Shown here: positions 1-64,000 of the stretch, piece by piece
Position numbering within the stretch: position 1 is the stretch's first letter
Layout of the letters: each line of letters starts with the position of its first letter
Source of the DNA: Fragilaria crotonensis
Lineage: Eukaryota > Bacillariophyta > Fragilariophyceae > Fragilariales > Fragilariaceae
Length of the DNA: 64,000 bases
Direction of reading: 5' to 3'
NCBI GenBank assembly: GCA_022925895.1
Contig: JAKSYS010000111.1
Coordinates: forward strand, 54,334-118,333
The notes under the pieces: generated by a model
Database searches by the model: none
Told to the model about the DNA's origin: nothing
Seen by the model: only the letters and a program-made list of their open reading frames with translations
Program-made: the position numbers and the translations under genes

Positions 1-602
1 GATGGCATCCGTATGACCCATTTCATTGGAAGTCATTATGTTGAACAAAGATCCTCCTGCAAACCAACAAGTCAGACATCCATCAATATTTGTGGATTCT
101 GGAGGTTCCGGAATTTCATCTTCCATCTTAGTATATCTTCTACAGGACTGGTACGTGTATAAGATTTCCAGGACTGGGTCAATAAATTTGCTGATGGCTA
201 AGAGACAGCATTTGTTGAAACTGCGGTACAATGGACAGTCTTTTTTCTGGCAGACGACGGTTTTTACTCTATTAATTGAGAAGAAACTCCGCCGATTTCT
301 TTCTCCTTTTTTCTTCGTTCCACTTAAGCAAATTTCACCTTCTTCACTTTTCTCCTAATTTCTCCTTTCTTCTCATCACCTTCTCCTATTTTCTGCTTTT
401 TTCTCCTTTTTTCTTACTCCGTTGCAAGCACTTGAATTTTTGTTTTGTTGAGGCGAACTCGACTCGGAACACGGGGAAGCCCTTTCAACGTGGTGCACCG
501 TGGATTTACCGTACCTAGTACTGGTGCATAATAAAACAGAAATCCACGACTTCGTACATACGACACGCAACACAATCACACACAAGCAGAATTTCGTCGA
601 TC
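1..602. other. Intergenic, with polypyrimidine tract
   Basis: No convincing gene is visible. Bases 265-430 are a T/C-rich low-complexity tract made of variants of TTCTCC and TTTTCTGC. A similar tract in the same orientation lies at 830-950. Open frames here only reflect the skewed composition. Confidence 0.6.
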
Positions 603-782
603 ATGGCGAGGAGCCAAGGAGTGCAGCAGGATGGGAGGGAACAACATGAGGGCGACCCCATTGCTCCAGAGCCTCATCACTGGAGAGACAGTGACGCGCA
701 GAAGCTTCTTCGGCAATTATTGGCCACTGGGGTGATACCAGAAAGCGGAATGAAACCAGTTGCGAGGTACACGAGGGTCTAA
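603..782 (+). CDS. Exon-like fragment, 59 codons
   Basis: A short ATG-initiated frame runs from 603 to a TAA at 780-782. Its composition is unlike the surrounding T/C-rich DNA. It encodes an acidic, Gln/His-rich start followed by a patterned stretch, W-x(2)-S-x-A-x(2)-LL-x(2)-LL-x-TG-x-IP, of the sort seen at the start of repeated diatom element proteins. A possible splice donor (GAG|GTACAC) lies at 767, so it may be a first exon or the remnant of one. I found no downstream exon with a compatible frame. Function unknown. Confidence 0.3.
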   Translation: MARSQGVQQDGREQHEGDPIAPEPHHWRDSDAQKLLRQLLATGVIPESGMKPVARYTRV

Positions 783-1821
783 AAGCCCATTTCGGGCCGT
801 GTCTAGCTCTTCTCCAAATGCGCCAGTGGAGCTTCTCCTTTTTACTCCTATTTTCTCCTATTTTCTGCTTGGCCTTTTTTCTTTCTCCTATTTTCTCCTT
901 ATTTCTTCCAGTATTTTTTGTTTCTCCTCTTTTCTCGTTTTTTCTTCTGGGGTTTCTATGAATATGTATCGATCCGTATAGTCGGCCTAAAAATCCGATT
1001 CACGTTTTCAATTTAGGTGGAAGTGCGGGTTTGTCGGAGTCGTGGAACGCAGAAAAAAAGAAACGGTTTTGGAAAAAGTAATTGTAATAAAAGAAAATTT
1101 GGGGTAAAAGCAAATATTCCGGAACCTCCTGATGATAGTCATTCCTGGTGTGTTCTTCTTCCCAGATGCGGCAATTATATGCTGGCAGAGCATTGAGGCA
1201 AGATGCTGGAAAAGCACCATGCTTCATTCAATACACCACTTCGAGTACAAGTCATACACAGTATGAACATAAGTACCAAGCGTGAAGAGGAAAGCCTCAT
1301 CAGAACTAGCAGTACGTCGGTACATTGTACTCGAGTACACAGTAGTAGCCGTAGGTCCATGTTTGGAGTTCACGCTTCAGAGTTTTCGCTGATGAGCGAT
1401 GTACAGCACTAACTAATGTAGTGGAGTGGAAGCTGTAGTTGCAACACGAGTTCCCGATGAATTAGACCTACTAAAATATATTTCTCCGTATACTCGGATT
1501 CTCACTTGGTCGCACTCCGAAATCGTGTTGTCGCGTTGTCGTAGGAGGCCATGCGCGGGTATGATTTTCAGAGTACCAGAGCTACTATACATGTGCACAC
1601 AGTCACCTCGCATCATGCATACTTTGTCATACCAGAGAAAACTGTACTGTTTCACAAAGTAAATATACTCAGTACCCTAAATATGTTCCTAAGTATTCTT
1701 TTACGATCGCCCATAGGGGTGAGTCCCTTTACTCTAGCATACTTCAACGGTGAGGGGAACCAAAGCTTTGATGCGAGAGTTCGTTAAAACACTAAATCTG
1801 GTGCCCCAACCGAAGCATCAA
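783..1821. other. Intergenic
   Basis: Contains a second polypyrimidine tract (830-950) and several GTAC palindromes around 1240-1330 and 1670. No gene, RNA or clear element boundary is seen. Confidence 0.5.
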
Positions 1822-3146
1822 ATGCTCCTTTCAAGAAGAACAATTGTGAAATGCCGACAGACAATATCATCATGGATGAGAGCAATGGCTGCTATGCTCG
1901 TTGTTTTGTTTTGCTTGTCGATGGATTCTGATCTCATCTTTTAACTGACACCAACGCCAACGAGCATCAAGAAACATTCTGGTCACAAAGGCGAGAATGG
2001 CACATTGTTTTTTATACGATGGTGGAGCGACTCTGAAGCGAATATAGTTAGTGATGACCGCCCAGGTTCGGATGAAACGTCGCTAGGCGACGATGCCGCT
2101 GGTCCGTCAATCTTTCGCGACAATCTCACAATTGTTATTCAACTTAATGGCGAGATGGGCAATCATCTGGGCAAGATCGCTTTTGGCTACATGGTAAAGT
2201 TGATACTCGAAGATGATTACAATATAACATCCAGCATGGTTTTGAGGCACCAGGATAGCCAAAAATGGGTGCGAGCAATGAAGAGCATGATGTGCTTCAC
2301 AAAGATGCGAAAGATGGATTTTTCGCAAGGTAACACTGAAGAATTTGAAGATCGTTGGAACGAACAACACAATTGGCTTGGTGGCGATCAATTCAATATC
2401 AAGACTGCAGCGTCATTACGTTCTGATCTGAAAGAACTTGTCCAGGTCTTTTCCAATACCACTAACCCCCCTCCAGTACTTCCAGTCGACGTCAACATCA
2501 CAATTCCGTTCATCTATGCTAATTCCTTTGGTATCGGCAGCGACATCGTTGACCCTTTCTTCGACAGATTGAAAGACTTGTTTGAGTATGATCTGAATAA
2601 TCCTAAATGCTGTGGTCCGAGAGCGCTCGCAAACGAAATAGTATTACATGCCCGAGGTTTCGAAGTGGAACCTCAGAAGAGCGCCAAAAAGCGTGCTGTC
2701 GAAGCCCCAACAAGACCGTGATGGAGCTTCTCAGGAATCACCAACGAGGGGACAAAATTGCTGTAGTAAGCCGATTCTCATCGTTTGGGCAGCTTTACGT
2801 GGATCGAATGGTACGTGAAGGCCTGGATGCTCGACTGGTGGAGACCGGCAATGGAGAACAAAGCTTTTGTTTTCTCATGTCAGGACAAAATGAAATCATT
2901 GGGGGCGTAAAATCCACGTTCTTGAGATGGGCGTCATATTTAGGGAATGCCTCAATAGCACGCATTTATGCCCTGCGATCACCGAACAGGCCTTCATCTG
3001 ACATTGCAGCAAACATCAAAGCAACACATCTCCTTGCTTCATCTAATTTTACCAACCCAGCACTGAGAGGAAAGACTTTTTTGTGGGAGTCTTACAACTC
3101 CGAAGAGCAAGATCAGATTGATCAAGCGCACATGCTCTCTTTGTAA
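1822..3146 (+). pseudogene. Broken glycosyltransferase-like gene (copy 1)
   Basis: This is a degraded duplicate of the intact gene at 5201-6451. The two share long, closely similar stretches, such as the block around GQLYVDRM and the GNGEQSFCFLMSG segment. Copy 1 has two independent breaks. An in-frame TAA at 1942-1944 separates a hydrophobic N-terminal anchor (about 1876-1935) from the stem and catalytic region. Near 2690, a 7-nt shortening relative to copy 2 shifts the frame, so the first part ends at 2721 and the second reads on in another frame to 3146. The 7-nt difference cannot be a simple homopolymer error, so this copy looks genuinely inactivated. The residue just after the last aligned block also departs from copy 2, and the C-terminus is divergent. 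Confidence 0.75.
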
Positions 3147-3627
3147 AACAATGGATTCGGTATTGGTGAGTCTGGCGGTTGCCATTGATTTGTTGTTCGT
3201 GATGCAAGCTGGAGAGTCGAGGCGATTAACTTTCGCAGAAGGCACAGCAATAGGGGAAAGCGAAGACGGTGCATGCTTGTGGCAGAAACTAGAATGTATG
3301 TTGTAATGTTTATGTTTCGAGGAGCACATGGCGGCGTTGGATGTGCCGTAGTTTTGATTTGGCATCTGAGAATGTGCAAATCACGACTCGCTTTGCTAGT
3401 CGGGTAGCGTTTGCCGCGAAGTAAGAAGTATTCCCTAGACCAAGACACAGTTTGGACGACAAAACCACAGATACCCCATGAAGCATAAAGTATTAATCGC
3501 CATCAACAAGGGCTCGATGATGATGCGAAGAAGCGCGGTAAGTCCATCTAGAACGGACCTTCCATGCAACAATTGCGGACTTTTCATGTGATATGTGAAA
3601 TGTTGAAAGTCTGTGTCGTGTGTGTGT
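3147..3627. other. Intergenic
   Basis: Region between the broken glycosyltransferase copy and the left end of the inverted-repeat element at 3628. Short open frames on both strands look like chance. Nothing else supported. Confidence 0.5.
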
Positions 3628-4700
3628 AAATCCGATTAAATGTCATTCATGTGACGTTTTCGTGACATCATAGGAATCCTGAAAAAAAAACTCATCCGTT
3701 TCTGATTTCATCGTCCGTCAAATAATCTGGCACGCTCGGACCGGCCGGCTACATGGCCGTTTTGTGCTCGTTTGAGCCGCGCTGAATTTTGAATTTGACT
3801 TGTACGGGCGCTCCGGTATAATCCTACACAGGAACGTAGAAAAGACGTAGAAACGGAGGTCAATGTATGTCTTAGTCTACAAGGTACAGTAGAACGCATC
3901 CGGATGTACACAAAATACCAAATTGTAATTTGTGACAATGGACCCTCAACTGTGGGTCCATTTCTCTTGTAGTTGACCCTTTTTCTTACTTCCAGTCTTT
4001 GTCTTCTTTACTTGTAGCAATTGTAGGCAGTCATTTGTAATGACAATGGGAGTGAACCTGTTTTGATTGATTTTCAGAGCATTTTTTGATGGGTCTCACT
4101 TGACAACAGCAACACCGGCGTACGAGCACTGGTACCGACGTACCGGAGAACCAGGTAGTAGCATTTTAGTCGTACTGTAGTAGTTGCGTTCGTATCGACG
4201 TATTGTAGTTTGTAGTAGTGATTTCATATCTACCGGTAGTAGTGTACCAGGTACTCCAGTACTGTACTCGAGTACACTGTACATGTCAACTGCGCTACTG
4301 GGTACAGTCGACGACCCGCTCCTGTAGAAATGCAGTATCAAAGGTCGTAGTTTTGTCTTCGTCGTATTTTATGAATCGATTTGTGCCGCAGCTGGTGCAT
4401 ATGAGTACAATACTGGAGTATAGACGAGGTGGTGTTATATTTATTGTACAGGAGTACATGTACTGGTATCGTGTGTTGTATGTATATATTCATAGATATA
4501 ATTGTAAATAATGTAAGTGAGCGTTCAAATTTCGACTGTGAGTGGGAGGGCCGGCGGCAGATTTGCGTTGAAAGAATATTTTCAAGAATAATTCTGAAAT
4601 TCCCTTCTTATATGGCTTCCACGTGGAGCTAAATTTTCTACACCGGTTCTAAGTGGCGTGTCGTATGCCGACGTCATTTGAATGACATTTAATCGGATTT
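3628..4700. mobile_element. Non-autonomous inverted-repeat (MITE-like) element, about 1.07 kb
   Basis: A perfect 22-bp inverted repeat (begins AAATCCGATTAAATGTCATT) occupies 3628-3649 and, as its reverse complement, 4679-4700. Weaker similarity continues inward (TGACGT). No coding sequence of its own is visible between the arms. The interior is rich in GTAC palindromes, for example around 4250-4290. No convincing target-site duplication flanks the arms, so the boundaries may be a few bases off. Its superfamily cannot be assigned. Confidence 0.5.
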
Positions 4701-5200
4701 GATATATGCTGATAGCTGCTTGCAGCTTGTACATATTATTATGCATACTGTATGGTTGCAGATGATTTTGGTACTTGTACCATGTATGTATGTACTGGTT
4801 TCGGGGTCTTGCGCGTACAGTAGAGAATGGTACTCCAGTACGATGAACAAGTGACACTACTGTACGATTAGTATAGTACACCTACGTTGCAACTTGCAAA
4901 ACAATAGCATGCCATCATGATGACGACAAGAGTTAACGATGATGAGAGGTTTCGAGAGGAAAGTCATCATCGGTTGTTTTTAACCATTTGTGTCGCCTGT
5001 CGCCTGCCGCCTGCTGTACCATCCACTCCACTCCACTCCATTCCACTCCAGTACCGTCTCTCTTGGTCTTTGGCCGCTCTGCCAAATAGCAGTACCAGGT
5101 ACTGTGTTGGATTGTTTTGCAATACGCTAATTGCGCTCACTTATTGGAGAGCGAGTTCTTGTACGGGGTAGTCCCTCGGATGGCATGACTGAACAGTATT
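4701..5200. other. Intergenic, upstream of glycosyltransferase copy 2
   Basis: Contains GTAC palindromes and a short CCACTCCA/CCATTCCA repeat (5028-5050). This is the presumed promoter region of the gene starting at 5201. No TATA box or initiator can be assigned with confidence. Confidence 0.4.
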
Positions 5201-6451
5201 ATGTTCAAGCCATCATTAATGTCACTGATGACAGTTCTAACTGCAGCATTCTTGGTGTTGCAGTTGCTCATTGTGAAACTTATGCTCTCAAGTGCACCAA
5301 CTTGGGATGATAAGACAGAGACTTGGAATGTCATGTCGTCGGAATCCTCGATCGGCTGGCGAGGCGAGACAGAGAAAGTAGGAACGACAGATACACCAGA
5401 TTTCGGCACCATCATCCGAGATGATGCAGATTATCGCAAGACAACCACAATCGTTATTCAACTTGGCAATGAGGGAATGGCCAATCAACTTTGTCGGCTC
5501 GCCTTCGGTTACGCAGTCAAGTGGACACTGGAAGACGACTTCAACATAACTTCCAAAATAATTGTGAGACACCACGAACGGAGGACGTTGACGATGGCAT
5601 GGCGAAGCATGATGCTGTGCTTTCCAAAGGTGCAAGCAATGGATTTTCTCCATGGTTCACTAGTCACTGATGAATTTGAGGATCGTTGGAAGCAACAACA
5701 AACGTGGCTGGGTAGCGATCGATTGAATCTCAAGTCTGTGGCATCACTGAATATAACTCTGGAAGAATTTGTGCACGTCTTTTCCGATAACAGCAACCAC
5801 CCTCCGGTACTTCCAGTTGATGCCAACATTACACTTCCGTTCCTATATGCAAACTTGTTTGTCAGATACGACATGGTTGATAGATTCTACGACAGATACC
5901 GCGACTTATTCGAATACGATGTGGAAAATCCTGAATGTTGCGGTCCAAGAGCCCTCCCAAATGAAAGCATATTCCATGCGCGGGGTTTCGAAGTGGAGAT
6001 TCCGAGGATCGCAAGAAAGCGAGGTTTCGGCGAACTTAGCCCCAACAAAACTGCGACGGAGATTCTCAAGAATTACCAACGAGGGGACAAAGTCGCAGTT
6101 CTTGGTCGATTCCCATCGTTTGGGCAGCTTTATGTGGATCGAATGCTCCTTGAGGGTCTGGATGCTCGTTTGGTGGAGACCGGCAATGGAGAACAAAGTT
6201 TTTGTTTCCTAATGTCAGGACAAACTGAAATCATTGGCCTCGCTAGATCCTCGTTCATGAGGTGGGCGTCGTATTTAGGGAATGCGTCGAAGGCCCGCCT
6301 TTACAGCCTTAAAACTCCGGAACGAACCTCGATGTCCTCCTTCATTGAGTTCATGATTTACAATCATACAAATCTAAAACTGAGGGAGAAGGTGTCGTCT
6401 GAACTTTTCAACTCGGAAACACAAGATCAGATTGAGGCAGGCAGAGGATGA
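5201..6451 (+). CDS. Type II membrane glycosyltransferase-like protein (copy 2, intact)
   Basis: A 416-residue single-exon protein. Residues about 8-30 form one hydrophobic segment directly after a short basic N-terminus, the layout of a Golgi type II anchor. A Ser/Thr/acidic stem follows to about residue 75. The luminal part opens with VIQLGNEGMANQL, which recalls the Gly/Asn loop of fucosyltransferase-like folds. Later landmarks are an HARGFE block and a highly conserved segment around SFGQLYVDRM and SGQTEIIG. Several N-x-S/T sequons fit a secretory-pathway protein. The broken paralogue 2 kb upstream shows tandem duplication. The fucosyltransferase-like reading is weak and rests on motif resemblance only. 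A member of an uncharacterised diatom secretory family is equally possible. Confidence 0.6.
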   Translation: MFKPSLMSLMTVLTAAFLVLQLLIVKLMLSSAPTWDDKTETWNVMSSESSIGWRGETEKVGTTDTPDFGTIIRDDADYRKTTTIVIQLGNEGMANQLCRLAFGYAVKWTLEDDFNITSKIIVRHHERRTLTMAWRSMMLCFPKVQAMDFLHGSLVTDEFEDRWKQQQTWLGSDRLNLKSVASLNITLEEFVHVFSDNSNHPPVLPVDANITLPFLYANLFVRYDMVDRFYDRYRDLFEYDVENPECCGPRALPNESIFHARGFEVEIPRIARKRGFGELSPNKTATEILKNYQRGDKVAVLGRFPSFGQLYVDRMLLEGLDARLVETGNGEQSFCFLMSGQTEIIGLARSSFMRWASYLGNASKARLYSLKTPERTSMSSFIEFMIYNHTNLKLREKVSSELFNSETQDQIEAGRG

Positions 6452-7548
6452 TCGCTTCCGTGATAGAGCAGTGGATACTTGGACCGTAATTACGTTTTCG
6501 AACAGGGAATTGGTTAGGTCAATGAGGAGATTTGTCGCTCCTGATGTGCTTTCTATGGCTACCTTGTGGTTACCTGAGTGCGTAACCATGAGAGTGTATC
6601 GTGATGTAATGATCACAGTATATCAGACCCATTTGTGCACCAAGAGTGGCATTGCGAGAGCTGGGTGAGGATTCGTGTGAGATCCTGTGTTGTGAGATAC
6701 TTTTTGTTTATGAATGATTTACTCTGGTATCTTGGACGACGGTCAATGGCGGACTCTGAGAGCGCACGACAATGATGACAGGGAGGAATCGTCGCAGACA
6801 TCAGGGTAAAGCGAGCACCTGTACGAGGTTGATAATCTCAATGGCAGTATGAAATGTGTAGCCCCGCACATACACTGAGATGGTAACGCCACGACAGACA
6901 CCTACCATTGCTGCCGTGCAATTTGCTGACCTCCGCCCTAGCATTGACGAGCCTGGGCACACTGACCTGCCAGGACCTGCATGTCTTGCAGGTGAAGCCT
7001 ACATCCTTTAGTTCATCGGCTTTGAGGATGAAGGAAATGGTGTTATGTTTAGTTCAGTCCGGAAACGCCCATTTTGGCGATGAGTTCGGAAAGTCTGCCC
7101 ACGCCAAAAGGACAGAGCGGTCGATTATTGAAACCCAGAGCTCACTTGCTGCTATTTACATAATATTTTTCTTCATTTTTAAGTACTACTATTTAGTAGG
7201 ACAGGTTCTTCCATTGTGGCATCTCTTTCCACAGTTGGAACATGCCCTCAGAAATCAGTGAACGTGAACCTATTTTGTCAGCAAAGTTGCTGTGCTTTCC
7301 GCAGTCCAGCTTGACATTTTGCTACCCATCGGTTCCTTTGTTACACCATCATATAAAGTTGTCTCCAAGCAGAGTGGGAACTTTTCATTCTGAAAGCTGT
7401 TGGATAAAACTGCTAGCTCAAAGCACCTGAACAAGTAGTCAGGACCTTTGTTGAGATGCTTACCACTGTTGGTCTAAACTGCTTCCCAATATGCTGTCTG
7501 TTGTTCAAAACATTGAGGCTTTTTTCCAAGTTTCTGCCAATTGCTCAG
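6452..7548. other. Intergenic, probable mobile-element debris
   Basis: No gene is supported. The stretch at 6908-7260 is open in one frame but shows no recognisable domain. Given the decayed dioxygenase-like gene immediately downstream, this could be the eroded 5' part of the same gene, but I could not align it convincingly. Confidence 0.35.
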
Positions 7549-7990
7549 ATGGATGGAAATGGTGACAGTCTTTGTATGGGGATGCAATTTTGTGACATGA
7601 ACATTTGCCTTGATAATTCATCACACTTTGATGTGAAAGATGCATCACAAAAGGATAATGTATGTATGGAGGAAAAGCCATTTTGAACATCAAACTGTGC
7701 TTTGTCCGTCCTTAGTCAGTATGCAGGAGACTATGTGGTGAAGAATACAACGGGGTTTCCATGAAACATTACCATGGATTGGTAATAGGCTTGGATGGCT
7801 GCTGATTTGTGAGATGACAATGCATATGAGAGCGCTTCTGCCAGATTGGCTGAAGCTGCACAGGTTGGTGCTCACATGATACTTGTGAACAACTGAAGCA
7901 CTCAATTGTTTGGCATGTTGATTGTAAGAAAAGAGAAGATTATTGCAGCTGACCAGAAAGCTCATGCTACTGAGGTTGGTGAAGGGCTGA
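7549..7990 (+). pseudogene. Decayed relative of the transposon-borne dioxygenase-like gene
   Basis: Three blocks in different frames match the intact gene at 14839-17019 in order. Bases 7549-7685 encode a segment with NSSHFDVKDASQ, against NASHFDSNDASQ in the intact gene, including the HxD pair. Bases 7773-7823 encode HG-x(2)-IG-x-DG ... VR-x-QC with two stops, matching HGTAISWDGRLIRHC. About 7885-7950 matches LYGTFTCAKERL as LFGMLIVRKEKI. Stops and frame changes between the blocks leave no functional frame. This shows that a related element once inserted near here. The flanks are too eroded to find its ends. Confidence 0.65.
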
Positions 7991-9015
7991 CATCATGATC
8001 ATAAATGAGGATGAAGTAAAGGACGATGCAATTAATAATTGATATGCTTGCAAATTGCTGACATCAAAACAAAGCATGGAAACAACAATGCTGCTGTCAA
8101 TTAGATGGAAAGTGCCCTAATATAATGGAAGAAAGTTGCATTGTTACATTGTTACCTTCTAGTTTGTGTTTGCCACAGTGTCAACCATGACATCAAGCTA
8201 GCTGTTTTGTGTTGCATTTTGGTACTATGCAGCTACACAGTAGTACCACATACATAGAATACTGTTTGCAACAGAGGAGAAGGCAATAACACATTGACAA
8301 AGGTCAAAGATGTGGTGTTGGAAAATAGGAACAAAATGAGTCCAAATGAATTATGATCAGATACTAGTTGAGTTAAATGTAGATCGTGCCAACTGGGAGA
8401 TGTAATGAAATGATGGAGAAAGATAAACTGTTTTAGAGGGTGAGCAATTTCCTTTTTTGTAGTTCAGGACAGTGCAGTGAACCACGCTGTCCATAAAAAC
8501 AGACAGGCGCTACGGGTCCAATTAGGTTTCACCAATTTGACATCAGCACTCTTCAGCACTTTTGTTGCAGAATTTAACTTGTACGGAATCTTTATCTTTG
8601 ATTTTCTCAGCGCCCACTTTTCAAACCACCTCTTGTGCAAAACTACGTTCTAGATAAGGAACATAAATCTGCGCCACATTTGTTTGAATAGAAATAAAAA
8701 TGATCGTGTCTAGATGTGTATAAAACATGGTACCAGTAGTGGATTTGAGTTAAACTCGCACAAAACTCATCATTTTGATATATTATACAACCACGATGGT
8801 ACGGCACTTTTTCTCCCTGTCATTCCTGTTTCTCTTGTTGTTCTTGCTCTCCTTGCTGCTTTTGTTTCTCTTGTTGCCATTGTTCTGTTTTTGCTCTTGT
8901 TTGCTCTCTATCTGTTGTCATTTTGCTTGAGTTACTAAAGCACCCACCTACTGATTTTTTTGTTACCAACCCCATGTTTCGTTCTCTTTAGGATCATCCA
9001 CAACAAGAAGTACCA
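7991..9015. other. AT-rich degenerate sequence
   Basis: No gene supported. The sequence continues the style of the decayed element upstream: many near-open frames broken by stops. A T/C-rich CTTGTTGTTCTTG-like stretch lies at 8820-8930. It precedes the zinc-finger ORF at 9016. Confidence 0.4.
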
Positions 9016-9930
9016 TTGATGCAGGATCCACATCCAGTGGACCAGACTCTATCTGCTCTCAAGGCTATGTCATGGACTGCTTCTTTGCCTTTCAAAGGTC
9101 ATTTTTGTCATGCAACCGATGATTTCAATGCATCATTGGAAACCGAGTATGACCTCTTTCAGTACACTACCTCCATGTACAAGGGTTCCAAGCATATTGT
9201 TTGGTTCAGTCCATCTCTTTATCCCATCAATGGTGGATTTCGAAAGGATTCAGGAGGCCATAGTCTTATCACTGACTTACTCCAAGCTGCCAAATCTGTT
9301 GGGAATTGTGCCCTTGTTTCCAATGGTTATGTTTTGCGTTCCCCAACCAATGTCGCAGATGTACTACTGACTGACCAACGTGTATTGAAATGCAGTAATT
9401 TCCGCAAGTATTTGTCTGAACAAGGAGGAATTGCAATGTCCTCCACACTGAACCAAAGTACTGGAACCAACTCTTATCGTGTTACCACCTACACTGGAGA
9501 TAAGAAGAATGCCCATGGGTGCAAGAGTTCTGGCATAGCATTGAAGCGGCGCAATTCTACTCTACGTGGTACCTCCTGCACCTGTCGTGTCAAATTCACA
9601 CTCCGAATTGACCACAATAGCTTTTTCCTGGTTTGTGGAATTGGAGATAACCAGCACACTGGTCATCCTCCTCTTCTTGCCAACGAATTAAGGAATCGTA
9701 AACGCTTTCTTGACATATCCACCCTGGAAACTGTCGCTGCAATGAGTGTTGCCAACATCCAGCCCGCCCAAGCTGCTCTGTTTACTAAAACCTGTACAGG
9801 TCAGATTTTTACTCGTGGTCAGATGGCATATGTGCAAGGATTTACAAGAATGGCGAAAGACTTCATGGCTTCCCCCAATGTTAATGCTACCACAACAGCA
9901 TCGGAGTCTTTGCCTCGATGGTTTGGTTAA
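9016..9930 (+). CDS. Mutator-like (FLYWCH/WRKY-GCM type) transposase N-terminal fragment
   Basis: A 304-residue ORF. Around residues 175-220 it carries a CTCRVKF ... H-x-GHPPL pattern, a Cys-x-Cys followed about 25 residues later by an H-x(2)-GH. This resembles the FLYWCH/FAR1-like zinc domains at the N-terminus of Mutator-like (MULE) transposases. Basic residues before the Cys pair and the LANELRNRK-like stretch after it fit DNA binding. No DDE catalytic core or SWIM domain follows, because the frame closes at 9930 and the next long ORF is on the other strand. It is therefore probably a truncated element protein, or the first exon of a spliced one. No terminal repeats could be assigned to it. 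Confidence 0.45.
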   Translation: MMQDPHPVDQTLSALKAMSWTASLPFKGHFCHATDDFNASLETEYDLFQYTTSMYKGSKHIVWFSPSLYPINGGFRKDSGGHSLITDLLQAAKSVGNCALVSNGYVLRSPTNVADVLLTDQRVLKCSNFRKYLSEQGGIAMSSTLNQSTGTNSYRVTTYTGDKKNAHGCKSSGIALKRRNSTLRGTSCTCRVKFTLRIDHNSFFLVCGIGDNQHTGHPPLLANELRNRKRFLDISTLETVAAMSVANIQPAQAALFTKTCTGQIFTRGQMAYVQGFTRMAKDFMASPNVNATTTASESLPRWFG

Positions 9931-10627
9931 CCCTTGTAAGTTTTTCAATAACATACGGACGTGGGATCAAAGTGAATACGTTATCTCCACTCAGTAACAT
10001 CAAACGGGCACCAGACATAGTGTCAATGACTTTAAGATCATTGATTGCAAACAGCATGTGCGCATCACCTATGTGTTTGCGAAGTCTCGTTGAGTTTTCC
10101 ATATCGGCTCCACTATAGAATAAAGGTTTACAACTGTTCTGCAACAGTGCTTTGCCCAGTGAATGCTCATGCGATGACAAAACTTGCATCAAACTATCTA
10201 GCCTTTTCTTCTTCAAATGATTGCGCTTCTTTGCATAAACACTCTTTGGCTTGCCATTTTCTATTGTCTTCTTGTATGCTTCCTGCGTCGTGATGCTTGA
10301 CTTTTTCCTTGATTTATATACATGTTGAAAACCTCGTTTTCCAGTCTTGCCAATGTCATCCCTAGTGGCATCATTCTCCTGTACAACCGTACTCCTCATC
10401 ATGTTTTTTCTGACGTCAAGGTTGGAACTGCTGTTACTGTGCCCCAAGTCACAGATAACAGTGACCTGTTTTGACGTCCTCATGATGGTTTCCTCATTGT
10501 TACATTTGCATTCGACAACCGTACTCCTCATCATGTTTTTTCTGACGTCAAGGTTGGAACTGCTGTTACTGTGCCCCAAGTCACAGATAACAGTGACTTG
10601 TTTGGACGTCCTCATGATGGTTTCCAA
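9887..10627 (-). CDS. ORF of unknown function with internal 44-codon duplication
   Basis: A 246-codon ORF that is not recognised. Its N-terminal third consists of two near-identical copies of a 44-codon block, encoded by a 132-bp tandem duplication (10383-10514 and 10515-10624). After that comes a Lys/Arg-rich region around residues 95-145 (KKRNHLKKKR) that could be nuclear or nucleic-acid binding. Its 3' end overlaps the 3' end of the zinc-finger ORF on the other strand by 44 nt. It may be an exon of a mobile-element protein or a chance frame preserved by the duplication. Confidence 0.3.
   Translation of the reverse strand: METIMRTSKQVTVICDLGHSNSSSNLDVRKNMMRSTVVECKCNNEETIMRTSKQVTVICDLGHSNSSSNLDVRKNMMRSTVVQENDATRDDIGKTGKRGFQHVYKSRKKSSITTQEAYKKTIENGKPKSVYAKKRNHLKKKRLDSLMQVLSSHEHSLGKALLQNSCKPLFYSGADMENSTRLRKHIGDAHMLFAINDLKVIDTMSGARLMLLSGDNVFTLIPRPYVIEKLTRVNQTIEAKTPMLLW
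10383..10624. repeat. 132-bp tandem duplication, about 1.8 copies
   Basis: The block beginning ACAACCGTACTCCTCATCAT at 10383 recurs at 10515. The two copies differ at a few positions (for example GACCTGTTTTGACG versus GACTTGTTTGGACG). The period is a multiple of three, so the minus-strand frame stays open through both copies. Confidence 0.85.
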
Positions 10628-10778
10628 GTTGCTTCTGCCGTTTGATAACCATTCACAACAGCGTTGGGCAAGGCCAGCGAAAGAGGAAAAATGTGATCAG
10701 AGTTTATACTTCTGTCACGTCGCACGTGTCAGAAGTACGTCAGTGCTCAAGGGCAACATCACTCAGAACACTCTTTGA

Positions 10779-11418
10779 AGATTGAAATTCGTACACCAGC
10801 AAATAGTCCCCTTCGTACCGTACTAGTGTTACGGTTCCATTTGTGACTATTTGAAGATCAAAAATCGTACAGCAAATAGTTGTCTGCGTACTGACATACT
10901 GTTACTTGTCCATTCGTGACTATTTGAAGATCAAAATTCGTACACCAAATCGTCGTCTTTGTACTGTCATACTGTTACTTGTCCATTTGTGACTATTTGA
11001 GGATCGAAATTCATACACCAAATAGTCATCTTTGTACTGTACTAGTGTTACGGTTCCATTTGTGACTATTTGAAGATCAAAATTCGTACACCAAATAGTC
11101 ATCTTTGCACCGTACTAGTGTTACGGTTCCATTCGTGACTATTTGAAGATCAAAATTTGTACACCAAATAGTCACCTTCATACTGACATACTGTTACTTG
11201 TCCATTCGTGACTATTTGAAGATCGAAATTCGTACACCAAATAGTCATCTTCATACTGACATACTGTTACTTGTCCATTTGTGACTATTTGAAGATCAAA
11301 ATTTGTACACCAAATAGTCGTCTTTGTACTGACATACTGTTACTTGTCCATTTGTGACTATTTGAAGATCGAAATTTGTGCACCAAATAGTCGTCTTTGT
11401 ACTGTCATACTGTTACTT
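10779..11418. repeat. 73-bp satellite array, left part
   Basis: The anchor GACTATTTG recurs at 10845, 10918, 10991, 11064, 11137, 11210, 11283 and 11356, exactly every 73 bp. Each unit carries GACTATTTG followed about 20 nt later by its reverse complement CAAATAGTC, so each can form a small hairpin. Units differ mainly between two spacer types, CATACTGTTACTTGTCC and TACTAGTGTTACGGTTCC. The array is cut at 11418 by the transposon at 11419. Confidence 0.95.
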
Positions 11419-11456
11419 CATCAGGGAACGCAAATCTCTGGTTTATCCATTTTAAT
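11419..11456 (+). repeat. Left terminal inverted repeat
   Basis: Begins CATCAGGGAACGCAAATCTC. It pairs with the reverse complement of 20220-20257, with six mismatches over 38 bp. The outer nine bases are identical. Confidence 0.9.
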
Positions 11457-11916
11457 GTGATATTTCATTACATAATAATGTGATGACCAGAGTTTTTATA
11501 AAAAATATGTATATTCTACATCATTATGCAAATGCATCTCGTGGGTTGAAGATCCAAATTCTCGGACATTCTGTTTTACATAAATATTTTAATTTCACAT
11601 CATTTTATCCCTAAATACTGCATGTTGCACATATTACTTTGGCAGTTTCAGTTCCATTCCTCTTCTTCTCCATCGTCTCTTCCTTCCATAATCGTGACTT
11701 GTGCAGTGAGTCCTATACTGCGTATACTACATACTCACCGTCTTCTCATTATACTCACGCGCCAATTTTTCCTTTGTGTGATGAGCGTCAAATGCTAGTA
11801 TTACGACTACAAGGAGGCATCATTCTCCCTCATTTTTTTCTCTACGTTGTCGTCTGTTGTATGCTTTATATTCATTGATTCCAACATCATCCCTTCTGCA
11901 TTTCCTTGTTAAGAGA
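11457..11916. promoter_or_regulatory. Subterminal region and probable transposase promoter
   Basis: About 460 bp between the left inverted repeat and the transposase start. It is AT-rich at 11460-11640 and pyrimidine-rich just before the coding region. No discrete promoter motif is assigned. Subterminal binding sites for the transposase would be expected here by analogy, but none is evident by eye. Confidence 0.4.
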
Positions 11917-14837
11917 ATGTTTGTTTGCTACAACATGAACTGCTACTCGCAGTTCCGAACTGAACGCGGTTTACAACAGCATTTGTGGCACAGTTCTGCC
12001 TGCAAGGATTACATGTTGGAACAAAGGGATACTGATGCCGGTATCGAGGCCATTAATAGCACACGGCGTCAAGCATATGGAGTTCAATGCACACGCCTGA
12101 ACTATGAAATGAATGCCGAATTTCCATTGTATGCTCCATATGAAGAATTTCAGTATGATGCACCATCCGATGACTTTGATGGTGACGACACATCGGCACT
12201 CGATGACATGTACGGCCATTTAGATGGCTTTGCCTCATCGATTTCTGGTCTAGAAAATGTCTCTCCCTCTGTTTTACATGGAATCATGGAACGCATGAAA
12301 GCCAGCGATCGCCAAAGCATCCTGAATTTGCAACATGATGTCGAACACAGAAATATTGTGGAACTACTTAAGATTCTGGAGGATGCCCAATGTCCCGACT
12401 ACATGTTGCAGAAAATTTTGCAATGGGCGTACATTGCAAAATTAGATGGCTTTGACTTCAACCCCAAAGCTACAACAAGGAAGGCAAATATTGGGTGGAT
12501 GTACCGGTGTCTGGAACAGTCACATCAACGATTGCCTCATGTGATCTCGACAACTCTCGAGGACCAAGAGGCAGCTCAAGACATTGTGTGTTTTGACTTT
12601 GGTGTTTCTCTTTTGTCGATGCTGCAAGATGATGAACTTATGTTGCCGCAAAACCTTGTGATCAATCGGGACGATCCAACTTCGATGTATCATCCATTGG
12701 ATGGCAAACTTGGGGAGGCAAACAGCGGTCAGCGCTATCGTGACCTATACAATCAATTGATCACTCCAGGAAGAAATCAGCTCCTAGTTCCGATCATTCT
12801 GTACCTTGATGGAACCGCCATTGACAGCAAAGGTCACATCGAAATATGTCCGGTGTCGTTCACAACTTCTTTGTTCACGGAGAAAGTCCGCAGAGACAGT
12901 GGTGCATGGCGTGTCCTGGGTTACGTCCCCGACCTGAACCGCGGACGATCAGGTGCCATGAATCAATTTGCAAACAGCACTTCCGAGGAAGGAAAAGGTA
13001 GAACGACTCGTAATTTTCACAAAGTGATGGATGCCATGATGAGGGGCATGGTCGAAGCGCAAGCCGGCAAAGATTGTCGACTGAAGAAGGTTCCTTTGAA
13101 ACTTTGTGGGAAGTGGATTGTCGTTGATATCGTCTGTCCTCTGCTCTTCGTCATCAACGATGGCAAGCAAGGGGATCAACTTTGTGGCCGCATGAATGGA
13201 CATCACAGTAGTATGAATCGTCATCATCGATCATGCGACTGTCTCTTTGACGATCTTGACAATCCAGATGTTGAGTGCACTTTTCTTGATGTCGACACGA
13301 TCAATGATATCTGTCGCAACGGCTCCGACGACGACCTTCAGGAACTCACGATTTACAAGGTTGATAATGCCTTCAACCGCATTCAGATGGGGCAAAACGC
13401 ACATGGTATCTTTATGTGCGCTGTCATTGATGTCATGCATACTATACAACATGGTATCATCATGTACTGCCTCGAATCGTTCAAGAAAGGGATTAGCAAT
13501 GAATCACTGGCAAAGCTTGATGGAATGGCATTTTCCTTTGACAAGACCTGTCGTCAAACTATACGATCTAGTTTCCCACGGACTGACTTCTCACGTGGAA
13601 TCACAAACCTCTCCCAGGTCGAATGTTCTGAACAGTCCGGCACTCTCTTCCTGCTTGCGGCCCTTACAATGCAAGTTGAAGGATGGCATCTCCTCGAGAG
13701 ACACTTCGCAGATATGGAGGCTGTTTTGGGAACAATCGAATGCCTTCTGTGTTTTGAGGCTTGGCTGGATCAGTTCACATTTTGGGATGTCAACGATACA
13801 ACTGGTGAGGCGGACAAGGCTGAAGCTGCAATTGCTTCTCTTATGCGCCTCATCGTGAAGTATCTTCCGCGATTGAAGGGCAATGGGTGGAAGGTTTCAA
13901 AATTTCATGAGATCAAGCACATCGTCCGCTTTATCGGTGTGTTTGGTGCACCCGTGGCTACAATGCGTCCCGTCCTGAGGAGCATCACAAAGCGCATGCA
14001 AAACGTCCCGGCCGACGTTCACAGAAGGACATGAACACCATCGACCAGCAGTGTGCGCGCAGAATTGCCGACACCATTGTTATTGATACCATGCATGGGT
14101 TGTTCCAAGAAAGAAATGTTCTTGGGAGTGTCGACAAGAACCGCATTGACACTCCCACTTATCGTCCTCCGTATGTTGGCATCAACACTGACGGTGACAA
14201 TCCCGCAATAGAAGAAGGCCGTGGAACAATGTATTGCATCAGGTCGTTTCGAGATCCCGAAAATGGTGATCATTTGGTACGAGACGTCAAGTTCACCACG
14301 CAAACAAGAGGACCCATGCATTTGGAGGACAATCTTTCGATGTTCATCATACAGTACTATGGCTCCTCCGACCTTGATGAACGAGGGGAAGGCAGCATCG
14401 CGTGCTGCACAGAATACCACAAGACTGATTCCATCACGAAGGAAAAGATGATATGCATTCGCTGCCATCCCAATTTCAGAGCCAAGGGATATCCATGGTA
14501 CGACTGGGCACTTATCCAGTTTGAACTTAGTACAGGGGTGAAAAAGGACTTTCCATGTCGTGTAGTGGCTTGTGTTCCAAGACAAACTGACAACGGATTC
14601 TCTTTTGACCTAATCGTACAAAGCTGTTACGAACCAACCGGTCGCGAGTCGTTTCTCTTCACCGAGTGGTCGTTCAGAAAAGACTTCCATGTTGTGAGTG
14701 CAACCGCACTGGTCGCCTTATGCCTCGTTCTTTGCAGCAGTGACTTGAATGGAGATGTCCTTGTCGTAAATGACAGGGACAAATGGCCGTCATACTTCTA
14801 CGAAGCTGCAAACGTAGAATATAACATGCACGACTAA
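11917..14837 (+). CDS. Plavaka/KDZ-like transposase, one frameshift near 13950
   Basis: Start chosen at the ATG at 11917, because the first residues (FVCYNMNCYSQF ... HLWHSSAC) form a C2H2-like finger. The catalytic region includes LVPIILYLDGTAID followed by an ICPVSF and a GYVPDL block (about 12780-12940), the layout of Plavaka-type DDE transposases with Asp in the LDGT motif. Further on come a Cys/His cluster (CGRMNGHHSS ... RSCDC), a DVMHTIQHG motif, and a KFHEIKHIVRFIGVFGAP block. At about 13950 the frame must move by one base. The frame ending at 14034 loses sense there, whereas the other frame continues with RPEEHHKAHAKRPG, a conserved-looking E-x-x-HK segment, and runs to 14837. The C-terminal part contains an IRCHP ... 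GYPWYDWALI block. The intact protein would be about 970 residues. It is presumed to cut and paste the element by recognising the CATCAGGGA ends. Confidence 0.8.
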
Positions 14838-14838
14838 G

Positions 14839-17019
14839 TTAGAACCCAGTTTTCTGCTTCTTCCTTGTTGCAATTTCTCCATCAAGGCTGGATTTCTTGA
14901 CGTTGACGTTTGAAGTCCGTTCGCATGCATCGTCTCGTTTCTCAAGCATCGCTCGTCGCCAATACCATCCCAACCATGTCGTCGGGCATCCATCCTTGGG
15001 AACAGGGCCATCGTCAGGATCAGCATCCTTGATTGTCGGTGCAAATATCTCGTCCTCATCCGAAGGCTCCTTCTCATCGCCTAAAATTCGTGAGCGCTCC
15101 TCATCGGTGTATGCGAATTCCTCCATCTCTTGCATCATCTTCGCCCTCCTACGCCCTGCATTTACAAGGCGTTCCTTTGCGCAGGTGAAGGTGCCATACA
15201 GGTGATTGAGCGATCCTTTCCCGGAACCCACAACATTGGTTCCCACACCGTCAGGTCGTGAAAGCGAAGTACAATGCCGGATTAAACGACCATCCCAGCT
15301 GATGGCCGTGCCGTGACGAAGTTTGATGGCAACACCCTCGAAAGCCCTGCCGTCAACCGAAACTCCATGTAGGTTGGGCATGACAAAATACCAGTTGTCC
15401 GCCACACCTGGCATCTCCTCTGTCCAGACACTGAACCCTTGGGATGCATCGTTGCTGTCGAAGTGCGATGCATTCGCAAGATCAACTGACATGTCGATGG
15501 AGCCTCCAACACGATTGCCCTTGACATCACCGGCCATGACAGCAGCAGGTCTTACACCGGCGTCTCCCTCTGTGTCCTGAATCACAGACAGCACATCAGG
15601 GAAGACAACACTTCCAATTCGTGCAAGTGCATGTACAAATCGTCTCGATAGCTGCGAGGAAACCTTCTTCCCGACAGCATACTCCGCAAGGGTCATGCCA
15701 TCAAGCATGACTCTCGTTCCAATCGGATGCATGGCACCAACATCACCCTGGTCTGACCTCGCATGGCCGGCGCGGACGTGTCTCCTAATGACTGAGTTGT
15801 GCATCGTGATCAGGGGCAGCTCTCCAACAAAGTAGGGCCAGCCCTCGTCACCCCAATACATCTGCTCCAGTTCTGGGGAGGAGGTTTCGCACCATCACAA
15901 CTGACTTTCGATTCATGTACGTTCCAATCGGTGCGATGTCAACAATGATGTCAACATGAGGGGCAGAAACGCCGTCGATGACAAGGCAGTCACCAGGAAT
16001 CTGCTGGTGCAAACAACCTTTAGCATAGTGCCTTCCACCAGGTCTCGCAGACAGTGCAGAAGCCAGTCGTTCGTTGAAAGCTTGGCCACGATCTGCGTTC
16101 GGCCAAGCAGCAATGTTGTGGCCACCAATGACATCGGGCGCCATGCGTGGACCTTCGGAGTCAGAGCACTGACTCGCCAAATATACAAGACGTCTCTGAA
16201 GCTTTGGAACAATACTTGTCGATACCCTCCAAATCGACACTCGCCCATCGGGGACATGGTAATTCCGTTCTTGGGCAAGTCGCTTTACATATCCACCGAC
16301 GCCAAACGAAAATCGACCGTTGTAGGGAGCCACCAGAGCATCCTCTTGAAATCGGAACCAACTTGCATCAAGCTGGATGTGGGCGTTGTTGCAACCCACC
16401 TCCGACCGACGACGCTCACGTGCACAGTAAAGACGCCAGCACCGGGGAGGAAGGCGACCAATGTTCGATATTTGAAGTCCACGTCATCCACGAGATCGCC
16501 ATCACCATACGCTCGCACCATGACAACAGAGTCCGGGTCAGGTTCAGCGACGTCATCGTCATTCCGTGGGGTGACAATTCTACGGTTGAGGATGACGTCC
16601 ATCAGAAAGAATTCCGAAAGGTCGTCGCGCATCCCAGGGCTCGGAAACATCTCATCCATTGAATTGAGCTGACATACCCTGTACTGAGGCCCGAAACCCT
16701 CCTTAAACCATCGAACAGGAGTTGCACACAAACAACCGTCATCGCCAGCCCTTGCCCTTCCTTTTGTCATTGCCTCTTGGAATCGATGCTCCATCAACTC
16801 TCGCCCCGAAGGGATGCACTTCACGGCAACCCTCAATGCCATTGAGTGAGATGGCAGGAAACTCCGCTCCGTACGAACTCGTGGCATGCCAAAACCTCCG
16901 TCATTCTCTTCATCCACGCCCAACACTCTTGGGTTATTTCCCAGGTTCATCACGCTGGATCTGCAAATTGAAGTCCGCCCACGTCTTGAAATTCGAATGT
17001 TGTCGAAGTTCCTGATCAT
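14839..17019 (-). CDS. Transposon accessory gene with 2-oxoglutarate/Fe(II) dioxygenase-like motifs; two frameshifts
   Basis: Three overlapping minus-strand frames (17019-16285, 16399-15848, 15861-14839) read as one protein of about 720 residues, with single-base shifts near 16390 and 15890. In the C-terminal third, HFDSNDASQGFSVW gives an HxD pair (His codon 15465-15463, Asp 15459-15457). About 60 residues later, HGTAISWDGRLIRHC provides a candidate distal His (15276-15274). That spacing and the G-x-x-I-x-W-D strand before the His fit a double-stranded beta-helix dioxygenase. A clear 2-oxoglutarate-binding Arg is less obvious. The tail is acidic, then basic (RKKQK), possibly nuclear. The gene ends 2 bp from the transposase stop, convergent. 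KDZ-type elements in fungi are known to carry TET/JBP-like dioxygenases. Whether this is such a DNA-modifying enzyme is inference. Confidence 0.55.
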
Positions 17020-18216
17020 GCAAAAGTATGTCCAAGCTATATGGCAGGGACAGAACGATGATAATCAGGTGGAAACAAAAGATAGATTTGTTGTCGTCAG
17101 CTATATGGCAGACCTCAACAAAGCAACTGTTGCTTGTGGTTTTCTTCAAATGGCGGGTGCTTTGCTTTGTTGTCGTCAGCTATATGGCAGACTTCAACAA
17201 AGCAACTGTTGTGAAGTGTTCTTGCTTGTAATTGGTGTTGTGATGTGTTGTTGCAGTGAGGAGGACCTGAAATCAACAAAACTTGTGTATTTCGCTGAAA
17301 TACTGAACGACATTTTCGGCGAAGTACAGCCGTGGTACAAAATGTACTACGACTACGTACGAGAAAATCACGGGACGCATGGTCAAAATTACTTAGCAAA
17401 AGTGTTTTACCTGCTACGTAGTTCCTCAGTACCAAATGTACGGCAGCGAAGAAGGTCCAAAGCATACTAGGCTATCCGTAAGAAGATAAACGGTTGGACG
17501 TATTGCTTATTTATACACATATATGAACACTTTAAGGAGTATAACATTGTGCAACGCATATTCCTCTAAGTAAAAATATAGGTCCTTTGCAGAGACATGC
17601 GAGAGCTTGCCAGTAAACTCGCTGTTGTATATTTGACTGCCTATTCATGTACATACATATGCGTTTAGTAGCGTATAAGGTATAAACATGTGTTTTAAAG
17701 TACAATATGAAAATACAACGGTACACAACGATCATATATATTTTGAACGTAGCTACTTAAGAAATTGTATGTTTATCTACGCAGCATTCAAACCAAAGCC
17801 TTCGCCATTTCACCAATGTATATCTAAATATGCGTTGAACAGTTTATTCTGCATTTGTATATAAGTTTTAATTTATATTATATAAATATTAAAGTATATA
17901 AGATACATACATATTTGAAACGAACGAACTTTTTCATTCATAGATTATTGTACAACAACACCACCACAGCATCAGTCCATTCAAAAAGGTCGCCACCACC
18001 ACTAGAAGTCACCACACCAGTTTGATTACTCTTACTCTTTTTGCCTTCTAGTAAGAAGAAGGCGTTGTTGCATGCATTGAAACCTGGATTAAAGAACATA
18101 GCTTTGTTGTGCCATATAGTGTGACATTGCTGAATTCTGCTACGGTTACCAACCGCTGTCGCATAGCTGCAGAAGGTAAGGAGGTGAGGATTTGTGTGTT
18201 GATATCATTGCGGTGC
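17020..18216. other. Divergent intergenic region inside the transposon
   Basis: Separates the minus-strand accessory gene from the plus-strand two-exon gene, so it probably holds both promoters. It contains the 46-bp repeats at 17087-17211 and a strongly AT-rich stretch at 17500-17930. An open frame across 16886-17470 mostly lies antisense to the accessory gene and is not supported. Confidence 0.5.
17035..17211. repeat. Direct repeats upstream of the accessory gene
   Basis: A 46-bp unit containing GTCGTCAGCTATATGGCAGA occurs at 17087-17132 and 17166-17211, 79 bp apart, with one mismatch. Its core AGCTATATGGCAG occurs a third time at 17035-17047, 16 bp upstream of the accessory gene's ATG on the minus strand. 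On that strand the core reads CTGCCATATAGCT, so it could be a repeated promoter or transposase-binding element. Confidence 0.6.
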
Positions 18217-19934
18217 ATGATGTCGTCGTCCCCAGTGCGTCAGAGCACAAGATTACTAAGGGGTAATGCGCAAGGTGCAGCACAAGGGAACGTGAATACT
18301 CGGCGGAACCAGGCAAGACCACAACCATATCCTGATGAGTCACCACGTACAGCAGCAGCAAGAGAACGCGCAGCAGAGTAGCACCTGGAAACAGTCGGAC
18401 AACTCCTGTGAGCACTGAAGCGGCGGCATCGGTTTCAACAGCAGTCATACCATCACCAAATACAAGAGTGCAGCTGCCAGAGAGGCGGCGGCATCGGTTT
18501 CAACAGCAGTCATACCATCACCAAATACAAGAGGTTCAGCTGCCAGAGTGGCGGCGGCGTCGGTTTCAACAGTCATACCATCACCAAACACAAGAGGTGC
18601 AGCTGCTCGTGCCAGTTTGGGTGCTGCTACAGGGATACCAGGTCCATCAGCACCTGATATCCCTGCAGGAGGCCGGCGTTCCCGTGCTGCTCCACATGCC
18701 AGTGCCCGACGTGTTCCTACTACTACTGCTGCGCAAGCTCCAGCACCAGGAGCAGCAGCTGTTGCTACTGCCCGTGCCTATGCAGGCGTAGGCATAAATG
18801 CTGCACCAGCAGCAGTTATGCCTGCAAACCTTGGACAAGATTTTGTTGGTGAGGCGCTTCTTGCTCAACGAGGGGGTGGAGTTGCTATACAAGGTGGCGG
18901 AGCAACAAGGAGGAGGCAAGGCGGACAAGGAGGACAACGCAACACTGTTGCAAGAAGTGCGGATAAGTTTGCAATTCAAAAGTGTGTGAAGGAATATGTG
19001 TTCCCCAAACAAAAGTTTGTGACTGATGGCGACCTAGATTTCAGCAACAACGAAATGTCCATTTGTCGATGCATGGCGGCGGTGCTAGATGTAGACAATC
19101 GTAATATTGAGAACTGGTGGGAGACTGCAAGGAAAACAGTGAAAGAGTCGATATATAGGCACAGGAACAACACAATAAAGAAGATAAAAACAGTATTCCA
19201 AGGTAAGATGGTTGCGAGCGTCCATTTCAACCATTTAATTCTGAACTTCTAACCCTGAGTGTGTGCTGCCTTCTTCTCCTCGATACACAGATATTATACT
19301 GCCAAGGAAAGGCAGATTTAATGAAGTCTTTAGCATGGACCGAATCATAGCATTGAGAAATGACGCTTTGGAGGGTGAAATCTACATGGACTTATTGGAC
19401 GACTTGCTGAAGACTGTGGTTGGAGCCACCAAATTCAAGGAGAATAGGTGCGAGAAACATCTAAGTGAGTGGTTCACTGTCACAGATGAGGCATTCCTCC
19501 TCTTGTGTCTTGAAAATTACTGGCAACAATGGCATTACGAATGGATGGTTAACAGAAATGGACCGCCCGCCGACGAACCTGCACCTGAAGTCATTAACCC
19601 ACGGTACACGGGCAAAACAAGGGGCACCAAGCGAAGTTGGTCAAGGGAAGGAATGGAGCGTTTCAATAACCTGGCTGTATTGGTCTATAACGACAGAAGG
19701 GAAAGGGGCGAAGAGTTCGATCAGTGGTTCCTTCGGGAAATGATACAATCATACGGTGATCGTAATCGAGATGCAGGAAGGGAAAACATCGAGGCAGAAG
19801 TTGTCAACGCAGCACCGACAATTGTGTATAATGAATTCAATATGCAGCTCCTGATCGCCCATGCACAGCACCAACAACTGCAACCACCAGCTCCTGAAGA
19901 AGATGATGTCGACAGAGTTCAAGAAGCCGTGTAG
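18217..19934 (+). CDS. Two-exon transposon gene of unknown function
   Basis: Exon 1 runs from the ATG at 18217 to 19202 and exon 2 from 19291 to 19934. The intron has GTAAG...ACACAG borders, and the phase-1 junction codon reads in frame. The first 200 codons are low-complexity Ala/Pro/Arg/Gly with three copies of a 22-codon repeat. Two single-base shifts (between 18340 and 18380, and near 18468) must be corrected to keep this part open. The conserved-looking domain follows: LDFSNNEMSICRCMAAVL and WWETARKTVKES in exon 1, then KHLSEWFTVTDEAFLLLCLEN and an SREGMERFNNLAVLVYNDRR block in exon 2. This part is helical, Trp-rich and charged. No known fold is recognised. Its position inside the inverted repeats implies a role in the element's life cycle. 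Confidence 0.6.
18417..18610. repeat. Three tandem copies of a 63-66 bp coding repeat
   Basis: Copies begin near 18417, 18483 and 18548 with GCGGCGGC(A/G)TCGGTTTCAA. They encode Ala-rich AASVST(A)VIPSPNTRG-type blocks. Copy 1 has AGAGTGC where copies 2 and 3 have AGAGGT(T/G)C, a one-base loss that breaks the frame. Copy 3 lacks one in-frame codon (GCA). Confidence 0.8.
19203..19290 (+). other. Spliceosomal intron, 88 nt
   Basis: The donor GGTAAG follows CAAG at 19202 and the acceptor CGATACACAG ends at 19290. Joining makes one codon across the junction (g|at) and keeps both flanking frames, which are otherwise in different phases, in register. Confidence 0.8.
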
Positions 19935-20219
19935 GTTCGTGATACCTGGTAGTAGAACTTTAGAAACAATAACGCACAGTACAGCACTGAAACAGATAGC
20001 AACCCCCCAGAATTGGTCGTAGCAGCAAGCTGAAACCGAAGAAGAAGTTGTGAATATTTCTCAATAAACTATGAATAAAACTGAGTACGACTTAACAAAT
20101 ATTTCTCTACATTTTGTACATATTAATTTTGAATTGTAAATAAAAAAGTAGAAACTTGTAAATATGAATATAAGAAACATTCGGTGAAACATCACAGAAA
20201 CATTTACAACGTCTTGTAA

Positions 20220-20257
20220 ATTAAGATGTACAAATCAGAGATTTGCACTCCCTGATG
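20220..20257 (-). repeat. Right terminal inverted repeat
   Basis: Ends ATTTGCACTCCCTGATG. It is the reverse complement of the left terminus, with six mismatches in 38 bp. It is followed by the TT duplication at 20258-20259 and the resumed satellite. Confidence 0.9.
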
Positions 20258-20662
20258 TTGTCCATTCGTGACTATTTGAAGATCGAAATTCGTACACCAG
20301 ATAGTCACCTTTGTACTGACATACTGTTACTTGTCCATTTGTGACTATTTGAAGATCAAAATTAGTACACCAAATAGTCGTCTGCGTACTGTCATACTGT
20401 TACTTGTCCATTTGTGACTATTTGAAGATCAAAATTTGTACACCAAATAGTCGTCATCGTACTGTCATACTGTTACTTGTCCATTCATGACTATTTGAAG
20501 ATCAAAATTAGTACACCAAATAGTCGTCAGCGTACTGTCATACTGTTACTTGTCCATTTGTGACTATTTGAAGATCAAAAATCGTGCACCAAATAGTCGT
20601 CTGCATACTGACATACTGTTACTTGTCAATTCGAGCCTATTTCAAGATCAAAATTTGTACAG
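20258..20662. repeat. 73-bp satellite array, right part
   Basis: Anchors at 20270, 20343, 20416, 20489 and 20562, with a mutated one at 20635, keep the same 73-bp spacing and orientation as the left part. The last unit decays (GAGCCTATTTCAAG), and the array ends near 20662. Confidence 0.95.
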
Positions 20663-21052
20663 AAAAAAAGTTCTGGTGGTGTCGATTAAGAAGAAAAGTG
20701 TAGTTGTCTTCAAGGAGATTTGCAACCCTGTTGTAATTGAGTACAAAGTACTGTTGTTGACGTACTCGAGTACAAAGTAGTGTAAGTTCGAGTGATTCAA
20801 AACAAGGGAAACATATGAATCACTGATAGAAGGAGATATGTAGCAGTTATCTTTCTGGCATGACAAAGGGTTGACATGTGCGTTAGGAAAAGCGCCAAAA
20901 GAAGTAAACAACAAAGATTCCGTCGTGTTTTGTCAGCCATTCAAATTTCCGATGACTTCAAAATTCTTCTACAAGAGGACTCACTGTAGATTATTACTAT
21001 GATGTCGGCGCTGATGTCAAATTGGTGAAACCTAATCGGATCCTGATATGCA
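20663..21052. other. Intergenic
   Basis: Between the satellite and the TIR element at 21053. Contains a GTACTCGAGTAC palindrome at 20762-20773. No gene seen. Confidence 0.5.
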
Positions 21053-22468
21053 GGGCCACCCTTATGAGATTTTTTTTGACAGAAACAGAAACGTTTCTGT
21101 TTCTGTTACTCAAAATTACCACCCTTGCGAGCAGAAAACGAGTTAGGGGAAAAACTTCTTTTCTGTTTAGGATGCGCCCCATATCCCAAATCCAATCAGA
21201 TACCACTTCGGTTTCTGATCGTGCAACAGGAACCATTTTGGAAAAACAGAAACCGAATTGCATCAATGGGATTCGAGATTCCCTCGGATGTGATACTGGT
21301 ACGAAGTAATCGGAGTATCGGAGTACCAGCATGTACTTGTTTTACGTCGTACCACATGTCGCATGTCATACTGTACTACTCGGAGACTCGGAGTACAGTT
21401 CATGCAATGAGGGACCACCGTATCTTTCGTTTTTGTACACTTGCCATCATCAGTTTGTTTCAGGTGCAATGTCGAGTCCTTTTCACAGCTGGAGCTGGAA
21501 CTTATGATGCCGAGTTGTTGGCAAAACGAGGAGCACGAGCCAACGACACGAACGACGAGGAACTACTGTCCATAATCGCAGCGTTTGTGAGAGTCATCCC
21601 TACGAATGCAAGCACAGGCGATTGATCTCCTTGCTCAACTTGCACTTTATGAGTTTGGGGTGCTTTTTTTGCAACAAAGCAAGCGAGAAATATCTCCATG
21701 ACCTTCGTCGCAAGGCTCCTGGTGGCAAACGTGCTGCATCATGCGAATTGAAACCTTCTGGTCTGAGTCTGTTGATGAGGCTTTGAAGCCGGGGTCGATA
21801 GCTGCTGCCATATCAGTGGTACAGAAGACGAAACTAACTAATTTTTCAGCATTCCATGCCTATCGAAGAATATCGAGGCTGAGATTTTGAGGGCGACATA
21901 CCAAGCTGTACAGTTGATGGTTCTGGTTCGGTTTCGTCTGGTTCCTGAATGATTCATCGCCGAATGAGGTTGAAATCGATTATGACGATCAGGAAATAAC
22001 TCTCTCATGCAGCAAACTATGTGCCCTTATTACCCAGCCAAATTGCCAAGTATGGCGCAGAGTCCCTTTGCTCGGTCTGCTTCATGCGTGGCAGCGTGGA
22101 TAAGATTGACACGAATTAGACGAAGGAACCGATTTGTACATTTGTGATCCTTTTCGAAAACAAGAAGAGGTCTGCAATCAAAAAGTAGATGATACTAGAC
22201 TTGCTTGATTCATGCTCGTTATTGACTTGTTACCAGTAGCTAGCTACTGGTGTGCATTACATCTTTGTCGTCCAGAAACGATGTTGTCTTCGTTAGCTCG
22301 AGGGCATGCGAATGAACGCGACTCGTTCGACTGAGTTTCGACTCATACGACTCACTTGTTTCTGTTTCTGTTTTGTGCGTTTCTCACAAGGGTGCAGGCG
22401 CAAGAAAATCTCCAATAAAAACAAAAACGTTTGTTTTTCTGTGAAAAAAAATCTCATAAGGGTGGCCC
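21053..22468. mobile_element. 1.4 kb TIR element with GCA target duplication
   Basis: Inverted termini begin GGGCCACCCTTATGAGA. The outer 25 bp are identical (21053-21077 and 22444-22468), and looser similarity continues through an AGAAACAGAAACGTTTCTG-like inner part. The flanks GCA (21050-21052) and GCA (22469-22471) give a 3-bp duplication. The interior has coding-like but interrupted stretches (for example 21460-21626), so it looks like a degenerated or internally deleted relative of an autonomous element. No transposase is recognisable. A 3-bp duplication does not decide the superfamily. Confidence 0.75.
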
Positions 22469-22897
22469 GCAGTGGCGAACTACGATATATGCATATGTCA
22501 TACATCTTCTCTGACACGCAAAAAATTATATAAGCTGAATTAACGGCAATATACCGCCACCTTGATCCACTCCGTGAAATCCAGTAGCATCTACGCCACG
22601 TTGTGTACCACATTAGTTGTGATGTTCCAGATGTTCCCGGTTCTAGTTGCAGTCGTATACACGCACCCCAAGCACCATTTTCTCGTCCAAAAATATGTAC
22701 CGTTACAAAAATTGTGATCCGCACCATACACGCTCACACTTTTCGTTTGGCGAGAGTCATTTACATGATCCGTATTACCCTCTTGTGAACAAAAAGTGGG
22801 TCTAGCCAGACTCACCACCCCTTCTCTTTCCCGACAAGTTTGATCAAGAAAACATTATTCATAGTGACCTTCCATCTGCTTCATCGTTGAAAACGAC
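22469..22897. other. Intergenic / promoter of the TPR-like gene
   Basis: No gene is supported. The pyrimidine-rich CCCCTTCTCTTTCCC at 22818-22832, about 70 bp upstream of the ATG at 22898, may mark the core promoter. This is only a composition-based guess. Confidence 0.35.
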
Positions 22898-23905
22898 ATG
22901 GGTTTGTCGCTCTCTCTTCCTATGCAAGCCATGATGTATGGCGCCTTGGAAAAGACCGCTGTGGGAATTTTCGTTTGCGGTTCCATCGCCGTATTCCTTT
23001 TTTCCAATAGCTTTGTTGGAATTCTTAGAGTCAAGCCCAAGATCGTGGCTTCCTCTACTTCGACAGCAGCAATCAAAACGAATTACGATAGTGGTAGCAG
23101 GAGCAGCGATATGGTCTACAGCAATGGAACTACTCGTGCCAAGAGCTTAGTCGCCGGCGATCTGCCCAACAACAATGCTTGTGCAGATCCCAAGAGTTTA
23201 TGCAAGGGTGTTATTCCATATGGAGACGAGGAGATGCCGATGATGGAAGAGTTCACTGATGATGACTCACCACGAGGATTATCAGATGCGGAACAACTGT
23301 TGATCTGGGAGAACCGAACGTGGTATGGACAACTTCCAGCGATCGATGAGGAAAGCGTCGATGCTTCGTTCGAATCTCATTATGATTCGGAGTCCAACTT
23401 TGGTTACGAGTCCCGTCTTGACAAGCTGTTGGCTGGAGATCGTGGTTGGTTCGACGAACAAGCCAAAATGGCGTCACGTGACGACCTTCTTGAAATGGGA
23501 GAATCGCTGTATCTCATGGGTGAAATGTTGCATCTCACAGGTAAGCGAGCGGATGCTCTTCAAGTCTTTGAGAGAGCGGCCGTGGTTCAGAAACGTGCCA
23601 TGGAGCAAGTAATGGCGTCGCTTGCTGCGCTTCTGCGCGAAGTAGGCGTGTACCATCGCGACCGAGGTGACCATTGCCTATCCGTTGTCTTGGTTGGAGT
23701 CGCCGATTTACTTCATGCAAAGCCGTCACCAACGTGTCTCTTGCTTTGCGAACAAGTATTGAATGGCTACCAACGAAGCCATAGTACGAGTCCAGAGATT
23801 GAGGAGTCGATGAAGGCGATAAATGAGAATATTGAATTGATACGAAGAGAAGCCAAGCCTTTGGCTCGCTCATTGAGAGGACAAGCCGATAGTTACTTGG
23901 TCTAA
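22898..23905 (+). CDS. Membrane-anchored TPR-like protein
   Basis: A 335-residue single-exon protein. One hydrophobic segment lies at about residues 18-44, after a short N-terminus. A low-complexity linker and an acidic stretch (EEMPMMEEFTDDD) follow. From about residue 190 the sequence is helical, with TPR-like spacing (GESLYLMGEMLHLTGKRADALQVFERAAVVQKRAM). Further helices to residue 320 look like a degenerate helical-repeat array. It is probably a scaffold facing one side of a membrane, with partner and compartment unknown. The ATG at 22898 is the first in frame. The next gene is convergent, its 3' end only 65 bp away. Confidence 0.65.
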   Translation: MGLSLSLPMQAMMYGALEKTAVGIFVCGSIAVFLFSNSFVGILRVKPKIVASSTSTAAIKTNYDSGSRSSDMVYSNGTTRAKSLVAGDLPNNNACADPKSLCKGVIPYGDEEMPMMEEFTDDDSPRGLSDAEQLLIWENRTWYGQLPAIDEESVDASFESHYDSESNFGYESRLDKLLAGDRGWFDEQAKMASRDDLLEMGESLYLMGEMLHLTGKRADALQVFERAAVVQKRAMEQVMASLAALLREVGVYHRDRGDHCLSVVLVGVADLLHAKPSPTCLLLCEQVLNGYQRSHSTSPEIEESMKAINENIELIRREAKPLARSLRGQADSYLV

Positions 23906-23970
23906 GTTGACAAATTGGAATTCACCGTGTATAACGAGTCTAAAAACAATTCGTGGCATAAATTGTAGAC

Positions 23971-25047
23971 CTATTGGCTTTCTCGGAGAATCCTACACTG
24001 CCGTAGATACTCAAAGAGCACAACTGATCCACATACCGCGGCATTTAGACTTTCAATGCCCTCTTCCATGGGCACGTGGACAGCCCGAATAGTTCCAGAT
24101 GAAACGGCGCTCCGGACCTGTTGACTAAGTCCATTCCCTTCACTCCCAATCACGAGTCCCGCCGCCGCACTGTGTTCACCCCACGGTACTCTATAGTACG
24201 GAATCGACGCGGTGCCACCACTTTCCTCCATGGTGGCAGCATAAACAGCATCTTCTGTGGCACCCCAATTCACCAACACCTGCTGCGCGTCCGTCCAGGA
24301 ATCGACAGCAAGGAGTGGTACCAAAAACGATGTGCCCATGGCACTTCGGACTGCCTTGGGGTTCCAAACGTCACAACAGCCGGGTAAGAGAATCACTCCC
24401 GCCACTCCGACCGCGACGGAGGAACGTAGGAGCGTTCCAACATTGCCGGGATCCGAGACACCATCTAATATCAAATAAAGAGGATTCTGCAGCAGCAGAT
24501 TTGGCATAGACGGAGCTTCCGTCTGCGATGGTGCAGGGGGGATGTCGACAGTCGCCACAAGACCCTGGGGTGTCATGGTGTCTGACATGGCGGCAAGAAC
24601 TTCAGGTGTTCCTTCACAGATCAACAAATCATCATTATCGTCATTTTCGTGACAACGGGCAAGTAGACTCTCGGTCCAGTCGGGTCGGTCAGTCGACACA
24701 ATCACTTGTCTGACCAATGATTTTGTTTGTGGATTGTCGAGTAGATCAAATATCATACGTGGTCCCTCAATGACTGTTTGACTCAGTTCCATTCTTTTCT
24801 TTCGTTTCGTCAAGAGTGCTTGGAATTTCTTGACAGTAGTCGATTTTGTGGAGGAGATGAGGTCCGTACGCGGAGTGCCACTTGCAAACAAGCGTTGCAT
24901 CACAATTGGCAGATGTGGTGGTGAACCTCGATGAATCACTCTACCACAGCCATGCCTCCGTGAAGTCATCAAGAACGCAGCAGTCGTGGTTGATTGGTAG
25001 TAGTAGATCATGATCAATAAGGATGATAAGGCAACGAATGAATGCAT
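23971..25047 (-). CDS. SpoU/TrmH-type RNA 2'-O-ribose methyltransferase, probably plastid-targeted
   Basis: A 358-residue protein. Its C-terminal half has the SpoU knot signature: motif 1 ILDGVSDPGNVGTLLRSS (about residues 192-210), motif 2 VIGSEGNGLS (about 298-307) and motif 3 VHVPMEEGIESLNAAVCGSV (about 320-340). This fold transfers a methyl group from S-adenosylmethionine to a ribose 2'-OH in rRNA or tRNA. The middle region resembles the substrate-binding domain of this family (VIEGPRMIFDLL). The N-terminus is hydrophobic, then reads TTTAAFLMTSRR, similar to the ASAFAP-type cleavage site of diatom plastid presequences. That suggests a plastid rRNA target. A mitochondrial location cannot be excluded. 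Confidence 0.88.
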   Translation of the reverse strand: MHSFVALSSLLIMIYYYQSTTTAAFLMTSRRHGCGRVIHRGSPPHLPIVMQRLFASGTPRTDLISSTKSTTVKKFQALLTKRKKRMELSQTVIEGPRMIFDLLDNPQTKSLVRQVIVSTDRPDWTESLLARCHENDDNDDLLICEGTPEVLAAMSDTMTPQGLVATVDIPPAPSQTEAPSMPNLLLQNPLYLILDGVSDPGNVGTLLRSSVAVGVAGVILLPGCCDVWNPKAVRSAMGTSFLVPLLAVDSWTDAQQVLVNWGATEDAVYAATMEESGGTASIPYYRVPWGEHSAAAGLVIGSEGNGLSQQVRSAVSSGTIRAVHVPMEEGIESLNAAVCGSVVLFEYLRQCRILRESQ

Positions 25048-25558
25048 GAGACCTGATCTGGTCTCCTATGGATCTACAATTGTACCGACTTTAAAGTATT
25101 CCGAGTACTCCGAGTATGTCCACTGAGTGATGGTTTTTGTGTTTCGCGATCATCGATCATCCATCATCAGTCTCTGTTACATGTTGAACACTTGATGTTG
25201 ATGGATGAATGGCGACTGGACGACCGTTGTTCACGGGCCCAGGTACTGCTACTACAAGTTTAGTACTTTACTGCTAATGCTACCGTAGTACTACCTTGTA
25301 CTCAAAATACAGTCGGTTAACATTGTTATGTTCGTCACTATCAAGGCAACACAGGTGAGCTGACCTACTAGATCATGATATCATGCTACATCCCTGGAGT
25401 AGCTACACTTCGTTCCCCAACCTGCCGCTGACCTGAGGATACACAGCCATTATCAATGGCTCACGGATACTCTTATCAGCCTACGGTAACCGATTCTGCC
25501 TTCTTCCTCTGTCTCCTGAAGACCTAGCATTCTATACGAGAGGGCACCAATACAACCA
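25048..25558. other. Intergenic
   Basis: Separates two minus-strand genes. Contains a CCGAGTACTCCGAGTA palindrome cluster near 25098 and GTAC-type motifs at 25240-25300. No gene or RNA is supported. Confidence 0.5.
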
Positions 25559-26233
25559 TTAGCTTATTGTACAACTCGACATCCACGAGTCGCCACTGGA
25601 TTGACGGCGCCACCGTTCAAAGAGCACCGTTGCGTTTGTAGTAGCAGTAGTATTGTTGGACGTTCTCGATGACAATTCAATGGCTGCCACTCCACGATCC
25701 GTGACACGGCGTCCATCGGCATTGGACACTACCACCAAAGTAGGAATTTGCGTTACCGCCAACAATCGCAGCAGAGCACTTCGGTTGGGATGATCCCAGG
25801 GAAGTTTGTAAAATCCTGTCCCCAAGAGAAGAAGGTCGTCAGTCGTATTGTTGTGTTCGTCCTCAACATCAGCATCATTTGGGACACAGATACATTGAAC
25901 TTCATCTGGATGGTTCTGACAAAACTCTGCAAGAAGAGGGCGAAATTGTAACGAATAAAGGTTAGTTGACGATCCAAAGAAGACGAGTGTCCATTCTGAG
26001 TGAGATGGGTTGAAGTAAGCCGGTGAACATTGCTGGCTGGTTGTCGTTGATGGTTTCGATTCCACATCGTTGTTGTGATGACGGTGTCGACGCCGGCGTC
26101 GGATTTTGCGCATAATTGCTGTCGATTGCTCAAGGAGCGCGGGGTTAAAGTCATAATGCATCAAGGATCCATCAATCAAAGACAAGATTCCACGTCGAGA
26201 AGGTGTCGGGACAACGTCGACATGGTCCAACAT
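25559..26233 (-). CDS. Thioredoxin-like protein lacking the CxxC site
   Basis: A 224-residue protein with a nucleoredoxin/tryparedoxin-like pattern. A strand WTLVFFGSSTNLYSLQFRPLLAEF begins at about residue 81, followed by a second strand (VQCICVPNDAD), a KLPWDHPNR stretch corresponding to the usual LPW region, and QIPTLVVVSNADG with the cis-Pro (about residues 165-177). Where an active nucleoredoxin has WCxPC the sequence reads GSSTNL, so both redox cysteines are missing. It is likely a binding or scaffold derivative rather than an oxidoreductase. The N-terminus (about residues 40-75) is Arg/His-rich, low complexity and probably disordered. The start is the first ATG of the frame. Confidence 0.65.
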   Translation of the reverse strand: MLDHVDVVPTPSRRGILSLIDGSLMHYDFNPALLEQSTAIMRKIRRRRRHRHHNNDVESKPSTTTSQQCSPAYFNPSHSEWTLVFFGSSTNLYSLQFRPLLAEFCQNHPDEVQCICVPNDADVEDEHNNTTDDLLLLGTGFYKLPWDHPNRSALLRLLAVTQIPTLVVVSNADGRRVTDRGVAAIELSSRTSNNTTATTNATVLFERWRRQSSGDSWMSSCTIS

Positions 26234-26749
26234 CAGAACGATTTTTATCGGGGTTCAATTATGCGTGCGTATTATGCATACATGTTGGATGTGCCGATGT
26301 ATACTCCGAGTACTTGTACCAGGTACAAATTTTGTTGACACCGATTAAAGCAGTGAAGCACGGCGCTCCAGTGTACTACTCGTACTGGACTTCTAGTAAA
26401 TTTAATACTCCCCAGCGCACTACTCGGAGTACCAGGGTGTACCTCTAACTTATGAGTAATGAGCACGTGAAAAGTACTACTTGTATGCATACAGCGTTTA
26501 TCTGACTAAAAATCTCCCGTTGTACCACTCGTACTCCGTCTACAGGAGGAAAAAAACCGAAAAAATGAGGCTTGCAGAGAATCTTATATCCGGGGTACGT
26601 ACTGTACGATACTACTACCGGTAGTAGTCCTCATGACTCATGACTCATGACTCATGACTCATGACTCATGACTCATTCTCAAATCGTTAGAAGACCTAAT
26701 TAGAACAAACATTGCACTCGTCGATCCTTGTGATCATCAACGAACGACC
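26234..26749. promoter_or_regulatory. Intergenic between divergent genes, with heptamer array
   Basis: Divergent promoter region for the thioredoxin-like gene (-) and the SDR gene (+). It has GTAC palindromes at 26297-26325 and 26580-26630 and the TGACTCA heptamer array at 26631-26676, which ends 73 bp before the SDR start codon. Confidence 0.5.
26631..26676. repeat. (TCATGAC)n heptamer array containing six TGACTCA sites
   Basis: Six perfect heptamers plus four bases. Each junction creates TGACTCA, the palindromic core bound by AP-1/bZIP proteins. It lies 73-118 bp upstream of the SDR ATG. It may be a simple microsatellite or a functional homotypic site cluster. Confidence 0.9.
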
Positions 26750-27832
26750 ATGACTTCCATCTCAGCGCTCCGATCGACTGCTGCTTTGCTCAGGACTGCC
26801 ATGGCTGACCCTGAGACTCCGAAAACCATTTTGATTACCGGCTGCAACAGCGGGATCGGCCTTGCTGCCGCCAAGATCCTTCGTATGACCAATCCGATGC
26901 ATCGGTTAATCCTGGTCGCAAGGAACGAGGCCAAGGCGAAGGCGACGTGCCTCGAAGTAGCCACCTCGAGTCTAGAAGGAAGCGAAGCATCATCGGATTC
27001 TGCGCAGGTCGATGCATTGTTGATACCCATGGTTTGCGATCATTCGTCGTTGAAATCCATTGAGGATTTCGTGAAAAACCTTCGAGAATTCATTTCGAAT
27101 GACAATACTAGACTCTCCGGTATTGACGTTCTTTGTCTCAATGCAGCAGTTGTCGCGGGTCAAACCCATGAGAAAACGGTGGATGGATTTGATTTGACGT
27201 TTCAGACCAATCATCTTGCTCCCTTCATCATCGTGAACCGAATTGCGGATTTGATCAATCCAAACGGTAGAGTGGTAGTAACAGCCAGTAGCCTACATCG
27301 AAAGCCGACATATGGAGAATTCCAGGGTATGTTCGAGCCCGATGGTTCCACTGTCACTCGGAATTTTGAAATGATGGACGGTAGCAAGTTTGACTATCAC
27401 AAGGCATACTCCATGAGCAAACTGTGCAACGTGTCCTTCACACTGGAGCTCAACCGACGATTGCAAAAGCATTCCAAAGGAATTGTGGCAAATTGCTTCT
27501 CTCCTGGACTCATGACCCAGTCAGGACTTTTCCGCAACCAGAATCAAATTCTAACGAGTATCTTCTCACTCGCAGCTAATTATGTGTTCCAATTCGGCGA
27601 CACTGTCGAATGGGGAGCTGGGTGTCTTGCATGGATGGCTTTGGCCGATAAAACAGGCATTCAAGGAGGAGAGTACTGGTCGGCACCCAAGGGTGCGTCT
27701 CGGAAAGGAGGCATATTGGGCGAGTGTTTCGTTCCAGACGCTATTGGCGAGGAAGCCGCCAACGAAGAGAAGCAAAAGAAACTCTGGAAGCTATCGGCCG
27801 AGCTCGCCGGTATTGATGAACATGCGATATAA
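26750..27832 (+). CDS. Short-chain dehydrogenase/reductase, retinol-dehydrogenase/POR-like
   Basis: A 360-residue classical-type SDR with a Rossmann fold. The cofactor loop TGCNSGIG is at residues 30-37, the structural motif appears as LCLNAAVV, the catalytic Ser is in VVVTASSLH, and the catalytic YSMSK is at residues 220-224. The Arg in LILVARNEAK after beta-2 suggests NADP(H) preference. The length and the N-H-L-A-P-F and CFSPGLM stretches resemble the retinol dehydrogenase/protochlorophyllide-reductase-like branch. The substrate cannot be predicted. The N-terminal 20 residues are Ala/Ser/Arg-rich and could be an organelle presequence. An alternative ATG exists at residue 18. Confidence 0.9.
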   Translation: MTSISALRSTAALLRTAMADPETPKTILITGCNSGIGLAAAKILRMTNPMHRLILVARNEAKAKATCLEVATSSLEGSEASSDSAQVDALLIPMVCDHSSLKSIEDFVKNLREFISNDNTRLSGIDVLCLNAAVVAGQTHEKTVDGFDLTFQTNHLAPFIIVNRIADLINPNGRVVVTASSLHRKPTYGEFQGMFEPDGSTVTRNFEMMDGSKFDYHKAYSMSKLCNVSFTLELNRRLQKHSKGIVANCFSPGLMTQSGLFRNQNQILTSIFSLAANYVFQFGDTVEWGAGCLAWMALADKTGIQGGEYWSAPKGASRKGGILGECFVPDAIGEEAANEEKQKKLWKLSAELAGIDEHAI

Positions 27833-28027
27833 AGGCATGCATGTATTATCTTCATTTAATCAACTTGCACGTTGATTTTAGAAGACAATTCGGCTTGCAC
27901 AAATTTGAGAATCCCGCTGCTCGCACAAAATCGATGTTTGGTAAACTTGGTCATACAGAGCAAGATGTGTGGGAAACACGACACTCCAAGGCTCCAAGGT
28001 ACAAGTACTTGTACCGTAGTGTTATGG
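27833..28027. other. Intergenic, 3' of the SDR gene
   Basis: Short spacer before a 112-bp tandem duplication. Nothing coding seen. Confidence 0.4.
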
Positions 28028-28252
28028 ATCACACTAGGTATTCGATACTACTCTAGATTAAAGGAAGAAAACCATTAAGCCCCTCCCCTAACGCCGTCGT
28101 CCGCAGCTCCCTTGTAGTGTACTACAGAAGGTCCTAGGGATCCCACTTGGTATTCGATACTACTATAGATTAAAGGAAGAAAACCATCAAGCCCCTCCCC
28201 TAACGCGGTCGTCCGCAGCTCCCTGGTAGTGTACTACAGAAGGTCCTAGGAA
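28028..28252. repeat. 112-bp tandem duplication, two copies
   Basis: GGTATTCGATACTACT starts at 28037 and again at 28149. The shared block runs through AGCCCCTCCCCTAACGC and ends GAAGGTCCTAGG. The copies differ at only about eight positions, so the duplication is recent. Confidence 0.9.
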
Positions 28253-29624
28253 CCCTAAATGTCGTATGCCAGCTTGTATGCATACCTGAGACCCGAGGAC
28301 TGAATGATTCGTCTCCCCTCTCCATGGGATTGTTGGACGCATTGGGTTGGTTGGATTGATATCTCTGAGAGGATGATGTATTGATACCATTCATATGATC
28401 AGCTGCAAGATTATCTAGGGTAGCACATACTCCAGTGGGATATATTTCTATGAATATCTCTCAAATTCCCACATCGCAGTGTCGTCGCCCACGTGTGGGA
28501 CTGGAGCACACGTATAAGATGAACTGTCTCACTCTACGTCGTAGTAGAATAGGAGTCTGGAGTCTACGGTGAGGAAAACCGGAGTATGTGTGTATGCGAA
28601 GGGGGATGTGGGACACATATGGCAGTCACAGATGACACCAAGGGCTTTTCTATCGGCTTGATGTCCGGTCATCCTATCTTGGCATTAGTGAATGGCCCAC
28701 CTCTAAACTGTCGCCGGAGTGTCATACATATTAATTTCGCATATATACGAAAGCATCTCAAAAAGGTTAAAACTGTAACCCCTTCCCGTCGATGATGGTA
28801 TGCCACGCAAGTAGAGTGACTGGGTGCCACTGACCACGAACACCATGATGACCGGTTGTTCGAGTAAAGGCTTTCCCGGATTTTCGCCCAAGAGCATATA
28901 TCAGGGGTCAGGGTCCACGGCCCATTGATCCCCATTTCGCAACTTGCAACTCGCCCTTGCGCCGCCAACATCTCATTTGACGACTGCGAGGACCGACCTT
29001 ATTGACGAAACAATAAGTTGCTATTTTCAAACAGTAAGTAGTGGTATGATGTGATCTCTGAGAGTTGTTCATCTTGATGAGGCAAACATGGTCAACCAAA
29101 GACTCGCACTCAAAACAATTGCCGGTGAGGGTGCTTGTCCTGTTGAACCTATCTTTGCATACTTGTTGGGCGTTTTATTCTTAAGTGCAGAACGTGATTA
29201 TCTGATCGATGTATCCCAATCGTGGTCATACATCGTGAACAACCGTATGATACTCTCGTAGGATACCATGTACATGTATTCTTACCAGGAACCGGCGAAT
29301 AATTCTTGTTCATGTCGCGGCGCACATCTGTGATAAACTCAAATGCAATAAACGATAGTTGTCAGCTAAGTGTTGTTTCGATCGAGAGGTGCGATCCCTA
29401 TCGGACGATCCGCATGTGATTAATGGCGTTCCTTCTGGTTATGATGGGACATTGTTCTTGCATCGCTTTCGTCAAAGTAGAGAGCGGAGGCGGGTTGCTG
29501 TGGGTTGCCGGTGTTTTTCGAATCACAGTTCTGGTCAGCAAATCGGCATCCAATCAAATTCATTTTTCTCATAACACCTTCTCATCTCCCTCTCACAGGA
29601 ACCTCGTCAACACAAATAAACCCA
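28253..29624. other. Intergenic, upstream of the LRR gene
   Basis: Small open frames on both strands show no recognisable domain. The sequence just upstream of the LRR start (29560-29620) contains CTCACAG and could be a 5' UTR intron acceptor, but no donor is proposed. Confidence 0.4.
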
Positions 29625-31906
29625 ATGGACGAAAGGGATTCCGCCGCGAAGAACAGTGCTCGCCGTTCCCGAACTGCATCCAACAGACCCGGAGCAGTTG
29701 GGATCGAGCAGGCTGCTGCGCTCGACGAGCGCATTGCCGCCAAGCAGGGGCGCGCCTCATTCCGGTCATCGCAAGCACGTCATATGAATGAATTCGAATC
29801 AGATGCTGTCGCCAAAGCTCGCGCCTCTGCTACTACGGCACGCAACTCTGCCAGTCTCCGCGCGTCAGCGGGACGCACAGCCAGAATGGACCAACTGGAG
29901 CAAGATGTTGCTGCCAAGAATGCCTCCAGGTGGAATGCTTCCGCAGCCCAAGAACTCTCCGATATGGAGAATCGTATTGAGGCCAAAACGAAGCGCGCCT
30001 CTGGTCCTAGTGTGCTTCAACCTCCGCGTTCCGACGCCAGTATCCAGAGGGGGAGCCAGGAAGGGGCTTCTGTTCGCAGGAGGTCCCAGGAAGTCAACCA
30101 TGACAATCGCTTCAATAGAAACGAGAGTAGTGGCCGTCCGTTCAAAGACGATAGCGACTTTAGCAAGAACAACTCTCTCATGAGTCAGGGAAGAAATCAG
30201 TTTGGATTTGATGATGATGTTTTCAAGCCGGATGAAGTACCGCCTTTGCTCGGAAAGGGATTCGAGGGCCACGAGAACAACCCAGCTGCCACCACAACTG
30301 TTGCGCACGGTATCTCCAACGAACCCGGCGTAGAGTACGGAACCTATTCGACCGATGGTCACGGCTATGGGGATTCCCTTGCCATCGCTGTTGCCATCGC
30401 GGAGGACGAAGATGAGGCGTTCATTCCTGCTGCAATTGAGTTTGATCCAGACTCTAAACCTCCCATCTACAAGAATCGTCGATTCCGTTTCTACTTGATT
30501 GCTGCCACTATCCTATTGGCAGCTGTCGGCGTTGGAGCCGCCTTGACTGTCACGACCGAAAGGAACAAGCAAAACTCGGCCCCAACACCAGCTCCAACTA
30601 CAGAACGCGAAGGCTTGGGTATTGGCCAACAGATCAGTGCTGTTGTGGGAGAAACAGCCTTGGCTGATCCGAAGAGTCCACTGGCAAGGGCTGCGAACTG
30701 GATCATCAACGAGGACCCAATGCAGCTTCCGCCAGAAGCGGACAACTTGATTCAGCGTTATTTGTTGGCTGAGTTTTATCTCGCCACAGCTGAAGACAAA
30801 CCTTGGTTGGCATGCAACCCTCCAGCAGATGATGAAGACGATTCCTGTATTTTCCTCGACTTGCCCAGGTCTATCCTGAAATAGAGTATGAGAATATTAC
30901 ATGGGGCAGGTGGTTATCTGGCACGCACGAGTGTTCCTGGGCTGGAATCTTGTGCGATGAGTTCAATCAAACTCGAGCCGTCGAACTTCCTGGACAGCAG
31001 ATTCGCGGTACCATGCCAACTGAGATTGCGTTGATGCCCTATTTGCAGTCATTGACCTTTAACTGGAACGAGCTCTATGGCACTCTTCCTTCCGAGCTGG
31101 CATCCATGAAGCACTTGCTCAACATTGAATTGCACTACAACTTCTTCACGGGCCAAGTACCACCGGAATGGTACAAAGCGCAGGCTCTTCAACGTATCAA
31201 CTATGCCGGTAACTACCTTTCAGGAACTCTTCCTACCGAAATGGGATTGCTGTCTACCATGAAGGGCTTCTTCAGCTTTGAGAACAGCATCGGTGGCACG
31301 CTGCCAACTGAGGCTGGATTGATGAAGTTCTTGTCGTTCACGCGCATGGGGCGCAATTTCATGGTTGGTCGTTTGCCTTCCGAGATTGGAAATCTCGAGA
31401 AGCTTCAGGAATTCTGGATTCATCGAAACCAGTTAACTGGTGAGATGCCTTCCGAAATGGGGAATATGAGAGATTTGGGCGATCTTCGGCTTCATTACAA
31501 TCTGATCAGTGGAACGGTGCCATTAGAACACTACAAAATGCCTCAATTGCGACGATGGGATCTCTACGACATGAATCTGACCAGCACAATCAGTACCGAC
31601 ATTGGCTTGATGGCCAAGTTACAAACATACAGAATTCGCGCAAACAACTTCTACGGAACTATCCCTACGGAGCTGGGCTTGCTAACTGGATTGGATGAGC
31701 TTTGGATGCACTATAACAATCTCGTGGGCACAGTTCCCATCGAGCTTTGCACGCTTCGCGGTCCCGAGGGTATTAATATTCTTGATGTGGATTGCGGTCC
31801 AACCAACAGCTTTGGAGCGCCGTTGTTGGAATGCATGTTGGAATGCTGTACCGCCTGTTGCGATTCGGTCACGGGATACTGCAACCGCGAGAATGTTGCT
31901 GTGTAG
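29625..31906 (+). CDS. Single-pass membrane leucine-rich-repeat protein; frame break near 30865
   Basis: Start chosen at the ATG at 29625 (CCCAATGG); the frame open before it has no ATG. The N-terminal 120 residues contain repeated E-x-D-x-x-AK-x-R-A-S blocks, then an acidic region. A hydrophobic segment FYLIAATILLAAVGVGAAL spans about residues 287-307. After it comes an extracellular cap, WLSGTHECSWAGILC, and about nine LRRs of the G-x-(L/I/M)-P-x-E-(I/L/M)-G type from 31000 to 31770. The end is a Cys-rich tail (CMLECCTACC). The first frame stops at 30882-30884, while the second is open from before 30872 (YPEIEYENITWGRWLS). One missing base near the CCC at 30864-30866 would join them. A 41-nt intron (30869-30909) is the alternative but is unusually short. 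A receptor or adhesion role is inferred from the layout. Confidence 0.8.
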
Positions 31907-32200
31907 AAGAGATAGGACACGGAAATCGCCACCTCGTGTAGGCGGGAGATGCTGCTTCGTCCCTGAGAGTTTCTTTGGAACTGGATGTTGGCATACATAA
32001 AACAAACCTAATTACTGGGGTTAACTCGCTCTTATCTCTTTGAAGATCGTGTCTATGTTTCGTCTCACTTGTACTAGAAGATGAGTTGAACGAGGTTAAT
32101 TGCCATCTGTCTTCGACCTGCCCACTTACACGCTCCTGACAGTCGATTTACGGAGTCTGCCGATGGGCTTCGTCCGAACGCCGAACGTACTCGAAGGCGC

Positions 32201-35200
32201 TCACGACAAGGCAGAGCTAGCAGCGAAAACGGCAATGTCTCGCTGGAGACGAATGTTTTCCTCCGTCAGCTCTTCGATTGTGGCTGCCAATTCCTCGTTC
32301 AGTTTCTCCGCCGCCGCAGCTCTTCGCTCAGCGTCCTTCATTCGCGATGTTGCATCTTCCACAGCCTGCGCAATGTTGACCGTTTCCATTACCGCGGCAA
32401 CTTCTCGTCCGAGCGAGTGGTGATCAACTGTGATAAGGAGGCAAAGTTGGGGAAATAGTGCGACTACAAGACTTTCCATTCGGCTGGATGCTCTAATGGC
32501 TTGGCATGTGATCACTGCGATTTCAACCGCCACATCCTTCTGAGAGTGCGTGTCATTCTTTCCCACGAAGGAATCTAGCACCTCTATGAATACTTGTTTC
32601 GATATTGATTGTAGCATCAAGCTTTCAGGCTGGAACTTGCAAAGGCCATGTATGCACGCTCGAAAAATCATCAGAGCCTCTTCGCATCGTTTCTTGGACC
32701 GAACTTTACCGTCGCCTTTGGAACTATCATCAATGCTGACGACCTGGTCTCTGGCGATATCATTTGATTTCAAGGCTCCAGACGAGAGGAGGGCAGAAAT
32801 ATCTTCAACACGAGTTGCTGGCGCGTGAGCAACGGCTGACGTTACCAGCTCCGCAAGGTTCGAAGCTTGGGAGATGTAGGGCGCGTGAGAGGCGATACGA
32901 ATAGGAGACATCATCTGAGTGAGAACCAGCAGAACTTTTTCCCAGAGCGAATCCAATAATCCAGAAAGGCTTGCTGATTCCGTCGCAGAAAGCTTCTGAG
33001 CACTTGTCAGGCCGATCTCCATGACAGGCACGAACATCTTGTAGCTTCGTTTTCTGTTGAGACCTTTTTTGGAAGTGGAATTAAACTTCCAACTCTCGCT
33101 ATCATATTCCGAGTTGAAAACAGATAAGAGCATACAAAGCACCTCAGCACGAGTTTCATCTGATAGAAGTTCATTCTTGATTTCGTCAGAAACAACAGCC
33201 GCTGCCTCCCTAGCCAAAACATCGTTGGCAGTGCCGCCAGGCTCACTATCAGGAAGATCCCCGACTGTGACCCAAAAAAGATGGACCAGCGATCAAAGCA
33301 AGTCCTTTGATGGCGTGGTGTGATCCTTGACCCGCCATCTCGCGAAGCAATTCAAGAGCTCCTCGTTGGGCCTGAGATAAGAAATTGCTTTGTTCACTCA
33401 CAGCCTTGATCGCAACAGTAACGACAAGATCAACAAATATGGCTTCGTAGTCATAGTGAGCGACGTCATCCACTTGTGAAGACTCAAGACATCCAGAGCT
33501 CCGAAGCCTAGGGGATAGCTCGTCATCTTTGATGCATTCGAAGAGCTTGGCGAGTCCCCCAACAAGTCTCTGAAGGACCTGAACCTGGATCGGCTCTATG
33601 TGAAAGCGGTTTGAGGCAGCTTCTTCAACTTCGGGAACTAATTGATCCAAGTGTCTTTGAAAATTGGAAAGATTGCTAAACGCTATCACGAAGAGCTCCT
33701 TCCGGTATATGCTGACGCTCTCGGAAATTTTCTTCGGCGGGGGGTCTTGCTGTTTGGCACCTTTCGACGTCCCCACACTCCTCAGCGCCCCATTCACAAC
33801 TTCCATGTTGGTCCCCACCCTCGCTGGTGTAATGGCAGCATGGATTCCAGCACGGCAAGACAGCTGTAGACAGAGGACCATTAGATCAACACCCGCCGTC
33901 CTCAGATCAAGGGTATCTCGGCCACCCGTTTGCTTCGCGGCTTTCAGGGCTAGAAGGAGTGTGCGAGACCAGGCTTCAACTAGCCACGGCTTTCCGCCCT
34001 GCGTAGACGATTTTCCAAATTCAAGCTTGACGTTGCTTGTTGTTTCGAGCAATTGCGTGAAATGATTTCGCAGCACTCGATTAAGCCCATGCAGCACCAA
34101 CACCTCAGTCGTCGCCCATTGCTTATCGACGGAGTTCCTAGAGTGGTGGACCGACGTTTTATATTTCTGGTCTTTTGATGATGCAGTCTCTTCCGAAAGC
34201 CCACCGCGAGAAAGCACGTGGTCATAAACTCCAAAAACTGTTTTACAGATGCAACGCTCCCATTGTTCAGATGAGAAACTTTGTCCTCTACCGACAACAC
34301 ACGAAAAGAGTGTGTTCACGGCACAGTTTCGCACCTCGGTTCTACTATTCCCGGACAGAAATACCAGTTTATCAAGTGCGCGCTCAATCGACGATGTATC
34401 CGCGTCTTGATCTGCGATCGTCCAAAGAAGTCCGATCGCAGTTAGCGACGTATTCAATTCGTGCCTTGAGCTACCAAACGACGAGCAACATTCCATCAAG
34501 GCTTTTCTTGGGGCGACCGACGAATCGTCAGAGGGCGGCGGCAGCTCGTCTAAAAAGTCGTCAACAATCAGTTTTAAGCATCGGAAAGCTAACGCGCAGC
34601 AACCTGACCAGTCAGCGCCCGTTCTGTCGATCACGTAGGACGAATCCCCTGAAAGGGACGAGACCGCCTCGATGACGACAGTCCACACCTTTCCACTTAA
34701 GTTATGTCCAGATCCTTCAAGCAGTGAATGCAGCGAGCTCATCCCTGCCTCTGCAACACCGACCTGCGTAGAGGATTTGATCGTGTCACAAAGAGGACGC
34801 AAAAGATCTACCTGTGACATTCCCTTGATAGCTTCCTGGCCTTTAGTCATAGCCACTACGTCCAGTAGTTGGGACCTCGAAGGCTTCTCACTCAAGACTT
34901 GAGCTGGACCTATGAGGGATGCTGGAACAGGCTTGTCTGAAAGTTGTGTTGTCACAAGAAGCGAGAGCATGTCCATGGCATAAGCGCGGGCTTCTTTAGA
35001 CGACGCAGCTAGCGAACAAAATGAGGCGGAGATTGGACCACCGCAAGTTTTGAATCGAAATGTATTTGAAAGCGATACATCTGTCATCATCATTAGCGAA
35101 AGCGGCAGCTCGGCGAGAAGCTCATTCCGAAGCGCCCTTGCGCTGGACAGACGTCGGTGAAAGTCCTGCTTGTACTCTGCAGCATACGTCGTTCGTATTC

Positions 35201-37556
35201 GTTGCAGCCTCGAATTTGACGAGTCACCATCCTTGCCGTTCTTTCCACTCTTATCCCCTCCCATTATGGCATTCCCCGCGAAGCTCATCAGCTTACCGCT
35301 GATCGATGGTTCTTCTTTCCCAGCGCCTCTATGGTCGCCGCTAGAATCTGGGAAAGAAGCACTTCGCCTGTCAACCGACGCTTTCGAAATCTCAACTAAT
35401 GCTTCCATCATCGCTGTGACAGATTCGATAGATAAGGTTGCCGAGAGAGGAGCAATCCTAGCGTAAACCGCAGAAACCAACAATGAATCCGTGTACCCCT
35501 CATCACTCAGCCTCGGCGAGGCCAAACTCAAAGATCCAAGTTCTTCAAAAGTCCACAGAACAACATACCACTCAGTCATAATGCTATCTCTGTACCGATG
35601 CACAATTCTTAATAAACAAAGAAGGGCCTCTATGTGGTGGTCCTGAAGTTGCGTGGATACATCATGCTTCCCCCAGGCTGGTAACGACAACTTACAAAGC
35701 GATGATAGCAAAGCTTGTCGTTGCAACACGTTTCCCGTATTGATGATATGAGCAAGTCGGTTGTATCCAATTAATGTCTTTCGAATGATCTCTCGTGATC
35801 CTGGAAAGCGCTTCAAATAGTGTTGCATAACAGCAAGTGACGGTGCAAAGGACACATCTTCGTCGACAAGTCGACACAATTCCAAAATGACGTTAAAGGC
35901 AGTCCACAAAACCTCACCTACATCGCATGATGTCGAGGGCAGATACTTCGGATTCTCCGAAATCTTCAGTGACGCCATCGCTGCGGACTGTATCGCCTCC
36001 GCCTTCCGAAAGAGTGATGGTACTATGGCGTTATCGTATCCATCCCTTATAGACCTCTCGCTGCATTCAAGCACCTGCATCATGTGATCTCGACAGCTTG
36101 TACCGATTGTTGCGAAGTCGCTAACAGCCTCAGCCACCGGAACGAGCAAATGCGGATTCTGGTTGATAAGTCCATAAAGTGTCTCCAATGCCAAACCAGC
36201 ACGCCAGAGGAGGGAATCTGGGATCAAAGTAGCTATGGGTTTGACCTTGTTGCTCTTGGCAGGTGCAGACTCGCCTGTGTAAACGAAACCATCCTCAAAG
36301 TCATGATTATCGCGGCAAGCATCAGTTGCTCGAACAATACCTTGTACCAAGGCTACGATCAATTGCTGGCGGCACTCTTCGACTTCCTTGAGAAATTCTT
36401 CGTCATAGCTATCCGCACTCTCCGTGACTTCCCCTTCATGGTCGGAGCCTCCGATGATCTCATTTTCTGCCGCTTCATTATCGTCATCGTCGCCCACATT
36501 CAATAATTCCGAAGCGAAAGTATAAGATCGCCACACTAACTCGAATGATACTGACTCCGTGTCTTCAATCAAGGCCTTGCTGACTTGCAACGATTCAATC
36601 TCAATCTCAAACAAATTGTCCAAACACCACTTTGGGTTTCCTCGTAAAATGCGACACAACAATTCAAGACACAGAGCTGGCGACGGCGCACTCGATTTGC
36701 ATTGCGAAAACGCTCCACGAAGAGGCGTGGGTTCCCGACTGGCCAAGATGAGCAAGTCTCGCCAGGTTTCAACGGCATGGTGCGGAGTCGCAGTTTGAAA
36801 CAAGAAACTCAGCACTTGATGCAGCGACGTCTTGGCCGCTTGCTGGACTACCATGACTTGAACGTGACCCAGAATGCAACAGAGGGCCAGAGATGCCGTC
36901 CATTGTTCGTCAGTAACCGGCAATTCTTCATCCTGGAGAAGTAAAATCAAACATCGCAAGAGTTCCAGCGCCATTTTTTCGGACGATTCCCTCTTCTGTG
37001 GCGTGCCCTGTCCACTGCTACTGGAAACATCGGAAGTGCTGGACAACATACCACCAAACCACGAACTATTCGAGGGCGTCTGAGGTTGCTTCTGTTTTTC
37101 TGTCATTAGGGTACTCGCACAAACATTGGCTTGTATGGTCCACACGCGCACCATATGAATGCCATCACCAGGGCATATAGCGTTTCCCTTGATCAAGAGA
37201 GACATGCCCTTAAGTGAAATGTCCAGCAATTTCAGCGATGCATTGGGATAGTTGGCTGCAAGGAGAAATGGTCTCAGTAGGTCTTGCGATTGAAACAGAG
37301 CAGTCGTTGGGTGCTCTCCTCCCGTTTGACTCGCCTTTCTGACTGCTGTAACGTACGAATTCTGAAGTGTGCGCAGCTGTAAAATGGCACGCTCGGAAGC
37401 CTCCTTGACACCTACGTATCGATTGATTTTAGCACAAATGACTTCATGGTTCGGTCCATGATTTCAGGCGTTGTTGTTGGACTTACCAGGGTGCTTTTTT
37501 CGTGCTTCTGCTCCTAGATCTCGCAAATGCTCTTCTACTTGTGCAACAAAGTTCAT
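32201..37556 (-). CDS. MON2: Mon2-like endosome/Golgi trafficking scaffold
   Basis: Exon 1 is 37556-37487 (MNFVAQVEEHLRDLGAEARKKHP). An intron with GTAAGT...ACGTAG borders spans 37486-37412, and exon 2 starts at 37411 (VKEASERAILQLR). The reading matches the N-terminus of Mon2, an ARF-GEF-like protein without a Sec7 domain that scaffolds Golgi-endosome retrieval. NAICPGDGIHMVRV is a further family landmark. The protein totals about 1,760 residues of helical repeats, in line with Mon2. The 1,326-codon frame closes at 33249 because of a run of six A (T on the coding strand) at 33274-33279. Five would read on as PSFWVTVGDLPDS into the frame ending at 32201. In a conserved single-copy gene this strongly suggests a consensus indel error. 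The C-terminus is a coiled coil (EERRAAAAEKLNEELAATIEEL-like). Confidence 0.85.
37412..37486 (-). other. Spliceosomal intron of the Mon2-like gene, 75 nt
   Basis: On the minus strand the donor is CCTG|GTAAGT and the acceptor ATACGTAG|GTGTC. Joining gives HPGVKEA in frame, matching the usual run of the Mon2 N-terminus. Confidence 0.85.
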
Positions 37557-38024
37557 GTTGTGGATATTCACGTGTAAGAAGTCTCTACAACTAAGCAGTG
37601 CTCGACGCTTTACTAAAGAGCGGGAAGTGCTTCTACCGAGGATGTTGGCGTTCAGTTCGTGAGGGACCGATATATTTGTTGATATCTGCCTCGAGTATAC
37701 TTGTGTATATGCCAGTGCCATGGTACGGATTCTACCGCTTTGCATGGTTGCGAGTTGCGACTTGCGACTTGCGACTTGCGACTTGCGACTTGCGACGTGT
37801 GACTGTCTACTGTCTACCAGCACAAGAATCTTTACCTGCAAGTACTTGTATAGCGCTACACGGTTTCCTTCAGGTTTGCCTAAAAACCGGATATCATAAG
37901 TGCACAGTGCACAGTATGTCATATGATAGGTCTACTCCCCAAACCACCAGTCGGACCAGTCGGACTATGAGTACCAGGTACTAGTACCAGGTACCAGTAC
38001 CTGGTACCTTCCTTGCTGATGTCC
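37557..38024. promoter_or_regulatory. Upstream region of the Mon2-like gene
   Basis: Contains the TTGCGAC heptamer array at 37748-37796, 192-240 bp before the Mon2 ATG, and a dense run of GTAC palindromes at 37968-38006. An in-frame extension upstream of the chosen ATG exists but has no Mon2 similarity. Confidence 0.4.
37748..37796. repeat. (TTGCGAC)n heptamer array
   Basis: One variant unit (TTGCGAG) and six perfect TTGCGAC units. It lies in the putative Mon2 promoter. The seven-base period matches the unrelated TCATGAC array near 26.6 kb. Confidence 0.9.
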
Positions 38025-38027
38025 TAA

Positions 38028-38681
38028 GAGCAGGTCTTATCATCGGGTTAAATTTTTGGCAGTTTAACCCCTTGGGTCTAAATTTTAGATCCTCCACGTC
38101 CAACAAAAAAAAGCAAGTCTTATCATTTTTTACTTAATAACTCAAACCTTTTTGAAGAACAGTGTAGAAAAATCAAGAGTCGAGCTCCCCTTCTATACTC
38201 GTCACTCGTCGTCAACAACAACATTGCCATGGCAAATTTGATTGCCGAAGCAAATCACACCCACAGGAGACTGATGGCCACATGGTGATCATTGTGGAAA
38301 AGAAAATGGAACAAATTTAACAGGAGTGCTCACATCTCTTCTCCGGATCATGTGTTGTGGAGGTGACATTGTTGTGTATGCATACATGTAGTGATGTGCT
38401 AGTGTGACATCCACCATGCATTGACGAGCAGAATTCGTGCCGAAGAAAAAGGGGATAGTGGTATATACATGGCGTAGGAAACGCGAAGAATATTTAGACC
38501 CCTCGGGGTCTAAACTTTGACCCTGGGGTCAAATTTGCTGAATTTAGACCCGGGATTAAAATATAGACCCCAAGGGGTCAAATCCAAGATCCTAAAAAAT
38601 GACTTATACCCTCCCATAAGACTTGCTTTTTTATTTTTTTTTCGATTCGGGACTCACTTAACCCCATGATAAGACCTGCTC
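38028..38681. mobile_element. PIF/Harbinger-type MITE, 654 bp
   Basis: Inverted termini GAGCAGGTCTTATCAT at 38028 and, reversed, at 38681 match at 23 of 24 positions. Both flanks are TAA (38025-38027 and 38682-38684), the TWA-type 3-bp duplication typical of PIF/Harbinger. There is no coding capacity. The subterminal zones are packed with short complementary motifs (GGGGTCTAAA, TTTAGACCC, GGGGTCAAAT) at 38070-38090 and 38490-38580 that could bind a transposase or fold. Confidence 0.88.
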
Positions 38682-38684
38682 TAA

Positions 38685-38843
38685 TCGGAGTACAAGTACA
38701 AGTACTCAGTACAGTACTACTCGAGTAAACCATACATGTACTGGATTACCATCTGCACTGTACAAGGTACAACAGTACTCAAGTGCACGATTCTAAACCT
38801 CCATCGCCAAATGTAGGCAGAATCTGCCTCCGATAAGTCGACG
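38685..38843. promoter_or_regulatory. Upstream region of the FHA-like gene
   Basis: Short GTAC-rich spacer (38690-38780) between the MITE and the start codon. The MITE therefore ends about 160 bp upstream of this gene and may contribute regulatory sequence. Confidence 0.35.
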
Positions 38844-39983
38844 ATGGTCACTGCCTTCGCCGTGCTGTATCTAGCTCCATCTCACAACCCCAACGACACG
38901 CGTCCCCTTCCAATCACATTGGGAAGAAAATCGCTGGTGGCATGGTGGTGGATGGCTTGTCCTTGCATGGGGGCTACTACTCGTACTCCATGTTCAGATT
39001 GCAAATTCCTAGGAACTCAGGCTCTGGCATTGTCCAAAACGATGTTTCATGTCGATTCACAGGGCATCTTGACCTTGGATTCCCAAAGTAAAAATAGGAC
39101 GCTAGTTCGAGTCAACGGTATTGGTGTATTTGGCAAGAAACAACTATGGGACGGTGATGTTCTCACAATTGGTAGATATTCGTCCGTATCCTGGATGAAG
39201 CTGCAAGTCAAGACGAAGCGAGTTGTCACACCCGAGACAAAGAAGTTGCCCACCAAGAAGTTAATAAAAAGGCGAAGAGAAGCAAGTGATGGAGTACGAC
39301 TCGAGAAGGATTCGGTTGGAACGAAACGTGGATGTGCAATGGATGACCCGCCGCCTGATGCGGCGCGGAAGTGGCTCAAGACCACACCAGGACAAAGACG
39401 CGACCAACCAAACGCTCGTACCTCGAGCCCAGTGGATTTGTTTGAAAGCCTTGAATCGGTTGGGGGTCTCAGTGTTACTTCCGAAAAACGAAGGGCGCGC
39501 GAAGGAAAACACGTTGTCCAAAGTCTAGAAACATTGAAAGATACGCGGATGTTGCCTAAATCGTCACGCCGACCTCGCAAGAAATTGCGGAGTTTAATTG
39601 GTTACAAGGACGGCGAATCGATGGTTGGAAGTGTGAGCCCTGAACGATGTTTGGTTGCACGTGCAGCGAATCACGTTAATGATGTGGATGACGACGTGAC
39701 TCCCCAACCCCGTGACGAAGGACCACAGCGACTCGCAAGTTTGCTTGAAGGCGCAGGGAGCGAGTGTGCACACTTGAATGCACTTGCGGTGGAACATGCC
39801 AACTCCAACTCCTCCAAAAAGGCATTGGAAACGCAAGCGGCTCGTCACAACGATACACCTCCCTGTTCTATTGCGGAGGAGTCAGTTCTATCATTACCTC
39901 AATGCCCGACATACGATGGTGAAAGTAGTGATTTCGAAGGAGGGTCGCCTTTGTTGTCGGGCAACCAACTATCGGTGAAATGA
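38844..39983 (+). CDS. FHA-domain-like protein
   Basis: A 379-residue protein. Residues about 22-105 fit an FHA fold: ITLGRKSL at the first conserved turn, a DCKFLG stretch, then SKNRTLVRVNG and LWDGDVLTIG, which match the N-x-x-x-V-N-G and GD-x-L-x-I-G core of FHA domains that bind phosphothreonine. Some conserved residues (the SxxH pair) are not evident. A WWWMACPCMGATTRTPC insert is unusual. It could reflect divergence or a local frame problem. The remainder is basic to acidic, low complexity, with several KKL/RRR clusters suggesting a nuclear location. A chromatin or DNA-damage role is inference. Confidence 0.55.
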   Translation: MVTAFAVLYLAPSHNPNDTRPLPITLGRKSLVAWWWMACPCMGATTRTPCSDCKFLGTQALALSKTMFHVDSQGILTLDSQSKNRTLVRVNGIGVFGKKQLWDGDVLTIGRYSSVSWMKLQVKTKRVVTPETKKLPTKKLIKRRREASDGVRLEKDSVGTKRGCAMDDPPPDAARKWLKTTPGQRRDQPNARTSSPVDLFESLESVGGLSVTSEKRRAREGKHVVQSLETLKDTRMLPKSSRRPRKKLRSLIGYKDGESMVGSVSPERCLVARAANHVNDVDDDVTPQPRDEGPQRLASLLEGAGSECAHLNALAVEHANSNSSKKALETQAARHNDTPPCSIAEESVLSLPQCPTYDGESSDFEGGSPLLSGNQLSVK

Positions 39984-41833
39984 TAGACGGACAAGACTCA
40001 GATCCCATTTCCGAGGTGTGCCGGTGAATCCACCCATGGGATTGGACCCGTTTTGAGAACCATGACGATGGTGTATGATGATCAATATCGAATTTGGTGA
40101 ACGTTTCCCACATCCGAACGAATATGCTGGAGATGTGTTTAACGATTTGCTCATGGATTTCTTTTGAGTATCTCGCTTGATGGTCATGATCAGGGGATGT
40201 TACGGCGATATCGAATGTCTGCTCTTTCTGCAAAGCACTACTAGTGGTCTTGGCATAACACGGAAGCACGGTCCACTGATTCAGAAATAAATCCACAGAC
40301 CAACTTACTATACAACGTTTTCTGGACTCCTCTCATCTGCACAGGACTACCGGTAGTTGTCTATACTACCAGCCCTCAGTAAACTAATTTGGTGTCTGAA
40401 AATTTCGGGATCGGACTGAGTAGGTGGAGACTCCAAGCATCGCTTTCTCGACGGTGTCAACTCAACCGTTTGGTGTTGTATGTAGAGCTACGAAAGAGTT
40501 TGGGTCAGAGTTCAAGTATCAACGGAAAGGCTAAGGACGACACATTACGACAGTCGATTCAGTTTATCTTATTCAAGATATTTTGTGGCTACCAGGTAGT
40601 CCGACCTCGACTAATGGGGGGAATTTCAAAACACGATCAATTCTGGATCGTGAAAGTCTCGATCCTTCTCGAACTCCCAGTATTGCATGAGATCTTTTGA
40701 CACTTCGCGCCAATGGATTCGAACAAAAATGAGCGTCTGGGTTGGTACTCCGCAACAAAAATGAGCTACTCCGACAGAAAAATGAGCAACTCCGATTGAT
40801 TTTGAAGTGGATTGTGTCTCACTGGGTTAGCTTGTTTCCAATTCGGACGCATCGACGTGTGGATGCGACATGCAAAATGTCTTCTGCTATATGTGTCACA
40901 AACCAAAAGACACCAGCAAAAGACATCCCAAGTCAATTCGTGTGGGCAATGAAAATTGGAATGTCACCACATTTTCGATGTTAGGTGTTCGGCGGTGACG
41001 GTTCGAGCAAGAATACATGTAAACATTAATCAATACGAAAAATACCGCAAAACACAGGGTTAGTCGGAGTCGTAACCCCCACGGCCGTCATTTCACAGAG
41101 ATAGGGACAGCGCTGGCTCGGAAACACATGAACCTAACACAAAATCAAAGCCGCACCATTTGCAAGCCACTTCAGCACATCACTCGCAAGTCAACGCCGA
41201 GAGTCGCTCTATCAACATTGCTCTTTGTAAGTAATGTGGATAGCAATGGATAGTCCAAGCGACTGCCGTTGTGTTGGTTTTTCTGATGCAAAGTTCGCGG
41301 CGGTGTACCGCAGACGTGGGTTGTTGGAAGATGGCAGCGTTGTGTGGAGTGTCATTTCGTCAGGGAATGTTTCCTAGCCTGTTTTCGGGTTTGAAACGCT
41401 ATTCAAAAATTCCTTTCTAAGAAGAGTTTCAGTTTAAAAACTGGAATCTTTCGATGACCGTTAAGAATGGCCCAACTCGTTTTGCGCCGATCTCTGGCCG
41501 TGTTTGACACGACTCTATATATGCTGTCTGCTGGTATCATCACCACTATGCCTATACTTATATGACTTGAATTTTGTCGATTGGAGTATGGAGTTGATGA
41601 ATTGCCTCACCTCTGCTTGACTCACTCCATTAATTTTGTCGCTACATGTAAAGCTTGAAGAACATTGTGCGTGGATACTCACGTTCATTCGAACGAAGGA
41701 TTAGTTTCTTTGCCAGGACTACGCAACTAGCACGGCTAACAAGTGTTTTCGTGTTTCTAATTCGGAGGTTACACGGTGAGCTTGTGCACGAAACGATAAA
41801 TCTACCCACAACTCCAGCTCCTCTCGGTTGATT
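39984..41833. other. Intergenic, 1.85 kb
   Basis: Scattered short open frames on both strands have no recognisable domain or paired termini. ATGAGC-type short direct repeats (40728-40795, AAAAATGAGC(T/A)ACTCCGA) are present. Likely 3' and 5' non-coding sequence of the flanking genes plus unassigned DNA. Confidence 0.45.
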
Positions 41834-43948
41834 ATGCATTATTCCGCAGTCCTCTCAACACCGCGACAGATTATGCGAAACGACGATTCAGAGCGAATTC
41901 ACATCGAACAGCGTCATCACCACAACACCCTTCGTCCCACCAAGAACACTTCTGAAACCATGGAGATGAACATGACCAAGTTCCAATCGACATCGGCTGG
42001 AGATGTCGTTCTTGTCCAAACATCCTATGACGATGAGGATCACAGAGTCCATGATCATGTCAAGGGAGACGAGAACATTGGATCAATCCGACGACCGGTT
42101 CACCGACGAGACTTGTCAGCTCATTTCTTTGACGCGACGCGACTGACTGATGATGTAGAAGAGGTAAGAGGTAAGCGAGAATACCCTTCCCAGCACGCTC
42201 GTCCACACAGAAGTCGTGACAGTGCGCACAGCTCGTCTGGCCCTCGATCATCTCCTTCACGGCTGCCGGATGGCGGTGCTGCTGCCTTTTCCTTGGCAGC
42301 GAATGGGCCTCCGATGTCTCCGGCAGTCAATGTCGGCAACAAGCATCGCCGTGGACCTTCCGGAGGATTTTCGAATCCATCTGTTGCACATCGACGCATT
42401 AATTCGATCGGTGACTCGGCTCAGATTGATCGATACGGCTATGGGGGTTACCAGTACTTTCCTAGTGCTCGCGCAGGCTACCATCGCCGGGAGGACTCGG
42501 CGGGGCTGGATATCCTCTCTGCTGTCGCTGATGAATCCAAAGAGCAACTTGAGATGGCTGCAGGCAAAAGGCGGCCGGGCAAGACTCACTGGGAAGAAAG
42601 TGTGCCAAATTCTTTGACGGAGCGTCGGATGGACCCTCCTCAAAAGGTTCCTGCAGGCTCAACCTATGAATACAACCCTGGGCCACACCCGAGTTATGGA
42701 CCATATGGCTACACTGGGTCCCAGCCCGGTCATCCACCCACACACTATTACCATCAAGAGCCATATTATCCTCCTCCTGGTGTTCCCCAGACCACCTACC
42801 ATCATTCATCGCAACGCAGTCCCAGCTACCCCATTCAGTACGCTCCCCTTAAGGCACCTCACCAATATCCGGCCGGTCCAAATTATCCCCCGGGAAGTAA
42901 ACCCGAGAACAAACAGGATGGTGATAAGAAGGCATTCAACAGGAAGGAGGCATCCGAGTGGCGCAGCGGTGGAACTACAACTGGATCTCAAACCTTTGTG
43001 ACAGCCATTGCAGTCGGCGAAGGCAACCGCTCTGTGATCCCTGCCCCTGTTCAACGCAACACGGGCGCCTACGCAGAAGTGAGCGATAACCCACCGATTC
43101 CAACCAGCGTAGGACATCATCGCAAGCTTTCATCATATTCAAGCTTGGGAGCCCTACTGGGTTCTGCTCTGTTTCCAGATCCGGATCAGCATGCGCAAGG
43201 TGGCAGGAGTGGGAGTCACCATCGCTCTACGTCCTCATCTGTCTCGCTTCTGCAAGGCTTGGATGGCGACATGTTTTTCTTGCAGAATCTTCAAGCCTCG
43301 ACTCCGCACGGAGTGTACACTCCTTCGTATGCAAACTCACGTCCAGCCGAAACGGCTTCGAACCAGGTAGATGTTGTTAGCAGTAACGAAGTTTCAGGCC
43401 ATTCGCTAGCAGAAGGTGGAACGAGCAAGCGCATTCGTCGCAAATGCACTGTTGGAGACTGCGCAAACCGTGTGGTCCAGGGTGGCCTTTGCATTGCCCA
43501 CGGCGCCAAACGAAAGATTTGCCAGCACCCAGGGTGTAACAAGAATGTGAAAAAGTGTGGCATGTGCAGCACTCACGGTCCAGCGCGAAAGCGCTGTGAG
43601 AATCGCGGTTGCGGTAAGGTGGCAGTTCAGGGTGGAAAATGCATTGCTCATGGTGCCAAGAAGAAGCTGTGCGAAAGCGAAGGCTGCACAAAGCAGGCCA
43701 TTTTGGCAGGTATGTGCAAGAAGCACCATGATGCTGCGAATGGAATTTTGTCCACTAATCACGATGGTGAATCGTGCGTCATTATTGACGACGGCAAATC
43801 AACTACTTCGCAAGGCGCTGACGACTTGAGACCGTCCCACACTCGAGGACTTTCCATCTTTCAAGAGATTAGCGCTGAGTCTGTTCATACTCTGTTGTCT
43901 GCAGACGAGGTCAGCGGGGTTAGCGTGCATCCCTTGAAGAAGAATTGA
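41834..43948 (+). CDS. Cys-repeat zinc protein of the WRKY19-like type
   Basis: A 704-residue single-exon protein. The first 530 residues are low complexity (His, Ser, Pro, Tyr, Gly), probably disordered. Residues about 535-635 hold four tandem units of the form C-x(4)-C-x(5-8)-G-x-C-x(2)-H(G), as in CTVGDCANRVVQGGLCIAHG. The linkers contain KRK, KKK and RKR. Such modules are common in stramenopile proteins automatically named WRKY transcription factor 19-like. They probably bind zinc, and nucleic-acid binding is an assumption. A nuclear location is suggested by KRIRRK just before the first unit. The start is the ATG at 41834. An in-frame ATG at 41873 is an alternative. Confidence 0.75.
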   Translation: MHYSAVLSTPRQIMRNDDSERIHIEQRHHHNTLRPTKNTSETMEMNMTKFQSTSAGDVVLVQTSYDDEDHRVHDHVKGDENIGSIRRPVHRRDLSAHFFDATRLTDDVEEVRGKREYPSQHARPHRSRDSAHSSSGPRSSPSRLPDGGAAAFSLAANGPPMSPAVNVGNKHRRGPSGGFSNPSVAHRRINSIGDSAQIDRYGYGGYQYFPSARAGYHRREDSAGLDILSAVADESKEQLEMAAGKRRPGKTHWEESVPNSLTERRMDPPQKVPAGSTYEYNPGPHPSYGPYGYTGSQPGHPPTHYYHQEPYYPPPGVPQTTYHHSSQRSPSYPIQYAPLKAPHQYPAGPNYPPGSKPENKQDGDKKAFNRKEASEWRSGGTTTGSQTFVTAIAVGEGNRSVIPAPVQRNTGAYAEVSDNPPIPTSVGHHRKLSSYSSLGALLGSALFPDPDQHAQGGRSGSHHRSTSSSVSLLQGLDGDMFFLQNLQASTPHGVYTPSYANSRPAETASNQVDVVSSNEVSGHSLAEGGTSKRIRRKCTVGDCANRVVQGGLCIAHGAKRKICQHPGCNKNVKKCGMCSTHGPARKRCENRGCGKVAVQGGKCIAHGAKKKLCESEGCTKQAILAGMCKKHHDAANGILSTNHDGESCVIIDDGKSTTSQGADDLRPSHTRGLSIFQEISAESVHTLLSADEVSGVSVHPLKKN

Positions 43949-44783
43949 AAGCAAGTACACGTCATTTTCCAAAGCTTATTACAACTTCGGCCGTGCCGTC
44001 GAAGATGAAGGAGCTGGCTTTATTCTGGCCATGTTCCAGGTGGGCTAAGTATCACCACCAAAATCCTACGTGATTGTAACGCCTGCTATTCCCGTGCAGA
44101 CTTGGTGGTGCGTTGGGTATATAAGACTAGTCTGGTGTTTTTTTATTTTATTGTGCAAATACTAACGTCGAATAGTCTCTAGTAATTCATTTGAATGCTC
44201 TTCGAGAAGCCATTCACGGTGGTCGATGACAACCAAAAATGTCAATTAGCACTGTTCCTGTGTCACCGGCAGGAACGTCATTGTGTGCGACGCTTGTGTT
44301 GGCGTTGGTACGTGCAAGGCTCCTTTGTCCAAGTAATATGTAGAAGCGCCCGCCAAAAGCCCGCAATATCGTGAAGTTAATCCCCGATGAACCGAGAACT
44401 CCTTTGTTATGCCAGTATTGTTCAGATTCTGAGCGTTTCGAAGACGAGTGCATCGCAATATGCACTACACATTGTCGAAGTGTAAGTCTGCAGAAAGGAG
44501 GGGTTCGCTGACATCCTTCAGAATTATTCCATTGCCACGAGTTGTAGCAAGTAACTGGATGCGACGAGGGATTGACTCATACCGTATCGAGCGTTTGTTG
44601 GGAAGACTTAGTACAACGCACTCCAGTAGTGCTGGTTTATAAGGCCCCATTACATCTAATCGGACTGAGGAGTTTCCAACACTAACCCTTGATTTTCCAA
44701 GCGATTGTGAGCCATGGAAAGCCACATTAGCAGCGGCAGTGCATCGTGATGAATGGTCTCTCCGAATTAACGCATATCCAAAA
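43949..44783. other. Intergenic, convergent 3' region
   Basis: Lies between the 3' ends of a plus-strand and a minus-strand gene. Several open frames at 44214-44830 overlap on opposite strands, with none supported by domain content. Confidence 0.5.
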
Positions 44784-45677
44784 TTACCCAGAATTAGCAT
44801 CATCACCCTGACTTCCGTGAAAGGTAGCATTCACATTATCTTCTGATGTCGCCTCAACAAGGCCCTCATCAGCAGGTAGCGTAGCCACAAATTTTTGCAT
44901 AAGAGCATCTGCCCAAGAGCGAGCAATCAAGAGGCGCACCACGCGACGATCCATTCGAAAGCTGGGCTTTGCGGCGTTCTTAGTGTCTTCCTCGGCATCA
45001 TCAGCTCCCTCGTCGTTGCCAACATTCTTGGGCGTGCGCTCCAATAAGATTGGACCACCTAATGACGCCATTCTTTTAAACCATATGTGAATAATGTCAT
45101 CCTGTAGATTCCCTTCCTTATCAACAACCTTGAGAGTGAAACCACCTCTACGATCGAAGTGGAGGGTCTTTTCAAAGGCAATTTCACTGTCGCCACGACC
45201 ATCGGGTGGATACTTCGTATCGTGAAAATGAGCAACTTGTTCTGTTACCGCGGTAAGGACCTTTCCAAAGGCAGAATGTATGCCATAGTGTGTATTGACT
45301 CGTTCGATCACTTCTGCTCTTGGAATTTGAAATACTTTCTTTAGTATCTTAGGATCCAACGAAAGGCACCACTCGGTAAATGTTTCGCCATGTTTGCCCC
45401 AGAACGTGGAATAAATACCCATCTCCTTCTTCATTTTAACCCGCAATCGCACTCGATCCGACCAAACCTGTTCGCGCATATCAGGTGGCCACGGGGATTG
45501 CTCTGATGCTCTGATTTCGGCGTTCGCTGCATCGGTTTCCAGATCGGAGATGGCATTGATCATACCTTCGATTCCATCTGGAAGGAAAAACCCTCGCCCG
45601 CAGCATCCGCAGGACCCGCCACTTACAAAGTCAAACAGAGTCTTGTCTACGACCCATTGGTCGGCGAATTTGGGCAT
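44784..45677 (-). CDS. Conserved-looking protein of unknown function
   Basis: A 297-residue protein that is not recognised. Residues 20-35 contain a Cys/Gly cluster (GGSCGCCGRGFF) which could bind metal. The centre is mixed alpha/beta with a strand-rich section (ALHFDRRGGFTLKVV-like) around residues 170-190. An acidic EGADDAEED linker precedes a helical end. The start codon is the first ATG. It lies 190 bp from the left end of the retroelement, so that insertion sits in its promoter region. Confidence 0.55.
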   Translation of the reverse strand: MPKFADQWVVDKTLFDFVSGGSCGCCGRGFFLPDGIEGMINAISDLETDAANAEIRASEQSPWPPDMREQVWSDRVRLRVKMKKEMGIYSTFWGKHGETFTEWCLSLDPKILKKVFQIPRAEVIERVNTHYGIHSAFGKVLTAVTEQVAHFHDTKYPPDGRGDSEIAFEKTLHFDRRGGFTLKVVDKEGNLQDDIIHIWFKRMASLGGPILLERTPKNVGNDEGADDAEEDTKNAAKPSFRMDRRVVRLLIARSWADALMQKFVATLPADEGLVEATSEDNVNATFHGSQGDDANSG

Positions 45678-45866
45678 TGAGCTTAATGTCCCTGATTACA
45701 AAACCAGGGTAGGTAATGAAGGACGAAAGACGAAAGTACGAAGTAATCGATAGAGCAGCACCAATCGAGGGAGTCTCGAGTCTCCCACAAACAGCACGGC
45801 ACTACCGGTAGTACGCCTGGTACTGGTACAAGTACCAAATACATACCTGTACATGTAGAAGGATTT

Positions 45867-46086
45867 TTACAGATAAGACTATAAGCAAATGCGACAGTAT
45901 ACGATATAACTACTGTCACTGACCTTACCGTCTGGTCGCTACGGAGTGTCTAACTGACGGCTCTAGGACAAGTCGTAACCATAGGAAAATACATGTTCTC
46001 GGATGTAGAAATTGCTCACTTGCTTTGCAACTGATCGATTTGAATGGATGTGGTGATGACACATCTGCCTGTTCATTCTTTCGCTA
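45867..46086 (+). repeat. Split direct repeat A1, 220 bp
   Basis: Starts TTACAGATAAGACTATAAGC and ends ATTCTTTCGCTA. It is the same as A2 (54707-54945) except that A1 lacks 19 bp (CCGTACACGTATGGTCGAC) after GTCGTAACCATA. Confidence 0.93.
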
Positions 46087-47348
46087 TGTTCCTTGCAAGT
46101 CACACCATTACCTCACTTGTACCCATGTGTACTTATGGAGTGCAACATCAGTGGTTCCGAAACATCCCAAAAATCAATTATAACAACAAAATTCAAGCGC
46201 GCCGATTTGATTATTCAAAGGACGCCGCCTTTCCAACCATGTATGCGACCCTCGTACGAGGCCCGTAAACATACCCAACATGATCTACCATCTTTACCTG
46301 TCCATGAATGTGCCCGAAGTTGGCCATCATTTGACTTCTGACGTATATGGTCACTAACGACGATCAGTCCGACCCTATGATATATATTTACCCCAGCACT
46401 ACCCATGATCGACACCCGCAGCAGGTTCATCGACATACCAATATTTCCATATCAAACACGAACAAACCGCTCGAAGTCAGCGCAAATTCCCCAGTATGCA
46501 TTTCAATTACCCCAACCCAATCATTGGCACCAAATTCAATGAGTACGGGCTTTATCCTTATCATATATGTAAAGCCCCTCGATCTCAATGCATGCCATGC
46601 ACAACCGCAATCCAAGGCAAAGTTAAAAGCAAGTATACCAAGCTCTACATCACTAAGAGGAAATACAACCGTTTATACGGATACTCAGAATACCAATGTT
46701 GCAGCAATGTTGTCAACAATGTTCAAGAATGTTTCAAGGGCATCACAAATTGATTAGGTGCCTACCGTGTATGCGTACTACTCGGAGTACCTCACTACTT
46801 GTACCAAACAAACTCATATCACCCGCAGTACTAGCGTAGTAGACTAGTCTACTTTCTGAGACATAATCCCAGTCCCAGCCCCAGTCACACTTACCAACTA
46901 CCAGAGCAACCAGTACGAGTACTAGCTATTAACTGACTTGCACTCGAATTATGCAACAATCAAGCTAACTTGAGTAGAGTCACGTACATCGGCCTCCACG
47001 TCAACTCACTACAGCAAACAATTGTATGATGTGTAACCAATGGCCCATATGAAATGTGAAACAACAAAAAGTTTAACTGCGACACATGACGCTCGTCTCA
47101 GTCAACCTTCCACCCATTCCCAGATTGCCACTCCTAACTAATTCCCCAGACACATTTCAAATGGATCAGCTCGGGAACCAACTGTTCAGAATGGTCAATA
47201 ACACGTAAATTTACACTAGCGCAATACTGCTAGTACATCCTGATGCAAAATTTTATGCTGGGCAAATCTGATCACTACTCGGGAATTATTCCTGTTACTC
47301 TCACAATCCGTCGAATTTCTCGATAAGCCATTATTCAAAGACACTACT
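46087..47348. other. Retroelement 5' leader
   Basis: About 1.26 kb between A1 and the first ORF. The open frame at 46347-46757 shows no domain. It could be untranslated leader or a small extra ORF. GTAC palindromes occur at 46780-46810 and 46900-46925. Confidence 0.45.
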
Positions 47349-49849
47349 ATGACGCCTGCTCCAACCGAAACTATCCCACGCAGCCTTACTATGAACGAGC
47401 TTGCCATCCAAGCGGCAACAACGGCAAAGCTTAACAGTTTCGCTACTGCTTACGAGAAGAACCCTGGCCAGGCATCTCGTGTCGAAGCGAGCTTTGCCAA
47501 AACCTGTTCCGCTGTTACTAAGTTCGCCCAAATCTGCGACTCCGGCCTCGTCAAGCAACTCTTCTTCGTCCAGCCAAACTTCAAAATGGCCATCATCTCC
47601 TGTCCTTTTGCTACCCAAAATTCCCTCGGTGACGACGTCATTGCAGGTAGCCTTGGTGATGCACTCGATATCATCTGCCCTGTCACAATCCGCATGAAAG
47701 ATGCCAGGGGCGAAGTCATCAGTGTCTGTTCGTCTCGAGTCAACGCCGAGAAATACAAACTCGCCATCTCCACTTCCAACCCTCTCGACGAAGAAGGTCC
47801 CGAACTCCCAGCTGACGCCGTCGAAATGCCGGAACCTGCAGGCCCAGATCGCATCAGAGTTGACATCACCGACCCTACAAAACAACCATGTATTGTTGCC
47901 ATCCCTAAAGTCTTTCCATTTACGCCAGGCTACTCGATCCCAACCAACCCCCCAGTATCTGTCACAAACACCGCAAGTCTAACCAACATCGACCCTGACA
48001 GTCTACTCCAAACCTGGTATGAAACGATCAGGTACGGTTGTCTCAACCTTGATAATCACTCCATTCACGCCAGAGACACCCTGTTTGTCTATGAAAATCT
48101 TGAGAAGAACGAACTCATTGCAAACAACCGCAACCTCGCGTCTCGTTGCACGGTCGGGCTTGAATTCCCAACTTACGACGACCCACTTTATACCGAAGTC
48201 ATCGAGGTTCTCAGAAGCGAAAAAGACAAGGCCAACCTTGCATTTGGAACTCAACTCCTTGCTAACCAACCATTGTTCCGAGCTTCTACTCAAACTCCTA
48301 ACATTCAGCCTCAACCTTCGCAAGCGAGTAATGCTCCAACTATGGAACATCATGGCATGGCCGCCCTAATTGACGGTTTCGCCAAAGCCATCAACGATTC
48401 AGCATCTAAATCTCTGACAGGATCTGAGCGCGAGAGAGCCAGAGAAGCTGCCGAAGTCGCCCAATTCTACTCGATCTTATTCGCCTCAACAATCGACATC
48501 GTCCAAGACGACGGAACAACCGCTACCTCTATCCTACCTGCAACAATCCATCCTCTCTTCACTCCCGTATTGATTGCCAACAAAAATTCCAAAGCAACGA
48601 AAGCTTTGAAAGATGCGGTCGAAGCTCAAGCCGCTGAGCTAAGCCAGAGCAACGACAAGTTTGCATCTGCGGCAAACCTCAACCCGCGAATGTTTGACCA
48701 ACCCCTCACAGCTGCGTTGCGCGCTGGCCAATGGGAACACAAGCACACAGTACTCAACCCGACAGGCATTACCTCCAATTTTGGGTTGTACCATCTTGCA
48801 CCACCGCGAACAAACAGTGCTATTTACCGAAACCGGCAAGAAGGCGAAACCTTGTTGGTCCAGCAGGAACAAGTCGAGGAAGACAAGAGTCGCGTTGGTG
48901 CTAAGATCACTGACCTGTATTTCAATGGTCGTATGGGAAATCTTGCCGAACTCAACGAGATGATCGGAAACTTCTACGCACTCATGAACGTAATCATCGA
49001 ATTCGATGCACGTCGACCACCAATTCTGTGGCAGGAAATTGTGAATTTGACAAAATTCTCCGAACAGAAGAAGGCCGGAGTTGGTGCGATATCCATCGAT
49101 ATGCAAGAGAAATCCTGTTTAATGTTGTGCAGGAAATCCAGTCAACCATTGCAGGATTTGTCAACGAAGCGAGGAAGCAAGGATATAAGAAACTCGTGTC
49201 GACCGGTACTGGAATCTCTTCAATGATATTTGCCGATGCCTTGCTCCAGTCTAACCACATTCTCAACAACTTTACCAGTACTGTCCTCTCGATGGGGGCG
49301 GGAACGTACAAAGAATCGACTCTCCTTTTCAAAGTATTCAACCCGGAACCAGAGAAACGGAAAAGAGATAACGCGGAGACCGGCAATACCAGCCACTACC
49401 CTGCCAACCAAGCATCCAACCGACAGCGGACAGCGGGAGGCGACAGATCAACTCATCGCACCAACACGGTAACGCCTTCAGGCTCACCAAGCTCATCTGC
49501 ACCGACCACCGCCACGGGACCACCCGGCAAAGTGGTTTTCATGCATGAAGGAAGTCCACCACCTATGCGACTACCGCACCCAGGAGCCATTTTCCCCCAT
49601 GCAACCCGTCCAAGTAACCTGACCCTGATGTGCTGTCGAAGTGCCTACTCAGGGCGTGACTGCGTCACACCGACTTGTACATTTTATCACTTCCCGAACC
49701 AATTGTCCAGCATCCCACGCGAACTCAAAGACAAACTCAAAGCATGGGTCACTAGCACCCCATTGGTCCAATGGCATGGTGATGCAGTAAATTGGGCAAC
49801 ACCAGGTACAGTGCCAGCTCAACCCCGCACTAGTAACACAACGCGATGA
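47349..49849 (+). CDS. ORF1, Gag-like protein with C-terminal zinc motif; one frame change
   Basis: The ATG at 47349 opens a 625-codon frame. A second frame continues from about 49050-49110 to the stop at 49847-49849, so one base appears lost between them (or a -1 shift occurs). Combined length is about 830 residues. The N-terminal two thirds are helical and Ala/Asn/Thr-rich without a recognised domain. The second frame contains EILFNVVQEIQSTIAGFV, then a disordered Ser/Thr/Pro region, and ends with C-C-x(7)-C-x(4)-C-x(3)-H (CCRSAYSGRDCVTPTCTFYH), a zinc-knuckle-like motif fitting RNA binding by a Gag. Position as first ORF agrees with Ngaro/PAT organisation. Confidence 0.65.
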
Positions 49850-52800
49850 ACTGTGCGCAATTTCACTCACACACACAACGTAAATCTCTACCGTCATGCA
49901 CGCATACTATCGTGGTCATGGTACTTGTACTTAATTCCCGATACGTAACATGTCAAGTGCAAACGTATTTCCCAACCTTTAGGCTCAAAATACCCCTAAC
50001 CAGTAGCACCCGCCTCTTATCATCAGGCAGCGCGACAAAACCAGTCCAAGATATTATTATGGCAACACCAGAACCGAGCCACGTAAGTGTCACCAGTCCA
50101 ATGCCTACAGGACATGACCCTCGCAACCTTTCGGTCGCCGGCAGTACCGCTACAAATGTCAACACAAACATGCTATGCCACCCAACCCCACAAAATGTAT
50201 CGATTGTAGAACAGCCACCCTCGGATGAAGCCTACAACATGCCAACCTCATCCGCCTACCTTCGCAGTATAGCGGCCGCACCTCCCGTAACCGATACCAA
50301 CAGTCCAACAAATAAGCGCCTATGTGACGATAACTGGACAAAAGGGAACCTATCCTCACAACGGCTAGATAAGTTTGCGGCAACTACCCTTCCATCATCC
50401 GTCCAAATCCAACTTGCACAAACCTTCGGTAAGGATTCTATCAATCATTCGTTCTATGCTGAAAAGTGTTTTCGCCATATTCTATTACCTCTATTTAAGA
50501 GCGGTTTTCTATCTTGCAGAGCAACCAAAACACTGGAAAAAGCATGTCGCCGCACTCGGCAACTCCAGCAACTACGGAAGCGGTACCAGCATGTCGACTT
50601 CCGCCCTTTGCAAGGGTTCCAACACGACTGGGAAGCAACTTCATCCATCAGAAACGATTGGAAAGCTATGACAACAGCTTGCTTGATGCACTTCGATGGG
50701 GACGTCGCAACTATGGTCCGATGGATAGGGGGACCTCACGTTAACGCGCACCTCAACGTCACGTCAATCCTGACAACACTGCAGCCAATTGTGGATCCTG
50801 ACATCTACAAAGACGTCGAGCGAATCCTTTCTCACGGAGCGCCAGCCCTTTGCAACGCATCCGCTAGCGAAGCGAACTTCCAAGCGTACCGCAAGTACGG
50901 AAACCACCAGTCCGTCACCCGACACCAACCAATATTTGAGTCAACAATCGTTAAGCAGAGCAAGCGCGGTCTTACCCTAATCATGGACCCACAGATGATC
51001 AACTTTGCACTAAATGCTCACTTGTCACCTCAGGGTCTTGTCGACATCCTCCACAAGCGGCGAAAACCAAGACCTCTCTCCGACAGTAGTTTCCGACCCC
51101 ACCCTGGCGCAACCGCTATTAACGATTGGACACACAAGGACAATGAACCGAAACTCCACTTTGCCAACTCGTTCAACAATTTCTGTGTATGGCAATGGAA
51201 CCTTGCCATTACCTATCCGGACGCGGATCGTCACACAGGGGATGATGACGTCCAATGTGCTTTCCCAAGGATAAAGTATAACCCCCAACTGGTCGCTATG
51301 CACAGTGCTATTTCTAATAACACGCTGATGATGAACACCGGCTTAACCTTCGGCGATAACACCAGCCCATCCAACTGGGAACCTATTGCAAGAGCAAGGC
51401 AACAGTTAGCTCAACACCTTTGGCGTGACGGCGACGCAATCATTGCGAGAGCAGCAAAATACCTACCTCCATTCAATTTCGCAACTCCCGCAACACCAGC
51501 GGAGCGTGAAGCGTTTGCGAAAGCGATCCCTGATGATATCAACACAGGCGTACTCGATAAATATGGCAACCGTCGCCCACCAACATATGATCATCACGTC
51601 GACGATAATATGTATGCTGACATCACCGAATTACTTCCGAGAGCAGCATCCGCAAGCGTGATAGCGCTCTACGAAATTATCGGTTATCCCAGCGGTAAAA
51701 TTCCCGATCCAATATCTTGGGATAAATTTGAAACAACTCATGGGCATATCCGTCGCGTAGTTGGGTGGGAATTTAACACTCGTGATTTAACGTTCGCACT
51801 GCCTGCAGACAAGCGTCAAACAATCGCTGAGCTTTTAGCAACATGGCTGACGCGAACACAGTGCACACTCCTCCAAGCTGCAGAACTTCACGGAACCTTA
51901 GCGGACGCGTCCCGAGCGTACCGCCCAGGGAAAGCTCTATTCTTTGGATTTCAAAATGCTCTAAGAAGAGCAATCCAGACCAGGTATCACCAAGTGAAAG
52001 GTTTCTACAACCGATCCAAGAAAACCAAGCTTCTCTCCGCCCAGCTACCCAAGGAACTCCACAACCGACTGGATAGCCTCATTGCTCGCGACATTGCAGC
52101 GCTTCTTTGGCGCACGAAAACCACTATTCCCATCCCACAATCTGTCACATTTGAACTGAAACAACTGCACCAGCACCTTGCGGATATAACGCGACCATGG
52201 TCAATCAGTATCGGCCACGTGGTTCCCCGTGTCCCGCAGTTTACAAGCCTGGGAGATGCCTGCAGAATGGGAGGAGGTGCCTTTTGCCATGAATTGAAAT
52301 TTTGGTTTGACATTGTCTGGTCACCCCAAACGCGAGCATTATTCGACGAAGGCCGCATACACATCAACCTACTTGAATTCACTGTTGTCCTTCTGCAGCT
52401 AGCTGCAGCAATTGTGCGATCCGAAGACACCCCAGCCATTACATCCATGCCACCACTGTCCAAACTGCTGATCCGAACTGATAACTCACCCTCGCGCAAT
52501 TGGGCTCACAAAGTATCGGCTCGCTCCGAGCGAGGCCAACTATTTGTCAGTCTATATGCCTCGCTCCTCGAGCGAACTGAACTTACTATCGCCTGCAACC
52601 ATGTGGCAGGCGTTGACAACACCCTCGCTGACTTTATATCGCGCCCCCCTGAATCTATCTCACATCCTGATCGTTGCAAACAGATTTTTCGCGAGGAGCC
52701 GAGGCTCAAGTCTTATCACTTTTTCCACCCAAGTGTAGAGCTCTTATCCTGCCTGGTGTCCAGGCTGTACACCGAACGTTGGCAGGAAAGCCCGCCTCTA

Positions 52801-52863
52801 CCAAAGTCGCTCGGACGATTCGAAATCGTCGACTCCATTACTTCCTGTTCTGTCACCATCTGA
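49846..52863 (+). CDS. ORF2, reverse transcriptase-RNase H
   Basis: A 1,005-codon frame whose ATG overlaps the ORF1 stop (ATGA at 49846-49849). An in-frame ATG at 50059 is an alternative start. Polymerase landmarks: DDDVQCAFPRI at about residue 465 (first catalytic Asp), TGLTFGDNTSPSNWEP at about 500, and HHVDDNMYAD at about 580 (the catalytic DD pair). RNase H follows, with LIRTDNSPSRNW at about 875 and NHVAGVDNTLADFISRP at about 917. This RT-RNase H type is characteristic of the DIRS order. The last 190 nt overlap the recombinase frame, shifted by -1. Confidence 0.88.
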   Translation: MNCAQFHSHTQRKSLPSCTHTIVVMVLVLNSRYVTCQVQTYFPTFRLKIPLTSSTRLLSSGSATKPVQDIIMATPEPSHVSVTSPMPTGHDPRNLSVAGSTATNVNTNMLCHPTPQNVSIVEQPPSDEAYNMPTSSAYLRSIAAAPPVTDTNSPTNKRLCDDNWTKGNLSSQRLDKFAATTLPSSVQIQLAQTFGKDSINHSFYAEKCFRHILLPLFKSGFLSCRATKTLEKACRRTRQLQQLRKRYQHVDFRPLQGFQHDWEATSSIRNDWKAMTTACLMHFDGDVATMVRWIGGPHVNAHLNVTSILTTLQPIVDPDIYKDVERILSHGAPALCNASASEANFQAYRKYGNHQSVTRHQPIFESTIVKQSKRGLTLIMDPQMINFALNAHLSPQGLVDILHKRRKPRPLSDSSFRPHPGATAINDWTHKDNEPKLHFANSFNNFCVWQWNLAITYPDADRHTGDDDVQCAFPRIKYNPQLVAMHSAISNNTLMMNTGLTFGDNTSPSNWEPIARARQQLAQHLWRDGDAIIARAAKYLPPFNFATPATPAEREAFAKAIPDDINTGVLDKYGNRRPPTYDHHVDDNMYADITELLPRAASASVIALYEIIGYPSGKIPDPISWDKFETTHGHIRRVVGWEFNTRDLTFALPADKRQTIAELLATWLTRTQCTLLQAAELHGTLADASRAYRPGKALFFGFQNALRRAIQTRYHQVKGFYNRSKKTKLLSAQLPKELHNRLDSLIARDIAALLWRTKTTIPIPQSVTFELKQLHQHLADITRPWSISIGHVVPRVPQFTSLGDACRMGGGAFCHELKFWFDIVWSPQTRALFDEGRIHINLLEFTVVLLQLAAAIVRSEDTPAITSMPPLSKLLIRTDNSPSRNWAHKVSARSERGQLFVSLYASLLERTELTIACNHVAGVDNTLADFISRPPESISHPDRCKQIFREEPRLKSYHFFHPSVELLSCLVSRLYTERWQESPPLPKSLGRFEIVDSITSCSVTI

Positions 52864-53915
52864 ATCTATCCGATGACTGGCTCCTGGAACACCAACCACA
52901 AGACCGGGCTAATTTCCAACTGGCCATGTATGCTACGCACCTGGCAACCGGCTCCACATTGCATTTCCGAGCGATTAAAGCATCCACCATCGCAGCATAC
53001 CTGCATGACGTAGCAACCTTCCTCGGACGCTTTCGCTCAATCGACCCGCGGTTTATATCAGCGACTGACACAAAATTAGCACCAGTCATCGCCAAAGTCC
53101 TGGAAGAACAACGTAGGTGGGAATCTGTACCTAATCGCCGCGAACCGTTTACATTGGAACTGCATCAAGAAATCGCAACCCTGCCAGCAATTGCCCTCGA
53201 TAGTTGTTGCCTCGAGGCAGCAATGTCCAATTGGACCCTGTGTAACTTATACGCCGGATGTCGCGGAATCGAATGGGCCCAAACAAGCAGCAGCCAACGG
53301 TACTTATCGACTTTCTTACGTAACCGATTCCATCACGCGTACGCCTTCACACTTGACGACGTGCAATGTTTTACCGCTTCTTCCTCGCCTGTGACAATAC
53401 CGGAAGCTATTGCCAACCCATCATTAGTCGGAAGAATTAAACTCAGATTCGAAGAGCAAAAGAATGGGGAGAACGGCGAGTGGAAGTTGTTTACTCGAAA
53501 CCCAACTCACCCCCATTTGTGTTTCATCGAACACTTTATTGCAATACTCAACCGCCATAAGCTTCTCACGAACTCTTCACCCGTGCACCCCCTAAGCGTA
53601 TACCGTGCGCCCGACGGTGTGGCTTACAATATCACAACGATGGACATCGAAAATGTTATCCGGCGGGCAGCCGCAACCCTGTATAACCTGGATCCTATCA
53701 AGCACCGCGCCCAGCTCGCATTATGGTCAAGTCATTCACTAAGAGTTGGAGCATGCACAACTCTTTATTCGCAAGGCTTTAGCGAAATGGAAATCAAATA
53801 CCTCCTCCGCTGGAAGTCTAACGCATTCATGACTTACCTCCGGAATCTCGCTGTTACTTCTCGACGCCATAATGTTGCGATGAATGAAACGAGTACAATC
53901 CCTAACTTTGTCTAG
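52674..53915 (+). CDS. ORF3, tyrosine recombinase
   Basis: The frame is open from 52674. It has no ATG until 52926, so the protein probably arises by a -1 frameshift from ORF2 or by use of a non-ATG or internal start. A core-binding helical region precedes the catalytic domain. Catalytic signatures are the first Arg in AGCRGIEWA (about 53260), HSLRVGA giving His-x-x-Arg at residues 354-357 of the frame, and the nucleophile Tyr in FMTYLRN (codon 53835-53837, residue 388) preceded by LLRWKSNA. It would integrate the circular DNA copy by strand exchange with a covalent phosphotyrosine intermediate. Confidence 0.88.
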   Translation: MQTDFSRGAEAQVLSLFPPKCRALILPGVQAVHRTLAGKPASTKVARTIRNRRLHYFLFCHHLNLSDDWLLEHQPQDRANFQLAMYATHLATGSTLHFRAIKASTIAAYLHDVATFLGRFRSIDPRFISATDTKLAPVIAKVLEEQRRWESVPNRREPFTLELHQEIATLPAIALDSCCLEAAMSNWTLCNLYAGCRGIEWAQTSSSQRYLSTFLRNRFHHAYAFTLDDVQCFTASSSPVTIPEAIANPSLVGRIKLRFEEQKNGENGEWKLFTRNPTHPHLCFIEHFIAILNRHKLLTNSSPVHPLSVYRAPDGVAYNITTMDIENVIRRAAATLYNLDPIKHRAQLALWSSHSLRVGACTTLYSQGFSEMEIKYLLRWKSNAFMTYLRNLAVTSRRHNVAMNETSTIPNFV

Positions 53916-54465
53916 TTGTATGTGTTCCAAAACCAAAATCACTCGTATGGGAAGTACCGGTACAATACTAGGAAACGATGCAACTAGTAACGCCTTGATG
54001 ACTTACCCCCGCAACTTACTAGCGGTTACGTCGCGAAGCCAGCAACAACACTCTCTATGACACGCTTATAGTGAAATCTCTAATTTTGTGTGTGACCGAT
54101 TCGCAGTATTCTGTACCGAACATGAATCCAGCACTGACAGTACCCATGCTACAGTATGGGAGTATCTCGCACATCCAACAAAATTCATTTCAACTAGAAG
54201 AATTTGACCGTTAAGTCGCAGTTTTCGTTCTACGGTACTTTGTACTGTAGCACCTTCGATCCATGGACAGTTCAAGTACATGTACCTGTTAGCTATACGC
54301 TGAACCAACACAGAACAAGGCACCCTTACTCTGCCTCTTTGTCCTGCTCGACCCACTTACAACAACCCAATTAAAAAGGTTTTTTTTTCCGGCTGTCTGC
54401 CGCCGCACGATATGGCTCCCAACCATGCTATCTTACAGATATGCATCGTCAGCAGACGACATGGG
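53916..54465. other. Retroelement 3' spacer
   Basis: Between the recombinase stop and repeat B1. It includes a partial second copy of the recombinase 3' end. Bases 53998-54075 (ATGACTTACC...CGCAACTTACTAGCGGTTAC, then ATCTCTAATTTTGTG) parallel 53829-53913, suggesting an old tail duplication. T-rich at 54380-54389. Confidence 0.5.
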
Positions 54466-54706
54466 CAGGCCTGTGCTAAGTGAACCATCCAGGAGCTTGT
54501 AGACTCCTAGAATTCTAACGTCATAACCACTGCGTTTTAGCCCACTATGCCACTGTAGAGACCTACTAGCACTAGCGCACTCGTCACCGTGGCATTTTCG
54601 GTATTACACGTAGTAGCCATCGACGTAGAATCATTCACTAGCACTTTACCATATCGAGTGCCTGTAGCAGTACAGCTGAGGCGACTTCTGGGAATCCTGT
54701 GGATTC
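54466..54706 (+). repeat. Split direct repeat B1, 241 bp
   Basis: Starts CAGGCCTGTGCTAAGTGAAC and ends ATCCTGTGGATTC. Repeated without visible change as B2 at 54971-55211. Confidence 0.93.
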
Positions 54707-54945
54707 TTACAGATAAGACTATAAGCAAATGCGACAGTATACGATATAACTACTGTCACTGACCTTACCGTCTGGTCGCTACGGAGTGTCTAACTGACGG
54801 CTCTAGGACAAGTCGTAACCATACCGTACACGTATGGTCGACGGAAAATACATGTTCTCGGATGTAGAAATTGCTCACTTGCTTTGCAACTGATCGATTT
54901 GAATGGATGTGGTGATGACACATCTGCCTGTTCATTCTTTCGCTA
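54707..54945 (+). repeat. Split direct repeat A2, 239 bp
   Basis: Follows B1 with no intervening base and corresponds to A1. It contains the 19 bp missing from A1, which complete an ACCATACCGTACACGTATGGT palindrome. Confidence 0.93.
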
Positions 54946-54970
54946 ACCCACCCGCCATCCCCAGCAACTC

Positions 54971-55211
54971 CAGGCCTGTGCTAAGTGAACCATCCAGGAG
55001 CTTGTAGACTCCTAGAATTCTAACGTCATAACCACTGCGTTTTAGCCCACTATGCCACTGTAGAGACCTACTAGCACTAGCGCACTCGTCACCGTGGCAT
55101 TTTCGGTATTACACGTAGTAGCCATCGACGTAGAATCATTCACTAGCACTTTACCATATCGAGTGCCTGTAGCAGTACAGCTGAGGCGACTTCTGGGAAT
55201 CCTGTGGATTC
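54971..55211 (+). repeat. Split direct repeat B2, 241 bp
   Basis: Second copy of B1, separated from A2 by a 25-bp C-rich spacer (54946-54970). It forms the right end of the element. Confidence 0.93.
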
Positions 55212-57689
55212 GGAACGAAGGATCTACGGTACTCTGAAATACCGGTACTGTACAAAGTAGGCTAGTGACAGTATTTCGTTCGCTACGCGATACGCGAGTT
55301 CTGGCTACAAGGTACTGTCTGATTGAATTCGTGTAGCTAAGCGGGGGTATGGGGTATGCGAGTACTGGCCGACAGGTGACTTAAGGTTACTAGTAGGACC
55401 TAGAAGTCTACCATGGGACTTGACGGGAGAGGAAGCAAACCTGACGGCTTGTCAGCTTTGGGCAAAGATATCTTAAGTAGACCATAATGTTGATGATGGT
55501 ACAGAGATATAGAGAAATGTAGATGCTAGGAAGTGAAGGCCATTGCTGTTTTTGGATGTAAATAATAATGAGTTAAAACTGAGTTGAAAAGTGAATATAT
55601 ATGATTGAATCAGTGACTTTTCATTTTAATCTCCCTCTGGAATCAGAAAGTAACCACAAAAACATAAGGGATAAGGAGATTGCAAACCACCAATGACCAG
55701 AAAACACAATAGACATGACTCATTGGTGACCACAACACAATCAAAATGATGCATCTCATACATCATTCAAATTCTTCAACCACTGGAGAATACCTTCAAT
55801 AAATGAGAGAATTTATCACGCACACGAACAAGCTCAAATACAACCTGTGCTGTTGAGTTATCAATTCAAGCAATCATATGAAATTGAAAATTGACATTTG
55901 CACAATGCCATACGGTTTCCATGATGATGCATGAGATGCTGTCTGCCTGTCATTATCATCGCCAAGGTCAAGAAAAATTCCTTTCCTACCAGCATTTGAC
56001 GTTAAACCTGTGATCTTGCACTCAGCTTCCACACTCTCTTATTTGCTGCTTTCAAAAGATTGATCATATGCTAACTGTGTGTTGGGCTCCCTTCTTTTCT
56101 TGTAAGCAACACTCCACTTCTCTCAATGAGGCATCCAAGAAGAAACTGCCTTCTTGTCAAAGGATGTTGCTGAGTTTTGATGTATGGAGATGGAAATTCC
56201 GCACTCTATGTCTTCAAGCTGACATACCTACTATGCACATTCAATGGGATCACTGCTGTCAATTCCACTACAGTCAACACATGGTCCCAATCATATAAAT
56301 TGCCTGGCTGGCTGATGCCCTTGACAGAATGACATGAATGCTGCAAGTATGCAATTGTGTTGCTTGAGTGTTTGAGGATCAACTGGTATCTGCTGGAAAG
56401 GACACTTGAAAAAATATGCTCTGCTTGCATTCTTGCAGAATGACAGAATGTAGTAACACTTGTGATACCTTCCAAGTGCAAAGACATACTCTTCTTAGAG
56501 GTTGTAAAGTTGTAAGTCCAACTAAATAAGATCAACATTTTCTACAATGTGTGGTTGCAAGGAAAAATTGGCAGTATCCTCCTTCATTTCTGGTATATTT
56601 CTTTAAAAAACCACACTGAACGTGTTATTTGCAGCTTCTTTTTTGGAGGGTACGCAAAGGATCTTGGATACCAGAGGTCGTGGAAACCTTCGAAATCCCA
56701 AAAGCGAAGTACAACGTCGGTTGCAAATCGCAGAACCGCAGAACTCAGGTAATTTACGGGTACTACTACCGGTGAAATCCCCCGCGCACCACCGTGTCCC
56801 GTTTTCGAGTTCGTCTCAACGACGAAACGAAAATTCTACTACCAGGTACTGTAGTACTTGCAACGAAGAAAGACAAAGGAAGAGACAAGAAGAAGGTGGT
56901 GCGAGAAATGGAGAAGAAGGGAGAAGAGAACACAATCGAAGAATTTGCGTAAACAGAAGGAAGAAAAAAACGCGAGTGACGAATCTACAGAGGTTATCTA
57001 AGAAAATAACAAGGTGTTTGAGATGTTGAAATTCCTTCAGGTGTTGCAGTTAAAGTTGACTGTGAGAAAGAAATTCCTAATTGTGTCATACAGCATACCA
57101 GATTTTGTATTCGTTGGTAGAATTTGTCTTTTTGTAATTACGTATTACGATACAAACTACTAGTGCTAGAGTAGTAGGTGTTATAGTAACTTTGAAAAGA
57201 AATAGCACTGGATAGTAAAAAACGACATTCAAATAATAGTAAGTCATTTTTCATTTTTGTTAAGTGGCACAAAAAAGGTGTTATATAATAATTTCCCCTT
57301 TATTTCATGTGTACTCCATGCGCCTAGAGTGCGCTGAGGAGGAGAAGAAATCTGTTTTCGCTGGATCTCCCTGACCAGCAAATGACGGTTTCAAATTTCG
57401 CATGTGCCTGACTTCACTTGCGAAGTGGACCAAACAACCGAATTGAATATATGAGTGTTGCAGTTTGCAGTACTAGTACTTGTACTTGAGTACTCCGTAT
57501 TGGAGTTTGGAGTTTTCCAGTACATGCGACTCGACATGAGAAAAGAGCACGAACGTTGATTCGAAATTTTGCCCTGCCAGCGTCTCCTGCTATGAGGCTC
57601 ACCGTGTATAATACGTGTATTCGTAATAGAAACAAATGAGCTTTTCAGTCTGTAGTATGTACGTATGTACCAGCTGCAGCCATACATTG
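55212..57689. other. AT-rich intergenic sequence with coding-like remnants
   Basis: No intact gene. The stretch 55500-56540 resembles the eroded sequence near 7.4-8.7 kb in texture. Bases 56640-57029 are open for 135 codons, with basic Arg/Lys/Glu-rich content and a CSTCNEE motif; a donor-like CAG|GTAATT at 56748 hints at an exon. None can be named. GTAC motifs cluster at 57470-57525. Confidence 0.4.
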
Positions 57690-57833
57690 AGAATGCAAGG
57701 AAATGACGTCAAGACGTACCAATCAGCATGCTCTCCAAATGTTACTGTCTTACTGGAGTACGGTATCACCGTAGTTAGCACGTGAAAGGGTCAGTATTGT
57801 GACGTCATGCTTGACGTCATTTCCTTGCATTCT
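57690..57833. repeat. 144-bp inverted-repeat unit with CRE-type sites
   Basis: A 24-bp sequence beginning AGAATGCAAGGAAATGACGT (57690-57713) is repeated in perfect inverted orientation at 57810-57833. TGACGTCA-type cores occur in both arms, plus an extra TGACGTCA at 57800-57807. It could be a small MITE or a bidirectional regulatory block. The gene at 58152 starts about 320 bp downstream. Confidence 0.75.
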
Positions 57834-58151
57834 AATCGAAACCCGTGCAGCGGGATGTCTGAAATCCGAGCGATGTTTTCGGACGCTCACTCACAACTGA
57901 TGTCCCACGAAGTGCACCGTCTTGTAAACAAACATGATATTAGGACATAACTAGAAAGACAAAAATCTATGTGGGATTGGGTGTTCGGTGCAGCTCAACG
58001 GTCACACTATTAGTGCACTCTCACAATTTTGATCAAGTAACATCAACGCTATCGAACACACTACTCAACTTATTCTATTGACAATCATAGGTCAAACTTA
58101 GCGCATCAACCTTGCGCTTGTAAAGAAGACGATAGCCTAGACGATTCATCA
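57834..58151. promoter_or_regulatory. Upstream region of the secreted two-domain gene
   Basis: About 320 bp with no ORF of note. Presumed promoter and 5' UTR. No motif assigned beyond the adjacent inverted repeat. Confidence 0.35.
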
Positions 58152-61100
58152 ATGGCAAGCATACGGTTGACAAGATGGAATGGGGCATGCCACCAATTGG
58201 TACTATTACTTGGTTGGTTTTGTTGTCTTGGAGACAGCCAGCGCGTCAGCCCTTGCCCAGGAGCTCCTGGTTACGATGGATACCTGGCAGTTAAAGACAT
58301 CACGCTTGATATTGGAGACGAGATAGAGCGGATTAAAAAAGGAGGAGCTCCTCTACCTCGCTACAATTATGTAATCTGCCCGCAGGCAAAGTTGTTATTC
58401 AATAACAGTGACTTTCCAATTGCGCCTGCATTCGATGAAACGTACTTCAGTTGCGGCGAAGGTGATTCAGGCACTCGCTGTGAAATCCATGGTGGAGATA
58501 CACAGTTCATTATCAGCGAGAAGAATCTCGTCTCAAAATCCGGAATACCGAAGAAAATGACTGTATCATTCAAGGGAATTGCTTTCGCGGGCTTTTCGAA
58601 GTCGGCAATCGCCGTCACTGGGGCAGAGGAAGTCATAAGCGTTTCTGTGCATGACTGTCAATTTGCGGTGCGTTGCTTTGATGCAAGGAACTATCCATGG
58701 GAGCCAGTAGTCTCACGTTATCTTTTCGCAACAGGATTTTCAAAGTACCATGGTGATAAGTATGGCAAACCCTGAAGTCAGAATGACGGTCCTTCGATTG
58801 AAATGACCGATGTTGTGATGGAGGTAGGTGTCCCCGTACATGTTTGTCAGTTGATGATGATGGCAGTGCTATTCCGCTCACGTACGCCCTTTGGTAGAGA
58901 GGAACAGCAGGTGTAGGCATTTCCAACGACGGTGGATTTCTCAGAATTATTAATCTGAAAATGATTGATTTAGAGATGGTTTCGGGGATCGCGGGTGCGA
59001 ATGGGGCGATAACATCTCTATCACATCTGTCGGTCACTAAATGCACGTTTCGGGTACGTCGGTGAACTTGCGTCCACCCTCAGTCTACATAGGCAGCACA
59101 CTCACTTCTTCAACAGATGGTAACGTCTATGTACTCGAAGGCTCTCGCGGTAGTCAAAAAGTCGGAAATTGTAAAGAATACGATCATGCAGGTGCGTATG
59201 CCATACACGCGGACGAAGTGGTATTCCCTTTATGCCATTCCTTACATCCGGTCTTTCTAGACAGCGTTTTTCTTCTCCGGGCCAGCAACTCCGGATGACG
59301 AGAAGAGTAGTGCCGTAATCAACGTCACCATTGCCGACAACGACCTCGAATCCCCGAGTGGATGGACCGGTGTTTTCGCTGGAAAGGGTGTCGACGTCGA
59401 TGTTACCGATTGTGTTTTTGCCAACAACAGGAACATGGAAACCGGAGTGACTGCCAGCGAAACCAGCTCGATCACTCTTCGTGAGACTCTCTTCACTATG
59501 AACATTGCCTCTGCAACAAAACCCTCGAAGTTCAGCGCACTTGGACTCGCTGCTGGCGATGCTAGCCTTGTGATTGACAGGACGTTGTTCATCGACAACT
59601 CGAACTACGATGCTCTACTATTTGCTATTTCCCGGAGCTCCATTGCGCTGGACACAAGTTGCTTTCTTGGAGGCTCTTCAGGACAGGTTGTCTTCATAAG
59701 TCATGATTCTGACTTTTCTGGTTCGAAGGTGAAAACTAACTTTCTCCTTGGCCACCGCGCCAGTATTTGTAGCAGTCAGCTCTTCAAGGAAGATGAGGGC
59801 TCGATGTGTTTCGACGGCGGAAGTTGTTCTGGGTCTTGCCTAGAGATTGCAGCCTCTCCAAGCTGCTTGGTCGACGACACGACCGTACCACAATCAATTC
59901 CCTCATTGTCAAGACAAGCGTCTGTACCGCCTGTTGCGCCTACAACTGGCACCCTTGCACCAGCTGCGCCTACCACTGGCACCCTTGCACCAGCTGCGCC
60001 TGTGATTTTCACCCTTCCACCTGCGCCTACCACTGGCACCCTTTCACCAGCTGCACCTACCACTGGCACCCTTTCACCAGCTGCACCTACCACTGGCACC
60101 CTTTCGCCGGCTGCGCCTACTACGGGCACTCTTGCACCAGCTGCGCCTACCACTGGCACCCTTGCACCAGCTGCGCCAGTCATTTTCACCCTGCCACCTG
60201 TGCCTACCACTGGCACCCTTGCACCAGCTGCGCCTACCACGGGCACCCTTGCACCAGCTGCGCCTACCACGGGCACCCTTGCACCAGCTGCGCCTACCAC
60301 TGGCACCCTTTCACCAGCTGCGCCTACCACTGGCACCCTTTCACCAGCTGCGCCTACCACTGGCACCCTTGCACCAGCTGCGCCTACCACAGTTGAACCA
60401 GGGTCTGTACCTCCTATTGGTGGGGTCCCGAGCAGTGTGCCAAGCAACGTTCCAAGCGATGTACCAAGCGTCGTGCCAAACATATCGAATCCGCCAGTTT
60501 CATCGGCACCTGTTGTGGGTGCTCCAAGCAGCATTCCGAGTGATCTTCCAAGCTACGGTTCCAACGTACCCAACGCACCAACACAAGCTCCAACAGCAAC
60601 ACGGGTCAGTCCTTGTCCAAGCGCGCCATCTACTTCTGGATACCTTACAATTGCTGACATTTCTCTAGATATTCAAGACCAAGCAACTCGGATCAATGAT
60701 GGAGCTGACCCAGTTCCCCCCTACAGATACGTGCTATGCCCAGATACTACGCTGACATTTAACGACGGTGACGCAGCAATTGCTCCAGCGTTCGACGACT
60801 CCTATTTTAGTTGTGGATCAGATGGTTTAGGCATAGGATGTCAGATCACTGGCGGGACCACTCAATTCATAATCAGCGAAGATAATTTGGTTTCCGGGTC
60901 TCTGGCATCAAACATGACTGTCGTATTCCAAGGAATCGGCTTTGGGGGGTTTTCTGAGATGGCGTTCCAAATTACTGGCACAGGCGATGTCGTGTCTGTT
61001 GAGTTTGAAGACTGTTCATTTGTCGTGAGTTTACTTCTTCAACATCATTTTGTACAAACTATCAGTCGGCTGATACCTCTGTTTCTCTATCTCAGGATTT

Positions 61101-63169
61101 TCAAAGCACGTCGTCCATCATCGATATTTCGAATCCCGCCGAAAGCGTTGCTACGTTTGCTGATGGTCCCGCGGTCAAAATGACTAACATAATTGTCAAG
61201 GTACGATATGTTTGTTTTGGGAAACTTGGTCACCATGTACGGCAGAAACAGCTAACGACGCCTATTTTAGGGAGGGAAAACCCCGATCGGCATATCAAAC
61301 GACGCTGGATTCCTTGTTATCGACGAGCTCGATGTAAGCGGCGTTGAAATAGATTCTGGAATAGTCAGTTCCAATGGGGCATTTTCCAGTCTTAGCAACT
61401 TCACTGTCACAGATAGTGCGCTTCAGGTACGTGTGTGTGTGTGGGTGTACCCTGCTGGAATCTAGCAATACCGCGTCCATCACTCACTTTCGCTGCAGAT
61501 CCTTGCTGGTACTTACTTGCAGGCCATTCTTTACGCTGAAGATGGCGAAGTCTCTGGAAACAAGGACCTCAAGGTAGGTTAGCAGCGCACGAAAATGATT
61601 TATATTGTTCGTTTCCTCACCGTCTGATTTTCACAGAATGTCTTCCTTTACAAAGGACTTGACACGTCGTCAACTGGCTATGTCAATAGCTACATCATAA
61701 ATGTAGCAGTTACAAACAATCAACTCCCTCCCGCCGGATGGAACGGTGTGGTGGCGGCGTCGGGCGTCGGTGTCGACATCAAGGATTGCGAATTTTCGAA
61801 CAATAAAAACCTGCAGACTGGTGTCACATCGTCGGAAACCAGCTCCGTTACTCTTGAGCGAGTTGTCTTCAAAGACAACATCGGCACTGCAGAACCGAAT
61901 GTCAGCGCGCTTGCATTCGCATCAAGTGACGCAGTCCTTGCAATAAAAGAAACATTGTTCGAACTCAACTCGGAATACACCGCTCATGTCTTCGCTATTT
62001 TTCGAAGCTCCATTTCAATGGAAAGGAGTTGTATTTCTGGAGGATCTTCGGATGCCGCATTATTTGCCAGCCAGGACTCTGCATTCGACGGCATTGTTGA
62101 AGATACGAACTTTATTGCTGACCTCGTTACCAACGTCTGCAACGTTACAGGAAGCAACCGTCTTTTCTATGAAGATCAGGGTGGCAAGTGCTACCAAGGG
62201 TCGCCTGACTGTTCTGGGACATGTCGCGGAGTTGCCTCATCTCCACTCTGCGTTCTGACTAACGAGACTTTTGCACCGTCTGAAGTACCTTCCTCAGCAC
62301 CGGCCACTAACGCTCCAGTTGTGATTGATACGCCCACAAAATCACCTATTGGCCCCGAAGCGCCCGTGTTCGAATCGTCAATACCGTCGTCGATACCATC
62401 GCTGGAACCATCAAATGGTTCCCCAGTGACGCTCGGACCGATGTCCCCATCACTGTCACCAGCGTCACCAGTGTCACCAGTGTCCCCATCACTGTCACCA
62501 GTGTCACCAGTGTCCCCATCGCTGTCACCAGTGTCACCATCACGATCGCCAGTGTCACCATCACGATCGCCAGAGACACCGTCACGATCGCCAGGGGCAC
62601 CGACACGGCCGCCAAACACACCATCACCAGAGTCACCGTCGCCAGAGTCACCGTCGCCAGAGTCACCGTCAAAAGAGTCGCTATCGCCAGAGCCATCACA
62701 AAATGAGTCCGAACCGACCTGTTCGCCAGAAATGCCAGTCGCTTCACCTTCATACGAAGGAGACGAGGAAGGCGGCATGAAGGGTGGCAAGAAGGGAGGC
62801 AAGAAGGGAGGCAAGAAGGGAGGCAAGAAGGGTGGGAAGAAGGGTGGCAAGAAGAGTGGCAAAAAGGGAGAAGAAGGAAAGGGTGGAAAGGGTGGAAAGG
62901 GAAAGGGAGCATATGGTGAAAACCAAGACGACGATGGAAAGGGATATGGTGGCAAGGGCAAGGGAGCTTATAAAGGAAATGACAACGACGATTATCTGTT
63001 GAATGAAAATGATGAAACCCACACCAAGAGCGGCACAATAAAGTTCAACCATCTTCGAACGGGGGGAGACGAGGGCAAGGTGAAAGAGCATTTGTCAAGC
63101 TTGGTGGGCTTTCGTCCTGTGCACCGGCGGATACTGACGAATGTGATGCAACTAGCGCAAGACTTCTAG
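58152..63169 (+). CDS. Secreted two-domain (beta-helix-like) wall/adhesion-type protein, nine exons
   Basis: Exons: 58152-58667, 58735-58823, 58898-59053, 59117-59191, 59261-61024, 61096-61200, 61271-61426, 61499-61573, 61637-63169, all GT-AG. Residues 1-30 are a signal peptide. Two homologous halves each begin RVSPCP and carry FIISE(K/D)NLVS, NDGGFL/NDAGFL and TGVT(A/S)SETSS blocks in short strand-rich turns, resembling parallel beta-helix surface proteins. Exons 3 and 7 are both 156 nt and exons 4 and 8 both 75 nt. Exon 2 is 89 nt where a multiple of three is required, so one base is missing near 58780. The linkers are a (PTTGTLAPAA)n array and a Ser/Pro-rich region (SPVSPS). The C-terminus has about seven GKK(G/S)G blocks, then acidic Gly/Lys sequence. 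A cell-wall, adhesion or silica-associated role is inferred from composition. Corrected length is about 1,489 residues. Confidence 0.78.
59934..60392 (+). repeat. 30-bp coding minisatellite (PTTGTLAPAA)n
   Basis: About 15 units of a 30-bp repeat like CCTACCACTGGCACCCTTGC. Thirteen encode PTTGTL and two encode the variant PVIFTLPP. The block of two PTTGTLAPAA units followed by the variant occurs twice, showing higher-order duplication. Thr/Pro density suggests heavy O-glycosylation. The other frames of this region stay open only because of the repeat. Confidence 0.93.
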
Positions 63170-63358
63170 GGGAATTAGATACGTATAGCTTTCAAATTGA
63201 TTTCTATGCACCATAACAATAACTACTAAAAGGGCTAAGAAAATGGATTCATTCACAACCCATTGCGATCCAGAACCGTAAGCTCAGAGCAATGAACACT
63301 TAGTCGCGAATTCGTCGGCCCGGATACTCATGTGTCTCCATGTTCGGTTTCTGATTCG
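63170..63358. other. Convergent 3' spacer
   Basis: 189 bp between the stop of the secreted protein and the stop of the WW-type gene on the other strand. Nothing else seen. Confidence 0.4.
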
Positions 63359-63643
63359 TCAATTCTCGTTTTGAGATAAAGGTGGAGCGGAAGCAGAGCG
63401 GTATTTCGCAAGAGATGGGTATTTGTGCAATTCAGATGCAAAGATAAGGCGAGAAGCACCAGTAGGCGGCTCATCCCAGTGACATTCATCGGTCTTGACG
63501 GACTGGAAGAAGGCTCTTTTCCTTCCTTTGTTGTCGTAAACGAAGCGTTCAACCCATTGGTCGCCATCTCCCTTAAGATTCTGGACATCCTTGGGCATAT
63601 GCGTGGACTGTTTGGGCTGAAAGTTATCCTTGGGAGGGGGCAT
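63359..63643 (-). CDS. Small WW-domain-like protein
   Basis: A 94-residue protein. Residues 30-62 fit a WW fold: W at DQWVERF, an aromatic centre FVYDNKGRKRAFF, and the second W in ECHWDEPPTGAS with the closing Pro. WW domains bind Pro-rich ligands. The spacing between the two Trp is slightly long, so a divergent WW is likely. The rest is basic and Pro/Ser-rich, without membrane segments. The start is the first ATG (MPPPKDNFQP). A slightly longer upstream exon cannot be excluded. Confidence 0.6.
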   Translation of the reverse strand: MPPPKDNFQPKQSTHMPKDVQNLKGDGDQWVERFVYDNKGRKRAFFQSVKTDECHWDEPPTGASRLIFASELHKYPSLAKYRSASAPPLSQNEN

Positions 63644-64000
63644 GATGTAGGAGATTGTGGTGATCTCTGTACTAAATTGTGAGATGCATGAGATCGACTT
63701 GATCGAATTTCAAACTTTTTTCAAATTCTCTGAACCAGGAAATGGAATTCTACGTCGAGCAAGCCGGTTGTATATAAATTGTTTAGAGGTTGAGTCGTAT
63801 GCATACTACTTTTATGCATTCAAGTTCATACGATACCAGGAGTACACACGTACCAGAACCTTGTACGAGTACTCTAGTAAAATAGGGGTACCTGGTACTT
63901 GTACTCGGAGCTCGGAGTGTGTACCAGTTAGTCCCAGTGAATGTCCAACATCTTGGTTGCGGGTTGCGGATAGAAGTTTATCAACCCAAAAGTGTTCACT
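63644..64000. promoter_or_regulatory. Upstream region of the WW-type gene
   Basis: Contains a cluster of GTAC motifs (63840-63925) like those in other intergenic spacers. No gene seen to the window end. Confidence 0.4.

Follow-up and report, generated by a model that had tools for sequence, protein, structure and literature searches.

The inserted element and its target site

The window, i.e. the whole 64-kb stretch of Fragilaria crotonensis DNA that was analysed, contains at 11419-20257 a single copy of an inserted transposon of 8.8 kb, which holds three protein-coding tracts: a transposase, an oxygenase-like gene on the minus strand, and a third gene. That this stretch is a real inserted transposon is virtually certain. 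Its ends are inverted repeats of 38 nt (CATCAGGGA...TCCCTGATG), the left arm (11419-11456, plus strand) pairing with the right arm (20220-20257, minus strand) at 32 of the 38 positions, and its termini are CATCA and TGATG. Chance may be ruled out as the origin of these ends, because the pairing is far above the maximum in 200,000 shuffles of one arm (26/38) and the maximum among 300,000 random pairs of 38-mers from the window (24/38). A 22-base end form (20 fixed bases, ≤ 3 mismatches) occurs at two places only in the window, both of them ends of the element, and two matches were reached by none of 100 shuffles. No second copy was found in the window when the element was compared with its flanks (blastn, E 1e-3).

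The element interrupts a 73-bp tandem satellite, which occupies 10770-11418 on the left and 20258-20661 on the right, and whose units supply the empty site (CTGTTACTTGTC in 10 of 13). Among the 13 unit sites, the junction being excluded, CTGTTACTTGTCC is present in nine and CTGTTACTTGTCA in one, while three carry the variant GTGTTACGGTTCC; the common empty unit reads CTGTTAC-TT-GTC. TT flanks the element on both sides (11417-11418 and 20258-20259), and joining the flanks restores the common unit. Therefore, the target-site duplication is TT. The initial annotation had proposed both the termini and the TT duplication, and both are borne out, the former by the arm pairing and the latter by the empty satellite units.

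Coding content of the element

The three internal genes of the initial annotation correspond to three coding tracts, but not to single frames: the transposase is split over two frames and the minus-strand gene over three, and the third gene (gene 3) shifts frame within its N-terminal repeats. A codon model derived from 12 further ORFs of the window, applied to all six frames, favoured the assigned frame in the two transposase ORFs, in each of the three minus-strand ORFs, and in the two main exon frames of gene 3. The margin was small for the C-terminal transposase ORF (0.107 vs. 0.100), and for the short N-terminal ORF of gene 3 (18217-18378) the assigned frame was not the best.

The N-terminal part of the transposase (11917-14034, plus strand) contains a C2H2-like finger, candidates for the first two catalytic aspartates, and an H(3)H motif. 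The catalytic residues D, D and E were assigned by eye. The probable first D (12808-12810) lies in LYLDGTAID (12799-12825), the probable second D in the region of VINDGKQGDQLCGR (13150-13191), and the candidate E probably in RPEEHHK, which the continued frame encodes at 13971. The sequence RSCDC (13228-13242) has two cysteines separated by one residue, i.e. C(1)C, and DVMHTIQHG (13429-13455), which carries the H(3)H, precedes RPEEHHK. The C-terminal part (13942-14837, plus strand) is in the other frame, the switch falling between 13942 and 13971, and in this second frame RPEEHHKAHAKRPGRRSQK runs into the ORF at 14031-14837. Since the transposase frame is broken, this copy is probably not autonomous.

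The minus-strand gene consists of ORF A (16285-17019), which encodes the N-terminal part, ORF B (15848-16399), and ORF C (14839-15861), with either small introns or frame lesions between them; enumeration of introns yielded many GT-AG options. At the motif level, ORF C displays a metal-site layout in the order HxD, W-Y-F-x-x-P, and HGTAISWDGRLIRH: HFD occupies residues 133-135 (H at 15463-15465, D at 15457-15459), and the distal histidine (H196, 15274-15276) is located 63 residues past the first. An obvious 2OG-binding arginine is not seen after the distal histidine. Fe/2OG enzymes typically show an HxD...H layout, and HFD...HGTAISWDGRLIRH resembles that of the Fe(II)/2OG oxygenases.

A decayed, CpG-poor relative of this gene is present outside the element (7420-7800, plus strand). 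Its match to the oxygenase-like gene has an E value of 9e-9, compared with a lowest value of 1e-3 among 301 shuffled or reversed control queries, and it retains SHFDxxDASQ followed by GVxxKxxHGxxIxxDG, in the same order as in the oxygenase-like gene. The relative lies close to a separate ORF that is MULE-like, and at a distance from any Plavaka end.

Gene 3 (plus strand) comprises exon 1 (18217-19202) and exon 2 (19291-19934). An 88-nt intron between them (19203-19290, GTAAGA...ACACAG) links both frames, in agreement with the Trp-rich two-exon gene described in the initial annotation. The N-terminal part of exon 1 crosses a 65-bp tandem repeat with a change of frame, and the main frame runs from about 18548. 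Exon 2 is Trp-rich and charged, with no family match.

Profile searches, proposed in the initial annotation as a check, recognise none of the three genes: there is no significant match in Pfam, PHROGs, or NCBIfam, the PHROGs matches being weak (E 0.055 to 0.24, families of unknown function) and those in NCBIfam zero. The transposase has no supported match in these libraries and no relevant match in PDB. For the oxygenase-like gene, no TET/JBP match (Tet_JBP, PF12851) was found in Pfam (ORF C at E ≤ 1, core at E ≤ 10), and ORF C has no relevant PDB match, TET/JBP members included. The AlphaFold models of the oxygenase-like protein have mean pLDDT values of 33 (1 sequence) and 30 (3 sequences), too low to be of use. 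Alignment of the oxygenase core by hhalign to 30 loci of another 2OG family, PF13640, gave a probability of 0.44 percent, a value within the range of chance (exceeded by 2 of 60 shuffles); this negative is weak, because the 30 rows were chosen per locus by the regular expression H.D...H...R, unchecked one by one.

In contig collections of viral and prokaryote DNA, no relatives were found by protein search of the viral contigs or with degenerate DNA motifs in the viral and the genome contigs. Results of tblastn were at chance level for ORF C against phages (best E 7) and for the oxygenase core against plasmids (best E 2), and PF12851 was found in 0/2 and 0/398 in prokaryote genomes and in none of 14 control genomes. 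A protein search of the viral contigs returned 17 pattern matches, of which none was confirmed; apart from these and two motif loci, the searches of the viral contigs matched nothing. The two motif loci in viral contigs have stop codons in their pattern frames and gave nothing better than E 0.11 by tblastn; neither these two nor six further motif loci in the genome contigs match the seven element ORFs (0/8, E 0.01).

Affinities of the element and of the oxygenase-like gene

PlavakaB elements have CATCA..TGATG ends and target-site duplications of 2 or 3 bp, and the transposases of the CMCT clade have C(2)C and H(3-4)H between the second D and the E (Kojima 2025, PMC12730594). The termini, the TT duplication, and the H(3)H ahead of the candidate E agree with this description, so that a Plavaka-like assignment is supported by the ends, the duplication length, and the transposase motifs. 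The C(1)C of RSCDC departs from the published motif and may be either a lesion or a variant. As no gene of the element is recognised by any of the three profile libraries, the placement rests on ends and motifs rather than on a tree; on these features, the element is very probably CMCT/Plavaka-like. A separate new CMCT lineage, with CATCA ends convergent with those of PlavakaB, would account for the C(1)C and the zero profile matches, but it is unlikely, as it is PlavakaB that is characterised by CATCA..TGATG combined with a 2-bp duplication.

The initial annotation had called the element Plavaka/KDZ-like (KDZ: Kyakuja, Dileera, Zisupton), and only the first half of that label can be retained. 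KDZ elements are likewise DNA transposons and are well known for carrying TET/JBP genes in fungi; however, their duplications are 7-8 bp long, against 2 bp in the element, their transposase has no similarity to that of Plavaka, and Plavaka has been removed from KDZ and placed beside EnSpm/Transib (PMC12730594). With the H(3)H being a CMCT motif as well, a KDZ identity is extremely improbable.

CACTA/EnSpm elements share with the present one the CMCT transposase motifs, a short duplication, and inverted ends, and they also carry more than one gene; they differ in having CAC ends and a 3-bp duplication, whereas the ends here start with CATCA. Plavaka-type transposases outside fungi are described in the giant repeats of Amoebidium (PMC11244446) and as EnSpm-Plavaka of the green alga Auxenochlorella (PMC12636532). 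The Amoebidium clusters, in whose delimitation methylation blocks were of help, reach 50 kb and include tyrosine recombinases (PMC11244446). The word dioxygenase is absent from the main texts of both.

The dioxygenase-like character claimed in the initial annotation is made plausible by the HxD...H layout and by the HxD block of the decayed relative, while the TET/JBP type found no match in profile, structure, or sequence; the HxD/E and distal H of TET/JBP enzymes are present at the motif level only. From these motifs, the product is quite likely an Fe/2OG oxygenase. The opposite reading, in which the transposon encodes an accessory protein of unknown kind and its HxD and distal H arose by chance, would fit a gene that has gained no profile or fold support, but it is improbable considering that the layout is usual for Fe/2OG enzymes and that the decayed relative keeps the HxD and HG..I..DG blocks in unchanged order. 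TET enzymes have a metal-histidine spacing of about 50 residues. The longer spacing of 63 residues in ORF C, together with the missing TET/JBP match in Pfam, is in favour of the same Plavaka-like transposon with a 2OG oxygenase that targets protein or RNA (e.g. chromatin or the transposase) instead of DNA bases. This alternative is somewhat improbable, because the fungal oxygenases in such elements are of TET/JBP type, and some are barely detectable by sequence (HHpred E 1.4 to CMD1); the published PE type likewise scores only weakly (PMC12730594). By analogy, an action of the oxygenase-like protein on DNA bases against silencing may be given slightly less than an even chance.

Proposed role and CpG depletion

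Overall, the best explanation, with a probability of roughly 0.5, is a cut-and-paste DNA transposon belonging to the CMCT clade (EnSpm/Transib/RAG1-like DDE transposase), closest to fungal PlavakaB by its ends, with an oxygenase that counters host silencing and an accessory gene 3. The transposase would bind the 38-bp CATCAGGGA ends, excise the element, and insert it at a 2-bp target, here in the satellite array; the structure is observed, and the activity is inferred. With its transposase gene broken, this copy would require the proteins of other copies to move. The minus-strand gene would most likely encode an Fe(II)/2-oxoglutarate oxygenase acting on methylated bases in and around the element, a counter-silencing role suggested by analogy with the TET-carrying fungal transposons, for which it is likewise a proposal. 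Gene 3 is most likely, as a guess from the second proteins of related elements, an accessory DNA-binding protein.

TET-carrying Plavaka elements are PlavakaB without exception, and those with TET/JBP genes in Agaricus bisporus and Gymnopus confluens have in common with the present element CATCA..TGATG, a 2-bp duplication, CMCT motifs, and an oxygenase-type second gene (PMC12730594). In contrast, their hosts are fungi and not a diatom, their PE-type oxygenases have HxE instead of HxD (PMC12730594), and the present element has a C(1)C transposase and a third gene with no family match. Tentatively, and with some doubt, it may be suggested that a diatom (stramenopile) Plavaka lineage possesses a hitherto undescribed class of HxD base-modifying oxygenase of its own, which was gained independently of the fungal types PU, AG, and PE and serves against host CpG methylation. 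If this is true, the decayed second copy near a MULE-like ORF would mean that the oxygenase also moves between diatom transposon superfamilies, as fungal TET/JBP genes do. The complete TET-carrying transposons found in print are fungal (PMC12730594), and a diatom counterpart would point either to an old arms race or to one with several origins; it would also provide a new enzyme family to assay and a transformable host group for testing it.

In diatoms, methylation is known to restrain young transposons, and in Phaeodactylum loss of DNMT5a is accompanied by a loss of methylation, with young transposons being overexpressed (PMC9998398). The CpG o/e ratio is 0.13 in the decayed relative (7420-7800), a strong depletion, and 0.46 over 6460-8700, compared with 0.87 for the whole element, which is not depleted overall, and 1.01, 1.00, and 0.89 for three host gene blocks. 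CpG depletion can have other causes; the pattern fits, without proving, methylation of transposons by the host and a counter-silencing oxygenase carried by the element. Within the element, depletion is mild in gene 3 (0.69), the values at about 18.0-19.5 kb (0.56-0.64) are among the lower ones in the window, and TpG/CpA is somewhat raised (1.33 vs. 1.22 in the window). The element itself may therefore have undergone methylation as well.

Termini and insertion site of the element

The structure of the element is directly observed. Positions 11419-20257 form one inserted DNA element, a real Plavaka-like transposon copy that has complete ends and carries an oxygenase-like gene; this copy is probably non-autonomous. 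It is bounded by a 38-bp inverted repeat in which 32 of the 38 positions match; the two ends agree at all of the outer nine positions (CATCAGGGA..TCCCTGATG) and again throughout the block GCAAATCTCTG. Across 200,000 shuffles of one 38-nt arm no more than 26 positions matched, and 300,000 pairs of 38-mers drawn at random from the window reached no more than 24. Apart from these two sites, the window contains no copy of the 22-base form of the end, and none of 100 shuffles yielded two matches. The termini proposed in the initial annotation are thus borne out.

Insertion has divided a 73-bp tandem satellite into a left part (10770-11418) and a right part (20258-20661). TT is present on either side of the element, and joining the flanks restores the common satellite unit. 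Therefore, the array itself supplies the empty site and confirms the 2-bp TT duplication claimed earlier. Besides the junction, there are 13 unit sites, nine of which read CTGTTACTTGTCC, one CTGTTACTTGTCA and three the variant GTGTTACGGTTCC. A 132-bp unit at 10383-10625 (1.8 copies, 98 percent) adjoins the satellite.

Coding content

Gene 1, the transposase (11917-14837, plus strand), is read in two frames. The first, of 705 codons, opens with MFVCYNMNCYSQFRTERGLQQHLWHSSAC, a stretch resembling a C2H2-type finger (E 0.12 to Pfam zf-C2H2_8, under its cut-off), and contains LYLDGTAID (12799), VINDGKQGDQLCGR (13150), RSCDC (13228) and DVMHTIQHG (13429). The coding frame shifts between 13942 and 13971, and the second frame reads YNASRPEEHHKAHAKRPGRRSQKDMNTIDQQCARR, running directly into the ORF at 14031-14837; we take this block to resemble the region of the catalytic E in CACTA and Plavaka transposases. 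Because the motif appears continuous across the change, the shift is more probably a frame lesion, or an error of assembly, than an intron.

Gene 2, the oxygenase-like gene (17019 to 14839, minus strand), occupies three successive frames, ORFs A, B and C. Small GT-AG introns are able to join them, and enumeration favours no single one, so that either introns or lesions may separate the frames. ORF C contains HFD (H133, D135) and a distal histidine, H196, in HGTAISWDGRLIRHCTS, 63 residues beyond H133; the order HxD, W-Y-F-x-x-P strand, G-x-x-I-x-W-D-G-R-x-I-x-H appears to follow the arrangement typical of Fe(II)/2-oxoglutarate oxygenases. This layout makes the dioxygenase-like reading plausible, but neither database comparison nor structure prediction supports it: the gene 2 core has no Pfam match up to E 10 and scores no better than chance when its profile is compared with that of one 2OG family, ORF C has no relevant match in the PDB (E 0.16-0.19 to two fimbrial chains), and pLDDT is 33 and 30 in two AlphaFold models. 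Repeats of about 40 nt (TTTGTTGTCGTCAGCTATATGGCAGA...) at 17087-17201, between genes 2 and 3 and directly upstream of gene 2, are possibly regulatory.

Gene 3 (18217-19934, plus strand) has two exons. Its main first-exon frame ends at 19202 and is followed by an 88-nt intron (GTAAGA and ACACAG ends), after which exon 2 stays in frame. Upstream of the main frame, the reading frame is made to change by a 65-bp tandem repeat (18420-18606), and a segment that starts with ATG, 18217-18378, uses a further frame. Profile searches of the element's genes for named families (Pfam, PHROGs, NCBIfam) gave no supported match: the gene 1 protein matches no family there and has no relevant PDB match, and gene 3 has no family match, its weak matches to a phage-integrase SAM model (E 0.01-0.03) being under the cut-off.

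Frames were scored with a codon model whose training set was 12 other window ORFs, including some of a retroelement at 45861-55211. Out of six frames, the assigned one ranks first for the two transposase ORFs, for ORFs A, B and C, and for both main gene-3 frames; the win is narrow for the transposase C-terminal ORF (0.107 vs 0.100), and the assigned frame is not the best for the gene-3 piece at 18217-18378. The claim of three internal genes, with gene 3 in two exons, therefore holds for the main ORFs, but the transposase lies in two frames and gene 2 in three. A plus-strand ORF of 194 codons at 16886-17470 (16886-17467 in the codon test), overlapping ORF A, also has its own frame as the best of six, and has no Pfam match.

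A decayed relative of gene 2 and CpG depletion

A tblastn comparison of ORF C with the rest of the window gave a plus-strand match at 7420-7680 (87 residues at 34 percent, E 9e-9). A further piece, at 7737-7799, follows in the expected order and in a different frame; the lowest E among 301 shuffled or reversed control queries was 1e-3. This decayed relative, 3.6 kb to the left of the element and followed by many stops, keeps SHFDxxDASQ, which contains HxD, and GVxxKxxHGxxIxxDG. Nothing there corresponds to ORFs A and B, the 22-base end is absent near it, and the flanks of the element yielded no relative of the transposase. About 1.2 kb downstream, a CpG-poor ORF of 304 codons at 9016-9930 (o/e 0.48 over 8980-9935) has a C.C...H..H pattern and no Pfam match; we take it to resemble the start of a MULE-type transposase (FAR1/MULE zinc domain pattern).

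For the window as a whole, the CpG observed/expected ratio is 0.92. Three blocks of host genes have ratios of 1.01, 1.00 and 0.89 and the element 0.87, but the value falls to 0.46 in 6460-8700 and 0.13 in 7420-7800. TpG/CpA is raised to 1.47 and 1.62, respectively, in the latter two (window 1.22, element 1.33). Two CpG are present in 7420-7800, a number so low that it was reached in none of 20,000 shuffles, and 46 in 6460-8700, where 99.4 are expected and none of 2,000 shuffles went below 71. One other equally deep trough occurs in the window, at 55251-56750 (0.16-0.44, 1-kb windows), and six-frame reading of 55001-57900 revealed nothing recognisable. The simplest reading of this depletion is that methylated CpG was lost by deamination in old remnants of transposons, a possible methylation footprint; the depletion is not proof of genome methylation. 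Gene 3, inside the element, is itself mildly depleted (0.69; 1-kb windows from about 18.0 kb, 0.56-0.64), which speaks against a clean contrast between the element and the decayed relative. On this deamination reading, the locus offers a place to test whether the oxygenase counters silencing. The style of the other genes in the window suggests a diatom host. In the diatom Phaeodactylum, loss of DNMT5a accompanies depleted methylation and overexpressed young transposons, according to an excerpt of PMC9998398, and methylation is described as limited to transposons in an excerpt of PMC12344493.

Affinities and proposed mechanism

In excerpts of Kojima 2025 (PMC12730594), PlavakaB elements have CATCA..TGATG termini and make target duplications of 2 or 3 bp, KDZ elements have 7-8 bp duplications, and C(2)C and H(3-4)H are common to members of the CMCT transposase clade, which includes Plavaka. 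The present element resembles PlavakaB in its ends, duplication length and H(3)H, whereas its transposase cysteine pair is C(1)C. Of the Plavaka/KDZ-like assignment, therefore, the Plavaka part is supported and KDZ is disfavoured by the 2-bp duplication. The same excerpts describe TET-carrying Plavaka elements characterised in two mushrooms, all PlavakaB, and a PE-type oxygenase that is recognised mainly by structure and carries HxE, in contrast to the HxD of the gene 2 protein, which is at most a candidate TET/JBP member. Outside fungi, Plavaka transposases are noted in excerpts on Amoebidium (PMC11244446) and the green alga Auxenochlorella (PMC12636532). Among the matches listed from one open-access library, no diatom Plavaka element or TET-type transposon was found; PMC9674265 mentions Plavaka, and the diatom mention in its excerpt is a reference title.

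The following functions, proposed by analogy, are putative for all three genes. The transposase would cut at the CATCAGGGA ends and insert into a dinucleotide target, the oxygenase-like protein would most likely oxidise methylated bases and thereby keep the element expressed, and the gene 3 product is probably an accessory DNA-binding protein. For the fungal elements, the role of the TET gene is likewise stated as untested in an excerpt of PMC12730594. Should the oxygenase turn out to act on DNA, the element would be of considerable interest.

The retroelement at 45861-55211 is intact-looking and has split direct repeats, a layout on which its presumed DIRS-order (Ngaro-like) name rests. Its ORFs at 47349-49226 and 49846-52863 have no Pfam match at E 0.01, and 52674-53915 has a weak tyrosine-recombinase match (PF00589, E 9e-4, under the cut-off). 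The A repeat pieces (45861-46086 and 54701-54945) and the B repeat pieces (54466-54706 and 54971-55211) are each 99-100 percent identical.
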